Source of the DNA: a virus
Virus record (IMG/VR): IMGVR_UViG_3300037242_000178
Coordinates: 1 to 62,017 of that record
Strand: one strand, 5' to 3'
DNA length: 62,017 bases
Positions 1 to 62,017 of the stretch are shown here, piece after piece. How positions within the stretch are numbered: the first letter of the stretch is position 1; each line of letters begins with the position of its first letter. A program made the position numbers and the translations under genes. Under the pieces are notes generated by a model. The model did no database searches and was not told the origin of the DNA. It worked only from the letters and a program-made list of their open reading frames with translations.

Positions 1-99
1 GGCTACGACCACCCGTTGTCGCCGGGCTGCACGATTGGCGGCGATGCTTTTTTAAGAGGCTACGACCACCAATTGCCCCAGGGCTGCACGATTGGCGGC
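1..99. repeat. Terminal direct overlap (identical to 61919-62017)
   Basis: Bases 1-99 match the last 99 bases exactly, and the reading frame is preserved through the join. This is the usual sign of a circular assembly graph. The overlap lies inside a 57-bp tandem repeat, so it could also come from collapse of a longer array. True physical ends, if any, are not visible here. Confidence 0.85.
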
Positions 100-855
100 A
101 GCGTCTATTTGACGGGCTACGGCCACCAATTGCCGCAGGGCTGCACGATTGGCGGCGCTGCTTGGTTGAGAGGCTACGATCACCAATTGCCCCAGGGCTG
201 CACGATAGGCGGGACGGCCTATTTGGAGAGCTACGGCCACCAATTACCGCAGGGCTGCACGATTGGCGGCGACGCCTATTTGACGGGCTACGGCCACCAA
301 TTACCCCAGGATTGCACGATAGGCGGCAGCGCTTTTTTAAGAGGCTACAACCACCCATTGCCCCAGGGCTGCACGATAGACGGCGACGCCTATTTGACAG
401 GCTACGACCACCAATTGCCCCAGGGCTGCACGATTGGCGGAAGCGCTATTTTGGAGGGCTACGACCACCAATTACCCCAGAGCTGCACGATTAGCGGCAG
501 CGCCGATTTGACGGGCTACGGCCACCAATTGCCCCAGGGCTGCACGATTGGCGGCAGCGCTTTTTTGGAGGGCTACGACCACCAATTACCCCAGAGCTGC
601 ACGATTGGCGGCGACGCTTTTTTAAGAGGCTACGACCATCCGTTGCCTGCCGACTTAAAAATGTATGGAGTGCCGGGAAAACTGTTGCTTTTCAAACAAT
701 ACTCGCTGTGGAAATCCGTAGACGGGCTGTATTATGCCGGATGCAAACGCGGGTTGACCTATGACAAGGCCGTGGCACTCGGCGAAAATTTCGAAGATCA
801 AAATCTTTCGACGTTGTTCATCGCTGCTATTCAAAAAGATTTAGGTTTAATTTAA
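1..855 (+). CDS. 19-residue repeat solenoid protein A, C-terminal part (continues from 61508 across the junction)
   Basis: The frame is open from base 1 and joins in frame to the ORF starting at 61508. With the 99-bp overlap merged, the whole protein is about 421 residues: a 12-residue leader, 18 units of consensus CTIGGxAxLxGYxHQLPQG (19 aa, 57 bp) and a 67-residue C-terminal domain beginning at DLKMYGVPGK. Variable positions are the residues flanking the Ala, the one after Leu and the one after GY; the rest is nearly invariant in protein and DNA. The pattern resembles the LP-x-GL-x-VGG-x-L-x-L-x-GT repeats of other phage proteins, so a beta-solenoid is likely (inference). The C-terminal domain is almost identical to that of the gene at 55846-56430. 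Function unknown; a host-interaction or anti-defence role is possible. No signal peptide or membrane segment is seen. Confidence 0.85.
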   Translation, partial: GYDHPLSPGCTIGGDAFLRGYDHQLPQGCTIGGSVYLTGYGHQLPQGCTIGGAAWLRGYDHQLPQGCTIGGTAYLESYGHQLPQGCTIGGDAYLTGYGHQLPQDCTIGGSAFLRGYNHPLPQGCTIDGDAYLTGYDHQLPQGCTIGGSAILEGYDHQLPQSCTISGSADLTGYGHQLPQGCTIGGSAFLEGYDHQLPQSCTIGGDAFLRGYDHPLPADLKMYGVPGKLLLFKQYSLWKSVDGLYYAGCKRGLTYDKAVALGENFEDQNLSTLFIAAIQKDLGLI

Positions 856-892
856 ATTCGCCTTGCACTTATTGTTTTTTTGAAAGATCAAA

Positions 893-1405
893 ATGAGTTC
901 ATTTTCAGACGATATCAAAAAATTTAACGTCATGTATAAATTGCCAGTCAATGCCAAGCCGTCGTTGGATGTCGGCGTGTACGCGGGTGAGCGTTTGAAG
1001 GCTTTTAAAAGTATTTTGTCCGAAGAATTGAATGAGATCGATGAGATTGTCGAGATCATCGATACCGCTGCTCTCCCGTTGCCGGAGCTGGAAATCTTGA
1101 CGATGCTGGCCGATTTGTTGGGCGATATTCAGGTATATTGCGCATCCGAAATGGCCAAATTCGGTTTGCCGCTGGATCGGATTTTGGCGATTATCATGCA
1201 ATCGAATTTTTCAAAATTGGGGGCCGATGGCAAGCCGATTTACGACGAGCGTGGCAAGGTTCAAAAAGGGCCACACTACTGGAAGCCGGAACCTGCCATA
1301 AAATTGCTTCTTGAGACGGCTTTTCTGACGCCAGGGCAACAAGACGCAGCCGAATTTCTTCAAAAGCATAACGCAAAACTAAAATACGGTCGTAAAACAA
1401 CTTGA
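893..1405 (+). CDS. MazG/PRA-PH-like nucleoside triphosphate pyrophosphohydrolase
   Basis: A 170-residue protein with the layout of phage all-alpha NTP pyrophosphohydrolases. A helical N-terminal half carries acidic residues (SEELNEIDEIVEIID, then PELEILTMLADLLGDIQVY), the EExxE/ExxD metal-binding pattern of the family. It is followed by the typical phage ending SNFSKLGADGKPIYDERGKV and KGPHYWKPEP. Such enzymes hydrolyse (d)NTPs to NMP and PPi; in phages they may adjust nucleotide pools or remove alarmones. It is the first gene after repeat protein A, 37 bp downstream, and heads a run of same-strand genes towards the methyltransferase. Family assignment is fairly firm; the substrate cannot be read from the sequence. 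Confidence 0.75.
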   Translation: MSSFSDDIKKFNVMYKLPVNAKPSLDVGVYAGERLKAFKSILSEELNEIDEIVEIIDTAALPLPELEILTMLADLLGDIQVYCASEMAKFGLPLDRILAIIMQSNFSKLGADGKPIYDERGKVQKGPHYWKPEPAIKLLLETAFLTPGQQDAAEFLQKHNAKLKYGRKTT

Positions 1406-1438
1406 GCCGTTAGTTCGGCAATATCTACGGGAGAGAAA

Positions 1439-1987
1439 ATGAGCGACGCATTAAACAGAATAACCGATATGGCGAATCAGCTGATGCAAGCCGAAGAGAA
1501 AGTTGCGCAGCTTGAAGCCGACTTAAAATCCGCGAAAATCGCGCATCAAAAACTGGAACGCGAAGATTTACCTACGCTTATGACTGAACTTGAAATAAGT
1601 AAAATATCTTTGAACAACGGAGCGTCCGTGGAAGTGGTTCTCGATCTTGTTTGTTCGATTCCAGCAAATAGACGCGAAAGCGCGCATAGATGGCTCAAAG
1701 ATCATGGTTTTGGCGGGATTATAAAAACGAATCTCGAATTGTCATTCGGAAAGGATGAAATCGCGGCGGCAAAAGAAATTGCGGAAGAGATCGTGGAAAA
1801 ATTCGCTCGCACGCCAGAACTGACCGAAGGCGTTCACGCGCAAACGCTAAAATCGTTCATCAAAGAACGAAAAGAATGGGCGGCAAGCAACCCGGAAGCG
1901 AATGAGCGAGACCCATTCCCGGACGAATTGTTCGGGGTGTTCGAGTTCAACAAGGCGAAAATTACCATGCCAAAGGCAAAGAAGTAA
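1439..1987 (+). CDS. Conserved phage protein with N-terminal coiled coil
   Basis: A 182-residue soluble protein preceded by a good ribosome binding site (GGGAGAG, 5-6 bp from ATG). Residues about 8-45 form a heptad-rich, charged helix (AEEKVAQLEADLKSAKIAHQ), followed by a short beta region and the segment RRESAHRWLKDHGFGGIIK. That segment resembles a conserved block in many phage early proteins of unknown function, usually near DNA-metabolism genes. The C-terminus is Lys-rich (KITMPKAKK). It lies between the pyrophosphohydrolase and the 283-residue conserved protein, with short gaps suggesting one operon. A nucleic-acid-related role is only an inference from position. Confidence 0.6.
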   Translation: MSDALNRITDMANQLMQAEEKVAQLEADLKSAKIAHQKLEREDLPTLMTELEISKISLNNGASVEVVLDLVCSIPANRRESAHRWLKDHGFGGIIKTNLELSFGKDEIAAAKEIAEEIVEKFARTPELTEGVHAQTLKSFIKERKEWAASNPEANERDPFPDELFGVFEFNKAKITMPKAKK

Positions 1988-2036
1988 CAAGCGACGTTGC
2001 GCCGCTTAAGGAGCGCAACAAATCTGGAGCAATATC

Positions 2037-2888
2037 ATGGCTAAAGCCAAACACGAAAACACAGCAGTAGTTGAAGTAAAGTCGCATCCTATTTCAACAA
2101 AAGAGGCTCAGGAACTTTCGTTCGAAGAAGATCAAGGCGGCGGATTTGAAAATGTAACGGCGGAATCTGTCGCTCTTCCGTTTTTGGGAGTTTTGCAAAA
2201 AGGAAGTCCGCAAGTAGACGAAGCGCTAGGTCAAGCGATTGAAGGCGCAAAAGCAGGCATGTTTTTCGAAAACGTTACCGGTCGAATGTTTGACGGTAAA
2301 AAAGGCGTCCAGATTGTGCAATGCGCTTTTCGACGGGTGTATGTTCAATGGACACCGAAAGGCGTTCCTGGCGCAGGATTTAAGGGAGAGCTGTTGCCGG
2401 AAGCTGTGACGCGGCTTCACAACGAAGGAAAACTTGTCGAATTTGAACGATCTTTGTATGTTCCAAAGCCGGACGGATCGGTGAACCCGAAAGAATGCGA
2501 CATAATTGTCGATACGCGAAATCATTACGTATTGCTGCTGGACGAAGAAACTGGCGGTTGGACGAATGCGTTAATATCGATGTCGAAGACGCAAATTAAG
2601 AAGTCGAAGATGTTGATTGCGGGATTGGCAAGCGTAAAATTGAAAGGCGCTAACGGGATTTACACTCCGCCATCGTTTGCAAGCATCGTTCGGGCGACAT
2701 CTATCGGCGAGTCGAATGATAAGGGCAGTTGGTTCGGCATTAAATTCGACATCATAGGTAAAGTGGCCAGACCTGAAATATACGAAGCCGCCAAAGCGTT
2801 TAGGGATGTTGTAAATAAAGGAAATGTTGCGGCGAAATATGAGATGTCTACGGAAGGGTCTATCGACGTCGAACCTGAAAAATTTTAA
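2037..2888 (+). CDS. Conserved phage protein, possible ssDNA-binding/replication accessory
   Basis: A 283-residue soluble protein with a Lys-rich disordered start (about 30 residues). A conserved core begins at LPFLGVLQKGSPQVDEA and includes GMFFENVTGRMFDGKKGVQI and FRRVYVQWTPKG. The acidic tail is typical of phage DNA-binding replication proteins. I recognise the core as recurring in tailed phages beside recombination and replication genes, but cannot name a characterised homologue. Start chosen at 2037 with GGAG 8 bp upstream. A strong hairpin at 2917-2946 follows the stop, so it probably ends the replication operon that starts with the polymerase cluster. ssDNA binding is a hypothesis from context and the acidic tail. 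Confidence 0.5.
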   Translation: MAKAKHENTAVVEVKSHPISTKEAQELSFEEDQGGGFENVTAESVALPFLGVLQKGSPQVDEALGQAIEGAKAGMFFENVTGRMFDGKKGVQIVQCAFRRVYVQWTPKGVPGAGFKGELLPEAVTRLHNEGKLVEFERSLYVPKPDGSVNPKECDIIVDTRNHYVLLLDEETGGWTNALISMSKTQIKKSKMLIAGLASVKLKGANGIYTPPSFASIVRATSIGESNDKGSWFGIKFDIIGKVARPEIYEAAKAFRDVVNKGNVAAKYEMSTEGSIDVEPEKF

Positions 2889-2916
2889 GAGAATCTATTT
2901 CGTTGAATTTGATGTA

Positions 2917-2951
2917 CACGCTCTTCGAAACGTTTCGAAGAGCGTGTTTTT
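2917..2951 (+). terminator. Rho-independent terminator with a perfect 15-bp stem
   Basis: Bases 2917-2931 and 2932-2946 are perfectly self-complementary (CACGCTCTTCGAAAC and its complement) and are followed by TTTTT. It lies 28 bp after the stop of the 283-residue protein and just before the next small-gene cluster. The perfect no-loop palindrome could also act as a cruciform or protein site. Confidence 0.85.
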
Positions 2952-2961
2952 GAAAGATTAT

Positions 2962-3234
2962 ATGAAAATTACACTTCAAGGCGGAATTTACAAAAGAATC
3001 GGCGTCAACTGTTTCGTTTTTATGAGCGGATCTGCGCAGTCTTTTTCCGATTACATTCTCGTCCAGCCGTACACAATACACATCGAAACACAAGAACAAT
3101 CTTTCGTTGAGGAAGAAGTGAGTTTGTTGATAGAGCGAATGAAAAGATTACGCTCTGCTACTGAAAGCGAGATCGCGGACATCACAAGAGCGATAGATAA
3201 ACTGTGGGAATCTGACGCAAAATTTGCGGGATAA
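2962..3234 (+). CDS. Small hypothetical protein (90 aa)
   Basis: The frame is open further upstream, but that extension would cross the terminator and overlap the previous gene, so ATG 2962 is preferred. The N-terminal half is beta-rich (KITLQGGIYKRIGVNCFVF). The C-terminal 45 residues form an acidic/basic helix (VEEEVSLLIERMKRLRSATES). No family recognised. It begins a group of five tightly packed small genes leading to the methyltransferase. Confidence 0.6.
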   Translation: MKITLQGGIYKRIGVNCFVFMSGSAQSFSDYILVQPYTIHIETQEQSFVEEEVSLLIERMKRLRSATESEIADITRAIDKLWESDAKFAG

Positions 3235-3239
3235 CTGAC

Positions 3240-3590
3240 ATGACAAATCATTGTCCAGTAACAGCTGATTTAAACCGATACCTGGCGGAACAAGACCGAC
3301 AAGAGGAGATGTCGTTCGCTGTTGAAGAGCTTGCGGAAAGGCTCATGGAGAAGGGCTGCGAATATGATCCATTTAGCGCAGAAAATTTATCGGAAGCTAT
3401 CGGGGAAATGAGCGCTGAAGCGTTAAACTCGTTAGGCGATTTTTTACGATCATCCTTTAAGAACTCGGAGGAAAGAAATCTTGATTTTATTTATTTTTAC
3501 GATTCGGTATTTACGTATTGGAAACAAAAATCCGAAGTTGAAGCGCAAAAGATCATTGAGCGCGAAATAGTGGACGGTCAGCGTCCGTAA
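3240..3590 (+). CDS. Hypothetical acidic helical protein (116 aa)
   Basis: A 116-residue soluble, acidic, mostly helical protein (DRQEEMSFAVEELAERLMEKG; SEAIGEMSAEALNSLGDFL) with no recognised domain. It starts 6 bp after the previous stop, so it is probably translationally coupled. Acidic composition and early position would suit a small host-takeover or anti-defence protein, but nothing in the sequence proves this. Confidence 0.55.
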   Translation: MTNHCPVTADLNRYLAEQDRQEEMSFAVEELAERLMEKGCEYDPFSAENLSEAIGEMSAEALNSLGDFLRSSFKNSEERNLDFIYFYDSVFTYWKQKSEVEAQKIIEREIVDGQRP

Positions 3591-3619
3591 TCATTCATTT
3601 TACAAAGAGGGGTGCGAAA

Positions 3620-3820
3620 ATGATTAAATCGATTTTAAAGACGAGTTTAGAACTCTTGAAGATTGCGGGAGCTGTCGCCGCCGCAATCGGACTTGGCTTG
3701 ATAATTTTTGCCATTTTTTTCTTATCGCTTGTAGCGATTTTTGCGCTTGGCATGCTTGCTCTTCATTTTTTCGCGAACATGCTTGAATTCGTCATCGATC
3801 TCCTGGAGGCGTTAACATGA
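3620..3820 (+). CDS. Small membrane protein (66 aa)
   Basis: A strong ribosome binding site (AGAGGGG) precedes ATG 3620. The protein has a short basic start followed by a hydrophobic stretch of about 35 residues (residues 16-52, AVAAAIGLGLIIFAIFFLSL onward), enough for one long or two short membrane helices. The stop overlaps the next start (ATGA). Function unknown; an inner-membrane early protein, for example for exclusion or lysis control, is possible. Confidence 0.6.
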   Translation: MIKSILKTSLELLKIAGAVAAAIGLGLIIFAIFFLSLVAIFALGMLALHFFANMLEFVIDLLEALT

Positions 3821-4014
3821 AATTAGAACGCCCAATCATGACCCTTTCCGGGCCTGCGCAAAAGCTTCTCGCGGATGCGCTAAACAGCGCGCAAGCCGCA
3901 CTTAAATCGACAGACGCGAAGCTAATCGAAACTGCGCAGAATTACGTAGAGACCGCACTGAATGTGCTGCGTTTGATTGAGCTTGTCGCATTTGCCGAAA
4001 AGGAGCGGAAATGA
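3817..4014 (+). CDS. Small helical hypothetical protein (65 aa)
   Basis: A 65-residue Ala/Leu-rich helical protein (LLADALNSAQAALKSTDAKL) coupled to both neighbours by ATGA overlaps. Its ribosome binding site is GGAGG inside the upstream gene. The end of the gene carries the AAAAGGAGCGGAAATG block that serves the methyltransferase. No family recognised. Confidence 0.55.
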   Translation: MKLERPIMTLSGPAQKLLADALNSAQAALKSTDAKLIETAQNYVETALNVLRLIELVAFAEKERK

Positions 4015-4901
4015 AAATTGTCGATTTATTTTCGGGGTGTGGAGGCTCGTCCCTCGGGTTTGAAGGCGCAGGCTTAAGCGTTGACGCTGCGTTTGATTGG
4101 TGGGGCGCAGCGATTGCCGTGTATTCAGAAAATTTCGCTCACCCAATTTTTAAACAAGATTTATCCGATATTGACGCATCTGTTAAGATTATCTCGTCGT
4201 TCCGACCGGACATAATTATCGGCAGCCCGCCGTGCCAAGACTTTTCGCTTGCTGGTAAACGGGTTGAAGGAGATCGTGCAAGCCTCACCGTCGCGTATTC
4301 GAAAATCATAGCGAAAATTAAACCTATGATTTTTGTCATGGAAAATGTAAGCGGAACACAAAACAGTGCTGCCTTTGAAACTGCCGAAAGAGTATTTCGT
4401 GAAGCTGGTTATGGTCTCACGATGAAAGTTCTGAACGCAAGTTTGTGTGGAGTTCCACAAAAGAGAAAACGTCTCTTTTGTATTGGGAAATTAGGCGAAT
4501 GCGATGAATTTCTTTCTTCAACTTTGGCAAGTCGTCAATCGAAAAGCGAAATGACTGTTCGAGACTATCTTGGGAATGAACTCGGAATCGATCATTATTA
4601 CGTGCATCCGCGAAATTATTCGAATAGAGCGATATTTTCGATTGACGAACCGGCTCCGACAATTCGCGGCACAAACAGGCCTGTTGCGCCTGGGTATAAA
4701 AAGCATAAGAAAGACTTTGCTGAATTAACCGGGCTGCGGGCATTGACTACGGAAGAACGCGCTAGAGTGCAAACGTTCCCGTCACACTTCAAATTTCTGG
4801 GAAATAAAAAGGACAGAGAGCAGATGATCGGAAATGCAGTTCCAGTCAATCTCGCGAAGTTTGTCGCAAAATGCATCATTGAATACGAATCTAATCTTTG
4901 A
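4011..4901 (+). CDS. DNA (cytosine-5) methyltransferase
   Basis: A 296-residue C5 methyltransferase with motifs in canonical order: motif I DLFSGCGGSSLG (AdoMet binding, residue 4 on), motif IV GSPPCQDFS with the catalytic Cys (about residue 75), motif VI MENV (about 107), motif VIII PQKRKRLF (about 147) and motifs IX-X RVQTFPSHF and MIGNAVP near the C-terminus. Between VIII and IX lies a short target-recognition region (about 80 residues), implying one specificity. No restriction endonuclease is adjacent, so an orphan enzyme protecting phage DNA is the likeliest role. Start overlaps the upstream stop (ATGA) with AAGGAG in front. Confidence 0.93.
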   Translation: MKIVDLFSGCGGSSLGFEGAGLSVDAAFDWWGAAIAVYSENFAHPIFKQDLSDIDASVKIISSFRPDIIIGSPPCQDFSLAGKRVEGDRASLTVAYSKIIAKIKPMIFVMENVSGTQNSAAFETAERVFREAGYGLTMKVLNASLCGVPQKRKRLFCIGKLGECDEFLSSTLASRQSKSEMTVRDYLGNELGIDHYYVHPRNYSNRAIFSIDEPAPTIRGTNRPVAPGYKKHKKDFAELTGLRALTTEERARVQTFPSHFKFLGNKKDREQMIGNAVPVNLAKFVAKCIIEYESNL

Positions 4902-4918
4902 CTGAAAAAGGAGCGGAA

Positions 4919-5092
4919 ATGAATTTCTTTGAAGTAATAGCGGACAACAATTTGTGTACCATAAACTTAGATCGCATTTCTCTGATTGAAGTGCATGGCG
5001 GCAATCAAACGCAAGTGCGTATCGACGGCAGAAGTTTGATTGTCAATCTGCCATATAAAGAATTTGTAGAAATCCTGCGCAAGCTTTCCTGA
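4919..5092 (+). CDS. Small beta-rich hypothetical protein (57 aa)
   Basis: ATG 4919 is chosen because AAAAGGAGCGGAA stands directly before it, the same leader as the methyltransferase. The 57 residues are mostly beta (NFFEVIADNNLCTINLDRIS, then QVRIDGRSLIVNLP), like the small FlbD-like or LytTR-like phage proteins that begin with an I-N-L-D-x-I pattern. Its stop abuts the stop of the convergent lipase-like gene with no spacer, so the two transcription blocks collide here. Confidence 0.55.
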   Translation: MNFFEVIADNNLCTINLDRISLIEVHGGNQTQVRIDGRSLIVNLPYKEFVEILRKLS

Positions 5093-5749
5093 TTATGCCG
5101 GATACATTTCTTCCACGCCGGTATAGATTGTCGAACCGGCGTGCCATTTCATTAAGTTTAACTCTCCAATTCCGCCCGGCGCGCAGTACAACTCGACCCT
5201 CGGGTAGGTAGGAATTCTTTCAGTCAACCCAACAAGCATTGACGCTGGCACTGGATCGGGGCCGTTTGTCGTTGATAAATCCACCGTCCTCATGCTGCAA
5301 GCCCAGTTCGAATATTGTTTCGTCCCGACGCATGCTGCCTCGAATAGGAACAATTGGTCGATGACAATCCCGTCTAGCGCGCATTCGCTTGCCACAATGT
5401 CCGCTAGACTACCGCCTCTTGAATGACCTTGTAGAGAGATTTTGCCGCCCGCAGCCAAGTGCGCCGAAAAGATCGGCTTCAGCGTGGCAGTCATCGCCGT
5501 TGCCGATTCCAAGAATCCTTTATGCATTGGGCCGAACGTCGGATGATCTGCGTTCTCGATTTTAAAATTATTTTCCCACATCGACCAATCGACAGTGCCG
5601 AGAATCGTTGCGGTAAGAAGATTGTCCATCTGCTTCAGATATACAAAGTCCGGCCCGATAGACAGCACTTGATCGAAACCTCCGATTTGCTTGCCTTGAT
5701 ACGCGCAGACGCATGCAAGGAATGCGGCTTCCTTTTTCGAGATGTTCAT
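5093..5749 (-). CDS. Class 3 lipase-like alpha/beta hydrolase
   Basis: A 218-residue protein with the nucleophile elbow GHSRGGSLAD (about residue 110). A probable acid lies in NGPDPVPAS (about 162) and a probable catalytic His in KWHAGS (about 201), in the order Ser-Asp-His typical of fungal-type class 3 lipases. No signal peptide. It is the last gene of the leftward late block, beyond the lysis cassette and a terminator at 5767-5798. It may attack membrane lipids during lysis or act in another host-envelope step; a virion role is also possible. Fold assignment is good, substrate unknown. Confidence 0.8.
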   Translation of the reverse strand: MNISKKEAAFLACVCAYQGKQIGGFDQVLSIGPDFVYLKQMDNLLTATILGTVDWSMWENNFKIENADHPTFGPMHKGFLESATAMTATLKPIFSAHLAAGGKISLQGHSRGGSLADIVASECALDGIVIDQLFLFEAACVGTKQYSNWACSMRTVDLSTTNGPDPVPASMLVGLTERIPTYPRVELYCAPGGIGELNLMKWHAGSTIYTGVEEMYPA

Positions 5750-5766
5750 TTTTCTTCCTAAGAATG

Positions 5767-5798
5767 AAAAACCGCGTCATTCAATTGATGCGGTTTTT
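5767..5798 (-). terminator. Bidirectional hairpin terminator
   Basis: AAAAACCGC (5767-5775) pairs with GCGGTTTTT (5790-5798), and the inner TCA/TGA can extend the stem. A/T tracts on both sides let it work in either direction. It separates the lipoprotein gene from the lipase-like gene. Confidence 0.8.
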
Positions 5799-5826
5799 GA
5801 GTCTGTAGCGATTTGTAAACGATAAG

Positions 5827-6213
5827 CTACGGATTAACCGACTGAACGAATGATATAGCGATTTGCACCGCGCCAATGGCCAGTGTAATATCGTTTTGCT
5901 GCGCCGTTGTCAACGCTACCGCTTTTGCAACGTCCATCAACAAGGGCACGGCTTGCGCATCGATGTTTTGCAAATCAAGATTAGTAAATACCGCTCCGTC
6001 CGCGCAAACCGCCGCGACGAGAGTTGAAGCTTTTTGAATATTCGCTTCCGCATCGGCAGGAAGGCCTACAAGGCCGGTTAAAGATGTTAACGCTACGTGG
6101 GCTGGCGGACAAACCTTTGCAACGATCTGCGCAGGCGTTTGGACTGTTGTGGTCGGTGTTGAAGAGCATCCGAGCAAGCATGCGGCAAGCAACGTTAAAG
6201 TAATCTTTTTCAT
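5827..6213 (-). CDS. Lipoprotein, candidate outer spanin
   Basis: A 128-residue protein with a clear lipoprotein signal peptide: MKKITLTLLAACLLGC, lipobox LLGC with the modified Cys at residue 16, then a Ser/Thr-rich linker. The rest is Ala-rich and helical with two more Cys. Placed downstream of the lysis cassette, it could be an outer-membrane spanin subunit, though it is longer than most o-spanins and is separated from the candidate inner spanin at 8638-8925. A surface lipoprotein altering the infected cell is an alternative. Start overlaps the upstream stop (ATGA), with AAGGA in front. Confidence 0.65.
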   Translation of the reverse strand: MKKITLTLLAACLLGCSSTPTTTVQTPAQIVAKVCPPAHVALTSLTGLVGLPADAEANIQKASTLVAAVCADGAVFTNLDLQNIDAQAVPLLMDVAKAVALTTAQQNDITLAIGAVQIAISFVQSVNP

Positions 6214-6377
6214 GATATAGGTTCCTTCTCTAATTGTTCGATATCGGTTTGAAATTGTTGCGCTTCTCTGGGTGAAACAAAAATGTACCTGGCTTGTAAA
6301 GGCAACACGCTTAACGCTCCATTCATATGGATTATTCGCTGTATAACGGTTTCGTTTTCCGGGACAAAATTGTCCAT
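6210..6377 (-). CDS. Small hypothetical protein (55 aa)
   Basis: ATG at 6377 is preceded by AAAGGAG (5 bp spacing). The 55-residue frame begins MDNFVPENETVIQRI and ends TDIEQLEKEPIS, with the stop overlapping the lipoprotein start as ATGA. Composition is acidic and helical with no membrane segment. The strong ribosome binding site and coupling support a real gene. Function unknown. Confidence 0.65.
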   Translation of the reverse strand: MDNFVPENETVIQRIIHMNGALSVLPLQARYIFVSPREAQQFQTDIEQLEKEPIS

Positions 6378-6387
6378 GCCGACTCCT

Positions 6388-6630
6388 TTATTTATGACTC
6401 GGCAACGTTGCGTACCCGCCTGAACGCAGCTCTTCCCCGTGTCTGAGTAAAAGCACGTTTCCGGCTACGTGCGTGCTTCCGTACATGTCCAGGATGCTCA
6501 AATTAACTTTAAACTCCTCATGCACGTAACAAACCGTCGCAGCGAGCGGCAGAATCTTATCGTGCGCGATAAAGTCATCTTTCTTGTGCGGAAAATACCA
6601 AACAGACATGCCTATATAAGTTTTGCTCAT
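6388..6630 (-). CDS. Hypothetical beta-rich protein (80 aa)
   Basis: An 80-residue protein, MSKTYIGMSVWYFPHKKDDF onward, with alternating beta segments and a C-terminal Gly/Leu stretch (GNVLLLRHGEELRSGGYAT). It resembles small barrel-like proteins often found near phage lysis genes, but I cannot name a family. It lies 7 bp from the papain-like gene and 10 bp from the 55-aa gene, so it is part of the same leftward operon. Confidence 0.55.
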   Translation of the reverse strand: MSKTYIGMSVWYFPHKKDDFIAHDKILPLAATVCYVHEEFKVNLSILDMYGSTHVAGNVLLLRHGEELRSGGYATLPSHK

Positions 6631-6637
6631 CTGACGT

Positions 6638-7948
6638 TTAAGAGTGAATCGCTACATGCGACGCGCCTTGAAGCTGCTGCGGCACTCCGACGAGACTGGC
6701 GAGAATCGTCGATTGGTCCGCCGTAACCGTCGTCAAAATGTTGTGAAGAGTTGCGTTGTTTCCTTGTCCAGCTTGTATGGCAATCGCCGCATCTTCCGCA
6801 ACCTGTATTTTATTTTGGAATATCCCCGATTCCGTCATCATGTTAGGATCGTTATTCGTTCCCGACCATACGCCGCCCTCGAATGTGTTACTCCAATTTC
6901 CGAGAGCTTCGCCAGCCGTGATAATTTGCGCGGCCACAGCGCCTATAGTAGCGCCTCCTGCAAGCTCTCCTAACAGCGCCGTCATGCCTGCCGGTAGCGC
7001 GTTCCGACCTAATACATTTTGGTAAAGTTGATTAATAATTTGCGTATTGGTCATCCCGGCGAAATCGGCTTGCGCCTCCGAGGACGCAAAGATGGAATCG
7101 CACATGTTCGCAACGGTCATTGCGCCGTTATTCAGCGCAGCCGAGAAAGCCGTCATACCGGACAAAGCCGATGCGCGCCCAAGGATCGCGACAAATGCGG
7201 CAGATACGGCTTGCGTGTTAGAGTTTTGTGTGAGATCAATGCCGTTAAATCCATTTATCGCGTCGATTGCCAGTAAATTAATCGCCCCTGCGCCATCGAA
7301 ACTGCTCAAAGATATTTGGAACAAACCCTTAGCTCCATAAGCCGATCCCCACGATTCGACTGTCAGCATGTCCGTATTGGTGTTGACCGCAACAATCGCT
7401 ACCTCATGCAACCCTGCGGCTGCGCCCGTATCCATGCCGTTTTGGTTTGCCAAATTTGAAATAGTTTCTTCGGCAAAGAAGCCTGCGCAAGCTTCAAACT
7501 CCATGAGCAGCGGTTTCATTTGGTTTAAATACCCAGCGATTTCATTCGCTAACCAATTGTCAGCGCTCCCTGTTAGCACTGTTAGCGGTGTGATTCCGGT
7601 TACAGTATGCGTTGCCGCGTCGGCAAGATCGGTAGCGCCAGGCGCAGTCGTGTAATCACCATATTGGATTGTTGTATTTTGAGTCAAGCCGGACGTCTGC
7701 AATAGCGATAACGCCTCGGAAACATTCGTTCCAGCGTCTACGCCTAGCTGACCTTGCGCTTGCAGGTTCAGGTTGTATTGAAATTCCGCGTTTGAATTAA
7801 AAACAGGGCCATATAAGGATGTCGTCAGAGCAATTAGATTGGTTGTCGCGCACTCAACGCAATCCCCGACATTCCCCTGAGTCAGAACAGGCTGAGGGGT
7901 GAATGGAATTAGCGAATCATTGCTTTGCAGGAATGTTGTTGTCATCAT
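6638..7948 (-). CDS. Papain-like cysteine protease fused to DUF4214-like repeats
   Basis: A 436-residue protein. The N-terminal half has C1 peptidase features: QGNVGDCVECAT with the probable nucleophile Cys about residue 30, then GLHEVAIVAVN with the catalytic His (about 180) and TVESWGSAYGAKG, matching the papain NSWG block. The C-terminal half has at least two DUF4214-type segments (AILGRASALSGMTAFSAAL and YQNVLGRNALPAGMTALLG), a helical domain usual in secreted or surface proteins. No signal peptide. It has its own operator-containing promoter at 7972-7999 although it sits in the late block, so it may be expressed outside the lytic programme (a moron-like gene). Targets are unknown. Confidence 0.75.
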   Translation of the reverse strand: MMTTTFLQSNDSLIPFTPQPVLTQGNVGDCVECATTNLIALTTSLYGPVFNSNAEFQYNLNLQAQGQLGVDAGTNVSEALSLLQTSGLTQNTTIQYGDYTTAPGATDLADAATHTVTGITPLTVLTGSADNWLANEIAGYLNQMKPLLMEFEACAGFFAEETISNLANQNGMDTGAAAGLHEVAIVAVNTNTDMLTVESWGSAYGAKGLFQISLSSFDGAGAINLLAIDAINGFNGIDLTQNSNTQAVSAAFVAILGRASALSGMTAFSAALNNGAMTVANMCDSIFASSEAQADFAGMTNTQIINQLYQNVLGRNALPAGMTALLGELAGGATIGAVAAQIITAGEALGNWSNTFEGGVWSGTNNDPNMMTESGIFQNKIQVAEDAAIAIQAGQGNNATLHNILTTVTADQSTILASLVGVPQQLQGASHVAIHS

Positions 7949-8156
7949 CGACTTTCGTGTTAGAAAGATTCATTTTAACACTAGAAAGTGAATTTGCAAG
8001 AAAATGCGCAAAAGTAACGATTAACGCTGCGAGAGCCATTTCTATATCGTTCGGCATATGCATGCCACAAAGCGTGTTCGCGATCCAATCGATGACGGAC
8101 GCTAGCTGAATGGTGACGAGGGCCGCTCCTCCAGTGTGGGCTGCGCTGGCGCTCAT
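7917..8156 (-). CDS. Holin-like small membrane protein
   Basis: Start set at ATG 8156, which has GGGAG 7 bp upstream and overlaps the endolysin stop; longer upstream extensions lie inside the endolysin gene. The 79-residue product has two hydrophobic segments (about residues 10-30, ALVTIQLASVIDWIANTL, and 38-58, EMALAALIVTFAHFLANSL) and a charged C-terminal tail, as in class II holins. Its place next to the endolysin supports the call. The 3' end carries the promoter of the next gene. Confidence 0.7.
   Translation of the reverse strand: MSASAAHTGGAALVTIQLASVIDWIANTLCGMHMPNDIEMALAALIVTFAHFLANSLSSVKMNLSNTKVDDDNNIPAKQ
7972..7999 (-). promoter_or_regulatory. Sigma70-type promoter with embedded CTAG operator (leftward)
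   Basis: Read leftward: -35 TTGCAA (7994-7999), 16-bp spacer, -10 TAAAAT (7972-7977). The spacer contains CACTTTCTAGTG (7979-7990), the same palindromic element found in the promoters at 51485, 54197 and 56439. It lies inside the end of the holin gene, 24 bp upstream of the papain-like protein start. Confidence 0.65.
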
Positions 8157-8638
8157 GCCAGGCTCCCGCCAGCGGAAGTATAGGCGTTTTGCAATGCCGC
8201 CATGCTGTTTTCGTGTTGCATGTATTGGCTTCCAGGCAGCGATGCCCACCGGCTATTGCACTTTATAATCGCGCTTGAAAAATTTCCAGCGATTATATCG
8301 TCAAAAGCATGACATTCGTGAATCAGCTGGATAGCGATCCTATCCTGACTACGCGGCCCGAAATCCGGGAGCAAGAGCTGTTTTTTGTACGGTTCAAAAT
8401 ACCTAGCCATAAGTTGATATCTTCCTGCCGCATCGCTATTCAACGCCTTGTCGAAAATGTTCGGATGCGAAACAAAGCTTTTGAACACGAGCGGATTTGC
8501 TGGCGTGCTTCCTACCAAAATTAGGTAGCCGTCATCAGTGACAGGATTAGCAAGTAACGAAGGCCCGATTTCGGAAAACGCAACGCAATCTAAAAATGCG
8601 TTGAGATTTGCAGGGACGATATTTTTTGAAAACGACAT
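8153..8638 (-). CDS. Endolysin, lambda R-type lytic transglycosylase (GH104-like)
   Basis: A 161-residue protein with the lambda gpR layout: N-terminal LDCVAFSE with the presumed catalytic Glu (about residue 23), GYLILVGS, SDAAGRYQLMARYFEPYKKQ (about 68-88) and DFGPRSQDRIAIQLI. Enzymes of this family cleave the MurNAc-GlcNAc bond, giving a 1,6-anhydro product. No signal peptide, so it should need the downstream holin. Start and stop overlap both neighbours (ATGA at 8638; 8153-8156), a classical lysis cassette. Confidence 0.85.
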   Translation of the reverse strand: MSFSKNIVPANLNAFLDCVAFSEIGPSLLANPVTDDGYLILVGSTPANPLVFKSFVSHPNIFDKALNSDAAGRYQLMARYFEPYKKQLLLPDFGPRSQDRIAIQLIHECHAFDDIIAGNFSSAIIKCNSRWASLPGSQYMQHENSMAALQNAYTSAGGSLA

Positions 8639-8925
8639 TATTTATCCGCCTTTTGATCTAATCTATCTCGAAACATATTCGCCATCGAACTGATATCCGT
8701 TCGAATCTGATCTATTCTGTCGAAAATAGATGCAAGCATGTCCTTGTCTGGGTGATGCGTCGCGACATGCGTTTTGAATAAAGCTAAATCTTCTTTCAGC
8801 TTTTCCAACCCTAGCACATTCTGCCGGATATTGAACCAGATTACAATCCCAAAAGCCGTGGTGACAAACCCCAAAAGACTAAGAAAAATTGTAATCACCT
8901 CGAACCACGTCAATTGTCCGTTCAT
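8638..8925 (-). CDS. Membrane-anchored coiled-coil lysis protein (XhlA/i-spanin-like)
   Basis: ATG 8925 is chosen because it follows the HNH gene stop by one base; longer frames would overlap the HNH gene. The 95 residues have one N-terminal membrane helix (about 9-31, ITIFLSLLGFVTTAFGIVIW) and a long amphipathic helix after it (NVLGLEKLKEDLALFKTHVA, then FDRIDQIRTDISSM). This is the topology of inner-membrane spanins and XhlA-like proteins. It is coupled to the endolysin by an ATGA overlap. Confidence 0.65.
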   Translation of the reverse strand: MNGQLTWFEVITIFLSLLGFVTTAFGIVIWFNIRQNVLGLEKLKEDLALFKTHVATHHPDKDMLASIFDRIDQIRTDISSMANMFRDRLDQKADK

Positions 8926-8926
8926 T

Positions 8927-9400
8927 TTACGCCTGTTCGTGATGGATGATTTCAACGCTAGAAAATTGATAACCTTCTTTTGCATATCGCTGCGCGAGCC
9001 AAACAGGTTCCGGCAAGCAATGGACGCCCTCATCCTTGCCTATGTGGTGCGCTTTGCATAGTAATCTGCCATTTACGTTCATGTCATCGACGAAAGTATA
9101 AGGATTCGTTTCATCGAAACTTCCCCATCCGAAATGAGGGAAATCCTTTCGGATTTGCGATTCTTCTGACCAGTCGATCATTTCTGCGAATGAGCGTTCT
9201 ATTGGCCAGTGATGCGCCTCTGGAGGGTGTCCAGTCTCTTTCTCTGTGCATCCGCAAATCCAGCATTTCCCTGCTTGTGCCGCGATTAAGTGCAGTCTGG
9301 ACTTTCTGAATAACGGAGATGTTACGCGCGGATCATGTCCAGGTAAATTCACGTCTACCGTAAAAGTGTTTTTCTCTTCATGAGTTTCATTTATCGACAT
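8927..9400 (-). CDS. HNH-type endonuclease-like protein
   Basis: A 157-residue protein with a zinc-binding KCWICGCTEKETG (about residue 45), the metal-finger core EAHHWPIERSF (about 61) and NGRLLCKAHHIGKDEG (about 110). This gives Cys-x2-Cys, His-His, Asn and Cys-x2-His in the order expected for the HNH beta-beta-alpha-metal fold. It lies between the fibre and lysis genes rather than beside terminase, so it could be a free-standing homing-type nuclease or a DNA-processing enzyme. Catalytic competence is not certain. Confidence 0.7.
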   Translation of the reverse strand: MSINETHEEKNTFTVDVNLPGHDPRVTSPLFRKSRLHLIAAQAGKCWICGCTEKETGHPPEAHHWPIERSFAEMIDWSEESQIRKDFPHFGWGSFDETNPYTFVDDMNVNGRLLCKAHHIGKDEGVHCLPEPVWLAQRYAKEGYQFSSVEIIHHEQA

Positions 9401-9402
9401 GA

Positions 9403-10503
9403 TTAATATTCCACCATTACAAAACCGGGCGCGCCTGCGCCGCCGGTCGTTGTTGTCGCTCCTGAGTACCCCCCAGAAGCGCCCCCTCCGCCGCCGCCGC
9501 CAGAACCGTAACCTGCTGCCGCGCCGCCATTGCCACCGACCGCGCCGGTTGCTGACGTCCCAGTGCCAGCGCCGCCGCCGCCGCCGCCGCCGCTAATTCC
9601 GCCTGCGTAACCGATAGCGCCGTTGCTGACTCCTGCAAGACCGGGAGCGCCGCCGCCGCCGCCGGAACCGGTGCCGCCGATAGCCGCTTCACCTCCCGAT
9701 CCGCGAAACTTGTTGTCCAAATATGTGCGTGCGGTATAAGCGTATATAGATGAGTCTTCGCCGCTGCTGCCTGCAATATTAACTCCTGGAGTTCCGCCCG
9801 ACGCCGCGCCGCCAGAGCCGCCCCCTGCGCTTGTGCTTCCTGCGCCGCCAACGCCGCCGCCGCCTGCGCCTGTCGAAGCAGCGGAGCTAGTGCCAGCAAC
9901 GCCAGTCCCGCCAATCCCAAGGCCATTACTAATCCCGGAAGCAGCCCCGCCGCCGCCGGAACCGGCGTATCCGGTTGACGAGTTGGTATATCCAGCCCCG
10001 CCAGCACCGCCAACGGGGCCTGTCAAATTAAGCGTTCCGCCCGATGCCGTCCCGCCAGCGCCGCCGGTTCCGCCAGTGCCGCCAGCGCCGTTCGATCCTG
10101 TTCCGCCAGCGCCGCCGTTGCCGCCTGCATTCGCGATAACCGGCGTGGCGAGTCCAAATTCTGCTATAGAACTGGATATGGTTACAGCGTAAGTGCTGCT
10201 CGGATTAAGAGTAGTGATAATCTGAGCGAATCCACCGCCGCCGCCGCCACCGCCACCACCGCCGCTGCCATGGCCGCCTGTAGCGTCATTCCCCCCGCCA
10301 GCGCCGCCAGCGCCGCCCGGGCCAAAGCAGGTAATCCGCGCATTTTGTGTCGAAGCAAGAAAAGAAGCGTTAAAATTGCTGCTCGCAAGGTATAAGCGAA
10401 TATTCCCTGTTCCAAAAACTTCTTGCCCTAGTCCTGCTGAAAAAGTAAGCAGGAATGCCGCTAGATTTGCATTCGATTGAGTAAAATCAGATAGTTTTGC
10501 CAT
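9403..10503 (-). CDS. Glycine-rich tail fibre tip / receptor-binding protein
   Basis: A 366-residue protein. The first 70 residues are ordinary (MAKLSDFTQSNANLAAFLLT). From about 80 to the end it is dominated by glycine runs (GGGGGGGGGG, GTGGTGGAGG) and ends in GAGAPGFVMVEY. Glycine-rich regions of this kind form polyglycine-II bundles in T-even-like adhesins that recognise the host surface. No signal peptide, unlike the related glycine-rich protein at 13269-14186. Start overlaps the upstream stop (TAATG). The strong bias produces long Pro/Arg-rich frames on the other strand, which are not genes. Confidence 0.75.
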   Translation of the reverse strand: MAKLSDFTQSNANLAAFLLTFSAGLGQEVFGTGNIRLYLASSNFNASFLASTQNARITCFGPGGAGGAGGGNDATGGHGSGGGGGGGGGGGFAQIITTLNPSSTYAVTISSSIAEFGLATPVIANAGGNGGAGGTGSNGAGGTGGTGGAGGTASGGTLNLTGPVGGAGGAGYTNSSTGYAGSGGGGAASGISNGLGIGGTGVAGTSSAASTGAGGGGVGGAGSTSAGGGSGGAASGGTPGVNIAGSSGEDSSIYAYTARTYLDNKFRGSGGEAAIGGTGSGGGGGAPGLAGVSNGAIGYAGGISGGGGGGGAGTGTSATGAVGGNGGAAAGYGSGGGGGGGASGGYSGATTTTGGAGAPGFVMVEY

Positions 10504-11813
10504 TACACCAATCTCCAAAAAGACGAAGCTGAAACAGCTGCGATATAAAATTGAGCGTCGGAAATATTCGCTAGGAACGTTGAAGCGCCATCCGCAATAG
10601 CCAACGCAAGCGTCGGGCCGCCGCCGATGTTGTGCCCGTTGCCGTTAATCGTAAGATTATTGACGCCCCAGTAGTTCATTTCATCGACGAACGTGTAGGC
10701 CCCAGACACCGACGCGGAAAGCGTCAACGTGATTGCGCCACCTGTCGTATCGACGTAATAAACTCCGGGCAGCAATGATTGCGACGAGTTTATGACCTCG
10801 CCGCCGAATGCCGGGAGCGGCCCGCCATCCTCAATCGTCCCTTCGTCATCAACGAATACAGAAATATGCCCTGGAACGATGCTGCCGCTACCTGTCACTG
10901 CCGACACAGTACCTGTGTTGGAACTGGCATTTGCCAGCGCGGCAGTGCCTAAACACGTCGCGGTCAACTGCCAGTAAGTGCCGTCGTAAGTCGCGGTCAA
11001 AATATTCCCTGCGACGATCTCGCCGCCATTCAATGCGATTGGCCCGGTTGGGCCATCTTGACGCATCGATTTTGTTCCAAAGGAGCCAACAGCCAGTGTC
11101 ATTGCGCCGGTGTTGGTGTACCCGGCTTTCCACCGGATTTCTGTGCCTGTCGCAAGCGTTTGCAACGCGGTTGGAACAGTCAAAATTTGCGCATTTGCCG
11201 ATCCCGTCGATGTGCCGCAGTAGAATGTGCTGTAGGCGGCGCTTGACGTCAATTGCGTCCACACCGCGCCCGATGCGTTGCCGGTTGTCGTGCAAATCCA
11301 CAAAACTTTATTCGTCGAATCCCACAGAATCGACGATGCCAGAAAGTCATTAATGGGAGAAATGCCCGCAACAAATCCGTTCGGATTCCCGGCATAAACC
11401 AGCCCGCTGTTGATTTGTTGCCAGTTCGCGCCGCCGGTATCTGGATCGGTAGTGTTGTTGTCGGCAGTGCTTAACCACCATGACCCGCCCGCTGCCGAAT
11501 AAAGCAGCGCGCCATTCGGATAGCCGCCGATGGCAGTCGAAAAGGCGGAGTCATAAACAACTGCCGCGCCCGCGTTCTGCCATTGAGACCAAGCGGTAAT
11601 TTGATTAAGGATTCCATTCTCATCTTGTCCGAACGGAAAAGCGCCGCCAGCCGTGACGGGAACGAATGTCAATGGCGGAAACCCGTCAGTCAACGATGCC
11701 GCGCCCGCCTGAATGCCTTGTTGAGATGCGACAGGGATCGGGCGAATGTAATCCGACCCGGCATCTGCGCCCCACGGAATTGGGAATTTTATCGGAATTT
11801 GACTGGCTTGCAT
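10503..11813 (-). CDS. Tail fibre protein
   Basis: A 436-residue protein. The N-terminal part (residues 1-130, IPIKFPIPWGADAGSDYIRP, GFPPLTFVPV, GILNQITAWSQWQ) is the conserved baseplate-attachment region of phage side-tail fibres. The rest is beta-rich and Ser/Thr/Gly-rich. It follows the DUF2612-like baseplate gene and precedes the glycine-rich tip gene, the usual attachment-then-tip order. It carries no signal peptide, so it is probably the genuine virion-assembled fibre. Confidence 0.75.
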   Translation of the reverse strand: MQASQIPIKFPIPWGADAGSDYIRPIPVASQQGIQAGAASLTDGFPPLTFVPVTAGGAFPFGQDENGILNQITAWSQWQNAGAAVVYDSAFSTAIGGYPNGALLYSAAGGSWWLSTADNNTTDPDTGGANWQQINSGLVYAGNPNGFVAGISPINDFLASSILWDSTNKVLWICTTTGNASGAVWTQLTSSAAYSTFYCGTSTGSANAQILTVPTALQTLATGTEIRWKAGYTNTGAMTLAVGSFGTKSMRQDGPTGPIALNGGEIVAGNILTATYDGTYWQLTATCLGTAALANASSNTGTVSAVTGSGSIVPGHISVFVDDEGTIEDGGPLPAFGGEVINSSQSLLPGVYYVDTTGGAITLTLSASVSGAYTFVDEMNYWGVNNLTINGNGHNIGGGPTLALAIADGASTFLANISDAQFYIAAVSASSFWRLV

Positions 11814-11822
11814 GTGCTTTCC

Positions 11823-12455
11823 CTAGATTTGAACGACACTCGCCAATACCCCAGCAGGGCGTGGCAATACGTTTGAATTAAACACGATAGAGATTTGAAC
11901 TGGCGATAACGCGAAAGCAAACGTGTAAGTCATGGTCATGTCGAGATTATCTGTGCAGTACGATATTTGCCCAGGGAATAATGCTTGAAGAATCTTGTTC
12001 AATCCAGGAATGGAACCGTCCCAAATATTCGCGGCAGCTTTTGCCAAAATTAATTGACGAAACGCGCCATCCGACAGCGTGACGTTTTCCGTCAGCGCTT
12101 CGCCGGAATACCAGATTCCCGTGCCCCAATTACCGCCGGATAAATCCATCGCCTCTTCAAACGCAAGATACTTCGTTGGATAGACGGTCAACACGCGACC
12201 GGTGTTTAGTCCGACGATACGCCCCCACACATCCAAGCCATAGCCGACAGCCGTATCCACATTCCAAACGTTGTCGAACCATCCGTCAACCGTGCCACTA
12301 GCATCGACGGCTTGCGAAAAGTAATCGATCAACTGCGTGAGGACAGGCGAGTTTGCGTATTGCGAAAATAAGGTTTTGCCCCAGTCGAAAGGTTGCGCGC
12401 CTATCGGGCTTTCACCAATGATGAATTCACCAATACCGTTTGGGATTTGAGACAT
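11823..12455 (-). CDS. Baseplate protein, DUF2612-like (Mu gp48 class)
   Basis: A 210-residue protein with features of the DUF2612/gp48-type baseplate family: SPVLTQLIDYFSQAVDAS, FDNVWNVDTAVGYGLDVWGR (about 65-85), a middle Trp/Gly-rich part, and FRQLILAKAAANIWDGSIPG followed by LNKILQALFPG. In related myoviruses it links baseplate wedges to fibres and lies between gpJ and the tail fibre. Here five genes, including four exported fibre-like genes, separate it from gpJ. Confidence 0.75.
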   Translation of the reverse strand: MSQIPNGIGEFIIGESPIGAQPFDWGKTLFSQYANSPVLTQLIDYFSQAVDASGTVDGWFDNVWNVDTAVGYGLDVWGRIVGLNTGRVLTVYPTKYLAFEEAMDLSGGNWGTGIWYSGEALTENVTLSDGAFRQLILAKAAANIWDGSIPGLNKILQALFPGQISYCTDNLDMTMTYTFAFALSPVQISIVFNSNVLPRPAGVLASVVQI

Positions 12456-12500
12456 ATTAGTTTCGTATTTAGCGAGTTAAGGGACGCTTAAAAATGAAAA

Positions 12501-12529
12501 ACGCTCAATCGTCAAAAACGATTGAGCGT
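12501..12529 (-). terminator. Rho-independent terminator (leftward)
   Basis: ACGCTCAATCGT (12501-12512) and its complement (12518-12529) form a perfect 12-bp stem with a 5-nt loop. Read leftward it is followed by a T-rich tract (complement of 12489-12500). It ends transcription of the 186-residue gene and separates it from the baseplate/fibre genes, which then need their own or antiterminated transcript. Confidence 0.85.
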
Positions 12530-12565
12530 CACGCTATGCCCGGATTAATTTCAATCCATATTGAC

Positions 12566-13126
12566 TTACAGAAGCACCGGAATCTGAGTGCTTGTCGCCG
12601 GGCCGAAAGTCTGCGTGGCTACAGGCCGCGCAGGGCAGCATTCATCTCGATGCCCTCGACCGTCACGGTCGTGATGATGAGCGAATTTCGAATACATTTC
12701 AGCAAATCTTAAATCAGCCACTTTCTGTTCGTTTATCAACGAGCGCGTCGTGGCCCCGTCAGCAACCAACTGCTGTCCGAGCAATGCGCTTGCTAATTGT
12801 GCGGCGGAAGCGGTTTGAACGGCATTCAATTCAATCGCTGCCAACGTTGCCGCGTTTTGCGCATTTACTTGCGCGGTCAACGAAGCTAAAGCGGTAGCGG
12901 TGGAAAACTGCTGCGCTTGCGCGGCAATGAAATACGCGGTCGATTGATCGGTTACGCGGTCGGTCTTGTTATCGATTTTGTCGGAAATTTTGAATGCATT
13001 TTCCGCAGTCGCATACCGACCGGCGTCGGCTTGCATTGCTGTTTCCCTACGAATATCCGCTTCAGCTTTCAGCACTGAAGTTAAATCGACTTGCCCAGTT
13101 ACGGTGCCTGTTACGATATCAGCCAT
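12566..13126 (-). CDS. Ala/Gln-rich helical structural protein (186 aa)
   Basis: A 186-residue protein with a long helical, coiled-coil-prone middle (residues 15-140, rich in Ala, Gln, Asn, Thr: AQAQQFSTATALASLTAQVN) and a distinct tail with HHHDRDGRGHRDECC, a possible metal-binding patch, ending ATSTQIPVLL. I recognise this architecture from phage virion proteins of unknown role, but no named family. It is bounded by a terminator downstream and a 142-bp AT-rich gap upstream, so it may be separately transcribed. Confidence 0.5.
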   Translation of the reverse strand: MADIVTGTVTGQVDLTSVLKAEADIRRETAMQADAGRYATAENAFKISDKIDNKTDRVTDQSTAYFIAAQAQQFSTATALASLTAQVNAQNAATLAAIELNAVQTASAAQLASALLGQQLVADGATTRSLINEQKVADLRFAEMYSKFAHHHDRDGRGHRDECCPARPVATQTFGPATSTQIPVLL

Positions 13127-13268
13127 GAGGTAATCCTTAAGTGATTTAGAAGGTTGTTTATGGTTCTGTCACGTTTTGATTCTTGTTGACAAAACCATAA
13201 TCAATTATATTCCAAATCAATGACGAGAAGATGACAAAAAATAAATTTTTATTGGATGTTAAAATTGT
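13127..13268. other. AT-rich intergenic gap, possible promoter
   Basis: The 142 bp between two leftward genes carry no good ORF. On the reverse strand TATAAT is present (complement of the ATTATA near 13206) with only a weak -35. The forward strand has TTGACA near 13187 without a convincing -10. A promoter for the isolated 186-residue gene is plausible but unproven. Confidence 0.3.
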
Positions 13269-14186
13269 TCAATATGTAATAACTATGACACCGTTTCCAC
13301 CGTTAATTCCGCTGTCGCCGCTATCGCCGCCAGCGTATCCGCCGCCGCCGCCGCCATTCGCGTTTATCTCACTACCGCCGCCGCCGCCGCCTGGCCCGTA
13401 GCCAGCTCCCCACGGCGAATAAGTGTAAGTCGATCCCGCAGACGAAACTTTCGCAGACGATCCGCCGCCCCCGCCGCCGCCGCTAGACGACGCCCCCGCA
13501 GCAGCAGACAGCGTAGCGCCAGTGCCTCCGCCTGATCCGCTCGGGCCGCTGCCGCCGTTACCGCCGCTGCCGCTGCCGCCATTCGATCCCGCTGTGCTAC
13601 TCGATCCGCCAGCCCCTCCGCCTCCACCTCCGCCCGTCACGGATTGATTCCCTCCGTTTTGACCGGCACCGTTCGGGCCGCCTGCCCCTCCGCCCCCTCC
13701 GCCTCCGCCAGTTCCGCCGTTACCGCCTGCGTATTTCACGTTTCCGACCGACGCTGTAACGGCGCAACCCGCCCCAGGGCTGCTCCCTGGAGCGGCATAA
13801 ACTCCGTTCGTTGTTAATGTCGGTTGGCTGTTCGCGGCGATGTTGATCCAACTCCCTGTGACGGACGCTCCCGAACCAACTTGATAGTGAACAGGACTTC
13901 CGGGAGTCACCGTAAGACTTGTAGATTTCGCATAACAACCGCCGCCGCCGCCCGGCCCACTTTCTGAGAAATCTGCGCCGCCTGCGCCGATAGCTTCCGC
14001 ATTAATGGTAATAACACCTGCTGGTACAGTCCATGAGCCGGAACCGAGAGTAGTAACGATTACTACTCCGTGCGATGCGTTCCCGCCGGATGCTCGGAAA
14101 AATTTCCCTGCGCTAAATGGCGCTGAAGAAGCGCAGACGGTCGTAAGAAGCGCCGCTAGTAAAAATGCCTTCAGAAGATTTATCAT
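13269..14186 (-). CDS. Exported glycine-rich fibre-tip-like protein
   Basis: A 305-residue protein starting MINLLKAFLLAALLTTVCAS, a typical Sec signal peptide (basic residue, 14-residue hydrophobic core, small residues before the probable cleavage near residue 21-24). The mature part has a WTVPAGVITINAEAIGAGG segment and long glycine runs and ends GGNGVIVITY, the organisation of glycine-rich receptor-binding tips. ATG 14186 overlaps the upstream stop (TGATG). It is the last of four consecutive fibre-like genes with signal peptides. Export is unexpected for a tail component; a cell-surface or periplasmic role should be considered. Confidence 0.65.
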   Translation of the reverse strand: MINLLKAFLLAALLTTVCASSAPFSAGKFFRASGGNASHGVVIVTTLGSGSWTVPAGVITINAEAIGAGGADFSESGPGGGGGCYAKSTSLTVTPGSPVHYQVGSGASVTGSWINIAANSQPTLTTNGVYAAPGSSPGAGCAVTASVGNVKYAGGNGGTGGGGGGGGAGGPNGAGQNGGNQSVTGGGGGGGAGGSSSTAGSNGGSGSGGNGGSGPSGSGGGTGATLSAAAGASSSGGGGGGGSSAKVSSAGSTYTYSPWGAGYGPGGGGGGSEINANGGGGGGYAGGDSGDSGINGGNGVIVITY

Positions 14187-14818
14187 CACGACCCCGTAAA
14201 ATTCGCGCCGCCAGATTGTCCGTAGGTATATGTCGTGTCATGCGCCATGAAAACGTAGAAGTCGCACTTTCCGCTGACACTGGTAGCTGTTGGGGCCGTA
14301 GCTGCTGGCCACGATAGAGTGCCTCCGCCCGCCCATGTGACCGTGTACACGCCGCCATAGCACACTTGTATCGTGAACGACTGACCAGCAGCAGGCGTTG
14401 GCAGCGTAATAGTGGTATTCGCCGCCAACGAGAGCTTATGAAACGTGCATGTGGTATTGGATATCGTCACCGCGCCAGCTGAGATAGTTGGAGTATCCGC
14501 GCATTCTGTGTATCCGTTTATGGTAGGAGTGGTCAATACCGGTGTAGCGACAGTAGGAGATGTGTCAACCACAAATTTAGTGCCGGTGCCGGTTTGCGAC
14601 GCGATACTTGTCGCGTTGCCGGACGACGTAATAACACCGGTTAAATTTGCATTGGTTACGACTGTCGTTGCGCAACTTCCAGCCGAGGCGGTGACGCTAC
14701 CGGTTAGCGCCGGTTGATTCGCGCATTGCATATTTGGCGACGTCTGCGTGATCGTCTGCGCATTACAGACCCCGCATAAAAACAATATCGACGCGATGAG
14801 AATTTTAAAGCGAGTCAT
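14186..14818 (-). CDS. Exported fibre-like beta protein
   Basis: ATG 14818 has GGAGG 5 bp upstream. The 210-residue product begins MTRFKILIASILFLCGVCNA followed by QT, a good Sec signal peptide with an A-x-A-like cleavage site. The mature part is Thr/Ser/Ala-rich beta sequence typical of fibre shafts (TSSGNATSIASQTGTGTKFV, VVDTSPTVATPVLTTPTING). It ends in a compact C-terminal domain with several Cys (ECADTPTISAG, VCYGGVYTVTWAGG, GKCDFYVFMAHD). Cys pairs would suit an oxidising periplasm. Translationally coupled to the glycine-rich gene. Confidence 0.65.
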   Translation of the reverse strand: MTRFKILIASILFLCGVCNAQTITQTSPNMQCANQPALTGSVTASAGSCATTVVTNANLTGVITSSGNATSIASQTGTGTKFVVDTSPTVATPVLTTPTINGYTECADTPTISAGAVTISNTTCTFHKLSLAANTTITLPTPAAGQSFTIQVCYGGVYTVTWAGGGTLSWPAATAPTATSVSGKCDFYVFMAHDTTYTYGQSGGANFTGS

Positions 14819-14866
14819 CCTTGCCTCCGTAAATACGCCCCTCCTAAATCGGGCCGATGTTTTCAA

Positions 14867-15772
14867 TCAGATGGCAACGGAAACGAGCAACCAGACATCA
14901 ACCGATCCAGCAGTCAATGTAGAAAGGTTCCCTCCCGTTGAATTCGCGGTAATCGTAATCGAATTCGTCGCTGTCTGGCTCGCGCCAAATAGCGATGCCA
15001 CTAGCTGATAGTTTGTCGCTGTTACTGCAGAAAAGACATCCCATGTTGGAGTAATCGCGGTGTTCGTTCCGCCGTACCCAATCGACACGTTCACGTCCGA
15101 TACAGAACCGCCGCTAAATGCCGTGCTTTGCTTCACTTTTGCCGTCTGGATTACTCCGCCTGCGGCAAGGGTGTACAGAGTAATCGTTTGAGTCGTTGCG
15201 GCAGATGTAAATGACGTGTAAGGAACGGTTGTTTTGACCCACGAAGGCCCTGACGATGAGCTGGCAAAACAATTTGACGACGAAGTGGAAATGATATGAC
15301 CTGAAGAGTCGGAACAAATCGAATTTGCGATAGTGCCCGAAGTAGTTAAACCGGACATCATCACATTGCCGGTTGCTGACAGTGTGGTTGCGCTAATAGC
15401 TGCGGGCGCAGTGCCGCCAATAGCGGGAGGGGAAGCCAGATAAGTGCTGAAACCGCTACCCGAAACGGTAGATGACGCGCTTAAAGCTGTAAACGATCCC
15501 GCCGCCGCGCTTGAACCGCCAATAGCGGGAGGGGAAGCCAGATAAGTGCTGAAACCGCTACCCGAAACAGTGGACGACGCGGATAAGGTCGTAAATGCGC
15601 CGGTTGATGGCGTGGTTGCGCCAATCGTCGTACCGTCTATTGTACCGCCGGTGAACAGTACGTTCGCTGATTGAGTAATGATTGTTTGCGCTTCAAGGCC
15701 TATAGACAGCGCCGCAAAAAATCCTAGAAGAACATATTTTAAACTTCGACCCACCTTCTTAAAAGAATCCAC
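14867..15772 (-). CDS. Exported fibre-like protein with internal stalk repeats
   Basis: GTG start at 15772 with AGGAG upstream. The 301-residue product has the signal peptide LKYVLLGFFAALSIGLEA followed by QT. The stalk has phage-fibre signatures (GGTIDGTTIGATTPSTGAFT) and two copies of a 34-residue unit ending FSTYLASPPAIGG, encoded by near-identical DNA. The C-terminal about 120 residues (from WVKTTVPYTSFTSAATTQT) are homologous to the C-terminus of the next gene upstream (15783-16850), so the pair arose by duplication. Confidence 0.7.
   Translation of the reverse strand: MDSFKKVGRSLKYVLLGFFAALSIGLEAQTIITQSANVLFTGGTIDGTTIGATTPSTGAFTTLSASSTVSGSGFSTYLASPPAIGGSSAAAGSFTALSASSTVSGSGFSTYLASPPAIGGTAPAAISATTLSATGNVMMSGLTTSGTIANSICSDSSGHIISTSSSNCFASSSSGPSWVKTTVPYTSFTSAATTQTITLYTLAAGGVIQTAKVKQSTAFSGGSVSDVNVSIGYGGTNTAITPTWDVFSAVTATNYQLVASLFGASQTATNSITITANSTGGNLSTLTAGSVDVWLLVSVAI
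15414..15568 (-). repeat. Two 53-bp direct repeats, 102-bp period
   Basis: Bases 15414-15466 recur at 15516-15568 inside the fibre-like gene, encoding the duplicated FSTYLASPPAIGG stalk unit. This is a recent in-frame tandem duplication of 102 bp (34 codons). Confidence 0.85.
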
Positions 15773-15782
15773 GATAAAGCTC

Positions 15783-16850
15783 CTAAAGCGCAGTTGAAAT
15801 TAATGCCCACACATCGACTGACCCGGCGGCAAGCGTCGAAAGATTCCCCCCGATGGAGTTGAATGTTGCAGTAACATTCGTTGTTGCAGTTCTCGACTCC
15901 GCCCCATTCGTCGTGACCAGTTCGTAATTCGTCGCGCTTGGCGCGCTGTAGACGCTAAACGCTGGCGCATATTTAGCGAGACTGCCGGAAACGCCTACAG
16001 AAGCGGTTACAGCCGAGATTGAACCGCCCGTAAAAGCGATGCTCTGCTGAATTAAGACTTGATGCACAATGCCACCGGCAGGCAGAACGAATAGCGTTAC
16101 AGTATCTGTCGTCGCCCCCACACTTATCGAGGTGTAAAGCACCGTGTATTTTGCCCAGAAAGGCGCTCTAGGCGCGTCGGACGGAACTATCGCACGGAAA
16201 CCCGGCTGTGCGGCACTGCCGCTGGCAGGCCCGGCAAAAACAGTGTTTGCGGACTGTGTATTAAGCGTTTCATTGATCGTTCCGCTAGTCGTGATTGGGG
16301 AATTCGTTATCGTATAAATTGGCGTAGACGACGCATCGGAAAAGCCGACAGAGGATACCGTTCCGCTGCTGCTGCAACTTCCGTTCGACGCTGCGGTAAG
16401 TTGCCCTGCCGCGTTTGCCGTAATGTTCGCGCACGTGTAAGGGCCGGGAGTAATGCCTGTTGGTGTGATCGTCGTTGCCGCGCCGGTAGTCGTCACCGGA
16501 CCTGTCAAGTTTCCCCATCCAGGCACGCCAGCGCTGTTACTTAACATCAATGCGCTATCCAGCGGAAGAATAAAGCTCGTCAAGTTCGGAGCGGTTTGAT
16601 AGGGGATGTAATTCGCTGCTCCCCCATAAATGTTTGTGATCGGAGATGGCGCAGCCCAATAAGCCGTCGTGCCGTTGGAGGTAAAGACATTCCCTGCCGT
16701 GCCGGGAGCGAGATAGTCTTGCTTGTTTGAAAAATAAAGATTCCACTGCCCTGCCGTGGGTATTTGTCCGTAGGTAAATCCTGGCGATGTTTGCGCAAAG
16801 GATGAAAGCAACTTTAACGCTAGGGCGAATCCTAAAATAATCTTTTTCAT
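15783..16850 (-). CDS. Exported fibre-like protein
   Basis: A 355-residue protein beginning [19 protein letters not shown] then QT, a strong Sec signal peptide. The N-terminal mature region ([40 protein letters not shown]) is common in phage fibre proteins. The stalk is Thr/Gly-rich, and the C-terminal domain ([20 protein letters not shown] to the end) is homologous to that of 14867-15772. It overlaps the baseplate J stop (ATGA), so it is co-translated with baseplate genes although its product seems destined for export. Confidence 0.7.
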
Positions 16851-18481
16851 GTCGCAGTCGTCACATTAATGTTGGCCGCTGCCGTCACCGGCATTTGATT
16901 TATCAGCATTTGAATGCTTGTCGCATTCATTCCCAAAACGTTCATCGATTCGCTTCCAACGGTTTGGGAACTCGATACCGTGTACGTGCCCGTTGAGCCA
17001 GAGGAACCTGTCAACTGCGCTTTAATATACGTCCCCACCGTTACGCCTGTTCCGATCAAAACTTGCCCAACAGCCAGCGCGCCGCCAGTCGCTGTCACTG
17101 TTAAAACGGTCGTTGCGATTGATGCGGTTATCGCAAATGCGGGCGCGGCAGAACTTCCAATTGTCAATCCGGTAATTAATGCCCACGAGCCGAGCGCGTA
17201 AATCCCCTGGTAATATCGACTGGTTAAAATTAACGTTTCCATTTGCATGCGCAAACCGCCATCGCCGCCGATGAAAGCGTTCAAAATCGCATTTTGAATC
17301 AACGTGCTTGCGTTGGACGGAACGGCAGGCGACGGATAAATACTGACGTTAAAGTATATTTCGACATCAGGCGGGTTTTCGAACGAGATCGCATAAGGAA
17401 TTCCTGGCGTGCTATAGACGTAGCTTGTATCATAAACCGTTTCTGTCGTATTGCCTTGAAGTCCGCAACCAGGCGGTTTTTTGCTCCAAATCGCATTGGC
17501 GATATCTTGCGCCGTGCCCCCCGCAACGCTTATATAAAGCGTATTCGCTTCAATGCTTACCCCTCCAAGCTGAAGCGGAATGGCCGCCGCCGTCGTTTGG
17601 CTCACGGAAACCGTATAAGGACTGCTGGAACCGCTAACAATCGTTGTGCCGTATGTTACCCCAGGCCCGCTAATAACTTGCCCTATAGCGACAGTCCCAG
17701 AGAGAACAGCATCGATCGTCAACGATGTTCCGCTGATCGATCCCGTAATCGTCGATACCGGATTGACAGCGTAAGGATAATTGTAAAAATTATCTTGAAC
17801 ATAAGCACCCAACACATTTGCAACATTAAGAATCGTCCCGAGAACGGATTGGGGAGTGTTGAGTGAATTGGCTGCGACGGAATTGAACCGGCGCGTTTCG
17901 AACTGCGATCTGCTTTCGACTAGCGATCCTTCTGCGCCATCCGCTGGATTATTGATTGTGTCCCATCCGCTGACGCCGGAAACGATTGTCGTCAATGTAT
18001 TTTCCGGGCACGGAATCGGGCCTTGCGCGACGTTTGCGAACGGCAAAACGATGCTGCCACCTCCCGGGCCGCCAGGAAGTGTTCCCGCTTGCATGCACAT
18101 ATAAGTATTTCCAGACACATCTTGCGCTAGCGCGCCAACAGGAATTGTTGCACTTAAGCCTGAGCAAGTGCATTGAACGACCGTGCTAGCTGCGGGGATG
18201 CGCGTCATGTAGTAAATCCGCCCGATGGCGTCCTGCATGCGGCCTGAAGCGAAAGCTGGATCGACGCCATTAAAAAGGGCGAGGAGTAAGTCGTTTGTGT
18301 TTCCGATGATTGCAGTCTCGCTCACCGATAATTGCGTTTGCGGCGTTGCGGTCGAAGTAAAATTCAACCCATTGCCGAATGCGGAATTGATGTCGGCTTG
18401 CACGCCTGCGAGGATTGCCGATTCCGCAGGCGCAATGTAGCCGTTCGCTCCGAGCGAAACTGGAGGGACGTTCGTTGTCAT
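16847..18481 (-). CDS. Baseplate J-like protein with two inserted beta-domains
   Basis: A 544-residue baseplate wedge protein of the gpJ/Mu gp47 family: N-terminal [14 protein letters not shown], then [14 protein letters not shown] and the central core ([15 protein letters not shown]). Two extra modules are inserted: about residues 245-300 ([20 protein letters not shown]) and 455-515 ([20 protein letters not shown]). They belong to the beta-domain family also present in the sheath, tail terminator and cement proteins. The family is normally shorter (about 350-400 aa); the insertions explain the length. It overlaps the gp46-like gene start by one base. Confidence 0.85.
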
Positions 18482-18837
18482 TAGAAGTTCGCTATCGAAA
18501 CGTTATCGGATGAATCGGAAATCTGCACCTGCCCGGACACTTGTCCGTTTTCAATTGACGAGATAAAACAAACAGCGACTTCGACTCCTGGGACTTGCAA
18601 AGCCGCCGCGACGAATTGCGACTTCATCAAATTGATTGGTGGCGTTTGACCGATACCTAAAATTTCCTGGAAATAAGGAATGCCTTGCGTCGTATCATAC
18701 CAATACTCGCCTTGAAACAACTTTATTTGCGACGCAGCGTCTTGTGCCAAAGCATAACCTAGACTGGCCATTGCAATGTTTCCGTCCGAATCAATGCACA
18801 AGTCGTTGTATGTTCTGTCGAGTAAAAGCGTGTTCAT
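18481..18837 (-). CDS. Baseplate wedge protein, Mu gp46/gpW-like
   Basis: A 118-residue protein with [40 protein letters not shown] and [10 protein letters not shown], the hallmark of the gp25/gpW/gp46 family that joins the tail tube end to wedges. Order spike - gp46 - gpJ is conserved in Mu-like baseplates. A 17-bp palindrome abuts its start. Confidence 0.85.
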
Positions 18838-18854
18838 AATAAAGTCACTTTATT
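18838..18854. promoter_or_regulatory. Palindrome AATAAAGTCACTTTATT
   Basis: A 17-bp perfect palindrome with one central base, between the gp46-like gene start and the spike gene stop, overlapping that stop. The core TAAAGTNACTTTA recurs at 27254, 35448, 47057 and 50320. Probably a protein-binding site or a small hairpin; function unknown. Confidence 0.55.
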
Positions 18855-19620
18855 CATTAGGAGGCCCGGTTTCGACAGAATCGTCGCCGCCTTGAATGTT
18901 GTCTACAGGATGCGCATGCGTCGAACCGATATCCACTCCGTTATTCATCATCGAACCGGTTACGGAGGCATTCGCTTCCATTGAGACCATGCCGGTCACA
19001 GTTAGCGTGCCGTCCACAGTCGTCGTTCCAGTCAGTGTAATTGTCGGCGCAGTGACGGCTGCCGATTCGCTTGCGGTCACGTCCGCATTACCTCCCGCAA
19101 TCACAGTAACGTTTCCTGTTGTTTGCGCCGTGATGTTGTTCGGAGAAAAAATTGTGATGCCGGAATCATTGAATTGAATGTATTGCGTCGGCTGCGCGTT
19201 TAAGATGCCGCCAATATACATTCCGTCCGACAAATCGAACTGCCGAAAAGTCGCGGGGTTCGCTTGCGCTTGCGTATTGATTAGCGTCGAAATATCCCGG
19301 TCGGCAACGATCATGATTCCAATGTCGCCAGCCTGTGGGTCGATGATAATCGCGTTCGCGCCACCTTGCAATCGGCAGTACGGCACTTTATGAATGATGC
19401 CGTGCGACGTCATATTCATTTGCCCGTCAACCTGATTGATGAGCGGCAGAACGTTGACAAACCCGAACGGCGCTAATCCGCCGTCATTCGTGCAAGATTG
19501 GACTTGAACAGGAATTGCCGTTCTGACTTGCGACAAAAGCTGCTGTATCTGAAATTGAGTCGCGTTGAATTTCGACCCGAACGTTTCATTCGGTTGAAAG
19601 CCGTTGTAAAAATCGGTCAT
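18850..19620 (-). CDS. Baseplate central spike (gpV/Gp138-like)
   Basis: A 256-residue spike. The N-terminal OB-like part (VRTAIPVQVQSCTNDGGLAP, GDIGIMIVADRDIS) resembles Gp138/Mu gp45. A beta-helical shaft (NITAQTTGNVTVIAGGNADV, TLTGTTTVDGTLTVTG) follows, and the tip contains THAHPVDNIQGG, whose HxH pair is the usual iron-binding apex of membrane-piercing spikes. ATGA overlap with the hub gene. Confidence 0.85.
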   Translation of the reverse strand: MTDFYNGFQPNETFGSKFNATQFQIQQLLSQVRTAIPVQVQSCTNDGGLAPFGFVNVLPLINQVDGQMNMTSHGIIHKVPYCRLQGGANAIIIDPQAGDIGIMIVADRDISTLINTQAQANPATFRQFDLSDGMYIGGILNAQPTQYIQFNDSGITIFSPNNITAQTTGNVTVIAGGNADVTASESAAVTAPTITLTGTTTVDGTLTVTGMVSMEANASVTGSMMNNGVDIGSTHAHPVDNIQGGDDSVETGPPNE

Positions 19621-20519
19621 AGCGAGCTCGGTGGAGTGGGCGCGCCTAACAAGCTGTAATTTGCGCCTTGAATTTCAGTCATCCATTGACCGTCTGGCAT
19701 TTCGCTTTCCAGCGTATGCGCAAGCCCGTACACCGTCCAGTTTCCGTTCATGCCTGTCACCTTCAGACTGCTGACTAAAGTCACTTGACCGCCATATTGC
19801 ACGTTCGGATTGTACCTCGTTTTAATTCCGATCCCGATATTCGAGTAAGATGGATATCCGATCAAGTCGTCCTCATACGAAATTGTAGGAATTAAATCTA
19901 GCGACGTGCGGCTGCCGGTTGCAGGCCAAATCGCCAACACTCCGTCATCGCCGCCATTCCATTTAATCCCGGATGCCTTGATGACCGTTAATGCTTGCTG
20001 TCTTGGCGTTCCCGGCAAATATTGTTTCGGCAAAATGCCTGTCACGCCATTATTTTCAAATCTTAATCCCATGACTCCCGCAATCGTATTCATCGTGGAC
20101 GCGATGGAAATTCCTTCGGGATAGCTTAACGGCACTGTCGGTTGCAACGCCTGCAATAAGCAAGATTGCGCAACGACGGTTAATATGCTATTCGGTTGAG
20201 AATTCAAGTCGATTTGCGCTATTTGAATCTGTCCGATAAATACTTGGGACATAGCTGTGGAAGAATCCCCGGCGCTGACTGCGATTGTGTTTCTTTGCGC
20301 ATATTGCGGCGTCGAATAAATCGAGACCAAAGAGTTGTACACGGTCGGTGGCAGCCCGAAAACGCGCAGTTCGCACATGGACATTCCTGCGTAACCTGTT
20401 TTAACGATTTTCGCCGAAATCCGCAGCCCTGTCACCGTCACCTGATTATCGCCGGCTTCACCGAAACTGCCGGTGCCTAGCGTGAACGTCAGGCTGATTT
20501 GCTTGTTTGTGAACGCCAT
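19617..20519 (-). CDS. Baseplate hub protein
   Basis: A 300-residue protein with GDNQVTVTGLRISAKIVKTG and GMSMCELRVFGLPPTVYNSL, then AQRNTIAVSAGD and QVFIGQIQIAQID. These blocks are typical of the hub/gpD-like proteins that carry the spike in myoviruses with DUF3383 sheaths. The end, GQWMTEIQGANY, matches the hub pattern. It lies between the plug-like protein and the spike, the expected order. Confidence 0.75.
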   Translation of the reverse strand: MAFTNKQISLTFTLGTGSFGEAGDNQVTVTGLRISAKIVKTGYAGMSMCELRVFGLPPTVYNSLVSIYSTPQYAQRNTIAVSAGDSSTAMSQVFIGQIQIAQIDLNSQPNSILTVVAQSCLLQALQPTVPLSYPEGISIASTMNTIAGVMGLRFENNGVTGILPKQYLPGTPRQQALTVIKASGIKWNGGDDGVLAIWPATGSRTSLDLIPTISYEDDLIGYPSYSNIGIGIKTRYNPNVQYGGQVTLVSSLKVTGMNGNWTVYGLAHTLESEMPDGQWMTEIQGANYSLLGAPTPPSSL

Positions 20520-20522
20520 TTT

Positions 20523-20837
20523 TCAACCTTCTCCTGGCGCAAGGTCGAATGGATCGATATAGCATAACAAGTATCGCGTTCCAAGCCCTGGGCTGCTCGG
20601 GTCGTTTGACCCTTGCGTATCGATAAAGGTAAAATCGCCAACAAAACCGAGATACAAATCTCGAACGATTCTGTTTCGATCTTCGCAAATCACGCCGCCG
20701 ATAATCAAAACCGCATTAACGTATAAGTCCATAAACAGACCGAATGCGTTTTGATAGATGTTTATCTTACAATTCTGCTGAGTCAAACTGCACGTCAGGG
20801 TTTGTGAAAAAACATCTTGTATCGGAACGATTTGCAT
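20523..20837 (-). CDS. Baseplate plug-like protein
   Basis: A 104-residue protein: QTLTCSLTQQNCKINIYQ, GLFMDLYVNAVLIIGGVICE, VGDFTFIDTQGSNDPSSPGL, then a short end. This matches the small baseplate plug family in myoviruses, found between tape measure/hub genes and the hub. It is followed after 3 bp by the hub gene. Assignment rests on pattern and position. Confidence 0.7.
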   Translation of the reverse strand: MQIVPIQDVFSQTLTCSLTQQNCKINIYQNAFGLFMDLYVNAVLIIGGVICEDRNRIVRDLYLGFVGDFTFIDTQGSNDPSSPGLGTRYLLCYIDPFDLAPGEG

Positions 20838-20873
20838 TTGTCGTCTTCCACGAATCTGTAAATGAATCGCAAG

Positions 20874-22004
20874 CTATTGAATTGCGTCATCGGCAGGCGA
20901 CGCAATTTTAACGACACTCCCGTCCTTGTCGTATTGCATTAAATGCCCTGTGTTTGGGTTGACCTGAAAGTATCCGTTCGCGGTCTGAGTGCGTCCCGTA
21001 AGTGGATTCACTGCGGTTGGAGTGACAATGTTTCCGTTTGCATCCCTAAGTTTATCGTCAAATGCTGGCGGCGTTGCTGATACAGCAGGAGTTTGACTGC
21101 TCGTTACTGCTGCTGCTGCTGCGGGAGGCACTGCCTCTGGAGGAGCAACAGATGTTGGAGGAGCAACTTCCCCGCTGGCTGATTGCGCTGCGCTAGTTGG
21201 ATTTCCGTCTGGAGCTAAATTCGGGCCTGTAGTTACAGGAATCGGCTGAACAATGCCGCCGTTCACCGTGCCTGAGCCGCTAGGCGTCGCTGTGTTCGTA
21301 AAGTTTGCTGCTGCGGCCAGCCTTATTTGCAGCAGTGAAATATCTACCGTCAGCAATTTTGCGCCGTTTATTGCCGTGCGAACGTAGTCATAACTTTCAA
21401 TCGATACATTTGAATAAGTAATTTCTGGCGTTACCACATCGTATAGATCAAACGAATTCGCCAAAGTCGCTAGAGTGGATAAGAAATTTGTTCGCTCGCT
21501 GTCGCCGCCGCCTTTTGTGAAAGCAACTTTAACCTCGAAAGGGGTTTGGACTTTATTGTAGGATTGAAACGCCCCCTGCTCCATTGGGTAGTTAGCGATT
21601 CTCCACCCTTGCTTGTAGTTCAACGACTTAAACGAATCCGGCGTCAAAACGATGTTCGTCGTGCCTGCGGCGAATATTCCCCATTGTCCAGCGCTGGAGT
21701 TGGCGGCAGCAACAACTCCAGGCGCGTCCGCAAACATCTGCGACGGCAATGTGCCGTATGCGCCAGCTATCAAGCTCTGCGCGCCATTTACCGTTGCTAG
21801 CTGTGCGTTCGTCACAATGCCACTCGGCAATTGCGCCGCGCCTATCCCGATGTTCGCCAGGCTATTTGCAACGCTTCCGGCAGGCGCTAAAAGCGTCCGC
21901 AAAACGTTCGGAACGCCTGCCGCGATGGGCACGTCTGGGTAGGACGGATTGTAAGCCGCTACGCTAGGATCGTCTGGGGGAGGGGGAGGCGGAGCTAAAG
22001 CCAT
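20874..22004 (-). CDS. Tail/baseplate protein with Pro-rich ends (376 aa)
   Basis: The N-terminus has six consecutive prolines (MALAPPPPPPDDP). The middle (about 125-235, GWRIANYPMEQGAFQSYNKV, TPFEVKVAFTKGG, FDLYDVVTPEITY) is a globular domain common directly downstream of tape measure genes. It is followed by a long Pro/Ala/Ser linker (about 255-315) and a C-terminal block LTGRTQTANGYFQVNPNTGH. Probably a distal tail or baseplate connector. The start overlaps the tape measure stop. Confidence 0.65.
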   Translation of the reverse strand: MALAPPPPPPDDPSVAAYNPSYPDVPIAAGVPNVLRTLLAPAGSVANSLANIGIGAAQLPSGIVTNAQLATVNGAQSLIAGAYGTLPSQMFADAPGVVAAANSSAGQWGIFAAGTTNIVLTPDSFKSLNYKQGWRIANYPMEQGAFQSYNKVQTPFEVKVAFTKGGGDSERTNFLSTLATLANSFDLYDVVTPEITYSNVSIESYDYVRTAINGAKLLTVDISLLQIRLAAAANFTNTATPSGSGTVNGGIVQPIPVTTGPNLAPDGNPTSAAQSASGEVAPPTSVAPPEAVPPAAAAAVTSSQTPAVSATPPAFDDKLRDANGNIVTPTAVNPLTGRTQTANGYFQVNPNTGHLMQYDKDGSVVKIASPADDAIQ

Positions 22005-24265
22005 TACGCAAGTCCTGAATTTGCCATCGACGCGATAGAAAAGTCTTGCATGCGTTCTCCGATCAATGACGCTACGTCCGCGTTCGTTTTTGCGTTTGGC
22101 GCATTAATGTTCACGGAGCCAACGTTTGTTTGTATCTGCGCGTTGTTATTCGCTACGCGATTATTGAGCGCCTGATTGTTCACCACGCTTGATTGCGCGC
22201 CGGAAATCACACCCTTGTCGATAGGAGGCATCGCCGACCTTGCATCCGACGACATAATGCTTTTCAACTTTGCGCCATATTCGGGGTCGGTTGCGTACTT
22301 TCCCGTCAACGCATCCGCATAGGCTTTAGGATCGTCGGTATGCTTTCGCGCTTCCGAATATGCCGCATCCGTTGCGAGCAATTCCGCGTGCGCATCGAAT
22401 GCATCTTCCAACGAATCGAATTTCGCAAATTTCTGCTTCACATGCTGCATTTGCCCGTTTATATATTCAGTCGTTTCCGCTTCCACATACGGCTGCCCGC
22501 CTTTCGCTTTTATGCCGAAAGGATTGTTGCTGCCTGCAGGCATATTCTTTCCGCTGTTGCTTTCCAATTGATACTGGGCGAGCGTCACGGCAGCAGGGAC
22601 GCCGTATTTCTTTTCCGCAGCATCTGCCGCAGCTTGCGCATCGGCACGTGTCGGCTTCGACGCGCCGAATGAAGGGCGAATGTTGACAGCCGAAGCGCCC
22701 GTTCCTTTTCCGCCAGCCAAAATTGCTGCGTTTTGATCCTGGTATGATTTTAGTTCGGCTTGCGCCTGTTCCGGCGTCCGGTTCGCTTCTTTGTATTTTG
22801 CGTAAGCAGTTTCGCGTTTTTTGCGATTCGCTTCTTGCGTATGTTGCCCGGTAGCCGCGTCCCAAATCGCTGAAGCGCGATCTTCAATCCAACCGAGCGC
22901 CCCGGCTAAAGCTTCTTTAATCACGTCGGCAATCTTTGGTGCAGCATCTTTTGCAAGAATAATAAAATTGTCCCACATCGCGTTCCACGCTTTGCGAATG
23001 TCTTCGCCGTTGCCTGTGAACAATGCAGAAATGAAACCTTTATTGCTAGCAATAAAGGTTTTTATTTCTGCAAAGACGGACGACACATCGCCAAGCTTTT
23101 CTTTTACGCCGCCAAGCTTTTCTTTTACGCCGCCAAGCTTTTCTTTCATGTCGCCGGTCATTGCGCCCCATCCATCCGTGGCGAACTTTATCAAGCCGTC
23201 TATCGCGTCCAACACGGAATTTATCGCAGGAAGGACAGCGACAAGAATCGTTTCCCCTAACGCTTTGACATGGATCAACGTTTGGTTCCAGCGTTTTTGC
23301 ATTGCTAACGAAGCTGCGCTCGCTTTGTCATTGTCTTTTGCAAGCTCCTTTGCCGACTGAAGCTGTTTGGCAAGCTCAACATTTCCCGAGTGCAAAGCAC
23401 GCGCAACGTTCTCGTCGATACCAAGCTTTGCCACGCTCTGAGCAAACACTTTTTCACTGACTTGTTGCGATTCTTTCGCAAGTTGCAAAAGGAACTCTTG
23501 TTGCGTCAAATTCGGCGCGGCAAGAACGTTCGTCTCAACGTGTGCGCCGCCTAATGCGGACATCGTTTTTGCATACTCGGTCAGCGCTTCAACCGATCCA
23601 ACGTCGCCTTTTGCCAGCCCTTCCTGAATTTTATTTACAGCCCGGAAAGCACCTTCAACCTGCGCCCCAGTCGCCCCAAAATCCGATGCGGCAATAGCCC
23701 ACGCATTTAAATCGGTCGTCGAAACGCCTATCGTTCCAGACAGGCGCTGTACGTCTCCATCGACGCCAATGATATGTTCGCCGAAACTTTTAATCGCGGC
23801 CAGCCCTAAAAAACCGGCAATCAGCCCGATAACTTCCGTGCGGATGTGAGATATCCCTTCGACCATCGACTTCGCTTGCGCGTCTTGCGCTTTTGCCGCC
23901 TTGGTTTTTGCGTCCGACTCTTGCTTAACCATCGACTTCGTTTGCGCGAGATTACGCTGCGCTTCGGCAATTTTATCTTTTTGCGTGCGCGAAAACTGAA
24001 ACGCTTGTTGCCGTTGATTTTCTTTGAAATCGTTTAGCTGTTGTTTTCCTTGACCTGCCGTTATTTTCCCCTGTTTCACGGCAGCGGCAGTCTGCGCCTC
24101 AAAAGAGCCTTTCATTGCCGCTTGTTCTTGCTTAAATGCCTGCGCAGCTTCTTCCGCTTCGCGCTTAACCGCATCGAAAGCGCGTTTGGCTTCCGAAACG
24201 CCTTTTGACATTCCAGAAGAGTCGAGGCCTAATTCCACTAGAAGACTATCGATGATGGTCGCCAT
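22004..24265 (-). CDS. Tail tape measure protein with glucosaminidase domain
   Basis: ATG 24265 (MATIIDSLLVELGLD) is preferred over an upstream start inside the chaperone gene. The 753-residue protein has a long coiled N-terminal half (residues 25-125, Gln/Lys/Ala-rich), a hydrophobic stretch (about 135-155, VIGLIAGFLGLAAIKSF) and three 21-bp tandem repeats (EKLGGVK units, near 23097-23156). A FlgJ-type muramidase domain (about 560-690) contains YGVPAAVTLAQYQLESNSGK, NPFGIKAKGG and FDSLEDAFDAHAELL. It sets tail length and likely opens peptidoglycan at injection. Confidence 0.88.
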   Translation of the reverse strand: MATIIDSLLVELGLDSSGMSKGVSEAKRAFDAVKREAEEAAQAFKQEQAAMKGSFEAQTAAAVKQGKITAGQGKQQLNDFKENQRQQAFQFSRTQKDKIAEAQRNLAQTKSMVKQESDAKTKAAKAQDAQAKSMVEGISHIRTEVIGLIAGFLGLAAIKSFGEHIIGVDGDVQRLSGTIGVSTTDLNAWAIAASDFGATGAQVEGAFRAVNKIQEGLAKGDVGSVEALTEYAKTMSALGGAHVETNVLAAPNLTQQEFLLQLAKESQQVSEKVFAQSVAKLGIDENVARALHSGNVELAKQLQSAKELAKDNDKASAASLAMQKRWNQTLIHVKALGETILVAVLPAINSVLDAIDGLIKFATDGWGAMTGDMKEKLGGVKEKLGGVKEKLGDVSSVFAEIKTFIASNKGFISALFTGNGEDIRKAWNAMWDNFIILAKDAAPKIADVIKEALAGALGWIEDRASAIWDAATGQHTQEANRKKRETAYAKYKEANRTPEQAQAELKSYQDQNAAILAGGKGTGASAVNIRPSFGASKPTRADAQAAADAAEKKYGVPAAVTLAQYQLESNSGKNMPAGSNNPFGIKAKGGQPYVEAETTEYINGQMQHVKQKFAKFDSLEDAFDAHAELLATDAAYSEARKHTDDPKAYADALTGKYATDPEYGAKLKSIMSSDARSAMPPIDKGVISGAQSSVVNNQALNNRVANNNAQIQTNVGSVNINAPNAKTNADVASLIGERMQDFSIASMANSGLA

Positions 24266-24269
24266 TTTA

Positions 24270-24880
24270 TTAACGCTTTCTTCTCGCTTCTGCTTCTGCA
24301 ATTGTCTTGCGGTTATATGCGTCGATACTCAACACTTCCAACGTCAAATATACGTCTTCCAACGAGTAAATAGTTTGCATCTCATGCAACGTCATTTTTC
24401 CGCTGGAAATCATCGCTCCGATGGTCGGAGGAAGATTTACATATTCCTTGACCGTTTCCCCGCCGTCATGGTCGATGTTAAGGTGACGGCGGGTTTTGAA
24501 AAATTTGCGTGAAGGTTGAAAACTTCTTTTCGCAATTTCAAAATCGTAGAAACCTCTTCGATGTCGCAATGAATGTCCGAGCGCTTCACTTCCGGGTTCT
24601 GCGGGTTGGGAATAATCTGAACGCACTGTAACATCTCTTCTAGCAAAGGTTCTAAGTCAAAATAATTGATCCCAGCCAATGCCTCAACACCTAACGTAAC
24701 CAACCCGGCAAAGCCGCTGCTAACTATATCGTCGGGAATCGACACCCCGGATTTTGCGAGCGCTAAAAAAGCCCTTGTCGCCCACCGTTCGGTTTGAAAC
24801 GGAGGCATTTCTGTCAGATAAAAAACCTTGCCTTTGTCGCGGCCTTCCGTTGCGATTGTTACTGTCGCGGTCTTGCGCAT
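24270..24880 (-). CDS. Tail assembly chaperone, -1 frameshift fusion (GT type)
   Basis: The upstream chaperone frame (24880-24500, 127 codons) can shift -1 at A-AAT-TTT and continue in the frame ending at 24270 (76 more residues, KTRRHLNIDHDGG to AEAEARRKR). This gives a fusion of about 203 residues. The downstream frame has no credible start of its own. Long-tailed phages typically make G and G-T proteins this way immediately before the tape measure gene, exactly this position. Confidence 0.8.
24437..24880 (-). CDS. Tail assembly chaperone (G type)
   Basis: ATG 24880 has AGGGG 8 bp upstream; longer starts lack a binding site. The 147-residue product (MRKTATVTIATEGRDKGKVF, ERWATRAFLALAKSGV, LEPLLEEMLQCVQIIP) resembles the DUF-type chaperones of Mu-like and DUF3383-sheath phages. 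Encoded between the tube and tape measure genes; binds the tape measure during tail assembly by analogy. Confidence 0.8.
   Translation of the reverse strand: MRKTATVTIATEGRDKGKVFYLTEMPPFQTERWATRAFLALAKSGVSIPDDIVSSGFAGLVTLGVEALAGINYFDLEPLLEEMLQCVQIIPNPQNPEVKRSDIHCDIEEVSTILKLRKEVFNLHANFSKPAVTLTSTMTAGKRSRNM
24500..24506 (-). promoter_or_regulatory. Slippery heptamer A-AAT-TTT for -1 frameshifting
   Basis: Read leftward, AAATTTT lies in the chaperone frame as A AAT TTT, matching the X XXY YYZ rule. Both tRNAs can re-pair with AAA and TTT one base back, and the shifted frame stays open for 76 codons. Confidence 0.75.
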
Positions 24881-24976
24881 GTCGAATCCCCTTGATTCGC
24901 CCCTTTCACGAATTCGCACGGCCACCGACCCAAGGGGTGTAAGTCGGCCCGGTTTCCCGGTGCCGTGCGAAACTTG

Positions 24977-25417
24977 TTAAGATGTCGCTGGCGACGAGCC
25001 GTTAAAGACGAAGTAAAATTTGCGCGGCTGAAGAATCTTTTTTGCGCTTGGCAACGGAGGCGCTTTCTTCAAATATCCGTTTGTCAATTGGTATTTAATC
25101 CCAAGCCCTGTCAATGTCACTGAGACGGAAATTCCTGGAAATAGATCGTTTTGCGCAAACTGCGCCTGAATCAAATTGTCCAGAATTTGAATCGAAGGCG
25201 AGTTCGATTGCAACGCAAGCGTCCATGGCAATTCGGCATAGATCAAACCTGCCGACAAGATTCCATCGACGCCCATGGACGTTTCAGCGATTTCGACCTC
25301 TTCCGAGTCATACACGTCGTCAGCAGCGAATCCCTGCAACTGTTGAGGGTTCGGGTAATAGTTTGGAACCGTCAACATGATAATTGCGTTTGCTGCGGTC
25401 AGAGTTCCGAGTGCCAT
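24977..25417 (-). CDS. Tail tube protein
   Basis: A 146-residue protein directly after the sheath gene, the standard tube position. It contains GTLTAANAIIMLTVPNYYPN, DDVYDSEEVEIAETSMGVDG and LTGLGIKYQLTNGYLKKAPP, with an ending rich in Phe/Tyr beta strands (PRKFYFVFNGSS). The pattern fits the tube family partnered with DUF3383 sheaths. Start ATG 25417. Confidence 0.8.
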   Translation of the reverse strand: MALGTLTAANAIIMLTVPNYYPNPQQLQGFAADDVYDSEEVEIAETSMGVDGILSAGLIYAELPWTLALQSNSPSIQILDNLIQAQFAQNDLFPGISVSVTLTGLGIKYQLTNGYLKKAPPLPSAKKILQPRKFYFVFNGSSPATS

Positions 25418-25432
25418 GGCTAGTATCCTTAA

Positions 25433-25449
25433 AATAAATTCGATTTATT
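25433..25449. promoter_or_regulatory. Palindrome AATAAAT-TCG-ATTTATT
   Basis: Perfect 7-bp arms with a 3-bp centre, overlapping the sheath stop codon just upstream of the tube gene. The AATAAA/TTTATT outer arms match those of the palindrome at 18838-18854, and both sit at the same kind of gene boundary. Confidence 0.45.
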
Positions 25450-27205
25450 CCACGTCGAAGGCGGACATGTTTAGATTCAAGACGCTCCCGCCGTCCGTCC
25501 ACCAAAAAGTAATGGATGGACTTCCGCCATTGCCGCGCACGACAGAGCCTGGATCAAGCACTTGCAAATACCAACCGCGAGTTGCCAATGTCGTTCCAAT
25601 GTTCTTTCCGGCCTGACTATTTACCGTTGCGATTTGCGCAGCAGACAAGTTCACGCCGGGCTGAATCGCGCCAAACGTCAAGGCCGCGTCAATCGTGGGC
25701 TGCAAGTAAGCTTCTATTAGCGCATATCCGGCGGGCACATAAGGGATAGCGGTTTCTGTAGTCAGCAGCGTCATCATTCCGGTTTGGAATCCAGCTTGCA
25801 TGATGATTTGATTGATGTAACGTTCAATCGTGCCGAACGTTCCCGTGATCGTTTGCGGATAGAAGAACTGCCATTGGTTCGTGCGATTTGCGGCAGCAAC
25901 ATAAGTGTTGTAACCGTTTGCAATCAAATTCGCTAACACAGTTTCGCTGCTGACCGCCGGTGAAATCCCTGCCTGAGATTTATACGCTGCGGAAGAATTT
26001 CCGTTCGTTTGCGTCTGATCTATCGACGCGATAAATCCCATTTCAAACGCGGCCAAGCTTAAATCTGACGGCTCATAAATAAGGATCGTCCCCGAATTGC
26101 CATTCGCTTTTAGGATTTGTCCGAGCGACGATGCTGCGTCGGTCGATTCGGTAGGGGTGATGTCGGTGTCCCACGCAACATAAGCGAATTGATTGTCTTG
26201 AAGCGTTACCCATGCAGCGAATTCTTGCTTTATCGTGTTGCCGGAACCGCCATCTGGATCGAACAACGTGGTGAAAGAAACCCAATTCGACGTTTGCTGT
26301 GCCAACGCCGTCATAAACGCATTTGGCGTCGAAGACGTCGGAGCGGCAGCGCCAGCCGACACAATCGCGCCTGTCGCGGTTGTCAATCCAAGACCGACCG
26401 TGAACGCGCCCAAAGGCCCGAACGCATCGACAGCGCTAGACGCCAAATTACTCGGAGTAGCTGCTGCGCTGATCGTGTAAGTGCCAGCGCCGCCTGTGCC
26501 AGTTCCTAGCGCGGTAATTGTCGTTCCGACAGGCAACGAATTCGTGCCGTCCGTTCCCGTCACGACATCGCCAACGTGATACGTGCCGACAACCGTGCCG
26601 GAAATTGTTAATACCGTTCCGGTCGTCGTGCTGGTCGTCGAGGTCGCCGTGCCGCTTATCGCAGTCGTAATCGTTTCGCTTGCGCCGGTAGCAGTCGTCG
26701 TAAAAAGAAAACCGCCGGAAACGCTGTCGTAAGTTACAGTGCCAACGAACGCGGCAAATTCCGATTGGATATACGCAGCAGCAGCGGAAAAAGTTCCGTA
26801 AGAACTCAAATTGATCGCGCTGGATGTTTTCCAAACGCCATTCACTTCCAGCATCAACGTGCCGGACAGCGCTTCCAACTGCGCGGAAGTCAACGACGAC
26901 ACATTGCCGCCACGTAGCCATGCAGGAGTGGCGACTGTGTTGTATTGCGCGAAAAGAAGCGCAGCAGGTTTCTGAAACGATCCTGTGTTTCCGGCGAAAT
27001 ACACCTCGGATTGATTGAATTCGTTCGACGACAATCCAAAATACGCCCCGACATTCGCGGCAGAAGAAAAAGTTAACACTTGACCGATAGGAATGCGGCT
27101 GCTATTCGTCAGAAACAATCCGCTAAGATTGATTCCCGCGCCGCCTGCGCTTATTACAGCAGTGTTGACATTCGCAAAAAACGAAGCTGGAATCGATGCT
27201 GCCAT
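25445..27205 (-). CDS. Tail sheath protein (DUF3383-like) with an inserted beta-domain
   Basis: A 586-residue contractile sheath protein: N-terminal FFANVNTAVISAGGAGINLS and VGAYFGLSSNEFNQSEVYFA, then a C-terminal half with YAYIAWDTD-like sequence and QAGFQTGMMTLLTTETAIPY, as in DUF3383 sheaths. About residues 185-265 are a Thr/Gly-rich insertion ([38 protein letters not shown]) of the repeated beta-domain family described below. The extra domain probably projects from the tail surface. Confidence 0.88.
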   Translation of the reverse strand: MAASIPASFFANVNTAVISAGGAGINLSGLFLTNSSRIPIGQVLTFSSAANVGAYFGLSSNEFNQSEVYFAGNTGSFQKPAALLFAQYNTVATPAWLRGGNVSSLTSAQLEALSGTLMLEVNGVWKTSSAINLSSYGTFSAAAAYIQSEFAAFVGTVTYDSVSGGFLFTTTATGASETITTAISGTATSTTSTTTGTVLTISGTVVGTYHVGDVVTGTDGTNSLPVGTTITALGTGTGGAGTYTISAAATPSNLASSAVDAFGPLGAFTVGLGLTTATGAIVSAGAAAPTSSTPNAFMTALAQQTSNWVSFTTLFDPDGGSGNTIKQEFAAWVTLQDNQFAYVAWDTDITPTESTDAASSLGQILKANGNSGTILIYEPSDLSLAAFEMGFIASIDQTQTNGNSSAAYKSQAGISPAVSSETVLANLIANGYNTYVAAANRTNQWQFFYPQTITGTFGTIERYINQIIMQAGFQTGMMTLLTTETAIPYVPAGYALIEAYLQPTIDAALTFGAIQPGVNLSAAQIATVNSQAGKNIGTTLATRGWYLQVLDPGSVVRGNGGSPSITFWWTDGGSVLNLNMSAFDVE

Positions 27206-27224
27206 GTTGTTTCTCCAAAAATAA

Positions 27225-27243
27225 AACCCGCACGCGGCGGGTT
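27225..27243 (-). terminator. Rho-independent terminator upstream of the sheath gene
   Basis: AACCCGC (27225-27231) pairs with GCGGGTT (27237-27243) around a 5-nt loop. Leftward it is followed by TTTTATTTTT. It sits between the tail terminator gene and the sheath gene, so head-region transcripts may stop here unless antiterminated, and the sheath may have its own transcript. Confidence 0.75.
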
Positions 27244-27253
27244 GCTTAACCTA

Positions 27254-27266
27254 TAAAGTAACTTTA
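27254..27266. promoter_or_regulatory. Palindrome TAAAGTAACTTTA
   Basis: Perfect 6-bp arms around a single A, just after the tail-terminator gene stop and 11 bp upstream (leftward) of the hairpin terminator. Same core as at 47057-47069. Confidence 0.5.
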
Positions 27267-27267
27267 A

Positions 27268-27981
27268 TCACTCGACATCGTGCAATACGACAGGCCCCAA
27301 CGCAATCGCAAATTGCTGAGGAATGGTTACGATAGCGTTCGCCTCTAGCATGACATCTATCGTCCACCGTTCCTCAAATTGCTGTTCGCCGTTGATAAAC
27401 GGCATTTGTTTCGGATCGCTTGTGTAAAGCGCGTCAAGATTAAATCCGCTCATCTCGAAAAAATTCGTTCCGTATTGATCTCGAAATAGGGTCGAGATGA
27501 TTTGCGCGTTATCTGCGCTTGCAGGACCATGAACATCAAGCTGAATTGTCACTTGCGTTGTTTGCTCAACTTGCGATGTTCCTGCTTGCATCGTGCTGCC
27601 AGCGACGCTCTGCGAATTATTTACCGTGTACGTGCCAGTGCCGCCTGTTCCGGTTCCTAGCGCTGTAATAATCGTGCCTGCCGCGACGTTAGGGCCGTAA
27701 ATCTGCGATCCAATTGCGACAGTGCCTGTCGTTATGCTTGATATCGTCAGCGTTGTTCCGCTGATCGAACCGGCAAACAATGTTTCTACTAACCCCTCGA
27801 TGTTCGTTGCCATCCGCTCTTGGAACAGCGGCGTCATCGTAACGAAATTTGTGTTTGCCGGTTCGGGAACGCGGTTCGTTTGAGCGCGAATAACAGGCGT
27901 TCCTGTCGGTAAGATTGAAATCAGAAAATTTCTTAGGGTCGTGAAAATTTGCGTTTCCGTAATGCTTAGGGAGATCGACAT
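27268..27981 (-). CDS. Tail terminator/neck protein with an inserted beta-domain
   Basis: A 237-residue protein. The flanks ([83 protein letters not shown]) match the phage tail-terminator/neck family upstream of DUF3383 sheaths. Residues about 70-135 ([40 protein letters not shown]) are the mobile beta-domain, breaking an otherwise typical 165-residue protein. Confidence 0.78.
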
Positions 27982-27982
27982 G

Positions 27983-28366
27983 TCAACTCCCGTTTTGAAG
28001 CGTTAAACAAATTTTAGTCCATCCAGCAGAAAGCGCCCAAGGCTCTAACACCATCGCGCAAAGCCATACCGATCCGTCTGGGAGCGTTACAAGATCGCCG
28101 CCTTTATTCTCGCTACGAACGACGCCTTCCCAGTCTCCAAAAATATAGGCGGCAAGCCTGCGCCCCTGGATATTCAATCCATTCGTTTGCATCAAATCGT
28201 TGTATTGCAGCGCCTGCACCTGGCAAAAAATATCGACACAGTTTCCATAGCTCGGCACTTGCGTGCCGTCTTCCGCAACCGTGTAGCCGTTCGACGGTTG
28301 CAGCTGGCATAGCAATGGCGGATTTACCGCAGAGATATATCCGGCAGCAATACTATGCAGATTCAT
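27983..28366 (-). CDS. Phage collar / head-closure protein
   Basis: A 127-residue beta-rich protein: [37 protein letters not shown] and [20 protein letters not shown], a pattern seen in head-tail connector genes between the gpG-like protein and the tail terminator. The start abuts the gpG-like stop (28366 shared). Exact connector type is by position. Confidence 0.7.
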
Positions 28367-28872
28367 TACTGGTCTTTCACAGGAACAATTTCGCCGTCGT
28401 TCACCTGAAACGACACTGCGTTTGACATGTCGCCAGTGTCGATAAGCGTTTGGTCGTTCTTTTTTCTAGCTATCGTTTTCGGAGAAAGAGGCGCGTAGCG
28501 TCTTTTTTGAATTGAATTTTGCAATTCTTCGCCAAGTTGTTGCCCCATGAATTCCATAGCTAAGTCCACATCCCCCGAATATCTCTCAAGCGCCTTCGCC
28601 ATGTCTTCGCCCCAATGATTTTGTCCGTCTTTAATCATTCCCCTAAAAAACGGCCGGGGAGGAGGGTTCGGTTCGGAATCTTTATCCTCTGGATTGGATT
28701 GCCCTCCAAATTCGTTGCATGCCGCGACATATGCCGTCGAAACGCCGGATTTAGTTTCCGTCGCACCCTCGAAAAATCCGACTTTCACTAAAGCGTCCTT
28801 ATTTGCGAGAGCGGCCAGTTCTTTGAGTTTTTCCGCGAGCTTTGCGCCGCCCGAAAACTTAAAGGCAGACAT
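28366..28872 (-). CDS. Tail completion/connector protein (HK97 gp10/Mu gpG-like)
   Basis: ATG 28872 (MSAFKFSGGAKLAEKLKEL) is chosen, one base after the upstream stop. The 168 residues contain LVKVGFFEGATETKSGVSTA, VAACNEFGGQ, PPPRPFFRGMI and a C-terminal block KRRYAPLSPKTIARKK then TLIDTGDMSNAVSF. This series (neighbourhood E-F-G, PPRPFFR, L-x-DTG-x-M) is characteristic of the gp10/gpG virion morphogenesis family. Confidence 0.82.
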   Translation of the reverse strand: MSAFKFSGGAKLAEKLKELAALANKDALVKVGFFEGATETKSGVSTAYVAACNEFGGQSNPEDKDSEPNPPPRPFFRGMIKDGQNHWGEDMAKALERYSGDVDLAMEFMGQQLGEELQNSIQKRRYAPLSPKTIARKKNDQTLIDTGDMSNAVSFQVNDGEIVPVKDQ

Positions 28873-28873
28873 G

Positions 28874-29368
28874 TCATTTGCGCCCGAATCCGTTGAACCC
28901 ACCGAAGGGATAGCCGCCCTGCCATGGGTTCGGCACGTTGCGCGGGCCGGGGACATACCGCATTGTTCGATATTTTGTTGTTGCAGCCCAGAACGCTGCG
29001 CCATACTTTGTCTGCTGATACCATTGCGGCGTACCTGGCGGAAATTGGTTGTCGGTGTTGACTGTCACGCTGCCTTCGGTCGCTGTCGCAATGCGCCCGA
29101 CGAGCGGCGAAGATGGCGTTACTTGTCCATTGACAGGATTTGCTAACGGCGCATTCAACGCAGCGATATGTGCCGTTAGCTGGTTCAAAAATGTAGCTCT
29201 CGCAAATGCAGGAGGGCAATTGTCGATAATGCTTGTGCAGGTGTTATCGCAATAAAGCTGCGCTTCCATAAAAAACATGCCAGCTTGCACAGAATTGACG
29301 GACGCGGCCAATTCAGGGTACCGCGCACTCCAATTTTGATACGAAAACACCACCGGCTGGCTTTGCAT
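28874..29368 (-). CDS. Head-tail connector, DUF4054-like
   Basis: A 164-residue protein. The N-terminal part (FSYQNWSARYPELAASVNSV, FFMEAQLYCDNT, LNQLTAHIAALNAP) fits DUF4054, an adaptor-type protein found after DUF2184 capsid genes. The middle GSVTVNTDNQFPPGTPQWYQ, QTKYGAAFWAATTKYRTMRY is highly typical. The Gly/Phe-rich tail (GGYPFGGFNGFGRK) is usual for the family. Confidence 0.8.
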   Translation of the reverse strand: MQSQPVVFSYQNWSARYPELAASVNSVQAGMFFMEAQLYCDNTCTSIIDNCPPAFARATFLNQLTAHIAALNAPLANPVNGQVTPSSPLVGRIATATEGSVTVNTDNQFPPGTPQWYQQTKYGAAFWAATTKYRTMRYVPGPRNVPNPWQGGYPFGGFNGFGRK

Positions 29369-29370
29369 AA

Positions 29371-29874
29371 TCAGTCCGCAGCGTTCCCGGTGTAAGGCGC
29401 AAAGCCGTGGCGATGCGTGTCGGCTGGGTTGCAGCGTTCAAGGCCGGACTTGACATCTTTCATTTCATTGGTCTGCGAAATCGCGCTTGCGACGTCATCG
29501 CGCGCAAAAATCATACCATTCGCGATGAATTCCGCCTCTTTGTTTTGTTCCAGCCACTCATCCCAAAATGCTTTTGGCACGCCATGCGTAATCGCATAGC
29601 CATTAGCCAATTGTTGATGCGGGCCTTTATTTTGCGCCCAGGAAGCGCCGTCGATTGTTACGGGTTTCGCGGATATCCGCTTCATCGACTCTTTCACGCG
29701 GCGCACGCCACCACCAAGCACAGGTTGATCGTATTCGCGCCAGTCGTGCAATTGCAGAATGAACGGGAAAGGAAACTTACTCGCGATTGTTACCGTTGCG
29801 CCGCCAGTAAGTTTGCTGTTGTCGGTCGCCTTCAAATTGTCCAGCGTCCGCAGACCTAATGTTTCTCTACTCAT
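29371..29874 (-). CDS. Conserved virion-region protein (167 aa)
   Basis: A 167-residue protein found between capsid and DUF4054 genes in this phage type. Recognisable strings are VTIASKFPFPFILQLHDWRE and QQLANGYAITHGVPKAFWDE, then LEQNKEAEFIANGMIFARDD. The role is not established; a head-completion or connector function is inferred from position. A TAAAGC-T-GCTTTA palindrome (29905-29917) lies upstream of its start. Confidence 0.6.
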   Translation of the reverse strand: MSRETLGLRTLDNLKATDNSKLTGGATVTIASKFPFPFILQLHDWREYDQPVLGGGVRRVKESMKRISAKPVTIDGASWAQNKGPHQQLANGYAITHGVPKAFWDEWLEQNKEAEFIANGMIFARDDVASAISQTNEMKDVKSGLERCNPADTHRHGFAPYTGNAAD

Positions 29875-29932
29875 TTTGATGCCCCTTGTGATTTCAACTA
29901 CGATTAAAGCTGCTTTAATGTTTCCTAAACCC

Positions 29933-31045
29933 CTACAAACCTACCATCGTAGCCATTGCCCATGGCTGGCGAAGCAAAAAGCCTGCCGAACCACAAATCA
30001 TTTTTTGCTTAAACGACGAAGAATTTACAATGACAGGGCCGGATTTTAGTTTGGTATTGAACACGCAATACCCTGACTTTTGACCAGCCGCTTCTGGGCA
30101 CCATAATTGCATCACTTCACCAAGCGCGCTGCCTTGGTTATTTTGTGCGGTCACAGCACCGTATTGAATGGCTGTTTTCACTTCCAAGTTCGGAAAATTC
30201 TTTTTCAGCAAATCCGAAACGTTAACGTTGAACGTGTTCGTCGCGGTCATAGCGCCTTCTCTAGCAGGCGACAAAGCCAATATAAACTTCGATTTCAAAT
30301 TAATCTGACCGTCCGATTGATTAATCGATTGAATGACGAGGGATTGAATATCCGTAAAAATTTCATTCGCGGTCGCGGTAACGGTCGTCCCCGACATCCA
30401 CGCAATGCCTCCAGCCGCCTTTGGAGCAGGAGCGATTGCAGCAGGCAAGTTAGGGTCGTTCAATGCTCCGTAGTTGTTCAATCCAGCCACACCCTTAAAG
30501 TATGTCAGGTTGGTGAAGTTGTCGAGTCCGAAAATGGCTGCGGCTTTTTGTTCCGCGACGAACCCGATTTTTGCCAAGCCCATGCGTTCAATTTCCAGAT
30601 TGCCATAGCGAGCCATCGTTTGAAAAAGGAACGGTTGACGTTCTGGGAAGTTGGCGTTGATGCCGCTCGTTCCGCCTTCGTCGTAATCGCCGTACGCTTT
30701 TGTTTCATATGTCCGTTCAACGACACTGAAAATCAACGTTGTCGATTCCCACGAGCCTTTTTGCTGTTCGCCGAAAATATCGGCGGCTTCCAGTTTCGCG
30801 GTCAACACTCGAAGCAAATCGGGATCGAGATAATACGTTAGCCACGCAGGAACGCCAGACGACGGTGTAGAAACCAGCTGCGGCTGCGCGTCGAATGCAA
30901 GCCTGTAGTCATCGCGATATTCCGGGCGCAAAAATCTTTCTGCGCCCGTGTCGATACCAAAGACGCGCTTGTGTTCCGCAATTGCGGCGCGCTGCCATTC
31001 AGGCGATTGGTCGTAAACCGGTTTTGCGGAATCAAATGCAAGCAT
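29933..31045 (-). CDS. Major capsid protein (DUF2184-like)
   Basis: A 370-residue protein with the DUF2184 signature: GVPAWLTYYLDPDLLRVLTA, KLEAADIFGEQQKGSWESTT, ETKAYGDYDEGGTSGINANF, RYGNLEIERMGLAKIGFVAE and a final MCGSAGFLL-type ending (KQKMICGSAGFLLRQPW). This family gives the HK97-fold capsid subunit in phages with DUF1073 portals and DUF2213 proteases, both present here. An AAGGA ribosome binding site precedes the ATG. Confidence 0.9.
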   Translation of the reverse strand: MLAFDSAKPVYDQSPEWQRAAIAEHKRVFGIDTGAERFLRPEYRDDYRLAFDAQPQLVSTPSSGVPAWLTYYLDPDLLRVLTAKLEAADIFGEQQKGSWESTTLIFSVVERTYETKAYGDYDEGGTSGINANFPERQPFLFQTMARYGNLEIERMGLAKIGFVAEQKAAAIFGLDNFTNLTYFKGVAGLNNYGALNDPNLPAAIAPAPKAAGGIAWMSGTTVTATANEIFTDIQSLVIQSINQSDGQINLKSKFILALSPAREGAMTATNTFNVNVSDLLKKNFPNLEVKTAIQYGAVTAQNNQGSALGEVMQLWCPEAAGQKSGYCVFNTKLKSGPVIVNSSSFKQKMICGSAGFLLRQPWAMATMVGL

Positions 31046-31076
31046 GATAATGTCCTTTTTAAGTAAGTTTAATTGA

Positions 31077-32297
31077 TTAGCCGTTGAGATAACTTGTCAT
31101 CTTGACAAGTTCACCCGGCGCACCGATTGAACTTGCAACCCATTTCGTTTCGACGCCAATATCGACAGTGACTGTTCCCGACGCGAACGTGTACGATTGC
31201 GACACAAGATATGTTCCTGCGCCGCCAAGACCGGTCAAGTTCGGGTTCGTCGCGCCCGTCGCCAAAATGTACGAATACGGCGCAGCCGAAGGGATGTTTG
31301 CGCCGCCAGTCAGCTGGTCGTTTATCGCCCACGTCCCCGTCGAAGAAGAATCGACCGTTAGCAGCGAGGTATTAGTCGATGTGATCGTTCCGGCAGTGAC
31401 AGCCGTTGCGGCAGGCTGATTAAGCAGGTAAGTGCCGGCGCCGCCCGCAGTTGCCGATATCAACGCTGTAATCGTTGTCCCGGCAGTCAACGAACCGCTT
31501 GCGGCTACGGATAATGCATTCCCGACAGCGAAGATGCCGGAAGTGTTTGCGCCGGTTAGCGTCATGCAGCCGCCCGAAGCCGTGATCGTGCCGGAAGCGA
31601 CGTTTTGCGAAATATTGACGGTATAGACACCGACGCCGCCGTTTGTGCCGCTGACAAAACCGGTAATCGTCGTGTTCGGATCGACAGGATTCGCTGTAGG
31701 CCCGCCGGAAATCACTTGGCCTGCGCCAAGTACCGTGCCGGAAGCGATTGCCGTGACAGTCAATGTCTGCCCTGCAATCGAACCAGTGAACGAAGGGCCT
31801 GTTGCCGGGATTGCTGCGCCGGTTGATGCGGAAATATTCTTAACGACAGTCGCGGAAGTCGCGGAGCCGGAAGTCGGAGGCGAACCGGTAACGCCGAACG
31901 AAATCTGTCCGGTAGAATTGTTCGCATAGGCTTTGTTGCCAATGGCGCTAGTCGTCGTTCCGCTGTTAAGCACCCAGAAACCACCGGCATTAAATATTTC
32001 GCACGGGGAACCTGGATAAGCTGTCATCACAGCATACGCGAGGTAATTCGTAATGATGCCTTGTTGATTGCGGCGGAAAAATCCGGTAGGCAATCCCGGG
32101 CCAAAACTGTTTAGAAACGTGTTTGTGGGATCGGCCCAAGCAAAGCACCCGACAGACAGCCCGTTAGGCCCGGCAACGAACGCGCCTTGACCTGCATCGA
32201 CGGTGGACGCGACGTTAGCCGCCGTGCCGTCGCAAAAATCGCCTAGAACTGCTGGCGCGCCCTGGGTGTTCACTAAACGTGGAAAATCTCCGAACAT
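31077..32297 (-). CDS. Capsid cement/decoration protein (Gp24-like) with several inserted beta-domains
   Basis: A 406-residue protein. Residues 1-145 (VNTQGAPAVLGDFCDGTAAN, GFFRRNQQGIITNYLAYAV, GFWVLNSGTTTSAIGNKAYA) and the last 25 (TKWVASSIGAPGELVKMTSY) are a normal structural cement protein of about 170 residues. Between them are about 230 residues made of three to four Thr/Gly/Ala-rich beta-modules (TGSIAGQTLTVTAIASGTVL, GGVGVYTVNISQNVASGTIT, TALISATAGGAGTYLLNQPA), related to those in sheath, gpJ and tail terminator. These would project from the capsid. Confidence 0.78.
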   Translation of the reverse strand: MFGDFPRLVNTQGAPAVLGDFCDGTAANVASTVDAGQGAFVAGPNGLSVGCFAWADPTNTFLNSFGPGLPTGFFRRNQQGIITNYLAYAVMTAYPGSPCEIFNAGGFWVLNSGTTTSAIGNKAYANNSTGQISFGVTGSPPTSGSATSATVVKNISASTGAAIPATGPSFTGSIAGQTLTVTAIASGTVLGAGQVISGGPTANPVDPNTTITGFVSGTNGGVGVYTVNISQNVASGTITASGGCMTLTGANTSGIFAVGNALSVAASGSLTAGTTITALISATAGGAGTYLLNQPAATAVTAGTITSTNTSLLTVDSSSTGTWAINDQLTGGANIPSAAPYSYILATGATNPNLTGLGGAGTYLVSQSYTFASGTVTVDIGVETKWVASSIGAPGELVKMTSYLNG

Positions 32298-32325
32298 GGT
32301 ATTACTCCTTAAGATTTGAGAACGA

Positions 32326-35300
32326 TTATTTGACTAGACGGAGAAGTTCGGGAAACGCCTTTTCCATGCCATCGCCTTGCGGCTGCGCGTCTTGCGCAAT
32401 GCGCGATTTATGCGCTTCGCCCGGCTTCTGTTGCGCGGCTAAAACAGATTTATAGGCGCTCGGGTGCAAATCCTTAATATCGATTTTCATCGCTTCAAGC
32501 GCGGCTTTATAAACCGCTTCGGCACTATCCATGGCAACAAGCTTGCCGACGTAAGGCTTGATGAACTCTTCGGCTTCAACGATAGCGCGCATATTCGCCA
32601 TAACCTTCGCTTCGGTTTTCTTTTCCGTCGCATCGCAAGCAAGTTGAATCGCTTTATCCATGGCTTTCTTCATTTCTTTCGCATCCATCATATCTTCCTT
32701 ATTCTCTTTGTCATCCATGCCTTTTGCAGCGTCCTTGTCCTTCTTACCGCCAGGATTCGCAGTTGCCGCGCCCGGGGTCTGTGTCGGTTCGTCCTTCGCT
32801 TTCGCTTTTTCGACCGGCTTGGCGGATAGCATGCTTTCAATCTGCATTAAATCTTCGTCAGAGATTTTCCCACGAAGCATGCCAAGGATACTTTCGCACT
32901 TTGGGCCGGGATCGTCCATCGCTACATTGTCATCGTCAGGCTTTTCAGAATCAAGTTTGTCCAGTAGCGCGACGATATCTTTCAAATCGGCATCCGCCGC
33001 CAAATGCGGCTTGACAGCGGCAATAATCCCCGGCTTCTTTTCAAGCCAGTTTTTCCGCTTGACGCCTTCAAGGATTTTATTTAAGTCGATCTGCGAGTCC
33101 GCAGCCAACATCTTTGGGGTAAGCACTGCGAGCAAAGCTCCGTGCGCGAGAACCGCCTTTTTACTTAGCTTGCTCATAGTTAAAACTCCTGGGTTGAAAT
33201 TGATTTTACTGTCGCTTGCCACTCTAACATCATGTCCAGCACGCCCAACTTGCACCAAAGCAATATGGTTAAACTTAATGTCGCGCATCACGCCATCGTA
33301 ATGACTGCCGTCCGGCGAAACGCCTGGAGTCATGTCGGGGCGGTAATAATATGCGCAACTGATTTCCTGCTGCCGACCGGTTTCTACACCGCAGATTGCG
33401 TCTTTCGTCCAAATTACTAACGATTGATCCAGGTACGGCGCGTTGAACACTGCGTCCGTGCCTGTCGCTCCGACGATCGAATCCGGCTTGTGATCTGTCA
33501 CATCAACCGCAACATGGTCGTTCAACAGAGGGATGTTATTCGCCGTTGACGCGCCCTTTTTCAATTCTTCCGGGTCACGATAGAGCAAATACACTTTATC
33601 GGCTTGCAATCCCAGTTTTTGATAATCCGGGATTTCTGCTCCTGCATATTGGCAGACGTTCGCTTTGCTGATATGCGTCAAAGCGATATGCATCCGCCCA
33701 TCTTGGTCTACTGTTCTGACAGAGGCTTTATCGAAGGTTAGGGAATCGTTGGCGCGAGGGTGATCCGACTCTTTAAAATCGGAATCCTGCGCATTCTCCC
33801 GATTCATGACAGCGATTTGATCTTGCGTGTATCCGCAATAAAATCCTGCGTCTTCTCCCAAGGCGGAATCGAATTCGACCTCAGCGGCAGAAGCCGGTTC
33901 ATAGCGCGGGGCATGCCTCCTATGAAAATCAGCCCACAACTCGCCTTCATGACCCAACAACTCGTGTCCCCATATCGACGGATCGTTTTCATCAATCCGT
34001 CCAGTTGTCGGCATTTGCCTTTTCACAGTTGCCGATTGATTCTGCGCTCCAGAAACAGCCTTAGTCTGAGGAGATGCGGCATTCGACGAATACTTTTCCA
34101 ATTCTTTCGGCAATTCCCCTCCAGAGTGATACCACTTCTTTTTGTCTGCGTCCCATCTTGCGCCATGCTTCTTCGCATGGTCTTTGTCGTCGTATTTCAC
34201 ATTCAAGTACGTCCTTTGCACAGCTTCTTTTTGTTTTCTCTCTTGACGCTCATGTGTCCCGAAATTTAATTTGTCAGCCAACCATGGAGCCATCGATTTT
34301 ATTTCGTATCCATGCGCTTTCGACGCGCTTTTTGGAATCCACAGCACGTCCTTTTCTCCCTGACCGGGATTTTCAACTCCATACGCAGCGTCGGTTTCTT
34401 TTATTATTTTCTTCGGGACAGTCAAGGTTTCATGCTCAGTCGGCTTTTCAAAAGGCTTCGCCAGAGATTTTTCTCTTTCTTCCTGCCTTGCAGCAGCCGC
34501 TTCAGATTTCCGTTTCGCTTCTTCAGATTTCCGTTTCGCTTCGATTTCCGCCCTTTTTATCGCGGCTTGTCGATAAGGCTCCGCCCTCTTTTCTCTTTCT
34601 GTTCTTGCACGCTCTTTTGCTTCTTCTGCGTTTTTCTGAACGACCTCTTCATGTTCTTTTAGAAGATGGTCGAACTTTCCGCTTTTAACTTGTTCTTTCC
34701 ATTGAGAGCGCGAGCCTTCGCCTTTCGGGCCATGCTTTTTGTACAAATCCTCGTTCTTCTGAATGCTTTTCCTTTGCTCGTCGGAAAGCTCTCCTTTAAA
34801 TTCTGACGTTTCCAAGTCATTAAACGCAGTCTTTAAATCGATTTTTTTAGACGGTTGCTCACTTGCTTTCGGCGAATACCCCAAAAGTTTTGTTACATCC
34901 TTGCTTTTGCTTTTCGGGGAAAGTTTCTTTCCGTTTAAGCTCCCGCCAGCGCCGCCAATCACTTCACCCTCGCCGTTCAGCAACAAATGCGTACCGGTTT
35001 GGGACGTTATCCAATGCTGTGAAGCATCCTTCGCCATCTTCCCCATAGCTGCGTCAACCACTTCTCGCATGCCGTGGTGCATCGGCTCAGGAGCATCTAC
35101 CAACTTGCGCCAAACGAATGCCGTATGCTCCGATTTATCGATTTTCGGCGTAAATTTATGACGAACAAACATGCGGTAGGTAATGAAATCCACATCGCTG
35201 CCGCTATCGTCTTTACTAGACGTGTCGGCTAGCTGTTCTAGCTCGCCATACGGCATTGCGCCGATCTCTTCTCGCGTTTCGCGCTTGGCGGTTTCTTCCG

Positions 35301-35445
35301 GCGTTTCGTCTTCGTCAGCTCTGCCGCCTGGAAAATCCCATTCGTTCGGATGATTCGCGTCGGGAGAGCGCAATAGGAATAGCGCCTCTCCTTCAGGCGT
35401 GACCAGCATTATTCCTGCGCCTTTGATTTTTTCGTCAACTGACAT
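32326..35445 (-). CDS. Nudix hydrolase - DUF5710 - DUF2213 prohead protease - scaffold fusion
   Basis: A 1039-residue polyprotein. Residues 8-135 form a Nudix domain with the box GGRADEDETPEET then REEIG (about 40-62). Residues 225-335 form a charged coiled coil, and 412-455 a DUF5710-type motif (YLNVKYDDKDHAKKHGARWD). About 490-790 is a DUF2213-like capsid maturation protease (FDKASVRTVDQDGRMHI, IPLLNDHVAVDVTDHKPDSI, MRDIKFNHIALVQVGRAGHD), and 800-1039 an Ala/Lys/Asp/Glu-rich scaffold-like tail. DUF2213 proteins are normally 350-500 residues; the N-terminal 480 are extra. The protein would enter the prohead and be cut there, possibly freeing the Nudix part. Confidence 0.8.
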   Translation of the reverse strand: MSVDEKIKGAGIMLVTPEGEALFLLRSPDANHPNEWDFPGGRADEDETPEETAKRETREEIGAMPYGELEQLADTSSKDDSGSDVDFITYRMFVRHKFTPKIDKSEHTAFVWRKLVDAPEPMHHGMREVVDAAMGKMAKDASQHWITSQTGTHLLLNGEGEVIGGAGGSLNGKKLSPKSKSKDVTKLLGYSPKASEQPSKKIDLKTAFNDLETSEFKGELSDEQRKSIQKNEDLYKKHGPKGEGSRSQWKEQVKSGKFDHLLKEHEEVVQKNAEEAKERARTEREKRAEPYRQAAIKRAEIEAKRKSEEAKRKSEAAAARQEEREKSLAKPFEKPTEHETLTVPKKIIKETDAAYGVENPGQGEKDVLWIPKSASKAHGYEIKSMAPWLADKLNFGTHERQERKQKEAVQRTYLNVKYDDKDHAKKHGARWDADKKKWYHSGGELPKELEKYSSNAASPQTKAVSGAQNQSATVKRQMPTTGRIDENDPSIWGHELLGHEGELWADFHRRHAPRYEPASAAEVEFDSALGEDAGFYCGYTQDQIAVMNRENAQDSDFKESDHPRANDSLTFDKASVRTVDQDGRMHIALTHISKANVCQYAGAEIPDYQKLGLQADKVYLLYRDPEELKKGASTANNIPLLNDHVAVDVTDHKPDSIVGATGTDAVFNAPYLDQSLVIWTKDAICGVETGRQQEISCAYYYRPDMTPGVSPDGSHYDGVMRDIKFNHIALVQVGRAGHDVRVASDSKINFNPGVLTMSKLSKKAVLAHGALLAVLTPKMLAADSQIDLNKILEGVKRKNWLEKKPGIIAAVKPHLAADADLKDIVALLDKLDSEKPDDDNVAMDDPGPKCESILGMLRGKISDEDLMQIESMLSAKPVEKAKAKDEPTQTPGAATANPGGKKDKDAAKGMDDKENKEDMMDAKEMKKAMDKAIQLACDATEKKTEAKVMANMRAIVEAEEFIKPYVGKLVAMDSAEAVYKAALEAMKIDIKDLHPSAYKSVLAAQQKPGEAHKSRIAQDAQPQGDGMEKAFPELLRLVK

Positions 35446-35447
35446 GA

Positions 35448-35460
35448 TAAAGTGACTTTA
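35448..35460. promoter_or_regulatory. Palindrome TAAAGTGACTTTA
   Basis: Perfect 6-bp arms, two bases upstream (leftward) of the start codon of the Nudix-protease fusion, exactly where a ribosome binding site would lie. A protein or hairpin here would directly affect translation of the capsid protease gene. Confidence 0.55.
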
Positions 35461-35464
35461 CAAA

Positions 35465-35779
35465 TTACCGCAAACACAAAACTGCGCTAGCTACAATCAG
35501 CGCGCACAAAACCAATATCCCGGAAATAAGCAACATGTCGCGGGCAAACATCGGCACAGGCTTGCGCATATAGTAATGATAATGTCGCACTCCATTTTCT
35601 TGCGACGATAACGAAAGTTGCGCGCCTTCCTCTGCGCAAGCAACCAGCTCTTCAGATTGCATCAGCAGCGGCTTTTTATAAAACCAACCTCCATCGTCCG
35701 CAAGCCAAATGGTTTTCGGAAAGACGACCGGCGGCGCGCCTTCCGGTTTCGTTATCAGCTGCACTATTTGAGCGGTCAT
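35465..35779 (-). CDS. Small protein with C-terminal membrane segment (104 aa)
   Basis: ATG 35779 (MTAQIVQLITK) is used because longer frames overlap the upstream gene. The soluble part contains VVFPKTIWLADDGGWFYKKP and is followed by one membrane helix near the end (about 80-102, LLISGILVLCALIVASAVLC), a tail-anchored arrangement unusual within a head-gene cluster. No family recognised. Confidence 0.55.
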   Translation of the reverse strand: MTAQIVQLITKPEGAPPVVFPKTIWLADDGGWFYKKPLLMQSEELVACAEEGAQLSLSSQENGVRHYHYYMRKPVPMFARDMLLISGILVLCALIVASAVLCLR

Positions 35780-35780
35780 G

Positions 35781-36059
35781 TTAAAACGTCCCCTGGTTGA
35801 CCAAAAATTGCCCGACTGCCGATGCCTGAACGGTGCCTGTTGCCAGCCATTCGTACTGGAACAATCCAATCTGATCGGCAAGTACAGCGCAAGTGTAATT
35901 CCCTGTTGACGGATTTAAAATTGCAGAAGAGTAATCCGTCACGACGCCGCTAGGCGATTTCACCCTAAAAGCCAAATTCTGCGCATCAATCAGTGCCCCG
36001 GTAGGCGTCGTTAAAGCGATGCTTACCTGAATCAATGTCCCTTGCGTATAGAAGTTCAT
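35781..36059 (-). CDS. Small beta-sandwich structural protein (92 aa)
   Basis: A 92-residue beta-rich protein: TQGTLIQVSIALTTPTGALI, AFRVKSPSGVVTDYSSAIL and GNYTCAVLADQIGLFQYEW. This looks like the small Ig-like proteins encoded beside phage head-fibre genes. It overlaps the upstream lectin-like fibre gene by 4 bp (ATGA), so the two products may act together. Confidence 0.6.
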   Translation of the reverse strand: MNFYTQGTLIQVSIALTTPTGALIDAQNLAFRVKSPSGVVTDYSSAILNPSTGNYTCAVLADQIGLFQYEWLATGTVQASAVGQFLVNQGTF

Positions 36060-37480
36060 GAGTTCTCATTTACGCGAATTCGAAAAGCTTTTTGATCTTT
36101 CGTTTTTACACTAAACGCGGAGGCATCCAACACAGTCATTCTTGCGATTATCGGGCCAACGAACGGTGAGTAGCCTGCGACTACGCAAGTGCCAGCTGCT
36201 GTGCCTGTTGAAACTGCCGTTGCGCTAATAAATCCACTGACCGCGCAAGTGCCAGCAGCGGTACCCGTTGAAACAAAAAACGAGCGTCCGGCTGCATTCA
36301 CCGCGCAAGTTCCAGCCGCTGTGCCTATTGAAACAGCAAATGCCGCGCCTATCGCTTCAACTACACAAGTTCCAGCCGCTGTGCCCGTTGAAATAGCAAA
36401 CGTGCCACTAAACCCGCTCACTACACAAGTGCCCGCGGCTGCGCCTGTTGAAGCCGCAAATGCAGCGCCTATCGCTTCGACTACGCAAGCGCCTGCCGCT
36501 GCACCTGTCGAGACTGCTGTCGCGCTGCTAAACCCGCTTACTACGCAAGCGCCTGTCGCTGCACCTGTCGAGATCGCAAACGCCGCGCCTATCGCTTCAA
36601 CCGCGCAAAAGCCATTTGCTGCGCCTGCCGAACTAAAAATCGAGTGTCCGACCCCGCTTACCGTACAAGTCCCGTCCGCGGTTCCCGTTGCGGTCGAAGC
36701 TCCTGACGATATAAAAAATCCAGGCAGCTGATTGCGAAAAACCTGCCACGGATTTTGAATCGTCGCGGTAAGCTGCAATATCTCTTGATCCGTCAACGCC
36801 TGGTTGAACATCAACACAACAGCCGCTTGATCTAGCCATTCTTGCGAGATCGACGGATAGCCTTGTGTCGCGCCTATAATGACGTTCGACGAACTAGGAC
36901 TGCTTGTTCCGGCGCTAGTGTCGGGAGATGTTCTTTCACCAAATGCAAACCATGAAATCAACCCGGTCCCAGGGTTATATCGGCAAGCGACCGGGGTGTC
37001 AACGTAGGACGCGATTGTTACATTCGATTCTTGATAGTCGGCAACGCCGAAAAACGTCAATTGTTGACTTGTAATGTTTCCTTCCGACCCGCCGCCTGCC
37101 GTAATTCCGCGTGACCATGCCCACCCGGAATTGGTGGCAGCTATCCTTGAGTAATCCCCGCTGCTGTAGTAGTCCTGCCCTGCCGCAGCCTTCCAAATCG
37201 AAATTAACGTCAGCCCGTTCGCAGTATCTATCGTGACGTCCGACAACGCTTGCGCGCTTCCCGCGTAAGATATTCCTGACTCGATAATGTTCTGTAGATA
37301 CGCGCCGTTATTCTGCCAACCTATCCCAGTAACTAAGTTGACGAAACCGACGCTCGGCAAAAAAGCTAATTGAAGCCCACGCGCCAACCAATGAGGATCA
37401 ATCTGTATCGGTTGCTGCGGTTGCCGCCCTTGATCTGCGGCAGGCCAAACGACGCTGGACAAATCATACGGCGTACTCAT
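36056..37480 (-). CDS. Lectin-like head-fibre protein with Cys-containing 20-residue repeats
   Basis: A 474-residue protein. Residues 20-260 resemble a concanavalin A-like (LamG) jelly roll, with the family's ending AAVVLMFNQALTDQEILQLT and NPWQVF. From about 265 to 440 there are roughly nine 20-residue, 60-bp repeats of pattern STGxAxGxCxVxGxxxAxAV, each with one Cys, followed by a short conserved ending (FSVKTKDQKAFRIRVNENS). Carbohydrate binding at the capsid surface is a reasonable guess. Repeat DNA is similar enough to allow copy-number change. Confidence 0.65.
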   Translation of the reverse strand: MSTPYDLSSVVWPAADQGRQPQQPIQIDPHWLARGLQLAFLPSVGFVNLVTGIGWQNNGAYLQNIIESGISYAGSAQALSDVTIDTANGLTLISIWKAAAGQDYYSSGDYSRIAATNSGWAWSRGITAGGGSEGNITSQQLTFFGVADYQESNVTIASYVDTPVACRYNPGTGLISWFAFGERTSPDTSAGTSSPSSSNVIIGATQGYPSISQEWLDQAAVVLMFNQALTDQEILQLTATIQNPWQVFRNQLPGFFISSGASTATGTADGTCTVSGVGHSIFSSAGAANGFCAVEAIGAAFAISTGAATGACVVSGFSSATAVSTGAAAGACVVEAIGAAFAASTGAAAGTCVVSGFSGTFAISTGTAAGTCVVEAIGAAFAVSIGTAAGTCAVNAAGRSFFVSTGTAAGTCAVSGFISATAVSTGTAAGTCVVAGYSPFVGPIIARMTVLDASAFSVKTKDQKAFRIRVNENS

Positions 37481-37927
37481 TTACGTGCCAGGACTCCACG
37501 GTGTTGCGGTAAGCGTGCAGCCGGACGCGATTGTATATCCCGTCCCGTTGTTGTACAGCCAGTAATCGCAATCTGCGGAAAGTGGAACGGCATTAATTGT
37601 CATCGTCCACGTCGTCAAAACGTTGGACGTAGATGGAACAGGATTAAACGTTCCCGCCACACGACCCAACAGCGATGCGGAAGGCGTTGGGCCTTGCGTC
37701 CCGGACGGCGTGCGATCAACCGCAATCAATTGCACCGATCCCCCGGAAGGGGCCGTTCCAAATGTCGCGCCAGTCAAACAGAAATCGGCAAGCAAATATG
37801 CAGCGGAAAGCGCAGAAATTTCCAATCTCATCGCATCCGCGCTATTCGCGTAAGCATTGTTCGCAATCGCATTCGCGGTTGTCAACGTTACCGGCGTTCC
37901 AGAATCGCGAATCAGAGGCGTAGACAT
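37481..37927 (-). CDS. Conserved structural protein (148 aa)
   Basis: A 148-residue beta-rich protein: TLTTANAIANNAYANSADAM, GSVQLIAVDRTPSGTQGPTP, LLGRVAGTFNPVP and TWTMTINAVPLSADCDYWLY. Similar small proteins with the x-VQLY-x-x-R pattern occur in phage head or neck clusters. It abuts the lectin-like fibre gene. A capsid-fibre or decoration role is inferred. Confidence 0.55.
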   Translation of the reverse strand: MSTPLIRDSGTPVTLTTANAIANNAYANSADAMRLEISALSAAYLLADFCLTGATFGTAPSGGSVQLIAVDRTPSGTQGPTPSASLLGRVAGTFNPVPSTSNVLTTWTMTINAVPLSADCDYWLYNNGTGYTIASGCTLTATPWSPGT

Positions 37928-38356
37928 TTAATATCCGTTCGCGTTAAGAACATTCGACACGCGATTGTAACTGATCGAATCAGGCACCGTGCAAAGCGCT
38001 ATGATCGCTGCCGCTTGCGTCGAAGTCATTAGACCGTCGGTAACAAGCGCGGCTAATTGCGCTTGCGTTGCCGACAAAGATATGTCGAGAATGCCTTTGT
38101 TGAGCAACATAAGACCCCAATATAAAGGAGATGTGTTTGCCGACGCTGCCGATTCCATCGCACCAAGCACAACAGCGCCATCAACGGGATCCAGCGCTTG
38201 CAATACATTGCCAATGCCTATTCTCGTCGTCACCTGTTTAGTCAAGCCTACGCTTATTTGTGCCGCGATAGCAACATCGCCAATCGTTTCGCGAGTCTCC
38301 TTCGTCAATCCGGGATAAGCCGCCTGAATCAACGACAAAATCTGGGTGTCAGTCAT
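37928..38356 (-). CDS. Helical conserved phage protein (142 aa)
   Basis: A 142-residue mostly helical, neutral protein (TDTQILSLIQAAYPGLTKET, GIGNVLQALDPVDGAVVLGA, LNKGILDISLSATQAQLAAL). Tightly packed between two structural genes (gaps of 0-1 bp), so probably a virion or assembly protein. No family recognised. Confidence 0.5.
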   Translation of the reverse strand: MTDTQILSLIQAAYPGLTKETRETIGDVAIAAQISVGLTKQVTTRIGIGNVLQALDPVDGAVVLGAMESAASANTSPLYWGLMLLNKGILDISLSATQAQLAALVTDGLMTSTQAAAIIALCTVPDSISYNRVSNVLNANGY

Positions 38357-38357
38357 A

Positions 38358-38792
38358 TCAACTCTCAGACGCCATCGTAGCCGTCGTCAGCTGCGGAGTC
38401 ACGCCTGTAGAAATTGCAAGCGAAGGCGTAATCGGCCCCGCATACAAGAATTGCGTTGCGCCGGAAGCTGCAACGCCAATCGAAAAATAAGTTGCGGTAG
38501 TTGAGCCGCCTGTGCATGCGGGAAAAGAGATTGCCGCGACAGGTTCGACAGTGTTTGTCGAAACAGTCCAGCCGCCAGACGTTCGCGCAACAGCGACGCG
38601 GGCATAACTTGTATAGGCAACCTCGTTCGTCGATTGATTTCCGCTTGCCGTGGGGTCGGCAGTATGCAGCGCCACGTACAAATTTGTCAGCGGCGAAGAA
38701 GAAACGTTCTGAGCAATCGTCGCTAAAGTCGTTGCGTTGAATAATAGCGCAAGCAACCCGTTAGACCAATAACCGCTTTTTTCGCCAGCCAT
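38358..38792 (-). CDS. Head fibre/decoration-like protein (144 aa)
   Basis: A 144-residue protein: GLLALLFNATTLATIAQN and TNLYVALHTADPTASGNQST, then NEVAYTSYARVAVARTSGGW. The LYVALHT-ADP...NE-xY-x-YARV series is a common phage pattern of small proteins near head-fibre genes. The C-terminal half is beta-rich. Its exact role in the virion is not known. Confidence 0.65.
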   Translation of the reverse strand: MAGEKSGYWSNGLLALLFNATTLATIAQNVSSSPLTNLYVALHTADPTASGNQSTNEVAYTSYARVAVARTSGGWTVSTNTVEPVAAISFPACTGGSTTATYFSIGVAASGATQFLYAGPITPSLAISTGVTPQLTTATMASES

Positions 38793-38795
38793 AAA

Positions 38796-39605
38796 TTATC
38801 CGTTCGTCCTTGTTGCGATGTTAGTTGAGTGGGCAATTAAACGCATTGAACAGCGGCAATTAAAATCCGTGCCCGGCCACACATATTTTTTCGATACAAA
38901 AGAGTATTTCCCCTCTTTCATGTTAAACATCGTGCCACTCCAATGCACATGCTCAGGGCGCGGCTCTTTTCCCGCATTAGAATGCACCCACTGTGCCTCT
39001 TCAATCCCCAGCCGTTCCGCTCTAGCTCTCAAAATCTCCGCAGAGGCTTGGTTGTTGGATGTCCTAGCAATCAACGATGCCCGACGTTTGGTGATTCCGT
39101 ATCGGTTTTGCAGCTCTTCGCGCAGCCCTCCGAGATCACGCCCAGCCATGACGGAGCGCATAACGATCTCATTCACATCCGACAGATGCTCACTAGCAAT
39201 CGTTTTAATGAGCGAAACGTTTTGATTAACTGCCGCTGTCAGAATATCTTGAATGACCGGCGTCACCTTGAATTCGATAGCGAATCCAGCCTTCTTTAAA
39301 GTCGCTTTAAGCGCGGCATCCGTTCGGTCTTTGTTTGCTTGCATGTAATACGCGGCCATTTCAACAGCGGCTTCAGCAAACTTGCGATTCCACTTTTTCG
39401 CTAAGCGCTTCATAACGAGCGTCAAGAATGCTGCCGGGCTGATGTCTTGTGCCATTTCCGGCTTATTCGCTTTGTACGCGGCGCTCAACCAGTACACCAA
39501 CGAGTTTTGCATCTCGTCGATGAGGCGATCAAGCTTGCTTTGGTATTCGCGGATCAAACCTTCGTTCGGGTTGATTGCCGCCAGTAGCTTACGCTTTCGC
39601 TTCAT
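38796..39605 (-). CDS. Head morphogenesis protein (Mu gpF-like)
   Basis: ATG 39605 (MKRKRKLLAAINPNEG) is taken; the frame is open to 39683 but the extra 26 residues overlap the upstream gene. The 269 residues end in the gpF motif set: IARTSNNQASAEILRARAER, EEAQWVHSNAGKEPRPEHVH and the Cys pair in PGTDFNCRCSMRLI. The protein is thought to act in early capsid assembly beside the portal. Confidence 0.82.
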   Translation of the reverse strand: MKRKRKLLAAINPNEGLIREYQSKLDRLIDEMQNSLVYWLSAAYKANKPEMAQDISPAAFLTLVMKRLAKKWNRKFAEAAVEMAAYYMQANKDRTDAALKATLKKAGFAIEFKVTPVIQDILTAAVNQNVSLIKTIASEHLSDVNEIVMRSVMAGRDLGGLREELQNRYGITKRRASLIARTSNNQASAEILRARAERLGIEEAQWVHSNAGKEPRPEHVHWSGTMFNMKEGKYSFVSKKYVWPGTDFNCRCSMRLIAHSTNIATRTNG

Positions 39606-39777
39606 CTCTGAAACCGGTAAATAATTTTTGCGCACGAAGATACTTTTTCGCTTCAGCGGAAGAAGCGTGATTCGGCACTTCAATATCCAAAGCGCGAACA
39701 GTCATCGCCAGCAGCGAAATGAGATTCCTATTCTGTGCTTCCAGCCGCCTAATTTCCAATGCGTCTTTATTAGTCAT
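39589..39777 (-). CDS. Small helical protein (62 aa)
   Basis: A 62-residue helical protein (NKDALEIRRLEAQNRNLISL and SSAEAKKYLRAQKLF) overlapping the gpF-like start by 17 bp and the upstream 92-aa gene by 4 bp (ATGA). The tight coupling supports expression. Function unknown. Confidence 0.55.
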   Translation of the reverse strand: MTNKDALEIRRLEAQNRNLISLLAMTVRALDIEVPNHASSAEAKKYLRAQKLFTGFRDEAKA

Positions 39778-40052
39778 TCTTCGTACAGCGCCTCGTTAAA
39801 ACTCCTGACCAGAGCGAGCATAGCGCCCGACCTACGCGGCATGTTTCGAATATTCGCTGTCGCGCCTTGATTGATAAACTGTTCGACTTGATCGAGTTCG
39901 ATGTCTGCTGAATGGTTTTTGCTTTGAATATTTTCGATTTGCGCAGCTGATAGGCCAAACGCAAATCGACTTTCAGGAACGATTACCTCTTCCGTTCCAT
40001 CTTCGCGCATCCGAACGAAACTGAATTTTAAACGGAACTTTTGATTTTTCAT
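39774..40052 (-). CDS. Hypothetical protein (92 aa)
   Basis: ATG 40052 (MKNQKFRLKFSFVRMREDGT) lies one base after the upstream stop; longer frames overlap that gene. The N-terminal half is basic and beta-rich, with MREDGTEEVIVPESRFAFGL. The C-terminal part contains FINQGATANIRNMPRRSGAM. No family recognised; probably a head-assembly accessory by position. Confidence 0.5.
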   Translation of the reverse strand: MKNQKFRLKFSFVRMREDGTEEVIVPESRFAFGLSAAQIENIQSKNHSADIELDQVEQFINQGATANIRNMPRRSGAMLALVRSFNEALYEE

Positions 40053-40053
40053 G

Positions 40054-40224
40054 TTACGAAGCGGCATCCTCTTCAGGCTCGATGTCCTCTTCAGAATATC
40101 CTTCAAGCTCCAGACCGCCAATTTCAACCGCACAGTTGTCGAAAGTTGATTTTTGACTGCGCGTTTCTTTGACGACCGCCTCAATCGGCGCGTTAATTGT
40201 TTCAATGTCGATCTGTCTCATCAT
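40054..40224 (-). CDS. Small acidic protein (56 aa)
   Basis: ATG 40224 has AAAGGGG 5 bp upstream. The 56 residues (MMRQIDIETINAPIEAVVKE ... YSEEDIEPEEDAAS) are strongly acidic at the C-terminus. The stop is 1 bp from the next gene's start. The clean ribosome binding site and packing make it a real gene in my view. Function unknown. Confidence 0.6.
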   Translation of the reverse strand: MMRQIDIETINAPIEAVVKETRSQKSTFDNCAVEIGGLELEGYSEEDIEPEEDAAS

Positions 40225-40238
40225 AAACCCCTTTACGA

Positions 40239-41900
40239 TTAGTTATTCGGCAGCAAAATTGCGGACGCGGCGGAAATTATAGCATTAATTCCAGACGAAT
40301 TCGCTATCGTAACCGTCGTAAAATTTGCGCCGTTCGTCGTGATCGTAGCGAATTCATTCGCGCCGCCAGTGCCGACCGCATCGACAGACGAGCCTGTGCT
40401 TAACGTATTGAGATAATCAGACGACTGCTCAATCGTCGCTGTGGTCGCGGCGCTCGCCGTCCAAGAGAATGTCAAACCGCCATACCCCTGAATCGCCCCA
40501 TTCAACATGTTGTATTGCGACATAGGAATGACCGGCAATTGCGCTGTCGTTCCGGTCGGAACGACAGACGGCACCGAGATTGCAATCGGCAATTGCGAGT
40601 TACCTGAAATGCGCAAAGGATAAGCAGACGCGCCAGGCAAAATTAAAGTAGGAATTGCTGAAATTTGCGCGGCAGTCAGCGCAGCAGCTTGTGCAGTCGG
40701 CATCGCTGTCCATTCTGCAATCGTCAGCGCAGCTATTTGACTCGACGTCAACGCTTGAATCTGGCTTGTCGTCAACTTGGCAAATTGCGCGGTCGTTAGA
40801 CCAGCAATTTGCGCCCCGGACAGCGCTTGAATTTGATTCGTAAGCAACGCTTGAATCTGCGCGGTCGTCAACCCTGTCGTGGAAACCGCAGGGATTTGTG
40901 CAGTCGTCAACGCCTGAATCTGCGCGGAAAGCAATTTTGACGCCTGTAACGTGTTTAGTGCTGCAAGACTAAACGCCGACAACGATGCCACTTGACTTGT
41001 AGTCATTGCCTGAATTTGCGCGGTCGTCAGCGCTTGCGCATCGGCAGTCGTCAGTCCGCGAAAAACCTGATTCGTGTTGAGTGCGGCAATTTGTGCAGTG
41101 GACATCGCCGCAAAATCGCCAGACGGCAATGCAATCACAGCGGCAACCGGCAACGCATTCAACTGCGCGGTGCTTACGGATGCAACCTGCGCTGTCGTGA
41201 GTCCAGCTAAATTCGAACCAAAGCTAGTTGCTTGCAAAGTGGTTAGCGCAGCGACATCGGTCGCCGTCAGTGTCGCAACCTGTGCCGATGTTAGCGCTGT
41301 AATCGCGTCAGACGTAAGCGCAACAGCTTGGCTAGTCGTCAGCAACGCGATATTGGCGGTACTAAAAGAATGAATTTGATCGGGGATGAGTCCGCTTGAA
41401 ATCTGGTTTGTCGTTAGCGCTTCAAATTGTGCCGAGTTGATCGCTGCCACTTGCGGCGGACTAAACGCGCCAATCTGCGCAGTCGTTAATACGGAAAAAT
41501 CATTCGTCGGTAGAGATGACGTCTGAAGCGTCGTTAAACCTTGATTAATCTGCGCAGGAGTCAGCGCGGTCACTTGAGCGGTCGTCAACGCCAAAATTTG
41601 CGCCGTCGTCAAGCCTGGGACTGCGCCTATTGAGATTGACGCAACTTGCGCGGTCGTCAACGCCTCATTGATTTGCGCCGTGCTTAACGCTTGGACTTGT
41701 TGAGACGACAAAGCCGCAACATCTAACAAGGGCATATCCGTAAGCGTCGCAGTCACGAAAGCAGGAATTTGCGCAGTCGTTAATCCGGGCACTTGGTCAG
41801 GAAACAGCCCAAGGATGTCGTCCGTCCCTGCCGCAGCAATCGGAGCGGTGCCTAATGCCGATATTTGCGCAGTGGTCAATCCTGTAAAAATCGAACTCAT
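40239..41900 (-). CDS. LTTAQ octapeptide-repeat fibre/adhesin-like protein
   Basis: A 553-residue protein. Residues 1-415 consist of about 50 degenerate 8-residue units of form L-T-T-A-Q-[IV]-x-A. The last 130 residues form a distinct domain (SQLPIAISVPSVVPTGTTAQ, YGGLTFSWTASAATTATIEQ, NGANFTTVTIANSSGINAII). Such LTTAQ arrays are known from large Burkholderiales surface proteins; the phage copy probably forms a rod holding the C-terminal domain away from the capsid. It lies between the sigma factor/portal genes and head genes. Repeats at DNA level are diverged. Confidence 0.65.
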   Translation of the reverse strand: MSSIFTGLTTAQISALGTAPIAAAGTDDILGLFPDQVPGLTTAQIPAFVTATLTDMPLLDVAALSSQQVQALSTAQINEALTTAQVASISIGAVPGLTTAQILALTTAQVTALTPAQINQGLTTLQTSSLPTNDFSVLTTAQIGAFSPPQVAAINSAQFEALTTNQISSGLIPDQIHSFSTANIALLTTSQAVALTSDAITALTSAQVATLTATDVAALTTLQATSFGSNLAGLTTAQVASVSTAQLNALPVAAVIALPSGDFAAMSTAQIAALNTNQVFRGLTTADAQALTTAQIQAMTTSQVASLSAFSLAALNTLQASKLLSAQIQALTTAQIPAVSTTGLTTAQIQALLTNQIQALSGAQIAGLTTAQFAKLTTSQIQALTSSQIAALTIAEWTAMPTAQAAALTAAQISAIPTLILPGASAYPLRISGNSQLPIAISVPSVVPTGTTAQLPVIPMSQYNMLNGAIQGYGGLTFSWTASAATTATIEQSSDYLNTLSTGSSVDAVGTGGANEFATITTNGANFTTVTIANSSGINAIISAASAILLPNN

Positions 41901-42076
41901 CCTGGCAATCCTAAATTAATTTTCGCTTCGATTAAACTTGCGTTCAGCTTGTGCGCAGCATCTTCCTGCTGCTCTAAAACGATGCACATTTTCGCGACTT
42001 GAAGGCGAAAGCTGCGCAAATTGTCGTTAAAATCGGAAACTGCCGCCTCCATTGTCGCCAAATCTTCTTTAGTCAT
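41897..42076 (-). CDS. Small coiled-coil protein (59 aa)
   Basis: ATG 42076 overlaps the sigma-factor stop (ATGA). The 59 residues (MTKEDLATMEAAVSDFNDNL, RLQVAKMCIVLEQQEDAAHK) form one amphipathic helix and might be a chaperone for the repeat protein encoded immediately downstream (4-bp overlap) or a partner of the sigma factor. Both ideas come only from position. Confidence 0.5.
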   Translation of the reverse strand: MTKEDLATMEAAVSDFNDNLRSFRLQVAKMCIVLEQQEDAAHKLNASLIEAKINLGLPG

Positions 42077-42693
42077 GATTCGCAAATCGCCTCTTTGATC
42101 TTTTTTCGCGTTCGGCTGATACTCGATTTAGCCGTCCCGACAGGAACTCGATGCTCGTCGGCAATCAACTGATATTCATCAACTTTATGAGATGAGCCTG
42201 TTAGACCCATGCCCGTGTTAAGCCAAGACACGAAGATCGCCTTGTGCAGCTTTTGCTTAGCTGGCGCACAGCGCCTACGAATGCCGCAACTAAAAAGATT
42301 ATCAAGCGCCGCATCTGCCTTTTCAATGTCGCTTCTGTTTTCGCAAATCCGCGCCGGATCGGCTCTTAGATCAAGCATTGATTCCAAATCAAAGCCATCA
42401 TCAAAATTACCAGGAAGATCGTCAGCATGATAAACGTCTACAAACGGCATTTTCTTTTCTTGTCTAAATTTATTCTTGAGAAGATTCAACGCTATAGAAT
42501 TAATCCACGTTGATAAGGCGCTTTCGCCGTTAAAACTCTCTCTCTTCGTCAAGGCTGTCAAAAAAGCGTCTTGAACGATCTCTTCCGCTTCCGCTTCTCT
42601 GCCGGAACGGTAGCGACAAATAAAAAGGAAAATCTTCCTTCTATCTCGTCGATAGCAATCAGCAACTTCTTCAATCGTCAGCATGCTCGTCAT
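42073..42693 (-). CDS. ECF-type RNA polymerase sigma factor
   Basis: About 206 residues. Region 2: IFLFICRYRSGREAEAEEIV, QDAFLTALTKRESFNGESAL and STWINSIALNLLKNKFRQEK, which match ECF sigma2 (the D-x-V/I-Q-D-x-F element and the W-L/I-x-x-I-A-x-N-x-x-x-x-x-x-R element). Region 4: YQLIADEHRVPVGTAKSSIS then RTRKKIKEAI, the HTH with the typical PVGTVKSRLxRAR pattern. The linker is long (about 80 residues) with two Cys (CGIRRRC). Start may be 42705, 42693 or 42684; all overlap the portal gene. It may direct host polymerase to late genes. I could not define its promoter motif. Confidence 0.82.
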   Translation of the reverse strand: MTSMLTIEEVADCYRRDRRKIFLFICRYRSGREAEAEEIVQDAFLTALTKRESFNGESALSTWINSIALNLLKNKFRQEKKMPFVDVYHADDLPGNFDDGFDLESMLDLRADPARICENRSDIEKADAALDNLFSCGIRRRCAPAKQKLHKAIFVSWLNTGMGLTGSSHKVDEYQLIADEHRVPVGTAKSSISRTRKKIKEAICES

Positions 42694-44275
42694 TATTCTT
42701 GTCATCCTTTTCTTCAGGCTCGTGCATGTCGTGCATGTCTGGGTCTTGCGAAGGGTCGGCAGGAGGTTCGATCTTTGCGTTCAAGTCCAGTCCGGTGTAA
42801 AGACTGTCCTCCTGCTGCGCAATTCTCGTCCGTTCTTCCTGCGGCGAAATGACACCGGCATCGATCAGCGCCACGGCTGTGTCAGTTTCTGTCTTGCGCA
42901 TCGCGGATAGTTCAGTTTCTGTCGGAGAATTCAACTCGACCCATTTAAACCCAATGTCGGAATCGATTTCACCGAGAGTCGAGAGCATGACCAGATTCAG
43001 CACTTTACTCAATAACGGCGTATAAATTTCCTGATTTGCCGAGCAATTGTCTTTGAAAATCTTTATTTCGCCTTCACTAGAGGCATTCAAGCCTTTCGGT
43101 GTGATGCCTGTCAGATAGACCAAAGGCACCCCGGTAGGAGCGCTCATTTGCTCTTGCGCCTGCGCCTGTAGATCAGCCAGCCCTGCCAAACTTGCGGATA
43201 CGTTGGAAAATTCTTCCGTATCCTTGTTTATGGCATTAACACCATGATTATCGCGCCCGAGATTGAATATTTGCATGCGCGCAAAGAAGTCTTCTGCACC
43301 TTCATTGTTTAATATCGCGGACATGTCCGTTGAAAGAGTCCACACCGTGAAAGAGTGAACAAGATCGCTAACTGATTGCCGCGTCCGAAGCCAGTTGTCC
43401 ACGTAGGGCGTCATCATCTGCGGCAACGACAACCCGGCAAACGAATACGCAGGTTTTAAAATGTCGGGAACAGGATGCGGCACAAAAGTAAGCAGTCGCG
43501 AACTGTGCACTTCCTTGCCCATCACAAACCAGCTGATCGGCTTATAAAACGTCTCATCTAACAGGTCATCAGCGTTATAACGATTCGGGTAACACCAAAC
43601 CGGTTCGATAACCGTTAACCGTTTGATCGAGTTCAACCCTATTTTGCTCTTCGACTCAATTAACTCAGTCGTCAGCTCATGCTCGTCCAATTGATCGGAT
43701 TTCAAACCGACATCGATGAATATCTGCGAGCGCCCGAATCCTTCCGCTTTCCAAATCGCCTCGTGAAATACGCCTTGTACATTCAAGCGTTTGAACTCTT
43801 TTTCGATCAGTTTTATTTTGTCGGACTTGTCTTCTTCGCCAACAGCCTGAAACTTGATCCAGCGCCGCGTCATTTCACGCGCATAAATTTCAGCAGGTTT
43901 TCGATATTCCGTCACCTGCATGTAATCCGCAAGCGTCATGAATCCGGGCCACGCATAGCCTTGATTGAACGCTTGATTAACGTTGCCTAGCGCAGTCATA
44001 TCAGCGTAAGAGCCGCCCTGATATCCGGCGTCCATCGCCAATTTTTTGCCTGTTACGCCTTTCGGCAACACGCCTGGAGGCGGTTCTGCCGGGGCAAAAA
44101 ACCTTTCGGCAATTGCTCTTTGTTCGCGTTTCGTTTTCCGGTGCATCGTTGCCACTGCATCGGCAGAAATCTTTACGCGCTTTTTTACCGGCGCGACAGG
44201 CGCAACGATTGCTGGTAAAACGACTTTAACCTCAGGCGGCGACAGCCAGTCTGCAATCCGCTTTCTCCAGTTCAT
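42671..44275 (-). CDS. Portal protein (DUF1073-like)
   Basis: A 534-residue portal: YAWPGFMTLADYMQVTEYRK, PAEIYAREMTRRWIKF, EAIWKAEGFGRSQIFIDVG, VIEPVWCYPNRYNADD and MGKEVHSSRLLTFVPHPVPD. Next come YDNWLRTRQSVSDLVHSF-like sequence and a C-terminal acidic tail (DPDMHDMHEPEEKDDKNNDE). The block VPLVYLTGITPKGLNASSEG is the clearest DUF1073 hallmark. Twelve subunits would form the DNA channel. The end overlaps the sigma gene by 23 bp. Confidence 0.9.
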   Translation of the reverse strand: MNWRKRIADWLSPPEVKVVLPAIVAPVAPVKKRVKISADAVATMHRKTKREQRAIAERFFAPAEPPPGVLPKGVTGKKLAMDAGYQGGSYADMTALGNVNQAFNQGYAWPGFMTLADYMQVTEYRKPAEIYAREMTRRWIKFQAVGEEDKSDKIKLIEKEFKRLNVQGVFHEAIWKAEGFGRSQIFIDVGLKSDQLDEHELTTELIESKSKIGLNSIKRLTVIEPVWCYPNRYNADDLLDETFYKPISWFVMGKEVHSSRLLTFVPHPVPDILKPAYSFAGLSLPQMMTPYVDNWLRTRQSVSDLVHSFTVWTLSTDMSAILNNEGAEDFFARMQIFNLGRDNHGVNAINKDTEEFSNVSASLAGLADLQAQAQEQMSAPTGVPLVYLTGITPKGLNASSEGEIKIFKDNCSANQEIYTPLLSKVLNLVMLSTLGEIDSDIGFKWVELNSPTETELSAMRKTETDTAVALIDAGVISPQEERTRIAQQEDSLYTGLDLNAKIEPPADPSQDPDMHDMHEPEEKDDKNNDEHADD

Positions 44276-44421
44276 TTGCTCTTCTTCTTTCTCTGTTCGT
44301 CGATCAAATCCATGCCCAGACTTCTGCGCAATTCTTTCTGACTAGGCAACGGTTTATGGCTTTTGACGCGCTCCGACAGCCACTTTCTTATTTTTTCCTT
44401 GCTCGGTAGACGGTCAGGCAT
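44272..44421 (-). CDS. Small basic protein between TerL and portal (49 aa)
   Basis: A 49-residue basic frame, MPDRLPSKEKIRKWLSERVK ... LRRSLGMDLIDEQRKKKSK, whose stop overlaps the portal start (ATGA). Short basic helical proteins with an LPSQKELRRSLG-like motif occur at this place in related phages. It could bind DNA or terminase. No strong ribosome binding site, so confidence is moderate. Confidence 0.55.
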   Translation of the reverse strand: MPDRLPSKEKIRKWLSERVKSHKPLPSQKELRRSLGMDLIDEQRKKKSK

Positions 44422-44438
44422 GACGCACCTCGCATAAG

Positions 44439-46172
44439 TTATCTTGTCCGCCCAAATCCCTTCAAGGCGTCAACCATATTTTGTTTCGGGCGCTGTTCTG
44501 CCGACGGCTTGTTCGTCAAAACTATCGCCTTACCCGCCGCCATCTGTCGCACGGCTGTCGGGTTGATAATCATCTGCTGACGTTTGATCGGAGCAAATTT
44601 AATCATCACCGAATCGGCAAGGTTTGGCGATCTTGTTCCGTCCGGGGATTTGTCGATCACTATCTTGCCAACGCCATTCTGCTTATACGTCGGCTGAGAA
44701 AGCTCTCCGATAAGCTTCATGTGATCCGCAAAACTCGAAGATATCGAGATTATTTCGTCAGGATCAAACGGCGCACCCTCGACAACAGCCCTGAAAGTCT
44801 TTTGAAATCGAGTGCGCAGCGACCACCACGCTTGTGCCTTCAAATTCATAAAGTAGTCTTCGTTTTTTCGGCCTTTCACATCCTCGCCAAGCGGATTAAA
44901 AACGCTTGCGCTGCCTCTAAACGCTTCAACCTCCAACAACTGCCGTTGCATTTTTTTCCGCGTCTCGTTGATGATGCGCGCATCGCCTTTTACACCTGCG
45001 CCTAGGCCATCCGCATCATAACGCAACAGTGCGTAACCGCTTGCGTCGCACAGCTCAAAGGCATGTTCCACCGTATCGAATATGTCGCTGCCTTTTCCGC
45101 TCCACTCCTTTACATACTCAATCAAAACGCCATGCGAGCCGCACAGGGCGTTTTTATCTCGCCCTTCGTCTGCTACGTCCAACGCTGCGATTCGTGCGCC
45201 TGTAGGCTTGATTTGAAGCTTTAAATGCGCGTCTATAGCCGCCATCGCCCATTGGTGCGGAATAACGACACCTGTCACGCTGGCAGAATACGATAAATCG
45301 ACTTCTTGCGCCAGCGTGACAGGATCAAGTTCTGCCTGTTGCTTTGCGTACCAAATTTCGTTCTTGCGCGGATCGTCGCGCCAGTGAAAAGTGAATACCG
45401 GTAATCTACCTGCGTGACGCTTCTGCGCAAAAGGATTCGCTAATCCATGCGGCGTGCTGATGTCCTGCCTGCAATTCGTCGTCTGCGAAAGCGACGCTTC
45501 GACAAGTTCTGGATGCTCTAAATATGCCGATTCATCGACGAAATAAATCGATGTTCTATCGCCGCGTCCTATGCCGTCGCCAGATTCCCCGGCAATAACC
45601 GCCTCAGTCTCGGGGAATATTATCCGCATGTGAGGCGCATGCTTATCGCGCTCCCACCCGCCTCTAAATTCATGCGGCAGGCTGTCCATAAACTGCCGCG
45701 CTTTGTGGAATAAGGATTTCGGCGCGCCGATTTTATCCACATATTCCTCTTTGCGCGATCCAAACCCTATCGCCATGCCATCGTAGAACAAGCACAGCGT
45801 GCAAGCTAACGACACCGACAACCACGACATGCCCATATCACGCGATTTTTCGGTAATTCCAGGTTGCCGATTCTTCCAATTAGCGACAATCCACTCGATC
45901 CATTCGATTTGTTTCGGAAATAATTTGAACGGTATCGCGACAGGTAATCCTATCTCGATGTTGCGAGGGTCAAACGTCATGCCCCAGTCATCAATAAATT
46001 TCGCGGGATTCGTTTTATAAAACGACTTTAATCCGGCCAAATCCTTTGCGTCGAACTCTTTTCGAATTCTTTGAAGCATTGCCGCACGGCGTTTAAATTC
46101 TCCAGCTATGTCCGACGCTTGCCAATTATAAGTTTCGGCAGGGAGCAACTTTGCTTTTTCAACATCGCGCAT
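44439..46172 (-). CDS. Terminase large subunit
   Basis: A 577-residue TerL. The ATPase domain has a deviant Walker A (EKSRDMGMSWLSV, about 112-124), Walker B SIYFVDESAYLEHP (about 207-220) and coupling region ISTPHGLANPFAQKRH. The RNase H-like nuclease domain starts at ARIAALDVADEGRDKNALCG (about 325), with further acidic motifs at YDADGLGAGVKGDARI and near the C-terminus. It packages DNA with TerS (46363-47043). No strong ribosome binding site is seen at its start. Confidence 0.92.
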   Translation of the reverse strand: MRDVEKAKLLPAETYNWQASDIAGEFKRRAAMLQRIRKEFDAKDLAGLKSFYKTNPAKFIDDWGMTFDPRNIEIGLPVAIPFKLFPKQIEWIEWIVANWKNRQPGITEKSRDMGMSWLSVSLACTLCLFYDGMAIGFGSRKEEYVDKIGAPKSLFHKARQFMDSLPHEFRGGWERDKHAPHMRIIFPETEAVIAGESGDGIGRGDRTSIYFVDESAYLEHPELVEASLSQTTNCRQDISTPHGLANPFAQKRHAGRLPVFTFHWRDDPRKNEIWYAKQQAELDPVTLAQEVDLSYSASVTGVVIPHQWAMAAIDAHLKLQIKPTGARIAALDVADEGRDKNALCGSHGVLIEYVKEWSGKGSDIFDTVEHAFELCDASGYALLRYDADGLGAGVKGDARIINETRKKMQRQLLEVEAFRGSASVFNPLGEDVKGRKNEDYFMNLKAQAWWSLRTRFQKTFRAVVEGAPFDPDEIISISSSFADHMKLIGELSQPTYKQNGVGKIVIDKSPDGTRSPNLADSVMIKFAPIKRQQMIINPTAVRQMAAGKAIVLTNKPSAEQRPKQNMVDALKGFGRTR

Positions 46173-46362
46173 ATCAACCGCATCAAGAGTTGAGAAAGCT
46201 CTCTACTTCCATTTTACATAATGTATGTTATGCGAATATTGCGCTGCAACACGCTTATAAATCAACGACTTGCAACGTTTTTCTTCGCGCAACACTACAT
46301 CTAGGGAATTTTCGTGAAACAATTTGCGTTTTTGCTGACACACACACTACCGGTAGTGCGCG
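46173..46362. other. TerS-TerL intergenic region with perfect palindrome CACTACCGGTAGTG
   Basis: A 190-bp gap in an otherwise packed region. Bases 46345-46358 are a perfect 14-bp palindrome, and the half-site TAGTGT recurs leftward near 46300. It may hold a TerS recognition (pac/cos-like) site, an operator or the TerL leader. A weak sigma70-like pair (TTGCAG ... TACATT) is present. Only very short ORFs occur. Confidence 0.45.
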
Positions 46363-47043
46363 TTACCCGCCAATAAGCTTAAGATAAGCCTTGCTCGCAT
46401 CAACGCTGTCATCGGGAATCGCAACAGGCGTAATGTCTTTTTCTGCTCGCGCCGCCTCTGCCGCCTGCTCTTTGTTGCCGTTAAGAATTGCTAAAGGCAC
46501 TTTCGACGCTTCGTTGACAACTTGTGTCATTTCGGCAATTTCCATCAGTACCGAACGATTCGTGCCAGGCTCTGCGCACTCGTCCAGCTGCTCCGTTTTA
46601 AGCTCTGCAAGACGCGAAACACGTGCCGCAACTGCCGATTGCCGACATCCGACATTAGACATATTCAGTGCCATCGTTCGCAAATTGTCCGCAACCATGT
46701 TTACTAGCCCGTTTGAATAAATGGGCAATTTAGACAATTTACTTTCCCATTCTATTTTTTCTTTTGCGAGCGCTCTAATTTTTTCCGCATCGGAATTAAT
46801 TTGCTGCCCGATAGCCTTGCCCGAAACGCCATACTCACCAGCCAACGTTGACATCGGCACTTTATCTACGATGTGTTTTTTTCGAATCTCATCCCATTGA
46901 AACGGACGCAATTTGCTTTTACGTCCAGCAAGCGATTTAGGCTCAGGAGGCGGTGGAGGTGGAGGTGGAGGGTTCTTTGGCGGTCTGCCGCGCTTTCTCT
47001 TCGGAGGGTCAGGAATAGGAACAGGTTTTGCTTTCACGATCAA
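46363..47043 (-). CDS. Terminase small subunit-like DNA-binding protein
   Basis: A 226-residue protein. The N-terminus has an AT-hook-like KRKRGRPPKN followed by nine consecutive prolines. The HTH is FQWDEIRKKHIVDKVPMSTL, AGEYGVSGKAIGQQIN (about 48-85), and the rest is helical (NGLVNMVADNLRTMALNMSN, NRSVLMEIAEMTQVVNEASK) as in TerS oligomerisation domains. It precedes TerL. The AT-hook plus HTH combination is less usual and may matter for site recognition. Confidence 0.75.
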   Translation of the reverse strand: MIVKAKPVPIPDPPKRKRGRPPKNPPPPPPPPPEPKSLAGRKSKLRPFQWDEIRKKHIVDKVPMSTLAGEYGVSGKAIGQQINSDAEKIRALAKEKIEWESKLSKLPIYSNGLVNMVADNLRTMALNMSNVGCRQSAVAARVSRLAELKTEQLDECAEPGTNRSVLMEIAEMTQVVNEASKVPLAILNGNKEQAAEAARAEKDITPVAIPDDSVDASKAYLKLIGG

Positions 47044-47056
47044 TGCCCAGTCCGAT

Positions 47057-47069
47057 TAAAGTAACTTTA
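47057..47069. promoter_or_regulatory. Palindrome TAAAGTAACTTTA
   Basis: Identical to the palindrome at 27254-27266. It lies 14 bp upstream of the TerS start and overlaps the stop of the tiny ORF 47067-47168. Confidence 0.55.
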
Positions 47070-47168
47070 CGGACACCGATCCAACCTTGCGGGCAGATCG
47101 GAACCTATGCGTATTCGCTCTTCCGTATCGAAATGTTTCTTTTCGGATTGTAATCGCTTCTTTTTCAT
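47067..47168 (-). CDS. Possible tiny basic protein (33 aa)
   Basis: ATG 47168 is 3 bp after the stop of the upstream gene and the frame (MKKKRLQSEKKHFDTEERIR ...) runs 33 codons to a TAA inside the palindrome. No clear ribosome binding site, so translation would depend on coupling. Basic composition only; may be a chance ORF. Confidence 0.3.
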   Translation of the reverse strand: MKKKRLQSEKKHFDTEERIRIGSDLPARLDRCP

Positions 47169-47171
47169 AAT

Positions 47172-47393
47172 TCAAGATTTATTTTTCAAAAACTCATCCA
47201 TTGCCGCCTGAAGACTGTCAGAAGAGAACTTTCTTTTAGCAATTTGTTCTTTTTCGTGACTGTCTACTGCGAAATCAGCTTTAGTTCTGATCGCCCTGAG
47301 CCTGTCCAGATTCGCGCTCCTCCCTCTATTATTCGCATCAACCTCGATTTTCCATTTTGAATCGATTACGCGACCAATCCTTTGTTTCCCCAT
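47172..47393 (-). CDS. Small basic hypothetical protein (73 aa)
   Basis: ATG 47393 (MGKQRIGRVIDSKWKIEVDA) is chosen for its GAGGAG box 7 bp upstream. The 73 residues are basic and helical (RSANLDRLRAIRTKADFAVD, SLQAAMDEFLKNKS). It is encoded between the Q-like regulator and TerS. Function unknown. Confidence 0.55.
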   Translation of the reverse strand: MGKQRIGRVIDSKWKIEVDANNRGRSANLDRLRAIRTKADFAVDSHEKEQIAKRKFSSDSLQAAMDEFLKNKS

Positions 47394-47403
47394 AACTTTC
47401 TCC

Positions 47404-47820
47404 TCAAACGACATCCGCATGAAACTTCCCGCTGCAAAGGCTATCACGGGCCGCGTGCAGCGTCGAAGCGATTGTCGAGTACCCCCTAGCCAGCCGCCTT
47501 TTTAAACGGCCTGGCGACCCTTTATCGTCAATGTAATACCAAACAATGACAATTCGTTGAATCGACCTAAGCCGCACAATCTTCTTTTCCATCTCAATCG
47601 CATCGAGGACATCGATCTCCCCCAGACTATGCCGCGTATCGGCGCTTCCCTCGGCCATATCGATGTTTTCCAGCCGAGGGCGATAATATTTAAACATCGG
47701 CGACACTTTCGAGACTTGACCGCAAGGCCGCGCCCAACGCGCCCAATTTTGCAGCCTGACATCGATAGCATAGTGCTGCGCATGCACAATGTTTAAGCCG
47801 CACACATTTTCTTTGCTCAT
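47404..47820 (-). CDS. Q-like late antitermination protein
   Basis: A 138-residue basic protein with the shape of phage antitermination protein Q: N-terminal VRLQNWARWARPCGQ, middle helix AIEMEKKIVRLRSIQRIVIV and a C-terminal HTH (GSPGRLKRRLARGYSTIAST, LHAARDSL). Q proteins let host polymerase read through terminators into late genes. Location at the head of the packaging/structural block supports this, as do hairpin terminators inside the late block (27225, 12501, 5767). Similarity is pattern-level. Confidence 0.65.
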   Translation of the reverse strand: MSKENVCGLNIVHAQHYAIDVRLQNWARWARPCGQVSKVSPMFKYYRPRLENIDMAEGSADTRHSLGEIDVLDAIEMEKKIVRLRSIQRIVIVWYYIDDKGSPGRLKRRLARGYSTIASTLHAARDSLCSGKFHADVV

Positions 47821-48086
47821 AATTTTATCTATCCTATTTCAAATTAAAAGTCAATGTTGCGCAAAATCAATCAAAAACCCGCGAACCCGAGAACCCGCCA
47901 TTTATATACCGTTTGATAAAATAAATTAAATTACTTTTTCGATGTCTTTTATACAATTTACGTTATCTTTTTTATATTTAATTAATTTTATCTTCCGGTA
48001 TATGAAAGAGGGTATGAGGGTTTGTGGGTTTTAAATGATAACTAAAAAGTATATAAAACGGTTTTAATATAATTTATAAATCTTAA
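47821..48086. other. AT-rich region flanked by inverted 8-bp iterons (candidate origin)
   Basis: Three AACCCGNN units in 8-bp phase occupy 47876-47899. Three GGGTTNNN-like units in the opposite orientation, also in 8-bp phase, occupy 48010-48033. Inside these, ATATACCG (47904-47911) and CGGTATAT (47996-48003) form a perfect inverted pair. The 84 bp between are extremely AT-rich. It directly follows the helicase gene. Origin of replication is the favoured reading; an operator or RNA attenuator is possible. Confidence 0.55.
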
Positions 48087-49628
48087 TTATTTTTCAAATC
48101 TATCTTTATTTAACTCAAAAACTTTCCCGTTTGACATCTGACTGGCGTTTTTCACGACATTTTCTCCGTGCGCGATTATTTTTTCATTAAGATTTTCGTC
48201 GGAAAGCATTTCTTTCCTCACGAAAGCTACACGCGACCTTTCCATCCTCGTGCCGCCCCGAAAAATCCACTTTTCTTGCCCCGACTGCGGATTTTTTGAA
48301 ACGTACCCGGCCTGTTGCATCCGTTTATGCAGTAAGCGCGTGGCTGAGACCACCTCCCGAACTTTATCTGCATGGTCGAATCCGTCGCGAAGCAACTCGA
48401 ACCCGAATACAATCTGTGGTCTTCCCAATCGATCAAGCGCTGCATCGAAAGCGTCTTCCGGTACCCCCCACGTATTGCACACACTCTGTTTCATCACGGT
48501 GTCTTTTGCCGATGCTTTGGGATCGAACGAGGATATGTCTCGCTGCATGAGCCATGCGTTGACCGCTGCGAACCCTACTTTATCCATCCATGCCACAAGA
48601 TTTTTAAAGTAGCTTTCATCATCTTCTCTTTTGAACCATTCTGAGGCTAATGGGGAATGCATGATAAACATCCGTTTATCTTCTTCGGGGATGTGCATAG
48701 CGAAAGGATCGTTTGTCGTCATGATAATCCGCAGAATGTTGATGACGTATTGCTGGTTGATGCCTTTATATTCTATCGGTAGCGTGTCAGGCGGCGCGGC
48801 GCACAACGGCTTTAAAATGTTGTACATCGCAATCGCCTGTGCTTTGGCCACAGGTTTTACTTCATCGATGACGAGTAACGCTGTTTTCAAAAAAGGCTGG
48901 AATCGAAGAAACAATTGATCCGGCCCTATTCTGCGGCAGTTCCAGTGCCCCATCGATTTTATGACGGGTTGGAGAGCGACATCTTTCCCTATTCGCGTTT
49001 CGCCCGACAAAATTATCGCGATATTGCATTTTTCATATGTCTTTTGCACCATGTGCGCGCAATAATCAAAGAAAACATTGTGCTCTTCTTTGTCAGGCCA
49101 AAGCTTTTTTACGTGATTTATCCAAGGCCACGCCATGTCCACATCACCTTTCAGGTCTGGCGGCGGAACGTATTGATTATAGAAACGTCTTCCGGGAACT
49201 GGGGAAGCTCCCGCTTCTCCGACGAAAAAATTTTCGATGATTTGAGGCTTTCCAGGCCACCATGTGGAACCTTCGACGAACTGATTCCGCTCCACGCGCT
49301 TTATGTCTTCGCTAGGCTTTATCAATTTTGCTTTTTTTGTTTTAGGTCTTCCGGCTTTTTTTGGCGCAGCTGAATCCCCTTGTTCCATGGGTGACTCAGA
49401 TTCACTGTTAATTAGCCGCCACCTCTCAATAGGGATAGATGCGTCTACGGCATCAGGGCCGTTCAGGGTGCCATCTTCCAAATCCCAAAATTTTTCTTGA
49501 GATTTGTCATAAATGTAATCTTCTATTTTTGCTAACCGCCTCTGTTTTTTTGTTGCTTCGATTAAGTTTTTTTCACGCGCTTCTACACGCGCTTGCATCT
49601 CAATCTGAGTTGGCGTTTCGGTTTCCAT
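48087..49628 (-). CDS. SF3-like replicative helicase (DUF5906-type)
   Basis: A 513-residue protein. Residues about 200-340 form the ATPase core: Walker A-like IILSGETRIGKDVALQP, Walker B ALLVIDEVKP and motif C NILRIIMTTNDPFAMHIPEE, followed by DKRMFIMHSP. This series fits the phage/plasmid DUF5906 (D5/VirE-like) helicases that pair with primases. The N-terminal 150 residues are charged and linker-like; the C-terminus has a winged-helix-like region. With the primase gene upstream it forms the initiation module. Confidence 0.82.
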   Translation of the reverse strand: METETPTQIEMQARVEAREKNLIEATKKQRRLAKIEDYIYDKSQEKFWDLEDGTLNGPDAVDASIPIERWRLINSESESPMEQGDSAAPKKAGRPKTKKAKLIKPSEDIKRVERNQFVEGSTWWPGKPQIIENFFVGEAGASPVPGRRFYNQYVPPPDLKGDVDMAWPWINHVKKLWPDKEEHNVFFDYCAHMVQKTYEKCNIAIILSGETRIGKDVALQPVIKSMGHWNCRRIGPDQLFLRFQPFLKTALLVIDEVKPVAKAQAIAMYNILKPLCAAPPDTLPIEYKGINQQYVINILRIIMTTNDPFAMHIPEEDKRMFIMHSPLASEWFKREDDESYFKNLVAWMDKVGFAAVNAWLMQRDISSFDPKASAKDTVMKQSVCNTWGVPEDAFDAALDRLGRPQIVFGFELLRDGFDHADKVREVVSATRLLHKRMQQAGYVSKNPQSGQEKWIFRGGTRMERSRVAFVRKEMLSDENLNEKIIAHGENVVKNASQMSNGKVFELNKDRFEK

Positions 49629-49679
49629 GACGTTCCTAAGTTCGTTGTCGAATCGGAATTATATTGACGATGAACTCCT

Positions 49680-49853
49680 CTATTTCATAGACAAGCGCGC
49701 TGACATTCTTTTTCTCTTCATCTCTTCATCTCTTTTCGCTCTATGAAGAGATGTCGGCAGGACGCCGGATCTCCTCGCGGCTTGCGTAACGCTTTCCCCT
49801 GACGCGATTAATTTCAGGGCCGTTCTCATTTCTTCCGATCGCTTCGCTCCCAT
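49680..49853 (-). CDS. Small HTH protein (57 aa)
   Basis: ATG 49853 has AGGAGG 4 bp upstream, one of the best ribosome binding sites in the genome. The 57 residues contain an HTH (ALKLIASGESVTQAARRSGV, LPTSLHRAKRDE) like resolvase/Trp-repressor-type motifs, with a basic tail. Located between primase and helicase genes; may regulate them or bind the origin region. Confidence 0.7.
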   Translation of the reverse strand: MGAKRSEEMRTALKLIASGESVTQAARRSGVLPTSLHRAKRDEEMKRKRMSARLSMK

Positions 49854-49905
49854 AAAACCTCCTTTACGTTTGACGACAACTTATAATAATACAAATTACC
49901 GAAAA

Positions 49906-50874
49906 TCAACCGTTATCTTCCGCTGCATTCTCCAATTCCTCCCCGGACGTTTCGTTTATCCAATCCGTCAACTCATGCCATCCTGCGCTGGAACAAACAG
50001 AGTTGCCATGGTGACAACGAAAAGACCCGAAATATCCGTTTTCCGGCGCAGGCTCCCGAATGGCCGCGCCGGTGTCGGCTCTATCGGTATGATTGCCGAT
50101 GAAAGGGCAGTGAACCTCCATCCACCCGGAGCTGTCGGGCGTGTCTCTTTTTAACATTCCTCGCGCATAAAGCCATTTCCAATAAACGAGGAACATGCGA
50201 TTACGCTCAATCGCATCCTCGCTAACCAAGCGCAGCGGCTTGACAATCGTCCCGTTAATGGTTAGTTTAAACGCTTTGAGCAGCGCATCGATTGAATACC
50301 GCTTTTCGTTTAATTCCAATAAAGTCACTTTAAACGCGCCGCCATATTTCGCTTTGTCGTTGACATAACCGGGGATCCGCGCCACCCGCGTCACACCGGC
50401 TTGCCCTGGATCATGGCCGAGCAATTGCGCAGAGATGAACGCCCTGATTAATCCGTCGAACCGCCCCATATCCGTTTCCGGCCTGTCCAGGATGTACAAG
50501 CACTGATGATTGTTCGGGGACGTTTCGACAATCGATGTAGGCGGCAAAGCCTTGATGATATCTGGAGACACTTTCGACCCGAGGCCAGTTCCGACATCAT
50601 CGATAAACAGCGCCCGACCTGCGTCGAAACATGCGCCTCTACGGCGGAACGAATTATCAGCAGCACGCCCGAAGCTGCTGATGGTGACGTAAGCGTTCAT
50701 TTTCGGCAAAATTCCACAGTCGTACATCAAATCCTTGTCTGCCGACCATGGACGCGGCTTCCAGGCGGATGGCCCGACTTTATTCGGATCGCCTGCGAAT
50801 CCGCAAACGATTAATCTTTTTTCTTTTGGCAAATCCGCTCCAAGCGCGGACATAAACTCTTCGTTTTGCGACAT
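49906..50874 (-). CDS. RepB-like (AEP) DNA primase with C-terminal zinc motif
   Basis: A 322-residue protein. Primase motifs: RALFIDDVGTGLGSKV (metal-binding acidic pair, about 88), SIVETSPNNHQCLYILD (about 113) and VTRVARIPGYVNDKAKYGG (about 160-180), the order seen in RepB-type archaeo-eukaryotic primases. The C-terminal part has CPFIGNHTDRADTG and GSFRCHHGNSVCSSAG, Cys/His-rich like the CHC zinc fingers of phage primases. A TAAAGTCACTTTA palindrome lies inside the gene (50320-50332). Confidence 0.8.
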   Translation of the reverse strand: MSQNEEFMSALGADLPKEKRLIVCGFAGDPNKVGPSAWKPRPWSADKDLMYDCGILPKMNAYVTISSFGRAADNSFRRRGACFDAGRALFIDDVGTGLGSKVSPDIIKALPPTSIVETSPNNHQCLYILDRPETDMGRFDGLIRAFISAQLLGHDPGQAGVTRVARIPGYVNDKAKYGGAFKVTLLELNEKRYSIDALLKAFKLTINGTIVKPLRLVSEDAIERNRMFLVYWKWLYARGMLKRDTPDSSGWMEVHCPFIGNHTDRADTGAAIREPAPENGYFGSFRCHHGNSVCSSAGWHELTDWINETSGEELENAAEDNG

Positions 50875-50887
50875 TTTGCCCTCAAGT

Positions 50888-51133
50888 TTAAATATTCTTT
50901 ATCTCGGCGAGTGCAGCCCTTACCTTTGCTTGATCGAGAGCGCGGACTATCCCGTTGTTGACTTGCGCGTAAATGCCGGTAGCGATAATGCGCACAAGCG
51001 CGCCAGACTCGGAAACGCTGCCGTCACACGACACAACGCCTACGAAGCGACTACCAATCGGCAGCTTGTCGGTGTAGAGCCAACAATTATCGCGGAGAGC
51101 GACGGCAATGCTGTCTCGGTTCGCGTGGGTCAT
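50888..51133 (-). CDS. Small beta-rich protein (81 aa)
   Basis: ATG 51133 (MTHANRDSIAVALRDNCWLY) is used, directly after the ParB-like gene stop; longer frames overlap it. The middle RFVGVVSCDGSVSESGALVR and IIATGIYAQVNNGIVRALD is beta-rich with a helical end. No family recognised. It precedes the primase by 13 bp and probably belongs to the same operon. Confidence 0.55.
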   Translation of the reverse strand: MTHANRDSIAVALRDNCWLYTDKLPIGSRFVGVVSCDGSVSESGALVRIIATGIYAQVNNGIVRALDQAKVRAALAEIKNI

Positions 51134-51134
51134 T

Positions 51135-51449
51135 TTATTCGTCCACAAGCGATTGAATAGTCTCGTAATCGAGTGCTTCAACGGCTTCTTGCAGCTCATC
51201 GCTCACCTCGATATCGTCCAGAGTCACAACCTCGATTTCGGCATTGATGCCTAAACTAAACATAATCCTATTTGCGGCGGCGCGGTGCGTGCCTGTAAGC
51301 ATATTTCCGTCCTTGCAATCGATCAAAATCGACGGGATTTTATCGCCGCGTTTTGCAGCGCGGATTAATGCGCGCACTTTGCACCAATCGTTAACTGCGT
51401 GAATCGGGTTACAGCCTTGCACACTAGGGTAGAGGACTGGCAGCGACAT
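51135..51449 (-). CDS. Small ParB-like nuclease-domain protein (104 aa)
   Basis: A 104-residue protein that looks like a lone ParB/sulfiredoxin-fold N-terminal domain: KIPSILIDCKDGNMLTGTHR then AAANR, the counterpart of the GxxR box. It lacks the HTH part of true ParB. It is driven by the operator-promoter at 51485-51512. A regulatory or NTPase role like other mini-ParB phage proteins is possible. Confidence 0.6.
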   Translation of the reverse strand: MSLPVLYPSVQGCNPIHAVNDWCKVRALIRAAKRGDKIPSILIDCKDGNMLTGTHRAAANRIMFSLGINAEIEVVTLDDIEVSDELQEAVEALDYETIQSLVDE

Positions 51450-51484
51450 GATTTTCTCCGGTTGTTTGTTGATTCGATGAATTC

Positions 51485-51512
51485 ATAATACCACACTTAC
51501 TAGAAAGCGCAA
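51485..51512 (-). promoter_or_regulatory. Sigma70-type promoter with embedded CTAG operator (leftward)
   Basis: Read leftward: -35 TTGCGC (51507-51512), 16-bp spacer containing CTTTCTAGTAAG, -10 TATTAT (51485-51490). Same design as the rightward promoters at 54197 and 56439. It starts the primase/helicase operon. Confidence 0.75.
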
Positions 51513-51530
51513 GGAAATTTAAACAAAAAA

Positions 51531-51884
51531 TCAAAACGGGCATTTGGCGTCGGGCGGCAGGCGTCGATCATGATTCCAGGAAATATCCGTCTCAACATCA
51601 TCTGGATTTTCGTCGTACCTGGCGATGCGCGTGTCTTTTTCACAATTCGAATGATGAAAACAAAACTTGACGCCGGGGCGATGCGGGTGTTTGTGCCCTG
51701 AGCAATAACAGGTCTCTTTACTTCGGTCAATGCGACCTGCTGCACGGTCGTTGCGCTCTTTGTCCAAATAAAAGCGTCGATGCCCGCAGGTTTTGCACTT
51801 TTTGAAAGAAATATATTCCTCCAGTTTTTTGCGGAACATATTTCTCGCTCGGCACCTCATGCAACGATAAGCCGTCATCGCCAT
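51531..51884 (-). CDS. Zinc-ribbon protein (117 aa)
   Basis: ATG 51884 has GGAGGT upstream. The 117 residues hold two Cys pairs (YRCMRCRARNMF and KKCKTCGHRRFYLDKERN) forming a zinc ribbon, then a third cluster CYCSGHKHPHRPGVKFCFHH. The CxC-GxxxPHR-x-G pattern is familiar from small phage early proteins of unknown role. Possibly nucleic-acid binding. Confidence 0.65.
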   Translation of the reverse strand: MAMTAYRCMRCRARNMFRKKLEEYISFKKCKTCGHRRFYLDKERNDRAAGRIDRSKETCYCSGHKHPHRPGVKFCFHHSNCEKDTRIARYDENPDDVETDISWNHDRRLPPDAKCPF

Positions 51885-52237
51885 ATTTTACCTCCATGCT
51901 TCTCTATTCGGATTAAGCGTCGATACGCGCCGAACAGAAATCCGGGCGCTTCGCTGTTGAAATCTCTCGCACAATCTATTGCGCCATTTAATAAATCTGT
52001 GTGGTACCAGCAAAAGCAAGGCACGTGCGCCAGAACGTAATCCCTGAGTTCGACGCAGTGAGCGCACGTTTTTGCAGTTGAAAAGTTTCCGTCCCACTTC
52101 CCTGCGACTCTTTCATATTTCTCGCCCGCATCAATTTTACCTTTGCATTCTAAGCATCGATGCGCCTTTCGTGCGGATAAAACGTTTTTTACCGAGTAAA
52201 AATCTGGCGAGCTATAATCACAATAACAGTCAACCAT
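51875..52237 (-). CDS. Cys-rich zinc-binding hypothetical protein (120 aa)
   Basis: ATG 52237 is fixed by AAGGAGG 6 bp upstream. The 120 residues contain CYCDYSSPDFYSVKN, AHRCLECKGKIDAGEKYERV and KTCAHCVELRDYV, a LIM/zinc-finger-like arrangement often seen in small phage proteins (the xHRCxECxxxIxxGExYxxxxGxWDG pattern). Overlaps both neighbours. Function unknown. Confidence 0.65.
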   Translation of the reverse strand: MVDCYCDYSSPDFYSVKNVLSARKAHRCLECKGKIDAGEKYERVAGKWDGNFSTAKTCAHCVELRDYVLAHVPCFCWYHTDLLNGAIDCARDFNSEAPGFLFGAYRRLIRIEKHGGKIWR

Positions 52238-52508
52238 GCTGTGCCTCCTTAGGCTCTGCCGCATCGGTAACATCCTCTTCCACCGGCTTCGCGAGCGGCT
52301 CAATCGTTCGCTCGTCGAAATACCAAGTTCCCGCGAGAAGCGTAAAGCCGGTTTGACAAATACCTTTCCGATCCATGCGTGCCGCCCAGACGTTGCAATC
52401 GCGAATCACCCCGTGAAAAGCGACTATTTCCACGATGCGCCCTGCGATTTGCGATTTACCGCTTTCCCGAACGACAATCGCTAAATCTCCCGGCTTGAAT
52501 TTGCTCAT
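52230..52508 (-). CDS. Small SH3/KOW-like barrel protein (92 aa)
   Basis: A 92-residue protein starting KFKPGDLAIVVRESGKSQIA then GRIVEIVAFHG, a small beta-barrel pattern, then WYFDERTIEPLAKPVEEDVT and an acidic tail. It is the first gene leftward from the control region. Phage homologues of this shape have no established function. Confidence 0.6.
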   Translation of the reverse strand: MSKFKPGDLAIVVRESGKSQIAGRIVEIVAFHGVIRDCNVWAARMDRKGICQTGFTLLAGTWYFDERTIEPLAKPVEEDVTDAAEPKEAQHG

Positions 52509-52651
52509 AAAAACTCCTCTTAATTTAACCCCTAAACTTTCTAGTCACTCGACTTTACTTTAACACACTCGCTGATTTTATTCAAAAAGAATTTATTCGC
52601 TAGAAAGTTTGCGCTATAATGATTTTACGAAAACGATTTAGAAAGATAAAA
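52509..52651. promoter_or_regulatory. Divergent control region with two CTAG operator half-sites
   Basis: The 143 bp between the first leftward and first rightward genes contain CTTTCTAG (52537-52544) and CTAGAAAG (52600-52607), inverted to each other 63 bp apart. A rightward TATAAT (52615-52620) follows the second, with a poor -35. Likely the main switch region; an activator may be needed rightward. Confidence 0.6.
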
Positions 52652-53188
52652 ATGGACTGTGGCGGAAACACTCATCTCGATAAGGCGAAAAAAGAAGGCC
52701 TTGTTGAATTTAACGACAGGCTTAAGCTTAAGCTGGATTATCTCTTAGCTCGGGCACGAGGATACCCCAATTCTTTTTCCCCTGTGCAAAAAGCGTTCAT
52801 GTTTAATTTAACCGGCAAAGCGCTAGCTGGCGCCGGTTATCTGCCTGAAAGCAGCATTAAAATGCTTGACGAGCTATTCCGCCTCCTTCCTGCGTTTGCA
52901 GACGCAACCCGCGGAGCCTTCAACGCATGCGACCCGAACCGGGAGCCGGACAAAAAACAAGAAAAAGCGAACGACATTCAACGCGACGGCGATCATTACA
53001 AAAAATCGAAAATTCAGGTTCGGGATTTTATCGTCGCCAACAACCTTAATTATTTAGAGGGAAACGCGATTAAATATATAACGCGGCACCGCTCGAAAAA
53101 CGGTAAAGATGATTTGTTGAAAGCGACGCGCTATATCCAAAAGCTGCTGGAAATCGAATATTCAGAGGAGACGGAACGAAATGGCTGA
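52652..53188 (+). CDS. DUF3310-containing early protein
   Basis: ATG 52652 is preferred over 52619, which overlaps the -10 box. The 178 residues comprise a helical N-terminal region and a C-terminal DUF3310-like domain (DHYKKSKIQVRDFIVANNLN, YLEGNAIKYITRHRSKNGKD, then LLKATRYIQKLLE). DUF3310 is common in phages as a short nucleotide kinase-like or unknown domain. First gene of the rightward block, overlapping the ParB-like gene by 8 bp. Confidence 0.75.
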   Translation: MDCGGNTHLDKAKKEGLVEFNDRLKLKLDYLLARARGYPNSFSPVQKAFMFNLTGKALAGAGYLPESSIKMLDELFRLLPAFADATRGAFNACDPNREPDKKQEKANDIQRDGDHYKKSKIQVRDFIVANNLNYLEGNAIKYITRHRSKNGKDDLLKATRYIQKLLEIEYSEETERNG

Positions 53189-53960
53189 ACAAAAAACTCT
53201 CCGGCAGATGGTGGAGTTGAAAACGCACGAAGGGTTGACAAAATCTACTGCGTTCAAAATCGATCCGCGTGAAATCCGGATCGAAAGCGGATTCAATGCT
53301 CGCGCTATCGATGAAAATCATGTCGAAAGCATAAAAGCGTCAATAAAAGAAAATATGCGGATCCCGCCTATCATCGTGAAAGCGGTTGGAAACGCCATTT
53401 ATGTCCGCGACGGCCATCATCGCGTGGAAGCTTATTGTCAATTAATTCGTGAAGGCGAAAAAATCGATAAAATCGATGCGATAGAGTTTAAGGGCACGTG
53501 CGTTGACGAAATCTTTCTGCTTTTGACCAGTGCGCAAGGAAAACCTTTAGCTCCTGTTGAACAGGGATGTCAATTCAAAAAGTTGACGAAAAAAGGGTTG
53601 TCGCACGCGCAGATTGCCAAGAAAATTGGAAAAACCGTCCAGCATGTAGGACAGATGCTGAAACTGATTGAGCTGCCCGAAGACGTTTTGGTGATGGTGA
53701 AATCGGGCGATGTCTCAGCTAGAGTCGCAATGGCGGCAGTAAAGAAAAACGACGCGGCAGCGAAATCCGTTTTACAAGCAGGCATCTACAAAGCGCACGC
53801 GGCTGGCAGAGCGAAAGCGGTGAAAAGAGATTTAAACGACGATCAAATCAGCCTTGAAAAAGCGATCCGGCTGGAAATAAGGTCTAACGGTCTGTGGCGC
53901 GCAGAAAAGTTTTGCGAAAAACACGCCGATTTAATTGCTTATTTGCGCGGATCGAAATAA
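53181..53960 (+). CDS. ParB/RepB/Spo0J-like protein
   Basis: A 259-residue protein. The ParB N-terminal domain has FKIDPREIRIESGFNARAI and the box YVRDGHHRVEAYCQL (about 70-85). An HTH segment follows (GLSHAQIAKKIGKTVQHVGQ, about 137-160), then ELPEDVLVMVKSGDVSARVA and a C-terminal helical part. No ParA ATPase gene or parS cluster is seen, so a role in regulation or DNA processing rather than partition is likely. Confidence 0.8.
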   Translation: MAEQKTLRQMVELKTHEGLTKSTAFKIDPREIRIESGFNARAIDENHVESIKASIKENMRIPPIIVKAVGNAIYVRDGHHRVEAYCQLIREGEKIDKIDAIEFKGTCVDEIFLLLTSAQGKPLAPVEQGCQFKKLTKKGLSHAQIAKKIGKTVQHVGQMLKLIELPEDVLVMVKSGDVSARVAMAAVKKNDAAAKSVLQAGIYKAHAAGRAKAVKRDLNDDQISLEKAIRLEIRSNGLWRAEKFCEKHADLIAYLRGSK

Positions 53961-53986
53961 TTTACAAGAAAGAAGGAGAAGCGAAA

Positions 53987-54160
53987 ATGACAACAAACAA
54001 GCGTCACACACAAGCGATTCGGGAAAGACGCTTGGCAGCTGATGTAAAACAGTTGAATCTGTATGTTCATACTTCCGAAATCGAGGCAGTTCGGCGCTAT
54101 GTTAAGCGCCTGCCTGTTACGAAAACAGTTCTTGCAGAACTAAAATTAAAGCGACTTTAA
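53987..54160 (+). CDS. Small basic protein, possibly ribbon-helix-helix (57 aa)
   Basis: ATG 53987 is set by AGAAGGAG 6 bp upstream; the frame upstream overlaps the ParB-like gene. The 57 residues (TNKRHTQAIRERRLAADVKQ, LNLYVHTSEIEAVRRYVKRL) include a strand-helix pattern like ribbon-helix-helix regulators. Gene end contains TAAAGCGACTTTA, one mismatch from the late palindrome. Confidence 0.55.
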   Translation: MTTNKRHTQAIRERRLAADVKQLNLYVHTSEIEAVRRYVKRLPVTKTVLAELKLKRL

Positions 54161-54196
54161 TTAAATTTGCAGGATTATAAAGCGATCAAACTCCTC

Positions 54197-54224
54197 TTGC
54201 GCTTTCTAGTAAGTGGACTATAAT
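54197..54224 (+). promoter_or_regulatory. Sigma70-type promoter with embedded CTAG operator (rightward)
   Basis: -35 TTGCGC (54197-54202), 16-bp spacer with CTTTCTAGTAAGTG, -10 TATAAT (54219-54224). Near-identical to the promoter at 56439-56466 over more than 30 bp. Confidence 0.85.
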
Positions 54225-54255
54225 TCAGTTTATGGAAATGCAAACGGGGAAGACA

Positions 54256-54411
54256 GTGAACAAGTACACGGTCATAGTTAAATTTGCAGGAAAGTTCCTT
54301 GTGCAGGCGACTGTTTTTGCCGACACCGGTTTCGACGCTGTGGAAAAAGTGAAGGCGAGATTGCACAGCAAGTTCGACGGTCAATTTTATTATCGTCCTT
54401 ACAGAGGATAG
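54256..54411 (+). CDS. Small beta-rich protein (51 aa)
   Basis: GTG 54256 with GGGGAAG upstream, or ATG 54232 (59 aa) if leaderless. Product: NKYTVIVKFAGKFLVQATVF ... FDGQFYYRPYRG, a beta-alpha-beta pattern. First gene after the operator-controlled promoter. Unknown function. Confidence 0.55.
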   Translation: MNKYTVIVKFAGKFLVQATVFADTGFDAVEKVKARLHSKFDGQFYYRPYRG

Positions 54412-54415
54412 AATC

Positions 54416-54517
54416 ATGTCAACGCTTCTTAAATTGTTTTTCGCGACAGCGCGAAATATTTCCGAGTCGATCTCAAACAAAATTCGCGAGATAGAGATAG
54501 AGCGGATGTTCGACTGA
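54416..54517 (+). CDS. Tiny amphipathic peptide (33 aa)
   Basis: ATG 54416 with AGAGGA 6 bp upstream; 33 residues beginning MSTLLKLFFATARNISESIS and ending in a charged helix. Looks like a small membrane-associated helix. It is coupled closely to the HTH gene (2 bp from stop to ATG). Confidence 0.45.
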   Translation: MSTLLKLFFATARNISESISNKIREIEIERMFD

Positions 54518-54518
54518 A

Positions 54519-54764
54519 ATGAAGCATGATTGTTCAACTCCGAATCGTCTGTTGAATGCGTTGCAAGAACATTTTGACGTAAAGTTCGATAGCGCGCTAG
54601 CGGATAAACTCGGATATTGTCGCGATACGATCACGCGCTATCGAAAAAAAGAGCATACCATTTCGCGATGCTTTTTAAATAACGCCCGATTAAAAACGGG
54701 TTGGCAAATCGAAAAAGTTTACCTGTTGGCCGGATTTAAATTATTGGAGAATGTAAATGTATAG
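54519..54764 (+). CDS. Small HTH DNA-binding protein, candidate CTAG-operator repressor
   Basis: An 81-residue protein with a compact HTH: LLNALQEHFDVKFDSALADK, LGYCRDTITRYRKKEHTIS, like Cro/CI-type XRE folds, and a C-terminal helix plus hydrophobic strand (QIEKVYLLAGFKLLENV). It lies in the transcript from the operator-promoter at 54197, so autoregulation is plausible. It overlaps the next repeat gene by 8 bp. No protease or oligomerisation domain, so not a LexA-type CI. Confidence 0.65.
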   Translation: MKHDCSTPNRLLNALQEHFDVKFDSALADKLGYCRDTITRYRKKEHTISRCFLNNARLKTGWQIEKVYLLAGFKLLENVNV

Positions 54765-55650
54765 CTTATTTAAAAATCAAGATTCACAAGTTGAGTATTT
54801 AGCTGTTTTGACGCGAGAAATAGGGAGTGAAAGACTTTTTGCAAAAGTCGAAATCGAGGTCATTAAGGACAGCTTGAAGAAGAAAACGATAAAGAAACTG
54901 ATAAAAAACAACCACCCATTGCCCCAGGGTTGCACGATAGACGGCGACGCCTATTTGACGGGCTACGGCCACCAATTACCGCAGGGCTGCACGATTGGCG
55001 GGACGGCCTATTTGACAGGCTACAACCACCAATTACCCCAGGGCTGCACGATTGGCGGGGCGGCCTGTTTGACAGGCTACAACCACCAATTACCCCAGGG
55101 CTGCACGATAGGCGGCATGGCTTGGTTGGAGGGCTACGACCACCAATTGCCCCAGGGCTGCACGATTGGCGGGACGGCCTATTTGGCGGGCTACGACCAC
55201 CCGTTGTCGCCGGGTTGCGCGATAGGCGGCAGCGTTTTTTTAAGAGGCTACGGCCACCAATTGCCCCAGGGCTGCACGATAAGGGGTAGCGCCGATTTGA
55301 CGGGCTACGGCCACCAATTGCCCCAGGGCTGCACGATAGGCGGCAACGCTTGGTTGGAGGGCTACGACCACCCGTTGCCCCAGGGTTGCACGATAGGCGG
55401 CAGCGCCGATTTGAGAGGCTACAACCACCAATTGCCCCAGGGCTGCATGATTGGCGGCAACGCCGATTTGAGAGGCTACAACCACCAATTGCCCCAGGGC
55501 TGCACGATAGGCGGCGAAATTATCGACGACGCTCAAAACGTGCTAAAAGAATTTTCTACGAGCATGTTGTTGGCGTTTGCAAATAGTTTGTTAGACGCGC
55601 CTAAAATTGAAACTGTTGATGAGATTTTGAAAGAAATCGACGGTTTCTGA
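54757..55650 (+). CDS. 19-residue repeat solenoid protein B
   Basis: A 297-residue protein. The N-terminal 52 residues are unique (YSLFKNQDSQVEYLAVLTRE, then a Lys-rich helix), followed by 11 repeat units (QGCTIDGDAYLTGYGHQLP type, about residues 55-258). A different C-terminal domain (residues 258-297, EIIDDAQNVLKEFSTSMLLA then FANSLLDAPKIETVDEILKE) follows. So proteins A, B and C share the array but not the ends. Units differ mainly at 4-5 positions and DNA between units is nearly identical. Confidence 0.85.
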   Translation: MYSLFKNQDSQVEYLAVLTREIGSERLFAKVEIEVIKDSLKKKTIKKLIKNNHPLPQGCTIDGDAYLTGYGHQLPQGCTIGGTAYLTGYNHQLPQGCTIGGAACLTGYNHQLPQGCTIGGMAWLEGYDHQLPQGCTIGGTAYLAGYDHPLSPGCAIGGSVFLRGYGHQLPQGCTIRGSADLTGYGHQLPQGCTIGGNAWLEGYDHPLPQGCTIGGSADLRGYNHQLPQGCMIGGNADLRGYNHQLPQGCTIGGEIIDDAQNVLKEFSTSMLLAFANSLLDAPKIETVDEILKEIDGF

Positions 55651-55676
55651 AATAACATTTAATCAAGGAAAATACC

Positions 55677-55832
55677 GTGAAAAATATAGTTGACAATAAC
55701 ATGGCGCAATTATCGTTCGCGTTACGTCTTAAAAGTTTAACAGGAACTTTCTGCGCAGCGAAGTACATGCGCGCTAACGATTGGCCACTGCAAACTGCGC
55801 TATGGATACTGGTTAATCGCGAATTTAAATAA
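55677..55832 (+). CDS. Small protein (51 aa)
   Basis: GTG 55677 with AAGGAA upstream; 51 residues (KNIVDNNMAQLSFALRLKSL, RANDWPLQTALWILVNREFK). Helical, with no clear membrane segment. Lies between two repeat genes. Unknown. Confidence 0.5.
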   Translation: MKNIVDNNMAQLSFALRLKSLTGTFCAAKYMRANDWPLQTALWILVNREFK

Positions 55833-55845
55833 AATTGGAAATTTT

Positions 55846-56430
55846 ATGAGTGAACATATAAAAAACAACCGCCCATTGCCGCAGGGCTGCACGATAGGCG
55901 GCATGGCTTGGTTGGAGGGCTACGACCACCAATTGCCCCATGGCTGCACGATTGGCGGCGATGCTTTTTTAAGAGGCTACGATCACCAATTGCCCCAGGG
56001 CTGCACGATAGGCGGCAACGCTTGGTTGGGGGGCTACGACTGCCCGTTGCCCCAGGGCTGCACGATTGGCGTCAACGCTTGGTTGGGGGGCTACGACTGC
56101 CCGTTGCCCCAGGGCTGCACGATTGGCGGCAGCGCTTTTTTAAGAGGCTACAAACACCCATTGCCCCAGGGCTGCACGATTGGCGGCAACGCCTATTTGA
56201 CAGGCTACGACCACCAACTGCCTGCCGACTTAAAAATGTATGGAGTGCCAGGGAAACTGTTGCTTTTCAATAAATATTCGTTATGGAAATCCGTGGATGG
56301 GCTGTATTACGCCGGATGCAAACGCGGGTTGACCTATGACAAGGCCGTGGCACTCGGCGAAAATTTCGAAGATCAAAATCTTTCGGCATTGTTCATCGCT
56401 GCTATTCAAAAAGATTTAGGTTTAATTTAA
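55846..56430 (+). CDS. 19-residue repeat solenoid protein C
   Basis: A 194-residue protein: a 12-residue leader (MSEHIKNNRPLP), six repeat units (about residues 13-126) and a C-terminal domain almost identical to that of protein A (DLKMYGVPGKLLLF through AAIQKDLGLI), including downstream noncoding bases. A Cys replaces His in two GYDCPLP units, and one unit has GV for GG. The shortest of the three, plausibly a deleted or donor copy. Confidence 0.85.
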   Translation: MSEHIKNNRPLPQGCTIGGMAWLEGYDHQLPHGCTIGGDAFLRGYDHQLPQGCTIGGNAWLGGYDCPLPQGCTIGVNAWLGGYDCPLPQGCTIGGSAFLRGYKHPLPQGCTIGGNAYLTGYDHQLPADLKMYGVPGKLLLFNKYSLWKSVDGLYYAGCKRGLTYDKAVALGENFEDQNLSALFIAAIQKDLGLI

Positions 56431-56438
56431 ATTTCGCC

Positions 56439-56466
56439 TTGCACTTTCTAGTAAGTGGACTATAAT
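56439..56466 (+). promoter_or_regulatory. Sigma70-type promoter with embedded CTAG operator (rightward)
   Basis: -35 TTGCAC (56439-56444), 16-bp spacer holding CACTTTCTAGTAAGTG (14 of 16 bases palindromic), -10 TATAAT (56461-56466). It drives the clamp-exonuclease-polymerase operon. Confidence 0.85.
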
Positions 56467-56498
56467 TCAGTTTATTGAGATTCGTTAGGAAATGAAAA

Positions 56499-56663
56499 AT
56501 GAAATCGCATGAACCGATTCTTCCGTTAATTTGCGAGTTGCCAGACAGGGAGTTTTTGAAGTCGATTCGCGAAATTGAATTGGCTATAGCAAAAGAGCGG
56601 CATGAACAGCTTTTCCCAAAGCAAAACGAATTGCCGATTCTGCTTCGTCGGCAAGCTTTTTGA
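56499..56663 (+). CDS. Small protein (54 aa)
   Basis: ATG 56499 with TAGGA upstream (an ATG at 56492 ends after six codons). The 54 residues (KSHEPILPLICELPDREFLK, SIREIELAIAKERHEQLFPK) are helical and charged. First gene of the replication operon. Unknown. Confidence 0.5.
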   Translation: MKSHEPILPLICELPDREFLKSIREIELAIAKERHEQLFPKQNELPILLRRQAF

Positions 56664-56683
56664 AACCTTTTTAAGGATTGATT

Positions 56684-56959
56684 ATGATGATTATGAAACG
56701 CCCATTTCACCGTTTTAAAAGTTTTATGGCAGAAATGGTAGCAGCTTTATCTGTGAAAGGTGGTGTATTCGACGAGGTGTATAAATCACGCGGGCACGGC
56801 GGAAAGCACAAACCGAATCGCAGCCGTCCATCTCCACGGAGATTCGGCGGAAAATACTCCGGTCATGTCGGAGAAAGACAAATAAAGCGGCAGCTCTCTC
56901 AAGGATTGTTCAATACCGTCGTCAACGACTTTTCGATTATGCAGCAAAAGAAGCGTTAA
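56684..56959 (+). CDS. Basic small protein (91 aa)
   Basis: ATG 56684 with AAGGA 8 bp upstream. The 91 residues have a very basic middle (KSRGHGGKHKPNRSRPSPRR, FGGKYSGHVGERQIKRQ), suggesting nucleic-acid binding, and a helical end. Upstream of the clamp-like gene. No family recognised. Confidence 0.5.
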   Translation: MMIMKRPFHRFKSFMAEMVAALSVKGGVFDEVYKSRGHGGKHKPNRSRPSPRRFGGKYSGHVGERQIKRQLSQGLFNTVVNDFSIMQQKKR

Positions 56960-56981
56960 TTATTAGGAAAGAATGTGAAAA

Positions 56982-57617
56982 ATGAAGATCAAAATAGATA
57001 GAAACCGACTTTTAGCTGCTCTTTGCACTTCCGCAAAAGCGGATCGTCGCGCCGACTTAAATCACATCCTTGTCGAAGCGACAAAGAATGAAACGCGCCT
57101 GACATCGACTACCGGTTCTGTAATGTCTATTCAACGCACGGTTCATTCTGAAAAAGAATCGAATGAATGTGATTTTGCTCGAGTTTTTATCCCAGTCTCG
57201 ATTTGCAAAGGGATAAAGAAAGATTCGATTAATTCTCCATTGCTTTTGGTAGATGACGGGACGAATTGGCATTTGGTTGATTATTTGAAAGGCGTGTCAT
57301 GGGCTTTCAAGGACGTCGTCCACAAGCGACGTCCTTTTGAACAAATGATTCCGAAAAAAACCGACGCAAACGGACGGCACGGGTTCGATCCATTACTTCT
57401 TTTCAAATTTCAAAAAGCGGCGCAAATTCTTCGAAAAAAAAGTGCGCGAATTTCGTTTGAATTCAATGGCTACGACGCCTATGCGGTTTTTGTTCTGAAT
57501 GACCCGGATTATGTCGGCGTTCTGATGTCGCTCAGATTCTCTGGAGGAGAGGTCGAGTTTTGTCCTAGCGATCATTGGGCGCGGACGGCATTGACGTTGA
57601 CGGAATGCGAAAAGTGA
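56982..57617 (+). CDS. DnaN-like sliding clamp (short, about two domains)
   Basis: A 211-residue protein. The N-terminus (KIKIDRNRLLAALCTSAKAD, NHILVEATKNETRLTSTTGS, VMSIQRTV) follows the first clamp domain of bacterial beta. The C-terminal half (FDPLLLFKFQKAAQILRKKS, YDAYAVFVLNDPDYVGVLMS, LRFSGGEVEF) resembles the last domain ending in the protein-binding surface. Bacterial beta has three domains (about 366 aa); this one appears to have two and might trimerise like PCNA, or be a decoy. Overlaps the exonuclease gene by 13 bp. Confidence 0.65.
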   Translation: MKIKIDRNRLLAALCTSAKADRRADLNHILVEATKNETRLTSTTGSVMSIQRTVHSEKESNECDFARVFIPVSICKGIKKDSINSPLLLVDDGTNWHLVDYLKGVSWAFKDVVHKRRPFEQMIPKKTDANGRHGFDPLLLFKFQKAAQILRKKSARISFEFNGYDAYAVFVLNDPDYVGVLMSLRFSGGEVEFCPSDHWARTALTLTECEK

Positions 57618-58162
57618 AACTCGCGATTATTTGGGATACCGAAACTACGGGTCTTCTTTTGCATCCGAATGCGGAGTTGAGCAAACAGCCGCGCATCACA
57701 GAATTTGGCGGCTCTCTTCTCGATTGCGCGACGGGCGCGGTGCGCGACACACTCAACGTGTTGATTAACCCGGGGATAGAATTGTCGCCGGAAATAACGA
57801 AGTTGACCGGAATCACGAATGAGATGTTGCGCGACGAACCGCCCTTCGTTGATGCGTTGCCGAAAATAAGCGCATTTTTTGCGCAAGCGTCAAGCATGTT
57901 CTCGCACAATTTGCCATTCGACAAAGGCGTTTTGATACGTGAACTCCGGCGAATCGATGCGAACGCGATAGAGACGTTCCCGTGGCCTGCGCACGAGTTT
58001 TGTACGGTAGGGCTTTATTCGGAGCAGTACGGGCGAAATCCGCGCCTAATTGAGTTGTATGCGGACGTAATGGAAAAGCCGCTGGAGCAGAAGCACCGCG
58101 CAATGTCAGACGTGGAAGCGTTGATTGAAATCATTCAAAAAGAAAGGTTATATTTATTATGA
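57605..58162 (+). CDS. DnaQ-like 3'-5' exonuclease (proofreading, epsilon-like)
   Basis: ATG 57605 (MRKVKLAIIWDTETTG). The 185 residues show the DEDDh motifs: ExoI DTETTG (about 11), ExoII MFSHNLPFDKGVLIREL (about 96) and ExoIII HRAMSDVEALIEI (about 162). It overlaps the clamp-like gene upstream and a small membrane protein downstream. Likely the proofreader for the DnaE-like polymerase that lacks its own. Confidence 0.85.
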   Translation: MRKVKLAIIWDTETTGLLLHPNAELSKQPRITEFGGSLLDCATGAVRDTLNVLINPGIELSPEITKLTGITNEMLRDEPPFVDALPKISAFFAQASSMFSHNLPFDKGVLIRELRRIDANAIETFPWPAHEFCTVGLYSEQYGRNPRLIELYADVMEKPLEQKHRAMSDVEALIEIIQKERLYLL

Positions 58163-58314
58163 AAAGTGCATTTATCGGTTCGTTATGGCTTTTTATCTGG
58201 ATTTGCGATTTTGCGGCTTCTTCTACCGTAAATTTTGAGTGTCCATGCGAAGTGTTTTCAATCGTCGCTCTTTCCATTATTAGCGCGTGGAATTTTGGAA
58301 AGGCGATCTTTTAA
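58159..58314 (+). CDS. Small membrane protein (51 aa)
   Basis: ATGA overlap with the exonuclease stop. The 51 residues have two hydrophobic segments (AFIGSLWLFIWICDFAA and VFSIVALSIISAWNFG) with a CPC motif between. A membrane protein inside a replication operon. Unknown. Confidence 0.55.
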   Translation: MKSAFIGSLWLFIWICDFAASSTVNFECPCEVFSIVALSIISAWNFGKAIF

Positions 58315-58404
58315 CTGTGAATACTGGCGCAAGACTTTTGGTCATGCCTCAGTTACATCTGTAGCTGGGTGTGTAATTTTTATGGCTCCTAAAAGGACAT
58401 GATT

Positions 58405-58563
58405 GTGAATTTTCTATGTTTTATGCTAGCCTCGACCGCGTTTGCGATGGACGTCTCGCTATTGCCCGTTCTAGCCGTTGATGAAAGCCCTTGGATACTC
58501 TTAGTGCTTGTGTTACTGCCTGTTTGCGTATGGATTTTAATTAGTCGGATTGATAAATTATGA
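58405..58563 (+). CDS. Small membrane protein (52 aa)
   Basis: GTG 58405 with AAAGGA 7 bp upstream. The 52 residues start with a possible short signal (NFLCFMLASTAFA) and have a second hydrophobic helix (WILLVLVLLPVCVWILI). Stop overlaps the next start (ATGA type). Confidence 0.5.
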   Translation: MNFLCFMLASTAFAMDVSLLPVLAVDESPWILLVLVLLPVCVWILISRIDKL

Positions 58564-58700
58564 AATGCATTCTGTGGACAGTTGTGGGCGTGATCAACGC
58601 GGCAATCGTTTTCCCGATGACCGATGGATATCCATTTTGCGCAGCATGCTCGCTAACGTTTGCGCTGTTCGCTGCCTATAAAGCTGCAATGAATTTATGA
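58560..58700 (+). CDS. Small membrane protein (46 aa)
   Basis: ATG 58560 overlaps the previous stop. The 46 residues contain two short hydrophobic helices (ILWTVVGVINAAIVF and AACSLTFALFAAYKAA). The stop overlaps the polymerase start (ATGA at 58697), so translation is coupled. Confidence 0.55.
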   Translation: MKCILWTVVGVINAAIVFPMTDGYPFCAACSLTFALFAAYKAAMNL

Positions 58701-61474
58701 CCATTCCAAATTTAAGAGTGAGAACGGAATTTTCGTTCAAATCCGTTTTCGGGCCGGTTGCGCTGGTAAGCGAAACGCTGGCGAAAATGAAGTGTCCTGC
58801 TGCTGCAATGGTAGATGTGGGGACGTGGGGACATGCGGCATGGGCGAAACAGCTAAAAAAAGACGGCGTAAAACCTATGTTCGGAGTCGAAATCGTCTGC
58901 CCACGAGCGGACGGCAAAAAGCCGTCTTGTTGGGCGCTGGCAACGGAAACGAAAGACTTTTACAATTTAAGCTCGCAAGCGTTAAAGAAAGATGCCGACT
59001 TTGACGAGTTGATGCGCAACGCCCGAGGCGTGATTCGTTTCGCTGGCGCGGCGCTCATGGAACCTGACACGTTCGATTACATCGATATAAATCCGGCGTC
59101 GCTAATCAAGCAAAAACAGGCGCTAGAACTTCACCGAAAAACGGGAAAACCGCTGGTTGTGACGGGGGATAACGCTTATCCTAGGACAGCCGATTACGCC
59201 GCGTTCATGGCGCTTTCAGGGCGCGAAAAGCTTACGCCGCAACACATCCTGTCTGAAGCTGAATTGCGCGCCGCATTGCCCTGCTTGACCGATGCGCAAT
59301 TCGCGCAAGCGGTAAAAAATTCTTTCGAAATCGAGGAGCGCTGCGCCGATGCGCTGCCGACAGCGCCGATAATTGCGTTGGACGGGGACTTGCGCAAAAT
59401 CGTCGAAGAAGGCAAAACCGTAAGGCTGGCGTTGAGACATATAACGGAATGGACGCTGGAGTATCAATCGCGGATGGAGTATGAACTTTCCGTCATCGAA
59501 CTTAAAAAGTTCGAGAGTTATTTCGTTTGTGTGGCCGATTTGATGGAGTGGGCGAAAAAGCGCATGCTGTGCGGCCCGGGACGCGGCTCTTCCGCAGGAT
59601 CGCTAGTTTGCTATTTGCTTCGGATAACCGAAATCGACCCGCTTAAACACGGATTGATGTTTGAGCGGTTCATGTCCCCAGAACGAAACGACATGCCTGA
59701 CATCGATCTTGATTTTAGCGATGTGAAACGTGATGAATGCTTCGCGTATCTCGCTGAGAAATATGGCGCGGAAAAAGTGGCGCGAATCGGGAACATCAAT
59801 ACGTTAAAGCCACGCAGCGCCATGGGAAAAATTTGCGAAAGAATGGCGGTGCAAGATGTCGAACGGTTTAACGTCATCGACGTTTTAATCGATTACAGCG
59901 CAGGCGATGCGCGCTATGGACATTCGTTGGAAGATACGTTCGCGCAAACGGAATCTGGGCGGCGATTTGCAGCGAAACACCCGGAGTTTACGACGGCGCT
60001 TGGCATTGAAAATCATGCGTCGCATACCGGCGTGCATGCGGCAGGAATGATCGTTTGTAACGAGTCGATCAGCGATTTTTGCACGGTAGGGGAGAGCGGG
60101 GTTGCGCAAATCGACAAGCCCTATGCAGAAGCCGTTAACTTATTGAAGATCGATGCTCTTGGATTAAGCACATTGGGAATAATTGAGGACGCAGGATGCG
60201 TGAAAGCCGACGAGCTTTATGCATTGACGTTTGACGATCCTAAAGTCTTTGCGCTGTTGAACTCTCATCGTTTTACTGGCGTGTTCCAATTCGAAGGCAC
60301 ATCACAAAGGCGCATTGCTGCGCAAATCGACATCAAATCGTTTCGAGAAATTAACCACATCGTTGCGTTGGCACGCCCAGGCCCGATGAGTTGCGGCGCG
60401 ACGGAACATTATATCAGACGTGTTGCCGGGAATGAAACTCTCCATTTTCATCACGTCCTGATGGAAGCTTGTTTGGGCGCGACTTACGGAATTGTACTTT
60501 TTCAAGAACAGGTAATGAGGATTTGCGCAGAAATAGGTCTTTTCGACTGGAAAGAGGTTTCCGCCGTTCGCAAATTAATTTCTCTGCGTAAAGGGGAGGA
60601 AGCGCTAAATGTTTGGCGTGAAAAGTTTCTTGCCGGAGCTATCCAAAAAGGCATGAAGGGCGCAGATGCAACGCAACTATGGGATGAAATGGTGTCGTTT
60701 GGGGCGTATGGATTTAACGAAGCCCATAGCGTTGCTTATGGCGCAATTGCTTACTATACCGCATGGATGAAAGTGTATCATCCATTGGAATATGCAGCTG
60801 CATGCTTGCGCAACGCGAAAGACGACGAGCAGGCGCTTTCCTTGCTCAGAGACATGCAGGGGGAAGGTGTCGATTATGTCGCGTTCGATGCGGATCGCAG
60901 CAGCATCGATTGGGAAGTTGTTGATGAAATGTTGATCGGTGGTTTTAAAAATCTGAAAGGATTCGGGCCAGCCAAAGCATCAGCGGCTGTCGAACAGCGC
61001 AACGCTGGAAAATTGAATAAAGAAAAAATTGCGAAAATGGAAGTGAAGTTTGCCGAACTGCGTCCGCTGCACACTGCCTATTCGGATTTGTACCGCAACC
61101 CTGAAAATCATGGATGTCGAACGGGTAGTGTAATCCGCCAATTAAACGAATTGCCGGATGGCGGCGATGTTCTGACAATTGGGCGCGTGATAAAAGTGGA
61201 GTTGCGCGATGAAAACGAGAAAACGCGATTGGATCGACGGAATGGAAAACGAATCGAAGGGCAAACGCTGTTCTTAAACATTATCGTTTCCGACGACACC
61301 GGATCGACATGTACGTTGCGGATTGATCGGTATAAGTACATGCCATTCGGAAAAACGCTTTTTGAAACGCTTAAAATCGGCGACGATTTGTTGTGTAGGG
61401 GATCGAGAATTCCTAGATTCGAAATGATAAAAATCACTCTAGTTAAAGTTTTGAATAGGGAAATAAAGGTTTAA
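58697..61474 (+). CDS. DnaE-like replicative DNA polymerase (C-family)
   Basis: A 925-residue polymerase. The N-terminal PHP-type domain is degenerate: the HxH start is replaced by RVRTEFSF (7-14). The catalytic centre is intact: GPGRGSSAGS (293-302), MPDIDLDF with two metal Asp (333-340) and KIDALGLSTLG (third Asp, about 475). Fingers ARPGPMSCGA and the helix-hairpin-helix-like NLKGFGPAKA follow, then an OB fold (about 815-900). At 925 aa it is shorter than cellular DnaE (about 1160), lacking the extreme C-terminal region. Coupled to the clamp-like and DnaQ-like genes. Confidence 0.9.
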   Translation: MTIPNLRVRTEFSFKSVFGPVALVSETLAKMKCPAAAMVDVGTWGHAAWAKQLKKDGVKPMFGVEIVCPRADGKKPSCWALATETKDFYNLSSQALKKDADFDELMRNARGVIRFAGAALMEPDTFDYIDINPASLIKQKQALELHRKTGKPLVVTGDNAYPRTADYAAFMALSGREKLTPQHILSEAELRAALPCLTDAQFAQAVKNSFEIEERCADALPTAPIIALDGDLRKIVEEGKTVRLALRHITEWTLEYQSRMEYELSVIELKKFESYFVCVADLMEWAKKRMLCGPGRGSSAGSLVCYLLRITEIDPLKHGLMFERFMSPERNDMPDIDLDFSDVKRDECFAYLAEKYGAEKVARIGNINTLKPRSAMGKICERMAVQDVERFNVIDVLIDYSAGDARYGHSLEDTFAQTESGRRFAAKHPEFTTALGIENHASHTGVHAAGMIVCNESISDFCTVGESGVAQIDKPYAEAVNLLKIDALGLSTLGIIEDAGCVKADELYALTFDDPKVFALLNSHRFTGVFQFEGTSQRRIAAQIDIKSFREINHIVALARPGPMSCGATEHYIRRVAGNETLHFHHVLMEACLGATYGIVLFQEQVMRICAEIGLFDWKEVSAVRKLISLRKGEEALNVWREKFLAGAIQKGMKGADATQLWDEMVSFGAYGFNEAHSVAYGAIAYYTAWMKVYHPLEYAAACLRNAKDDEQALSLLRDMQGEGVDYVAFDADRSSIDWEVVDEMLIGGFKNLKGFGPAKASAAVEQRNAGKLNKEKIAKMEVKFAELRPLHTAYSDLYRNPENHGCRTGSVIRQLNELPDGGDVLTIGRVIKVELRDENEKTRLDRRNGKRIEGQTLFLNIIVSDDTGSTCTLRIDRYKYMPFGKTLFETLKIGDDLLCRGSRIPRFEMIKITLVKVLNREIKV

Positions 61475-61507
61475 TTTCAGTTCACCAAGAATTTATTAGG
61501 AGGCGAC

Positions 61508-62017
61508 ATGATTGAGCTAAGAAATAATCTGCCATTGCCCCAGGGCTGCACGATTGGCGGCAACGCCGATTTGACGGGCTACGGCCACCAATTGCCCCAG
61601 GGCTGCACGATTGGCGGCGCTGCTTGGTTGAGAGGCTACGATCACCAATTGCCCCAGGGCTGCACGATTGGCGGCGCTGCTTGGTTGAGAGGCTACGATC
61701 ACCAATTGCCCCAGGGCTGCACGATTGGCGGCGACGCTTTTTTAAGAGGCTACAACCACCCATTGCCCCAGGGCTGCACGATTGGCGGCAACGCTTGGTT
61801 GGAGGGCTACGACTGCCCGTTGCCCCAGGGCTGCACGATAGACGGCGACGCCGATTTGACGGGCTACGGCCACCAATTGCCGCAGGGCTGCACGATTGGC
61901 GGCGACGCCTATTTGAAGGGCTACGACCACCCGTTGTCGCCGGGCTGCACGATTGGCGGCGATGCTTTTTTAAGAGGCTACGACCACCAATTGCCCCAGG
62001 GCTGCACGATTGGCGGC
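61508..62017 (+). CDS. 19-residue repeat solenoid protein A, N-terminal part
   Basis: ATG 61508 (AGGAGG 5-6 bp upstream) starts MIELRNNLPLPQGCTIGG and runs into repeat units to the end of the window, in frame with the sequence at 1. Eight units up to the overlap; the remaining ten and the C-terminal domain are at 1-855. It is the next gene after the polymerase, so this array protein is co-transcribed with the replisome. Confidence 0.85.
   Translation, partial: MIELRNNLPLPQGCTIGGNADLTGYGHQLPQGCTIGGAAWLRGYDHQLPQGCTIGGAAWLRGYDHQLPQGCTIGGDAFLRGYNHPLPQGCTIGGNAWLEGYDCPLPQGCTIDGDADLTGYGHQLPQGCTIGGDAYLKGYDHPLSPGCTIGGDAFLRGYDHQLPQGCTIGG

Follow-up and report, generated by a model that had tools for sequence, protein, structure and literature searches.

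The genome of a contractile-tailed phage encodes a reduced homologue of the bacterial sliding clamp (β, DnaN) in the same gene run as a C-family DNA polymerase. This 211-aa protein, referred to here as the mini-clamp, keeps three of the six half-domains of β, IIa, IIb and IIIb, and this "1.5-domain" plan is a new variation on a known clamp. The initial annotation had described a compact replisome of Pol III type whose clamp was reduced; that observation is mostly right, and the architecture of the clamp is corrected here.

Genome and Replication Genes

The window spans the full length, 62,017 bases, of the IMG/VR virus record IMGVR_UViG_3300037242_000178. Identical terminal bases in a record are the usual mark of a closed circular assembly. 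The first 99 bases of the window equal its last 99, with the identity ending exactly at 99, and the genome is therefore probably complete at about 61.9 kb. Genes for a tail sheath, a baseplate wedge, a portal and a terminase identify it as a contractile-tailed phage. A clamp loader ATPase of the DnaX/HolB type was sought in this probably complete genome and was not found. As described initially, a primase and a helicase lie on the opposite (minus) strand to the polymerase: a RepB-type DNA primase (49,906 to 50,874; PF16793, E 3.7e-13; phrog_4861, E 1.3e-34) and a DUF5906 primase-helicase-like protein, called SF3-like in the initial annotation (48,087 to 49,628; PF19263, E 2.9e-8; phrog_1156, E 2.1e-18). 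A ParB-like protein is encoded on the plus strand (53,181 to 53,960; phrog_1033, E 1.7e-52), and several other mini-clamps are also accompanied by ParB-like genes according to their annotations.

The mini-clamp gene (56,982 to 57,617), like the whole run that follows it, is on the plus strand. The next gene encodes a DnaQ-like DEDDh proofreading exonuclease of 185 aa (57,605 to 58,162; PF00929, E 1.6e-21; phrog_192, E 1.5e-35), whose ATG at 57,605 lies 13 nt inside the 3′ end of the clamp gene. Three tiny hydrophobic, membrane-like ORFs, read from the sequence, separate the exonuclease from the polymerase: one of 51 aa (58,159 to 58,314), with a start that overlaps the exonuclease stop, one of 52 aa with a GTG start (58,405 to 58,563), and one of 46 aa (58,560 to 58,700), which overlaps both the 52-aa ORF and the polymerase start. 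A gap of 90 nt divides the first two, and ATGA overlaps are found at three joins of the run. The mini-clamp is thus translationally coupled to the exonuclease and shares one gene run with the polymerase. The positions of the three principal ORFs and the DnaQ-like assignment had been given correctly. The proposal that these genes form one coupled operon agrees with the overlapping joins, but they are not three adjacent genes, because the tiny ORFs, absent from the earlier account, intervene.

The Polymerase

The last gene of the run (58,697 to 61,474) encodes a DnaE-like, PB1-type phage DNA polymerase III α of the C family (925 aa; phrog_405, E 1.4e-226), and its DnaE-like identity is borne out by PF07733 (E 2.2e-66) and PF17657 (E 3.5e-33). 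The protein is 45% identical over 99% of its length to the polymerases of Serratia, Xanthomonas, Luteibacter, and Pseudomonas phages, PB1-type phages that include Pbunavirus, Carpasinavirus, and Myosmarvirus, and metagenomic relatives reach 57% identity. Its AlphaFold model (pLDDT 88.7) aligns with residues 4 to 1073 of E. coli α (Z 36.5, 847 aligned) and is laid out as a degenerate PHP domain, palm, thumb, fingers, a short HhH region and an OB fold. The aspartates of the PDIDLDF and LKIDALGL motifs (D335, D337, D486) are invariant in 22 sequences. The motif of an active PHP site is HxH; the window reads RxR in its place, relatives read RxR or RxRS-like, and the profile match to the domain is under the cut-off, in line with the degenerate PHP noted earlier.

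The polymerase ends after the OB fold, without a τ-binding tail. The clamp-binding motif of E. coli α is at 920 to 924 (PMC4703070), and the window protein has only a short linker there. Both losses are common to the PB1-type group. The C-terminal region that the initial annotation reported as missing is indeed absent, but this is shared with the PB1-type relatives and is not special to the window; less contact with the host clamp loader, from which a small host dependence had been proposed, is plausible, but it would hold for the whole group. A scan of the polymerase, the exonuclease and the clamp for the consensus clamp-binding motif found none, and the clamp-binding peptide whose search in the DnaE-like protein had been proposed was found neither there nor in the DnaQ-like protein. 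The sole full consensus match, QLFLRF, falls in the helicase core and was taken as chance. The window polymerase is typical of the Pol III α enzymes of PB1-type phages. PB1-type phages have a DnaQ gene but no mini-clamp, whereas the window has both.

Architecture of the Mini-Clamp

The assignment of the mini-clamp rests on profile and split-profile matches to DnaN, an AlphaFold model, and structural alignment. Searched alone, the window sequence matches nothing in Pfam and no sequence in the PDB, although Pfam finds DnaN domains in its relatives. A four-member family profile matches solved β clamps, that of E. coli among them, at E 1.8e-20. With split profiles, residues 1 to 125 correspond to DnaN 137 to 250, i.e., domain II (E 1.7e-26), and residues 126 to 190, with the terminal VVMPMR, to DnaN 317 to 365 in the second half of domain III, an assignment that is weak alone (E 1.3e-4 for one sequence). 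The model (pLDDT 85.1, pTM 0.81), confident throughout the core, has three β-α-β-β-β units, not four, followed by a disordered tail (191 to 211). It aligns with E. coli β 126 to 366 over 173 residues (Z 14.5), and the roughly 68 residues that are absent in this alignment equal the first half of domain III in size. The nearest viral structure models are of the same size (about 200 aa).

These results establish the protein as a true DnaN homologue with the DnaN fold, as the name clamp-like had implied; the unrelated fold that would have refuted the initial reading was not obtained. The mini-clamp and bacterial β share the fold, domain II, half-domain IIIb and the location of the pocket, but the mini-clamp lacks domain I, half-domain IIIa and the dimer interface, and has 190 ordered residues vs. 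366. More has therefore been lost than the single domain out of three first proposed, and a clamp of two whole domains, similar to T4 gp45, was rejected on the half-domain assignment, which leaves only IIIb beside domain II. T4 gp45 and PCNA share with the mini-clamp the clamp fold and fewer than three domains per subunit. They differ from it in having two complete domains per subunit, forming trimeric rings and needing a loader (PMC4858162).

Residues that hold the β dimer together are I78 and F106, which belong to domain I, and I272 and L273, which belong to half-domain IIIa (PMC11139829); all four lie in segments that are absent from the mini-clamp. The prediction of an altered stoichiometry stands to the extent that the usual ring cannot hold; its premise of two whole domains is wrong, and a trimer in the style of PCNA or gp45 is not the natural prediction. 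One alternative is a ring of four subunits, which would serve as the phage's own sliding clamp. By our own geometric argument, 4 × 3 gives 12 half-domains, as many as any known clamp ring contains, and the junctions between half-domains and at the sheet edges add up; the contacts would probably be two-fold (dihedral), IIIb to IIIb and IIb to IIb. Self-pairing is plausible on the face left open where IIIa would cover it. The canonical head-to-tail interface is lost, however, and no loader was found in the genome, and we regard a ring of four as unlikely.

The phrog_3007 Family

The sole good match of the window clamp is phrog_3007, entitled "RusA-like Holliday junction resolvase" (E 1.9e-12, residues 1 to 185), and the annotations of relatives vary among β subunit, β clamp and RusA-like. 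No Pfam RusA match was obtained for the window protein and four relatives, and fold and profile are those of DnaN; a RusA Holliday junction resolvase was rejected, and the RusA-like name of phrog_3007 looks like a mislabel. A scan of viral contigs with a four-member alignment yielded 46 loci and a 31-row family alignment, and one typical phrog_3007 member matches 243 phage records. The family is defined by the 1.5-domain plan and is widespread among phages, often filed as "RusA-like resolvase".

The domain II plus IIIb plan of the window clamp is shared by phrog_3007 proteins such as BcepC6B gp31, the "Pol III beta subunit" of IME207, the "beta-clamp" of Serratia phage Eta and Shigella phage EP23p08, which are about 180 to 215 aa long and homologous to it over the full core. 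They differ from it in a fuller pocket and a near-neutral charge. Searches of viral contigs with the clamp or the polymerase of the window as a single sequence confirmed no close relative, and alignments were needed. A first scan of bacterial genomes gave no loci; a second gave 80, of which 78 are full-length chromosomal DnaN matches and were used as charge controls. E. coli β*, a shortened form of β, is not evidence here. As far as the literature was searched, the family is unstudied: no paper on truncated phage clamps was found, and the 2011 survey of viral replicases by Kazlauskas and Venclovas may mention such proteins.

Pairing of Clamp and Polymerase

The clamp–polymerase pairing is the unusual part of the window set. 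DnaE was sought in 39 mini-clamp records, many of them fragments, and was not found; a match to an A-family polymerase is present in 13 records, and 14 that were tested gave no B-family match. Conversely, neither 80 polymerase loci nor 40 such records searched in full yielded a mini-clamp, and none was found in four PB1-type isolates by a search that detected it in seven positive isolates. This search missed BcepNazgul (Nazgul21, named RusA-like), so divergent members can escape it. None of the other phrog_3007 members searched sits with a C-family polymerase, and the window is the only case of this pairing among the records searched.

A consistent clamp-binding motif was not found in the large proteins of other mini-clamp phages. 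The C-terminal motif of the BcepC6B HNH nuclease was considered as a mini-clamp partner and rejected: the same nuclease and motif also occur where no mini-clamp was found, and host β is therefore the more likely target.

Pocket and Charge

Domain II and half-domain IIIb together make up the peptide-binding pocket of β, and precisely these parts are retained in the mini-clamp. Across the family, identity to E. coli β is 72% at the 18 pocket residues and 18% elsewhere, and none of 20,000 random residue sets reaches the pocket value. Such values invite the explanation that the mini-clamp is a portable pocket module, which would bind host proteins bearing clamp motifs and recruit them to phage DNA or compete with host β, making it unnecessary to encircle DNA. 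Several records (IME207 and Eta types) have no match to an A-, B-, or C-family polymerase, and host enzymes must therefore serve there. The pocket is highly conserved in ordinary clamps too, however; the 72% identity therefore shows that the family has kept its pocket but does not point to a special role, and a decoy function is not singled out. The window copy, moreover, stands beside its own polymerase with only seven of 18 pocket residues. As an account of the window protein, the pocket module is on the unlikely side; the other family members, whose charge is near neutral and whose pocket is intact, may recruit host proteins in this way.

With seven residues identical to E. coli, the window pocket ranks lowest of 31 members (the other 30 keep 9 to 16). 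H175, R176, N320, Y323, and P363 are altered, and one further match, P242, is alignment-dependent. The clamp-binding surface, whose absence the initial annotation named as refuting its reading, is thus only partly kept and also the most eroded of the family. This erosion could mean that a mini-clamp gene acquired from another phage is decaying or neutral and losing its function here, and the mini-clamp was not found at any related polymerase locus searched. The intact frame, the confident core model (pLDDT 85) and the overlap with DnaQ speak for a maintained gene, and decay is improbable.

Charge also sets the window copy apart. Its net charge of +6 (core +9) is the highest of the 31, where the median is −1, and the 78 chromosomal DnaN proteins have a median of −8. 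The excess is concentrated in the third helix, on the clamp face that lines DNA: +5 in the window, against an average of +2.1 across the family and a value of −1 for E. coli.

A Possible Loader-Independent Accessory Factor

Tentatively, and with somewhat less than even confidence, we favor the reading that the mini-clamp assists the phage polymerase as a basic accessory factor that forms no ring and needs no loader, by analogy with the herpesvirus processivity factors UL42 and UL44. The mini-clamp would have turned into a dedicated accessory factor of the window polymerase; its basic helix face may bind DNA directly, and as a monomer or small open assembly it could tether the polymerase without the loading of a closed ring. 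Since no loader was found, the ring interface is missing and the DNA-facing side is basic, an open self-loading factor would be the simplest solution. In viruses without clamp loaders, such factors are basic monomers or C-shaped dimers, not rings (PMC9690074). UL42 (a monomer) and UL44 (a C-shaped dimer) have a clamp fold, are basic, need no loader and partner a viral polymerase (PMC9690074). The likeness is functional only, and membership is not claimed; these are PCNA-like two-domain proteins that work with B-family polymerases, unlike the mini-clamp.

In E. coli, motifs of the polymerase and the exonuclease of the Pol III core occupy two pockets of β, and the OB domain of α touches β loops 24 to 28 and 275 to 278 (PMC4703070). 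Both loops are in parts absent from the mini-clamp. Since neither DnaE nor DnaQ showed a clamp-binding motif and the window pocket is more eroded than any other in the family, a canonical connection is unlikely. Because the two motifs and the two loops are all absent, known α–β contacts being missing on one or both partners, the contact between mini-clamp and polymerase would be new if the pair works together.

The half-domain plan derived from DnaN, the lost interface, the operon, the charge, the lack of a loader in the search, and the erosion of the pocket together point, still tentatively, to such a factor. Several observations argue against an accessory role. All PB1-type relatives manage without a mini-clamp, and the excess charge belongs to one protein of 31; the other members are near neutral and keep their pocket, which speaks for a pocket-based role. 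The face exposed by the loss of IIIa suggests that some partner or self-assembly is needed.

Implications

On the usual view, a sliding clamp is a ring built from whole domains (2 × 3 or 3 × 2). A family that has dropped the ring interface while retaining the pocket represents either a clamp that forms no ring or a ring of a new type. Many records name mini-clamps as Holliday junction resolvases, and a corrected name would help others to find them. The window offers a C-family polymerase together with what may be its own processivity factor, in a genome where no loader was found, and this is a much simpler system than the host holoenzyme. Phages have cut the bacterial clamp at the half-domain level, and four subunits of three units each might make up a 12-unit ring, or the product might load itself and serve a C-family polymerase as an open clamp. 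That one or the other holds is doubtful at present; if true, clamps would not have to be rings of whole domains, and either form would give Pol III-type enzymes a processivity design that has not been seen before.

Genome ends and neighboring genes

An exact direct repeat of 99 bases is present at the two termini of the window (1-99 and 61919-62017), which suggests that the phage genome is a closed circle of about 61.9 kb. This terminal repeat falls within a repeat-rich gene. Genes built of a 19-residue repeat (LPQGCTIGGxAxLxGYDHQ) are situated on either side of the replication operon, at 16-855, 54757-55650, 55846-56430, and 61508-62017; the first and the last become a single gene once the circle junction is crossed. 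Inside the operon, three tiny hydrophobic ORFs (58159-58700), joined mostly by start-stop overlaps, separate the exonuclease gene from the polymerase gene.

Among the virion proteins, the baseplate wedge (16847-18481), tail sheath (25445-27205), and minor head protein (31077-32297) each match the phrog_21413 profile over about 70-90 residues, and this region is perhaps one surface domain inserted into several structural proteins. The head maturation protease (1039 aa, 32326-35445) has a Nudix-hydrolase-like N-terminal part; it matches phrog_1198 at residues 5-128 and phrog_2229 at residues 566-1035.

Clamp-related phage proteins

The mini-clamp family, phrog_3007, is DnaN-derived by profile and structure, yet it is named "RusA-like Holliday junction resolvase." The same name appears on RefSeq phage records (e.g., NC_005887 gp31, NC_054648, and NC_071152), and the label seems to have spread via re-annotation.

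In a small HNH-type phage nuclease, a beta-clamp binding motif forms the exact C-terminal end. The nuclease is encoded in BcepC6B (gp34, L002:2348-2707), BcepF1 (L222:289-654), Mano (L224:220-654), Mica (L227:292-654), and the compared phage loci L024, L035, L037, and L040. The motif varies (QMELL, QIALF, QITLF, QLALI, QLELI), and the consensus is nearly always fitted despite these letter changes. Because the nuclease is found both in phages with the mini-clamp and in phages without it, the C-terminal motif probably tethers this enzyme to the host clamp.
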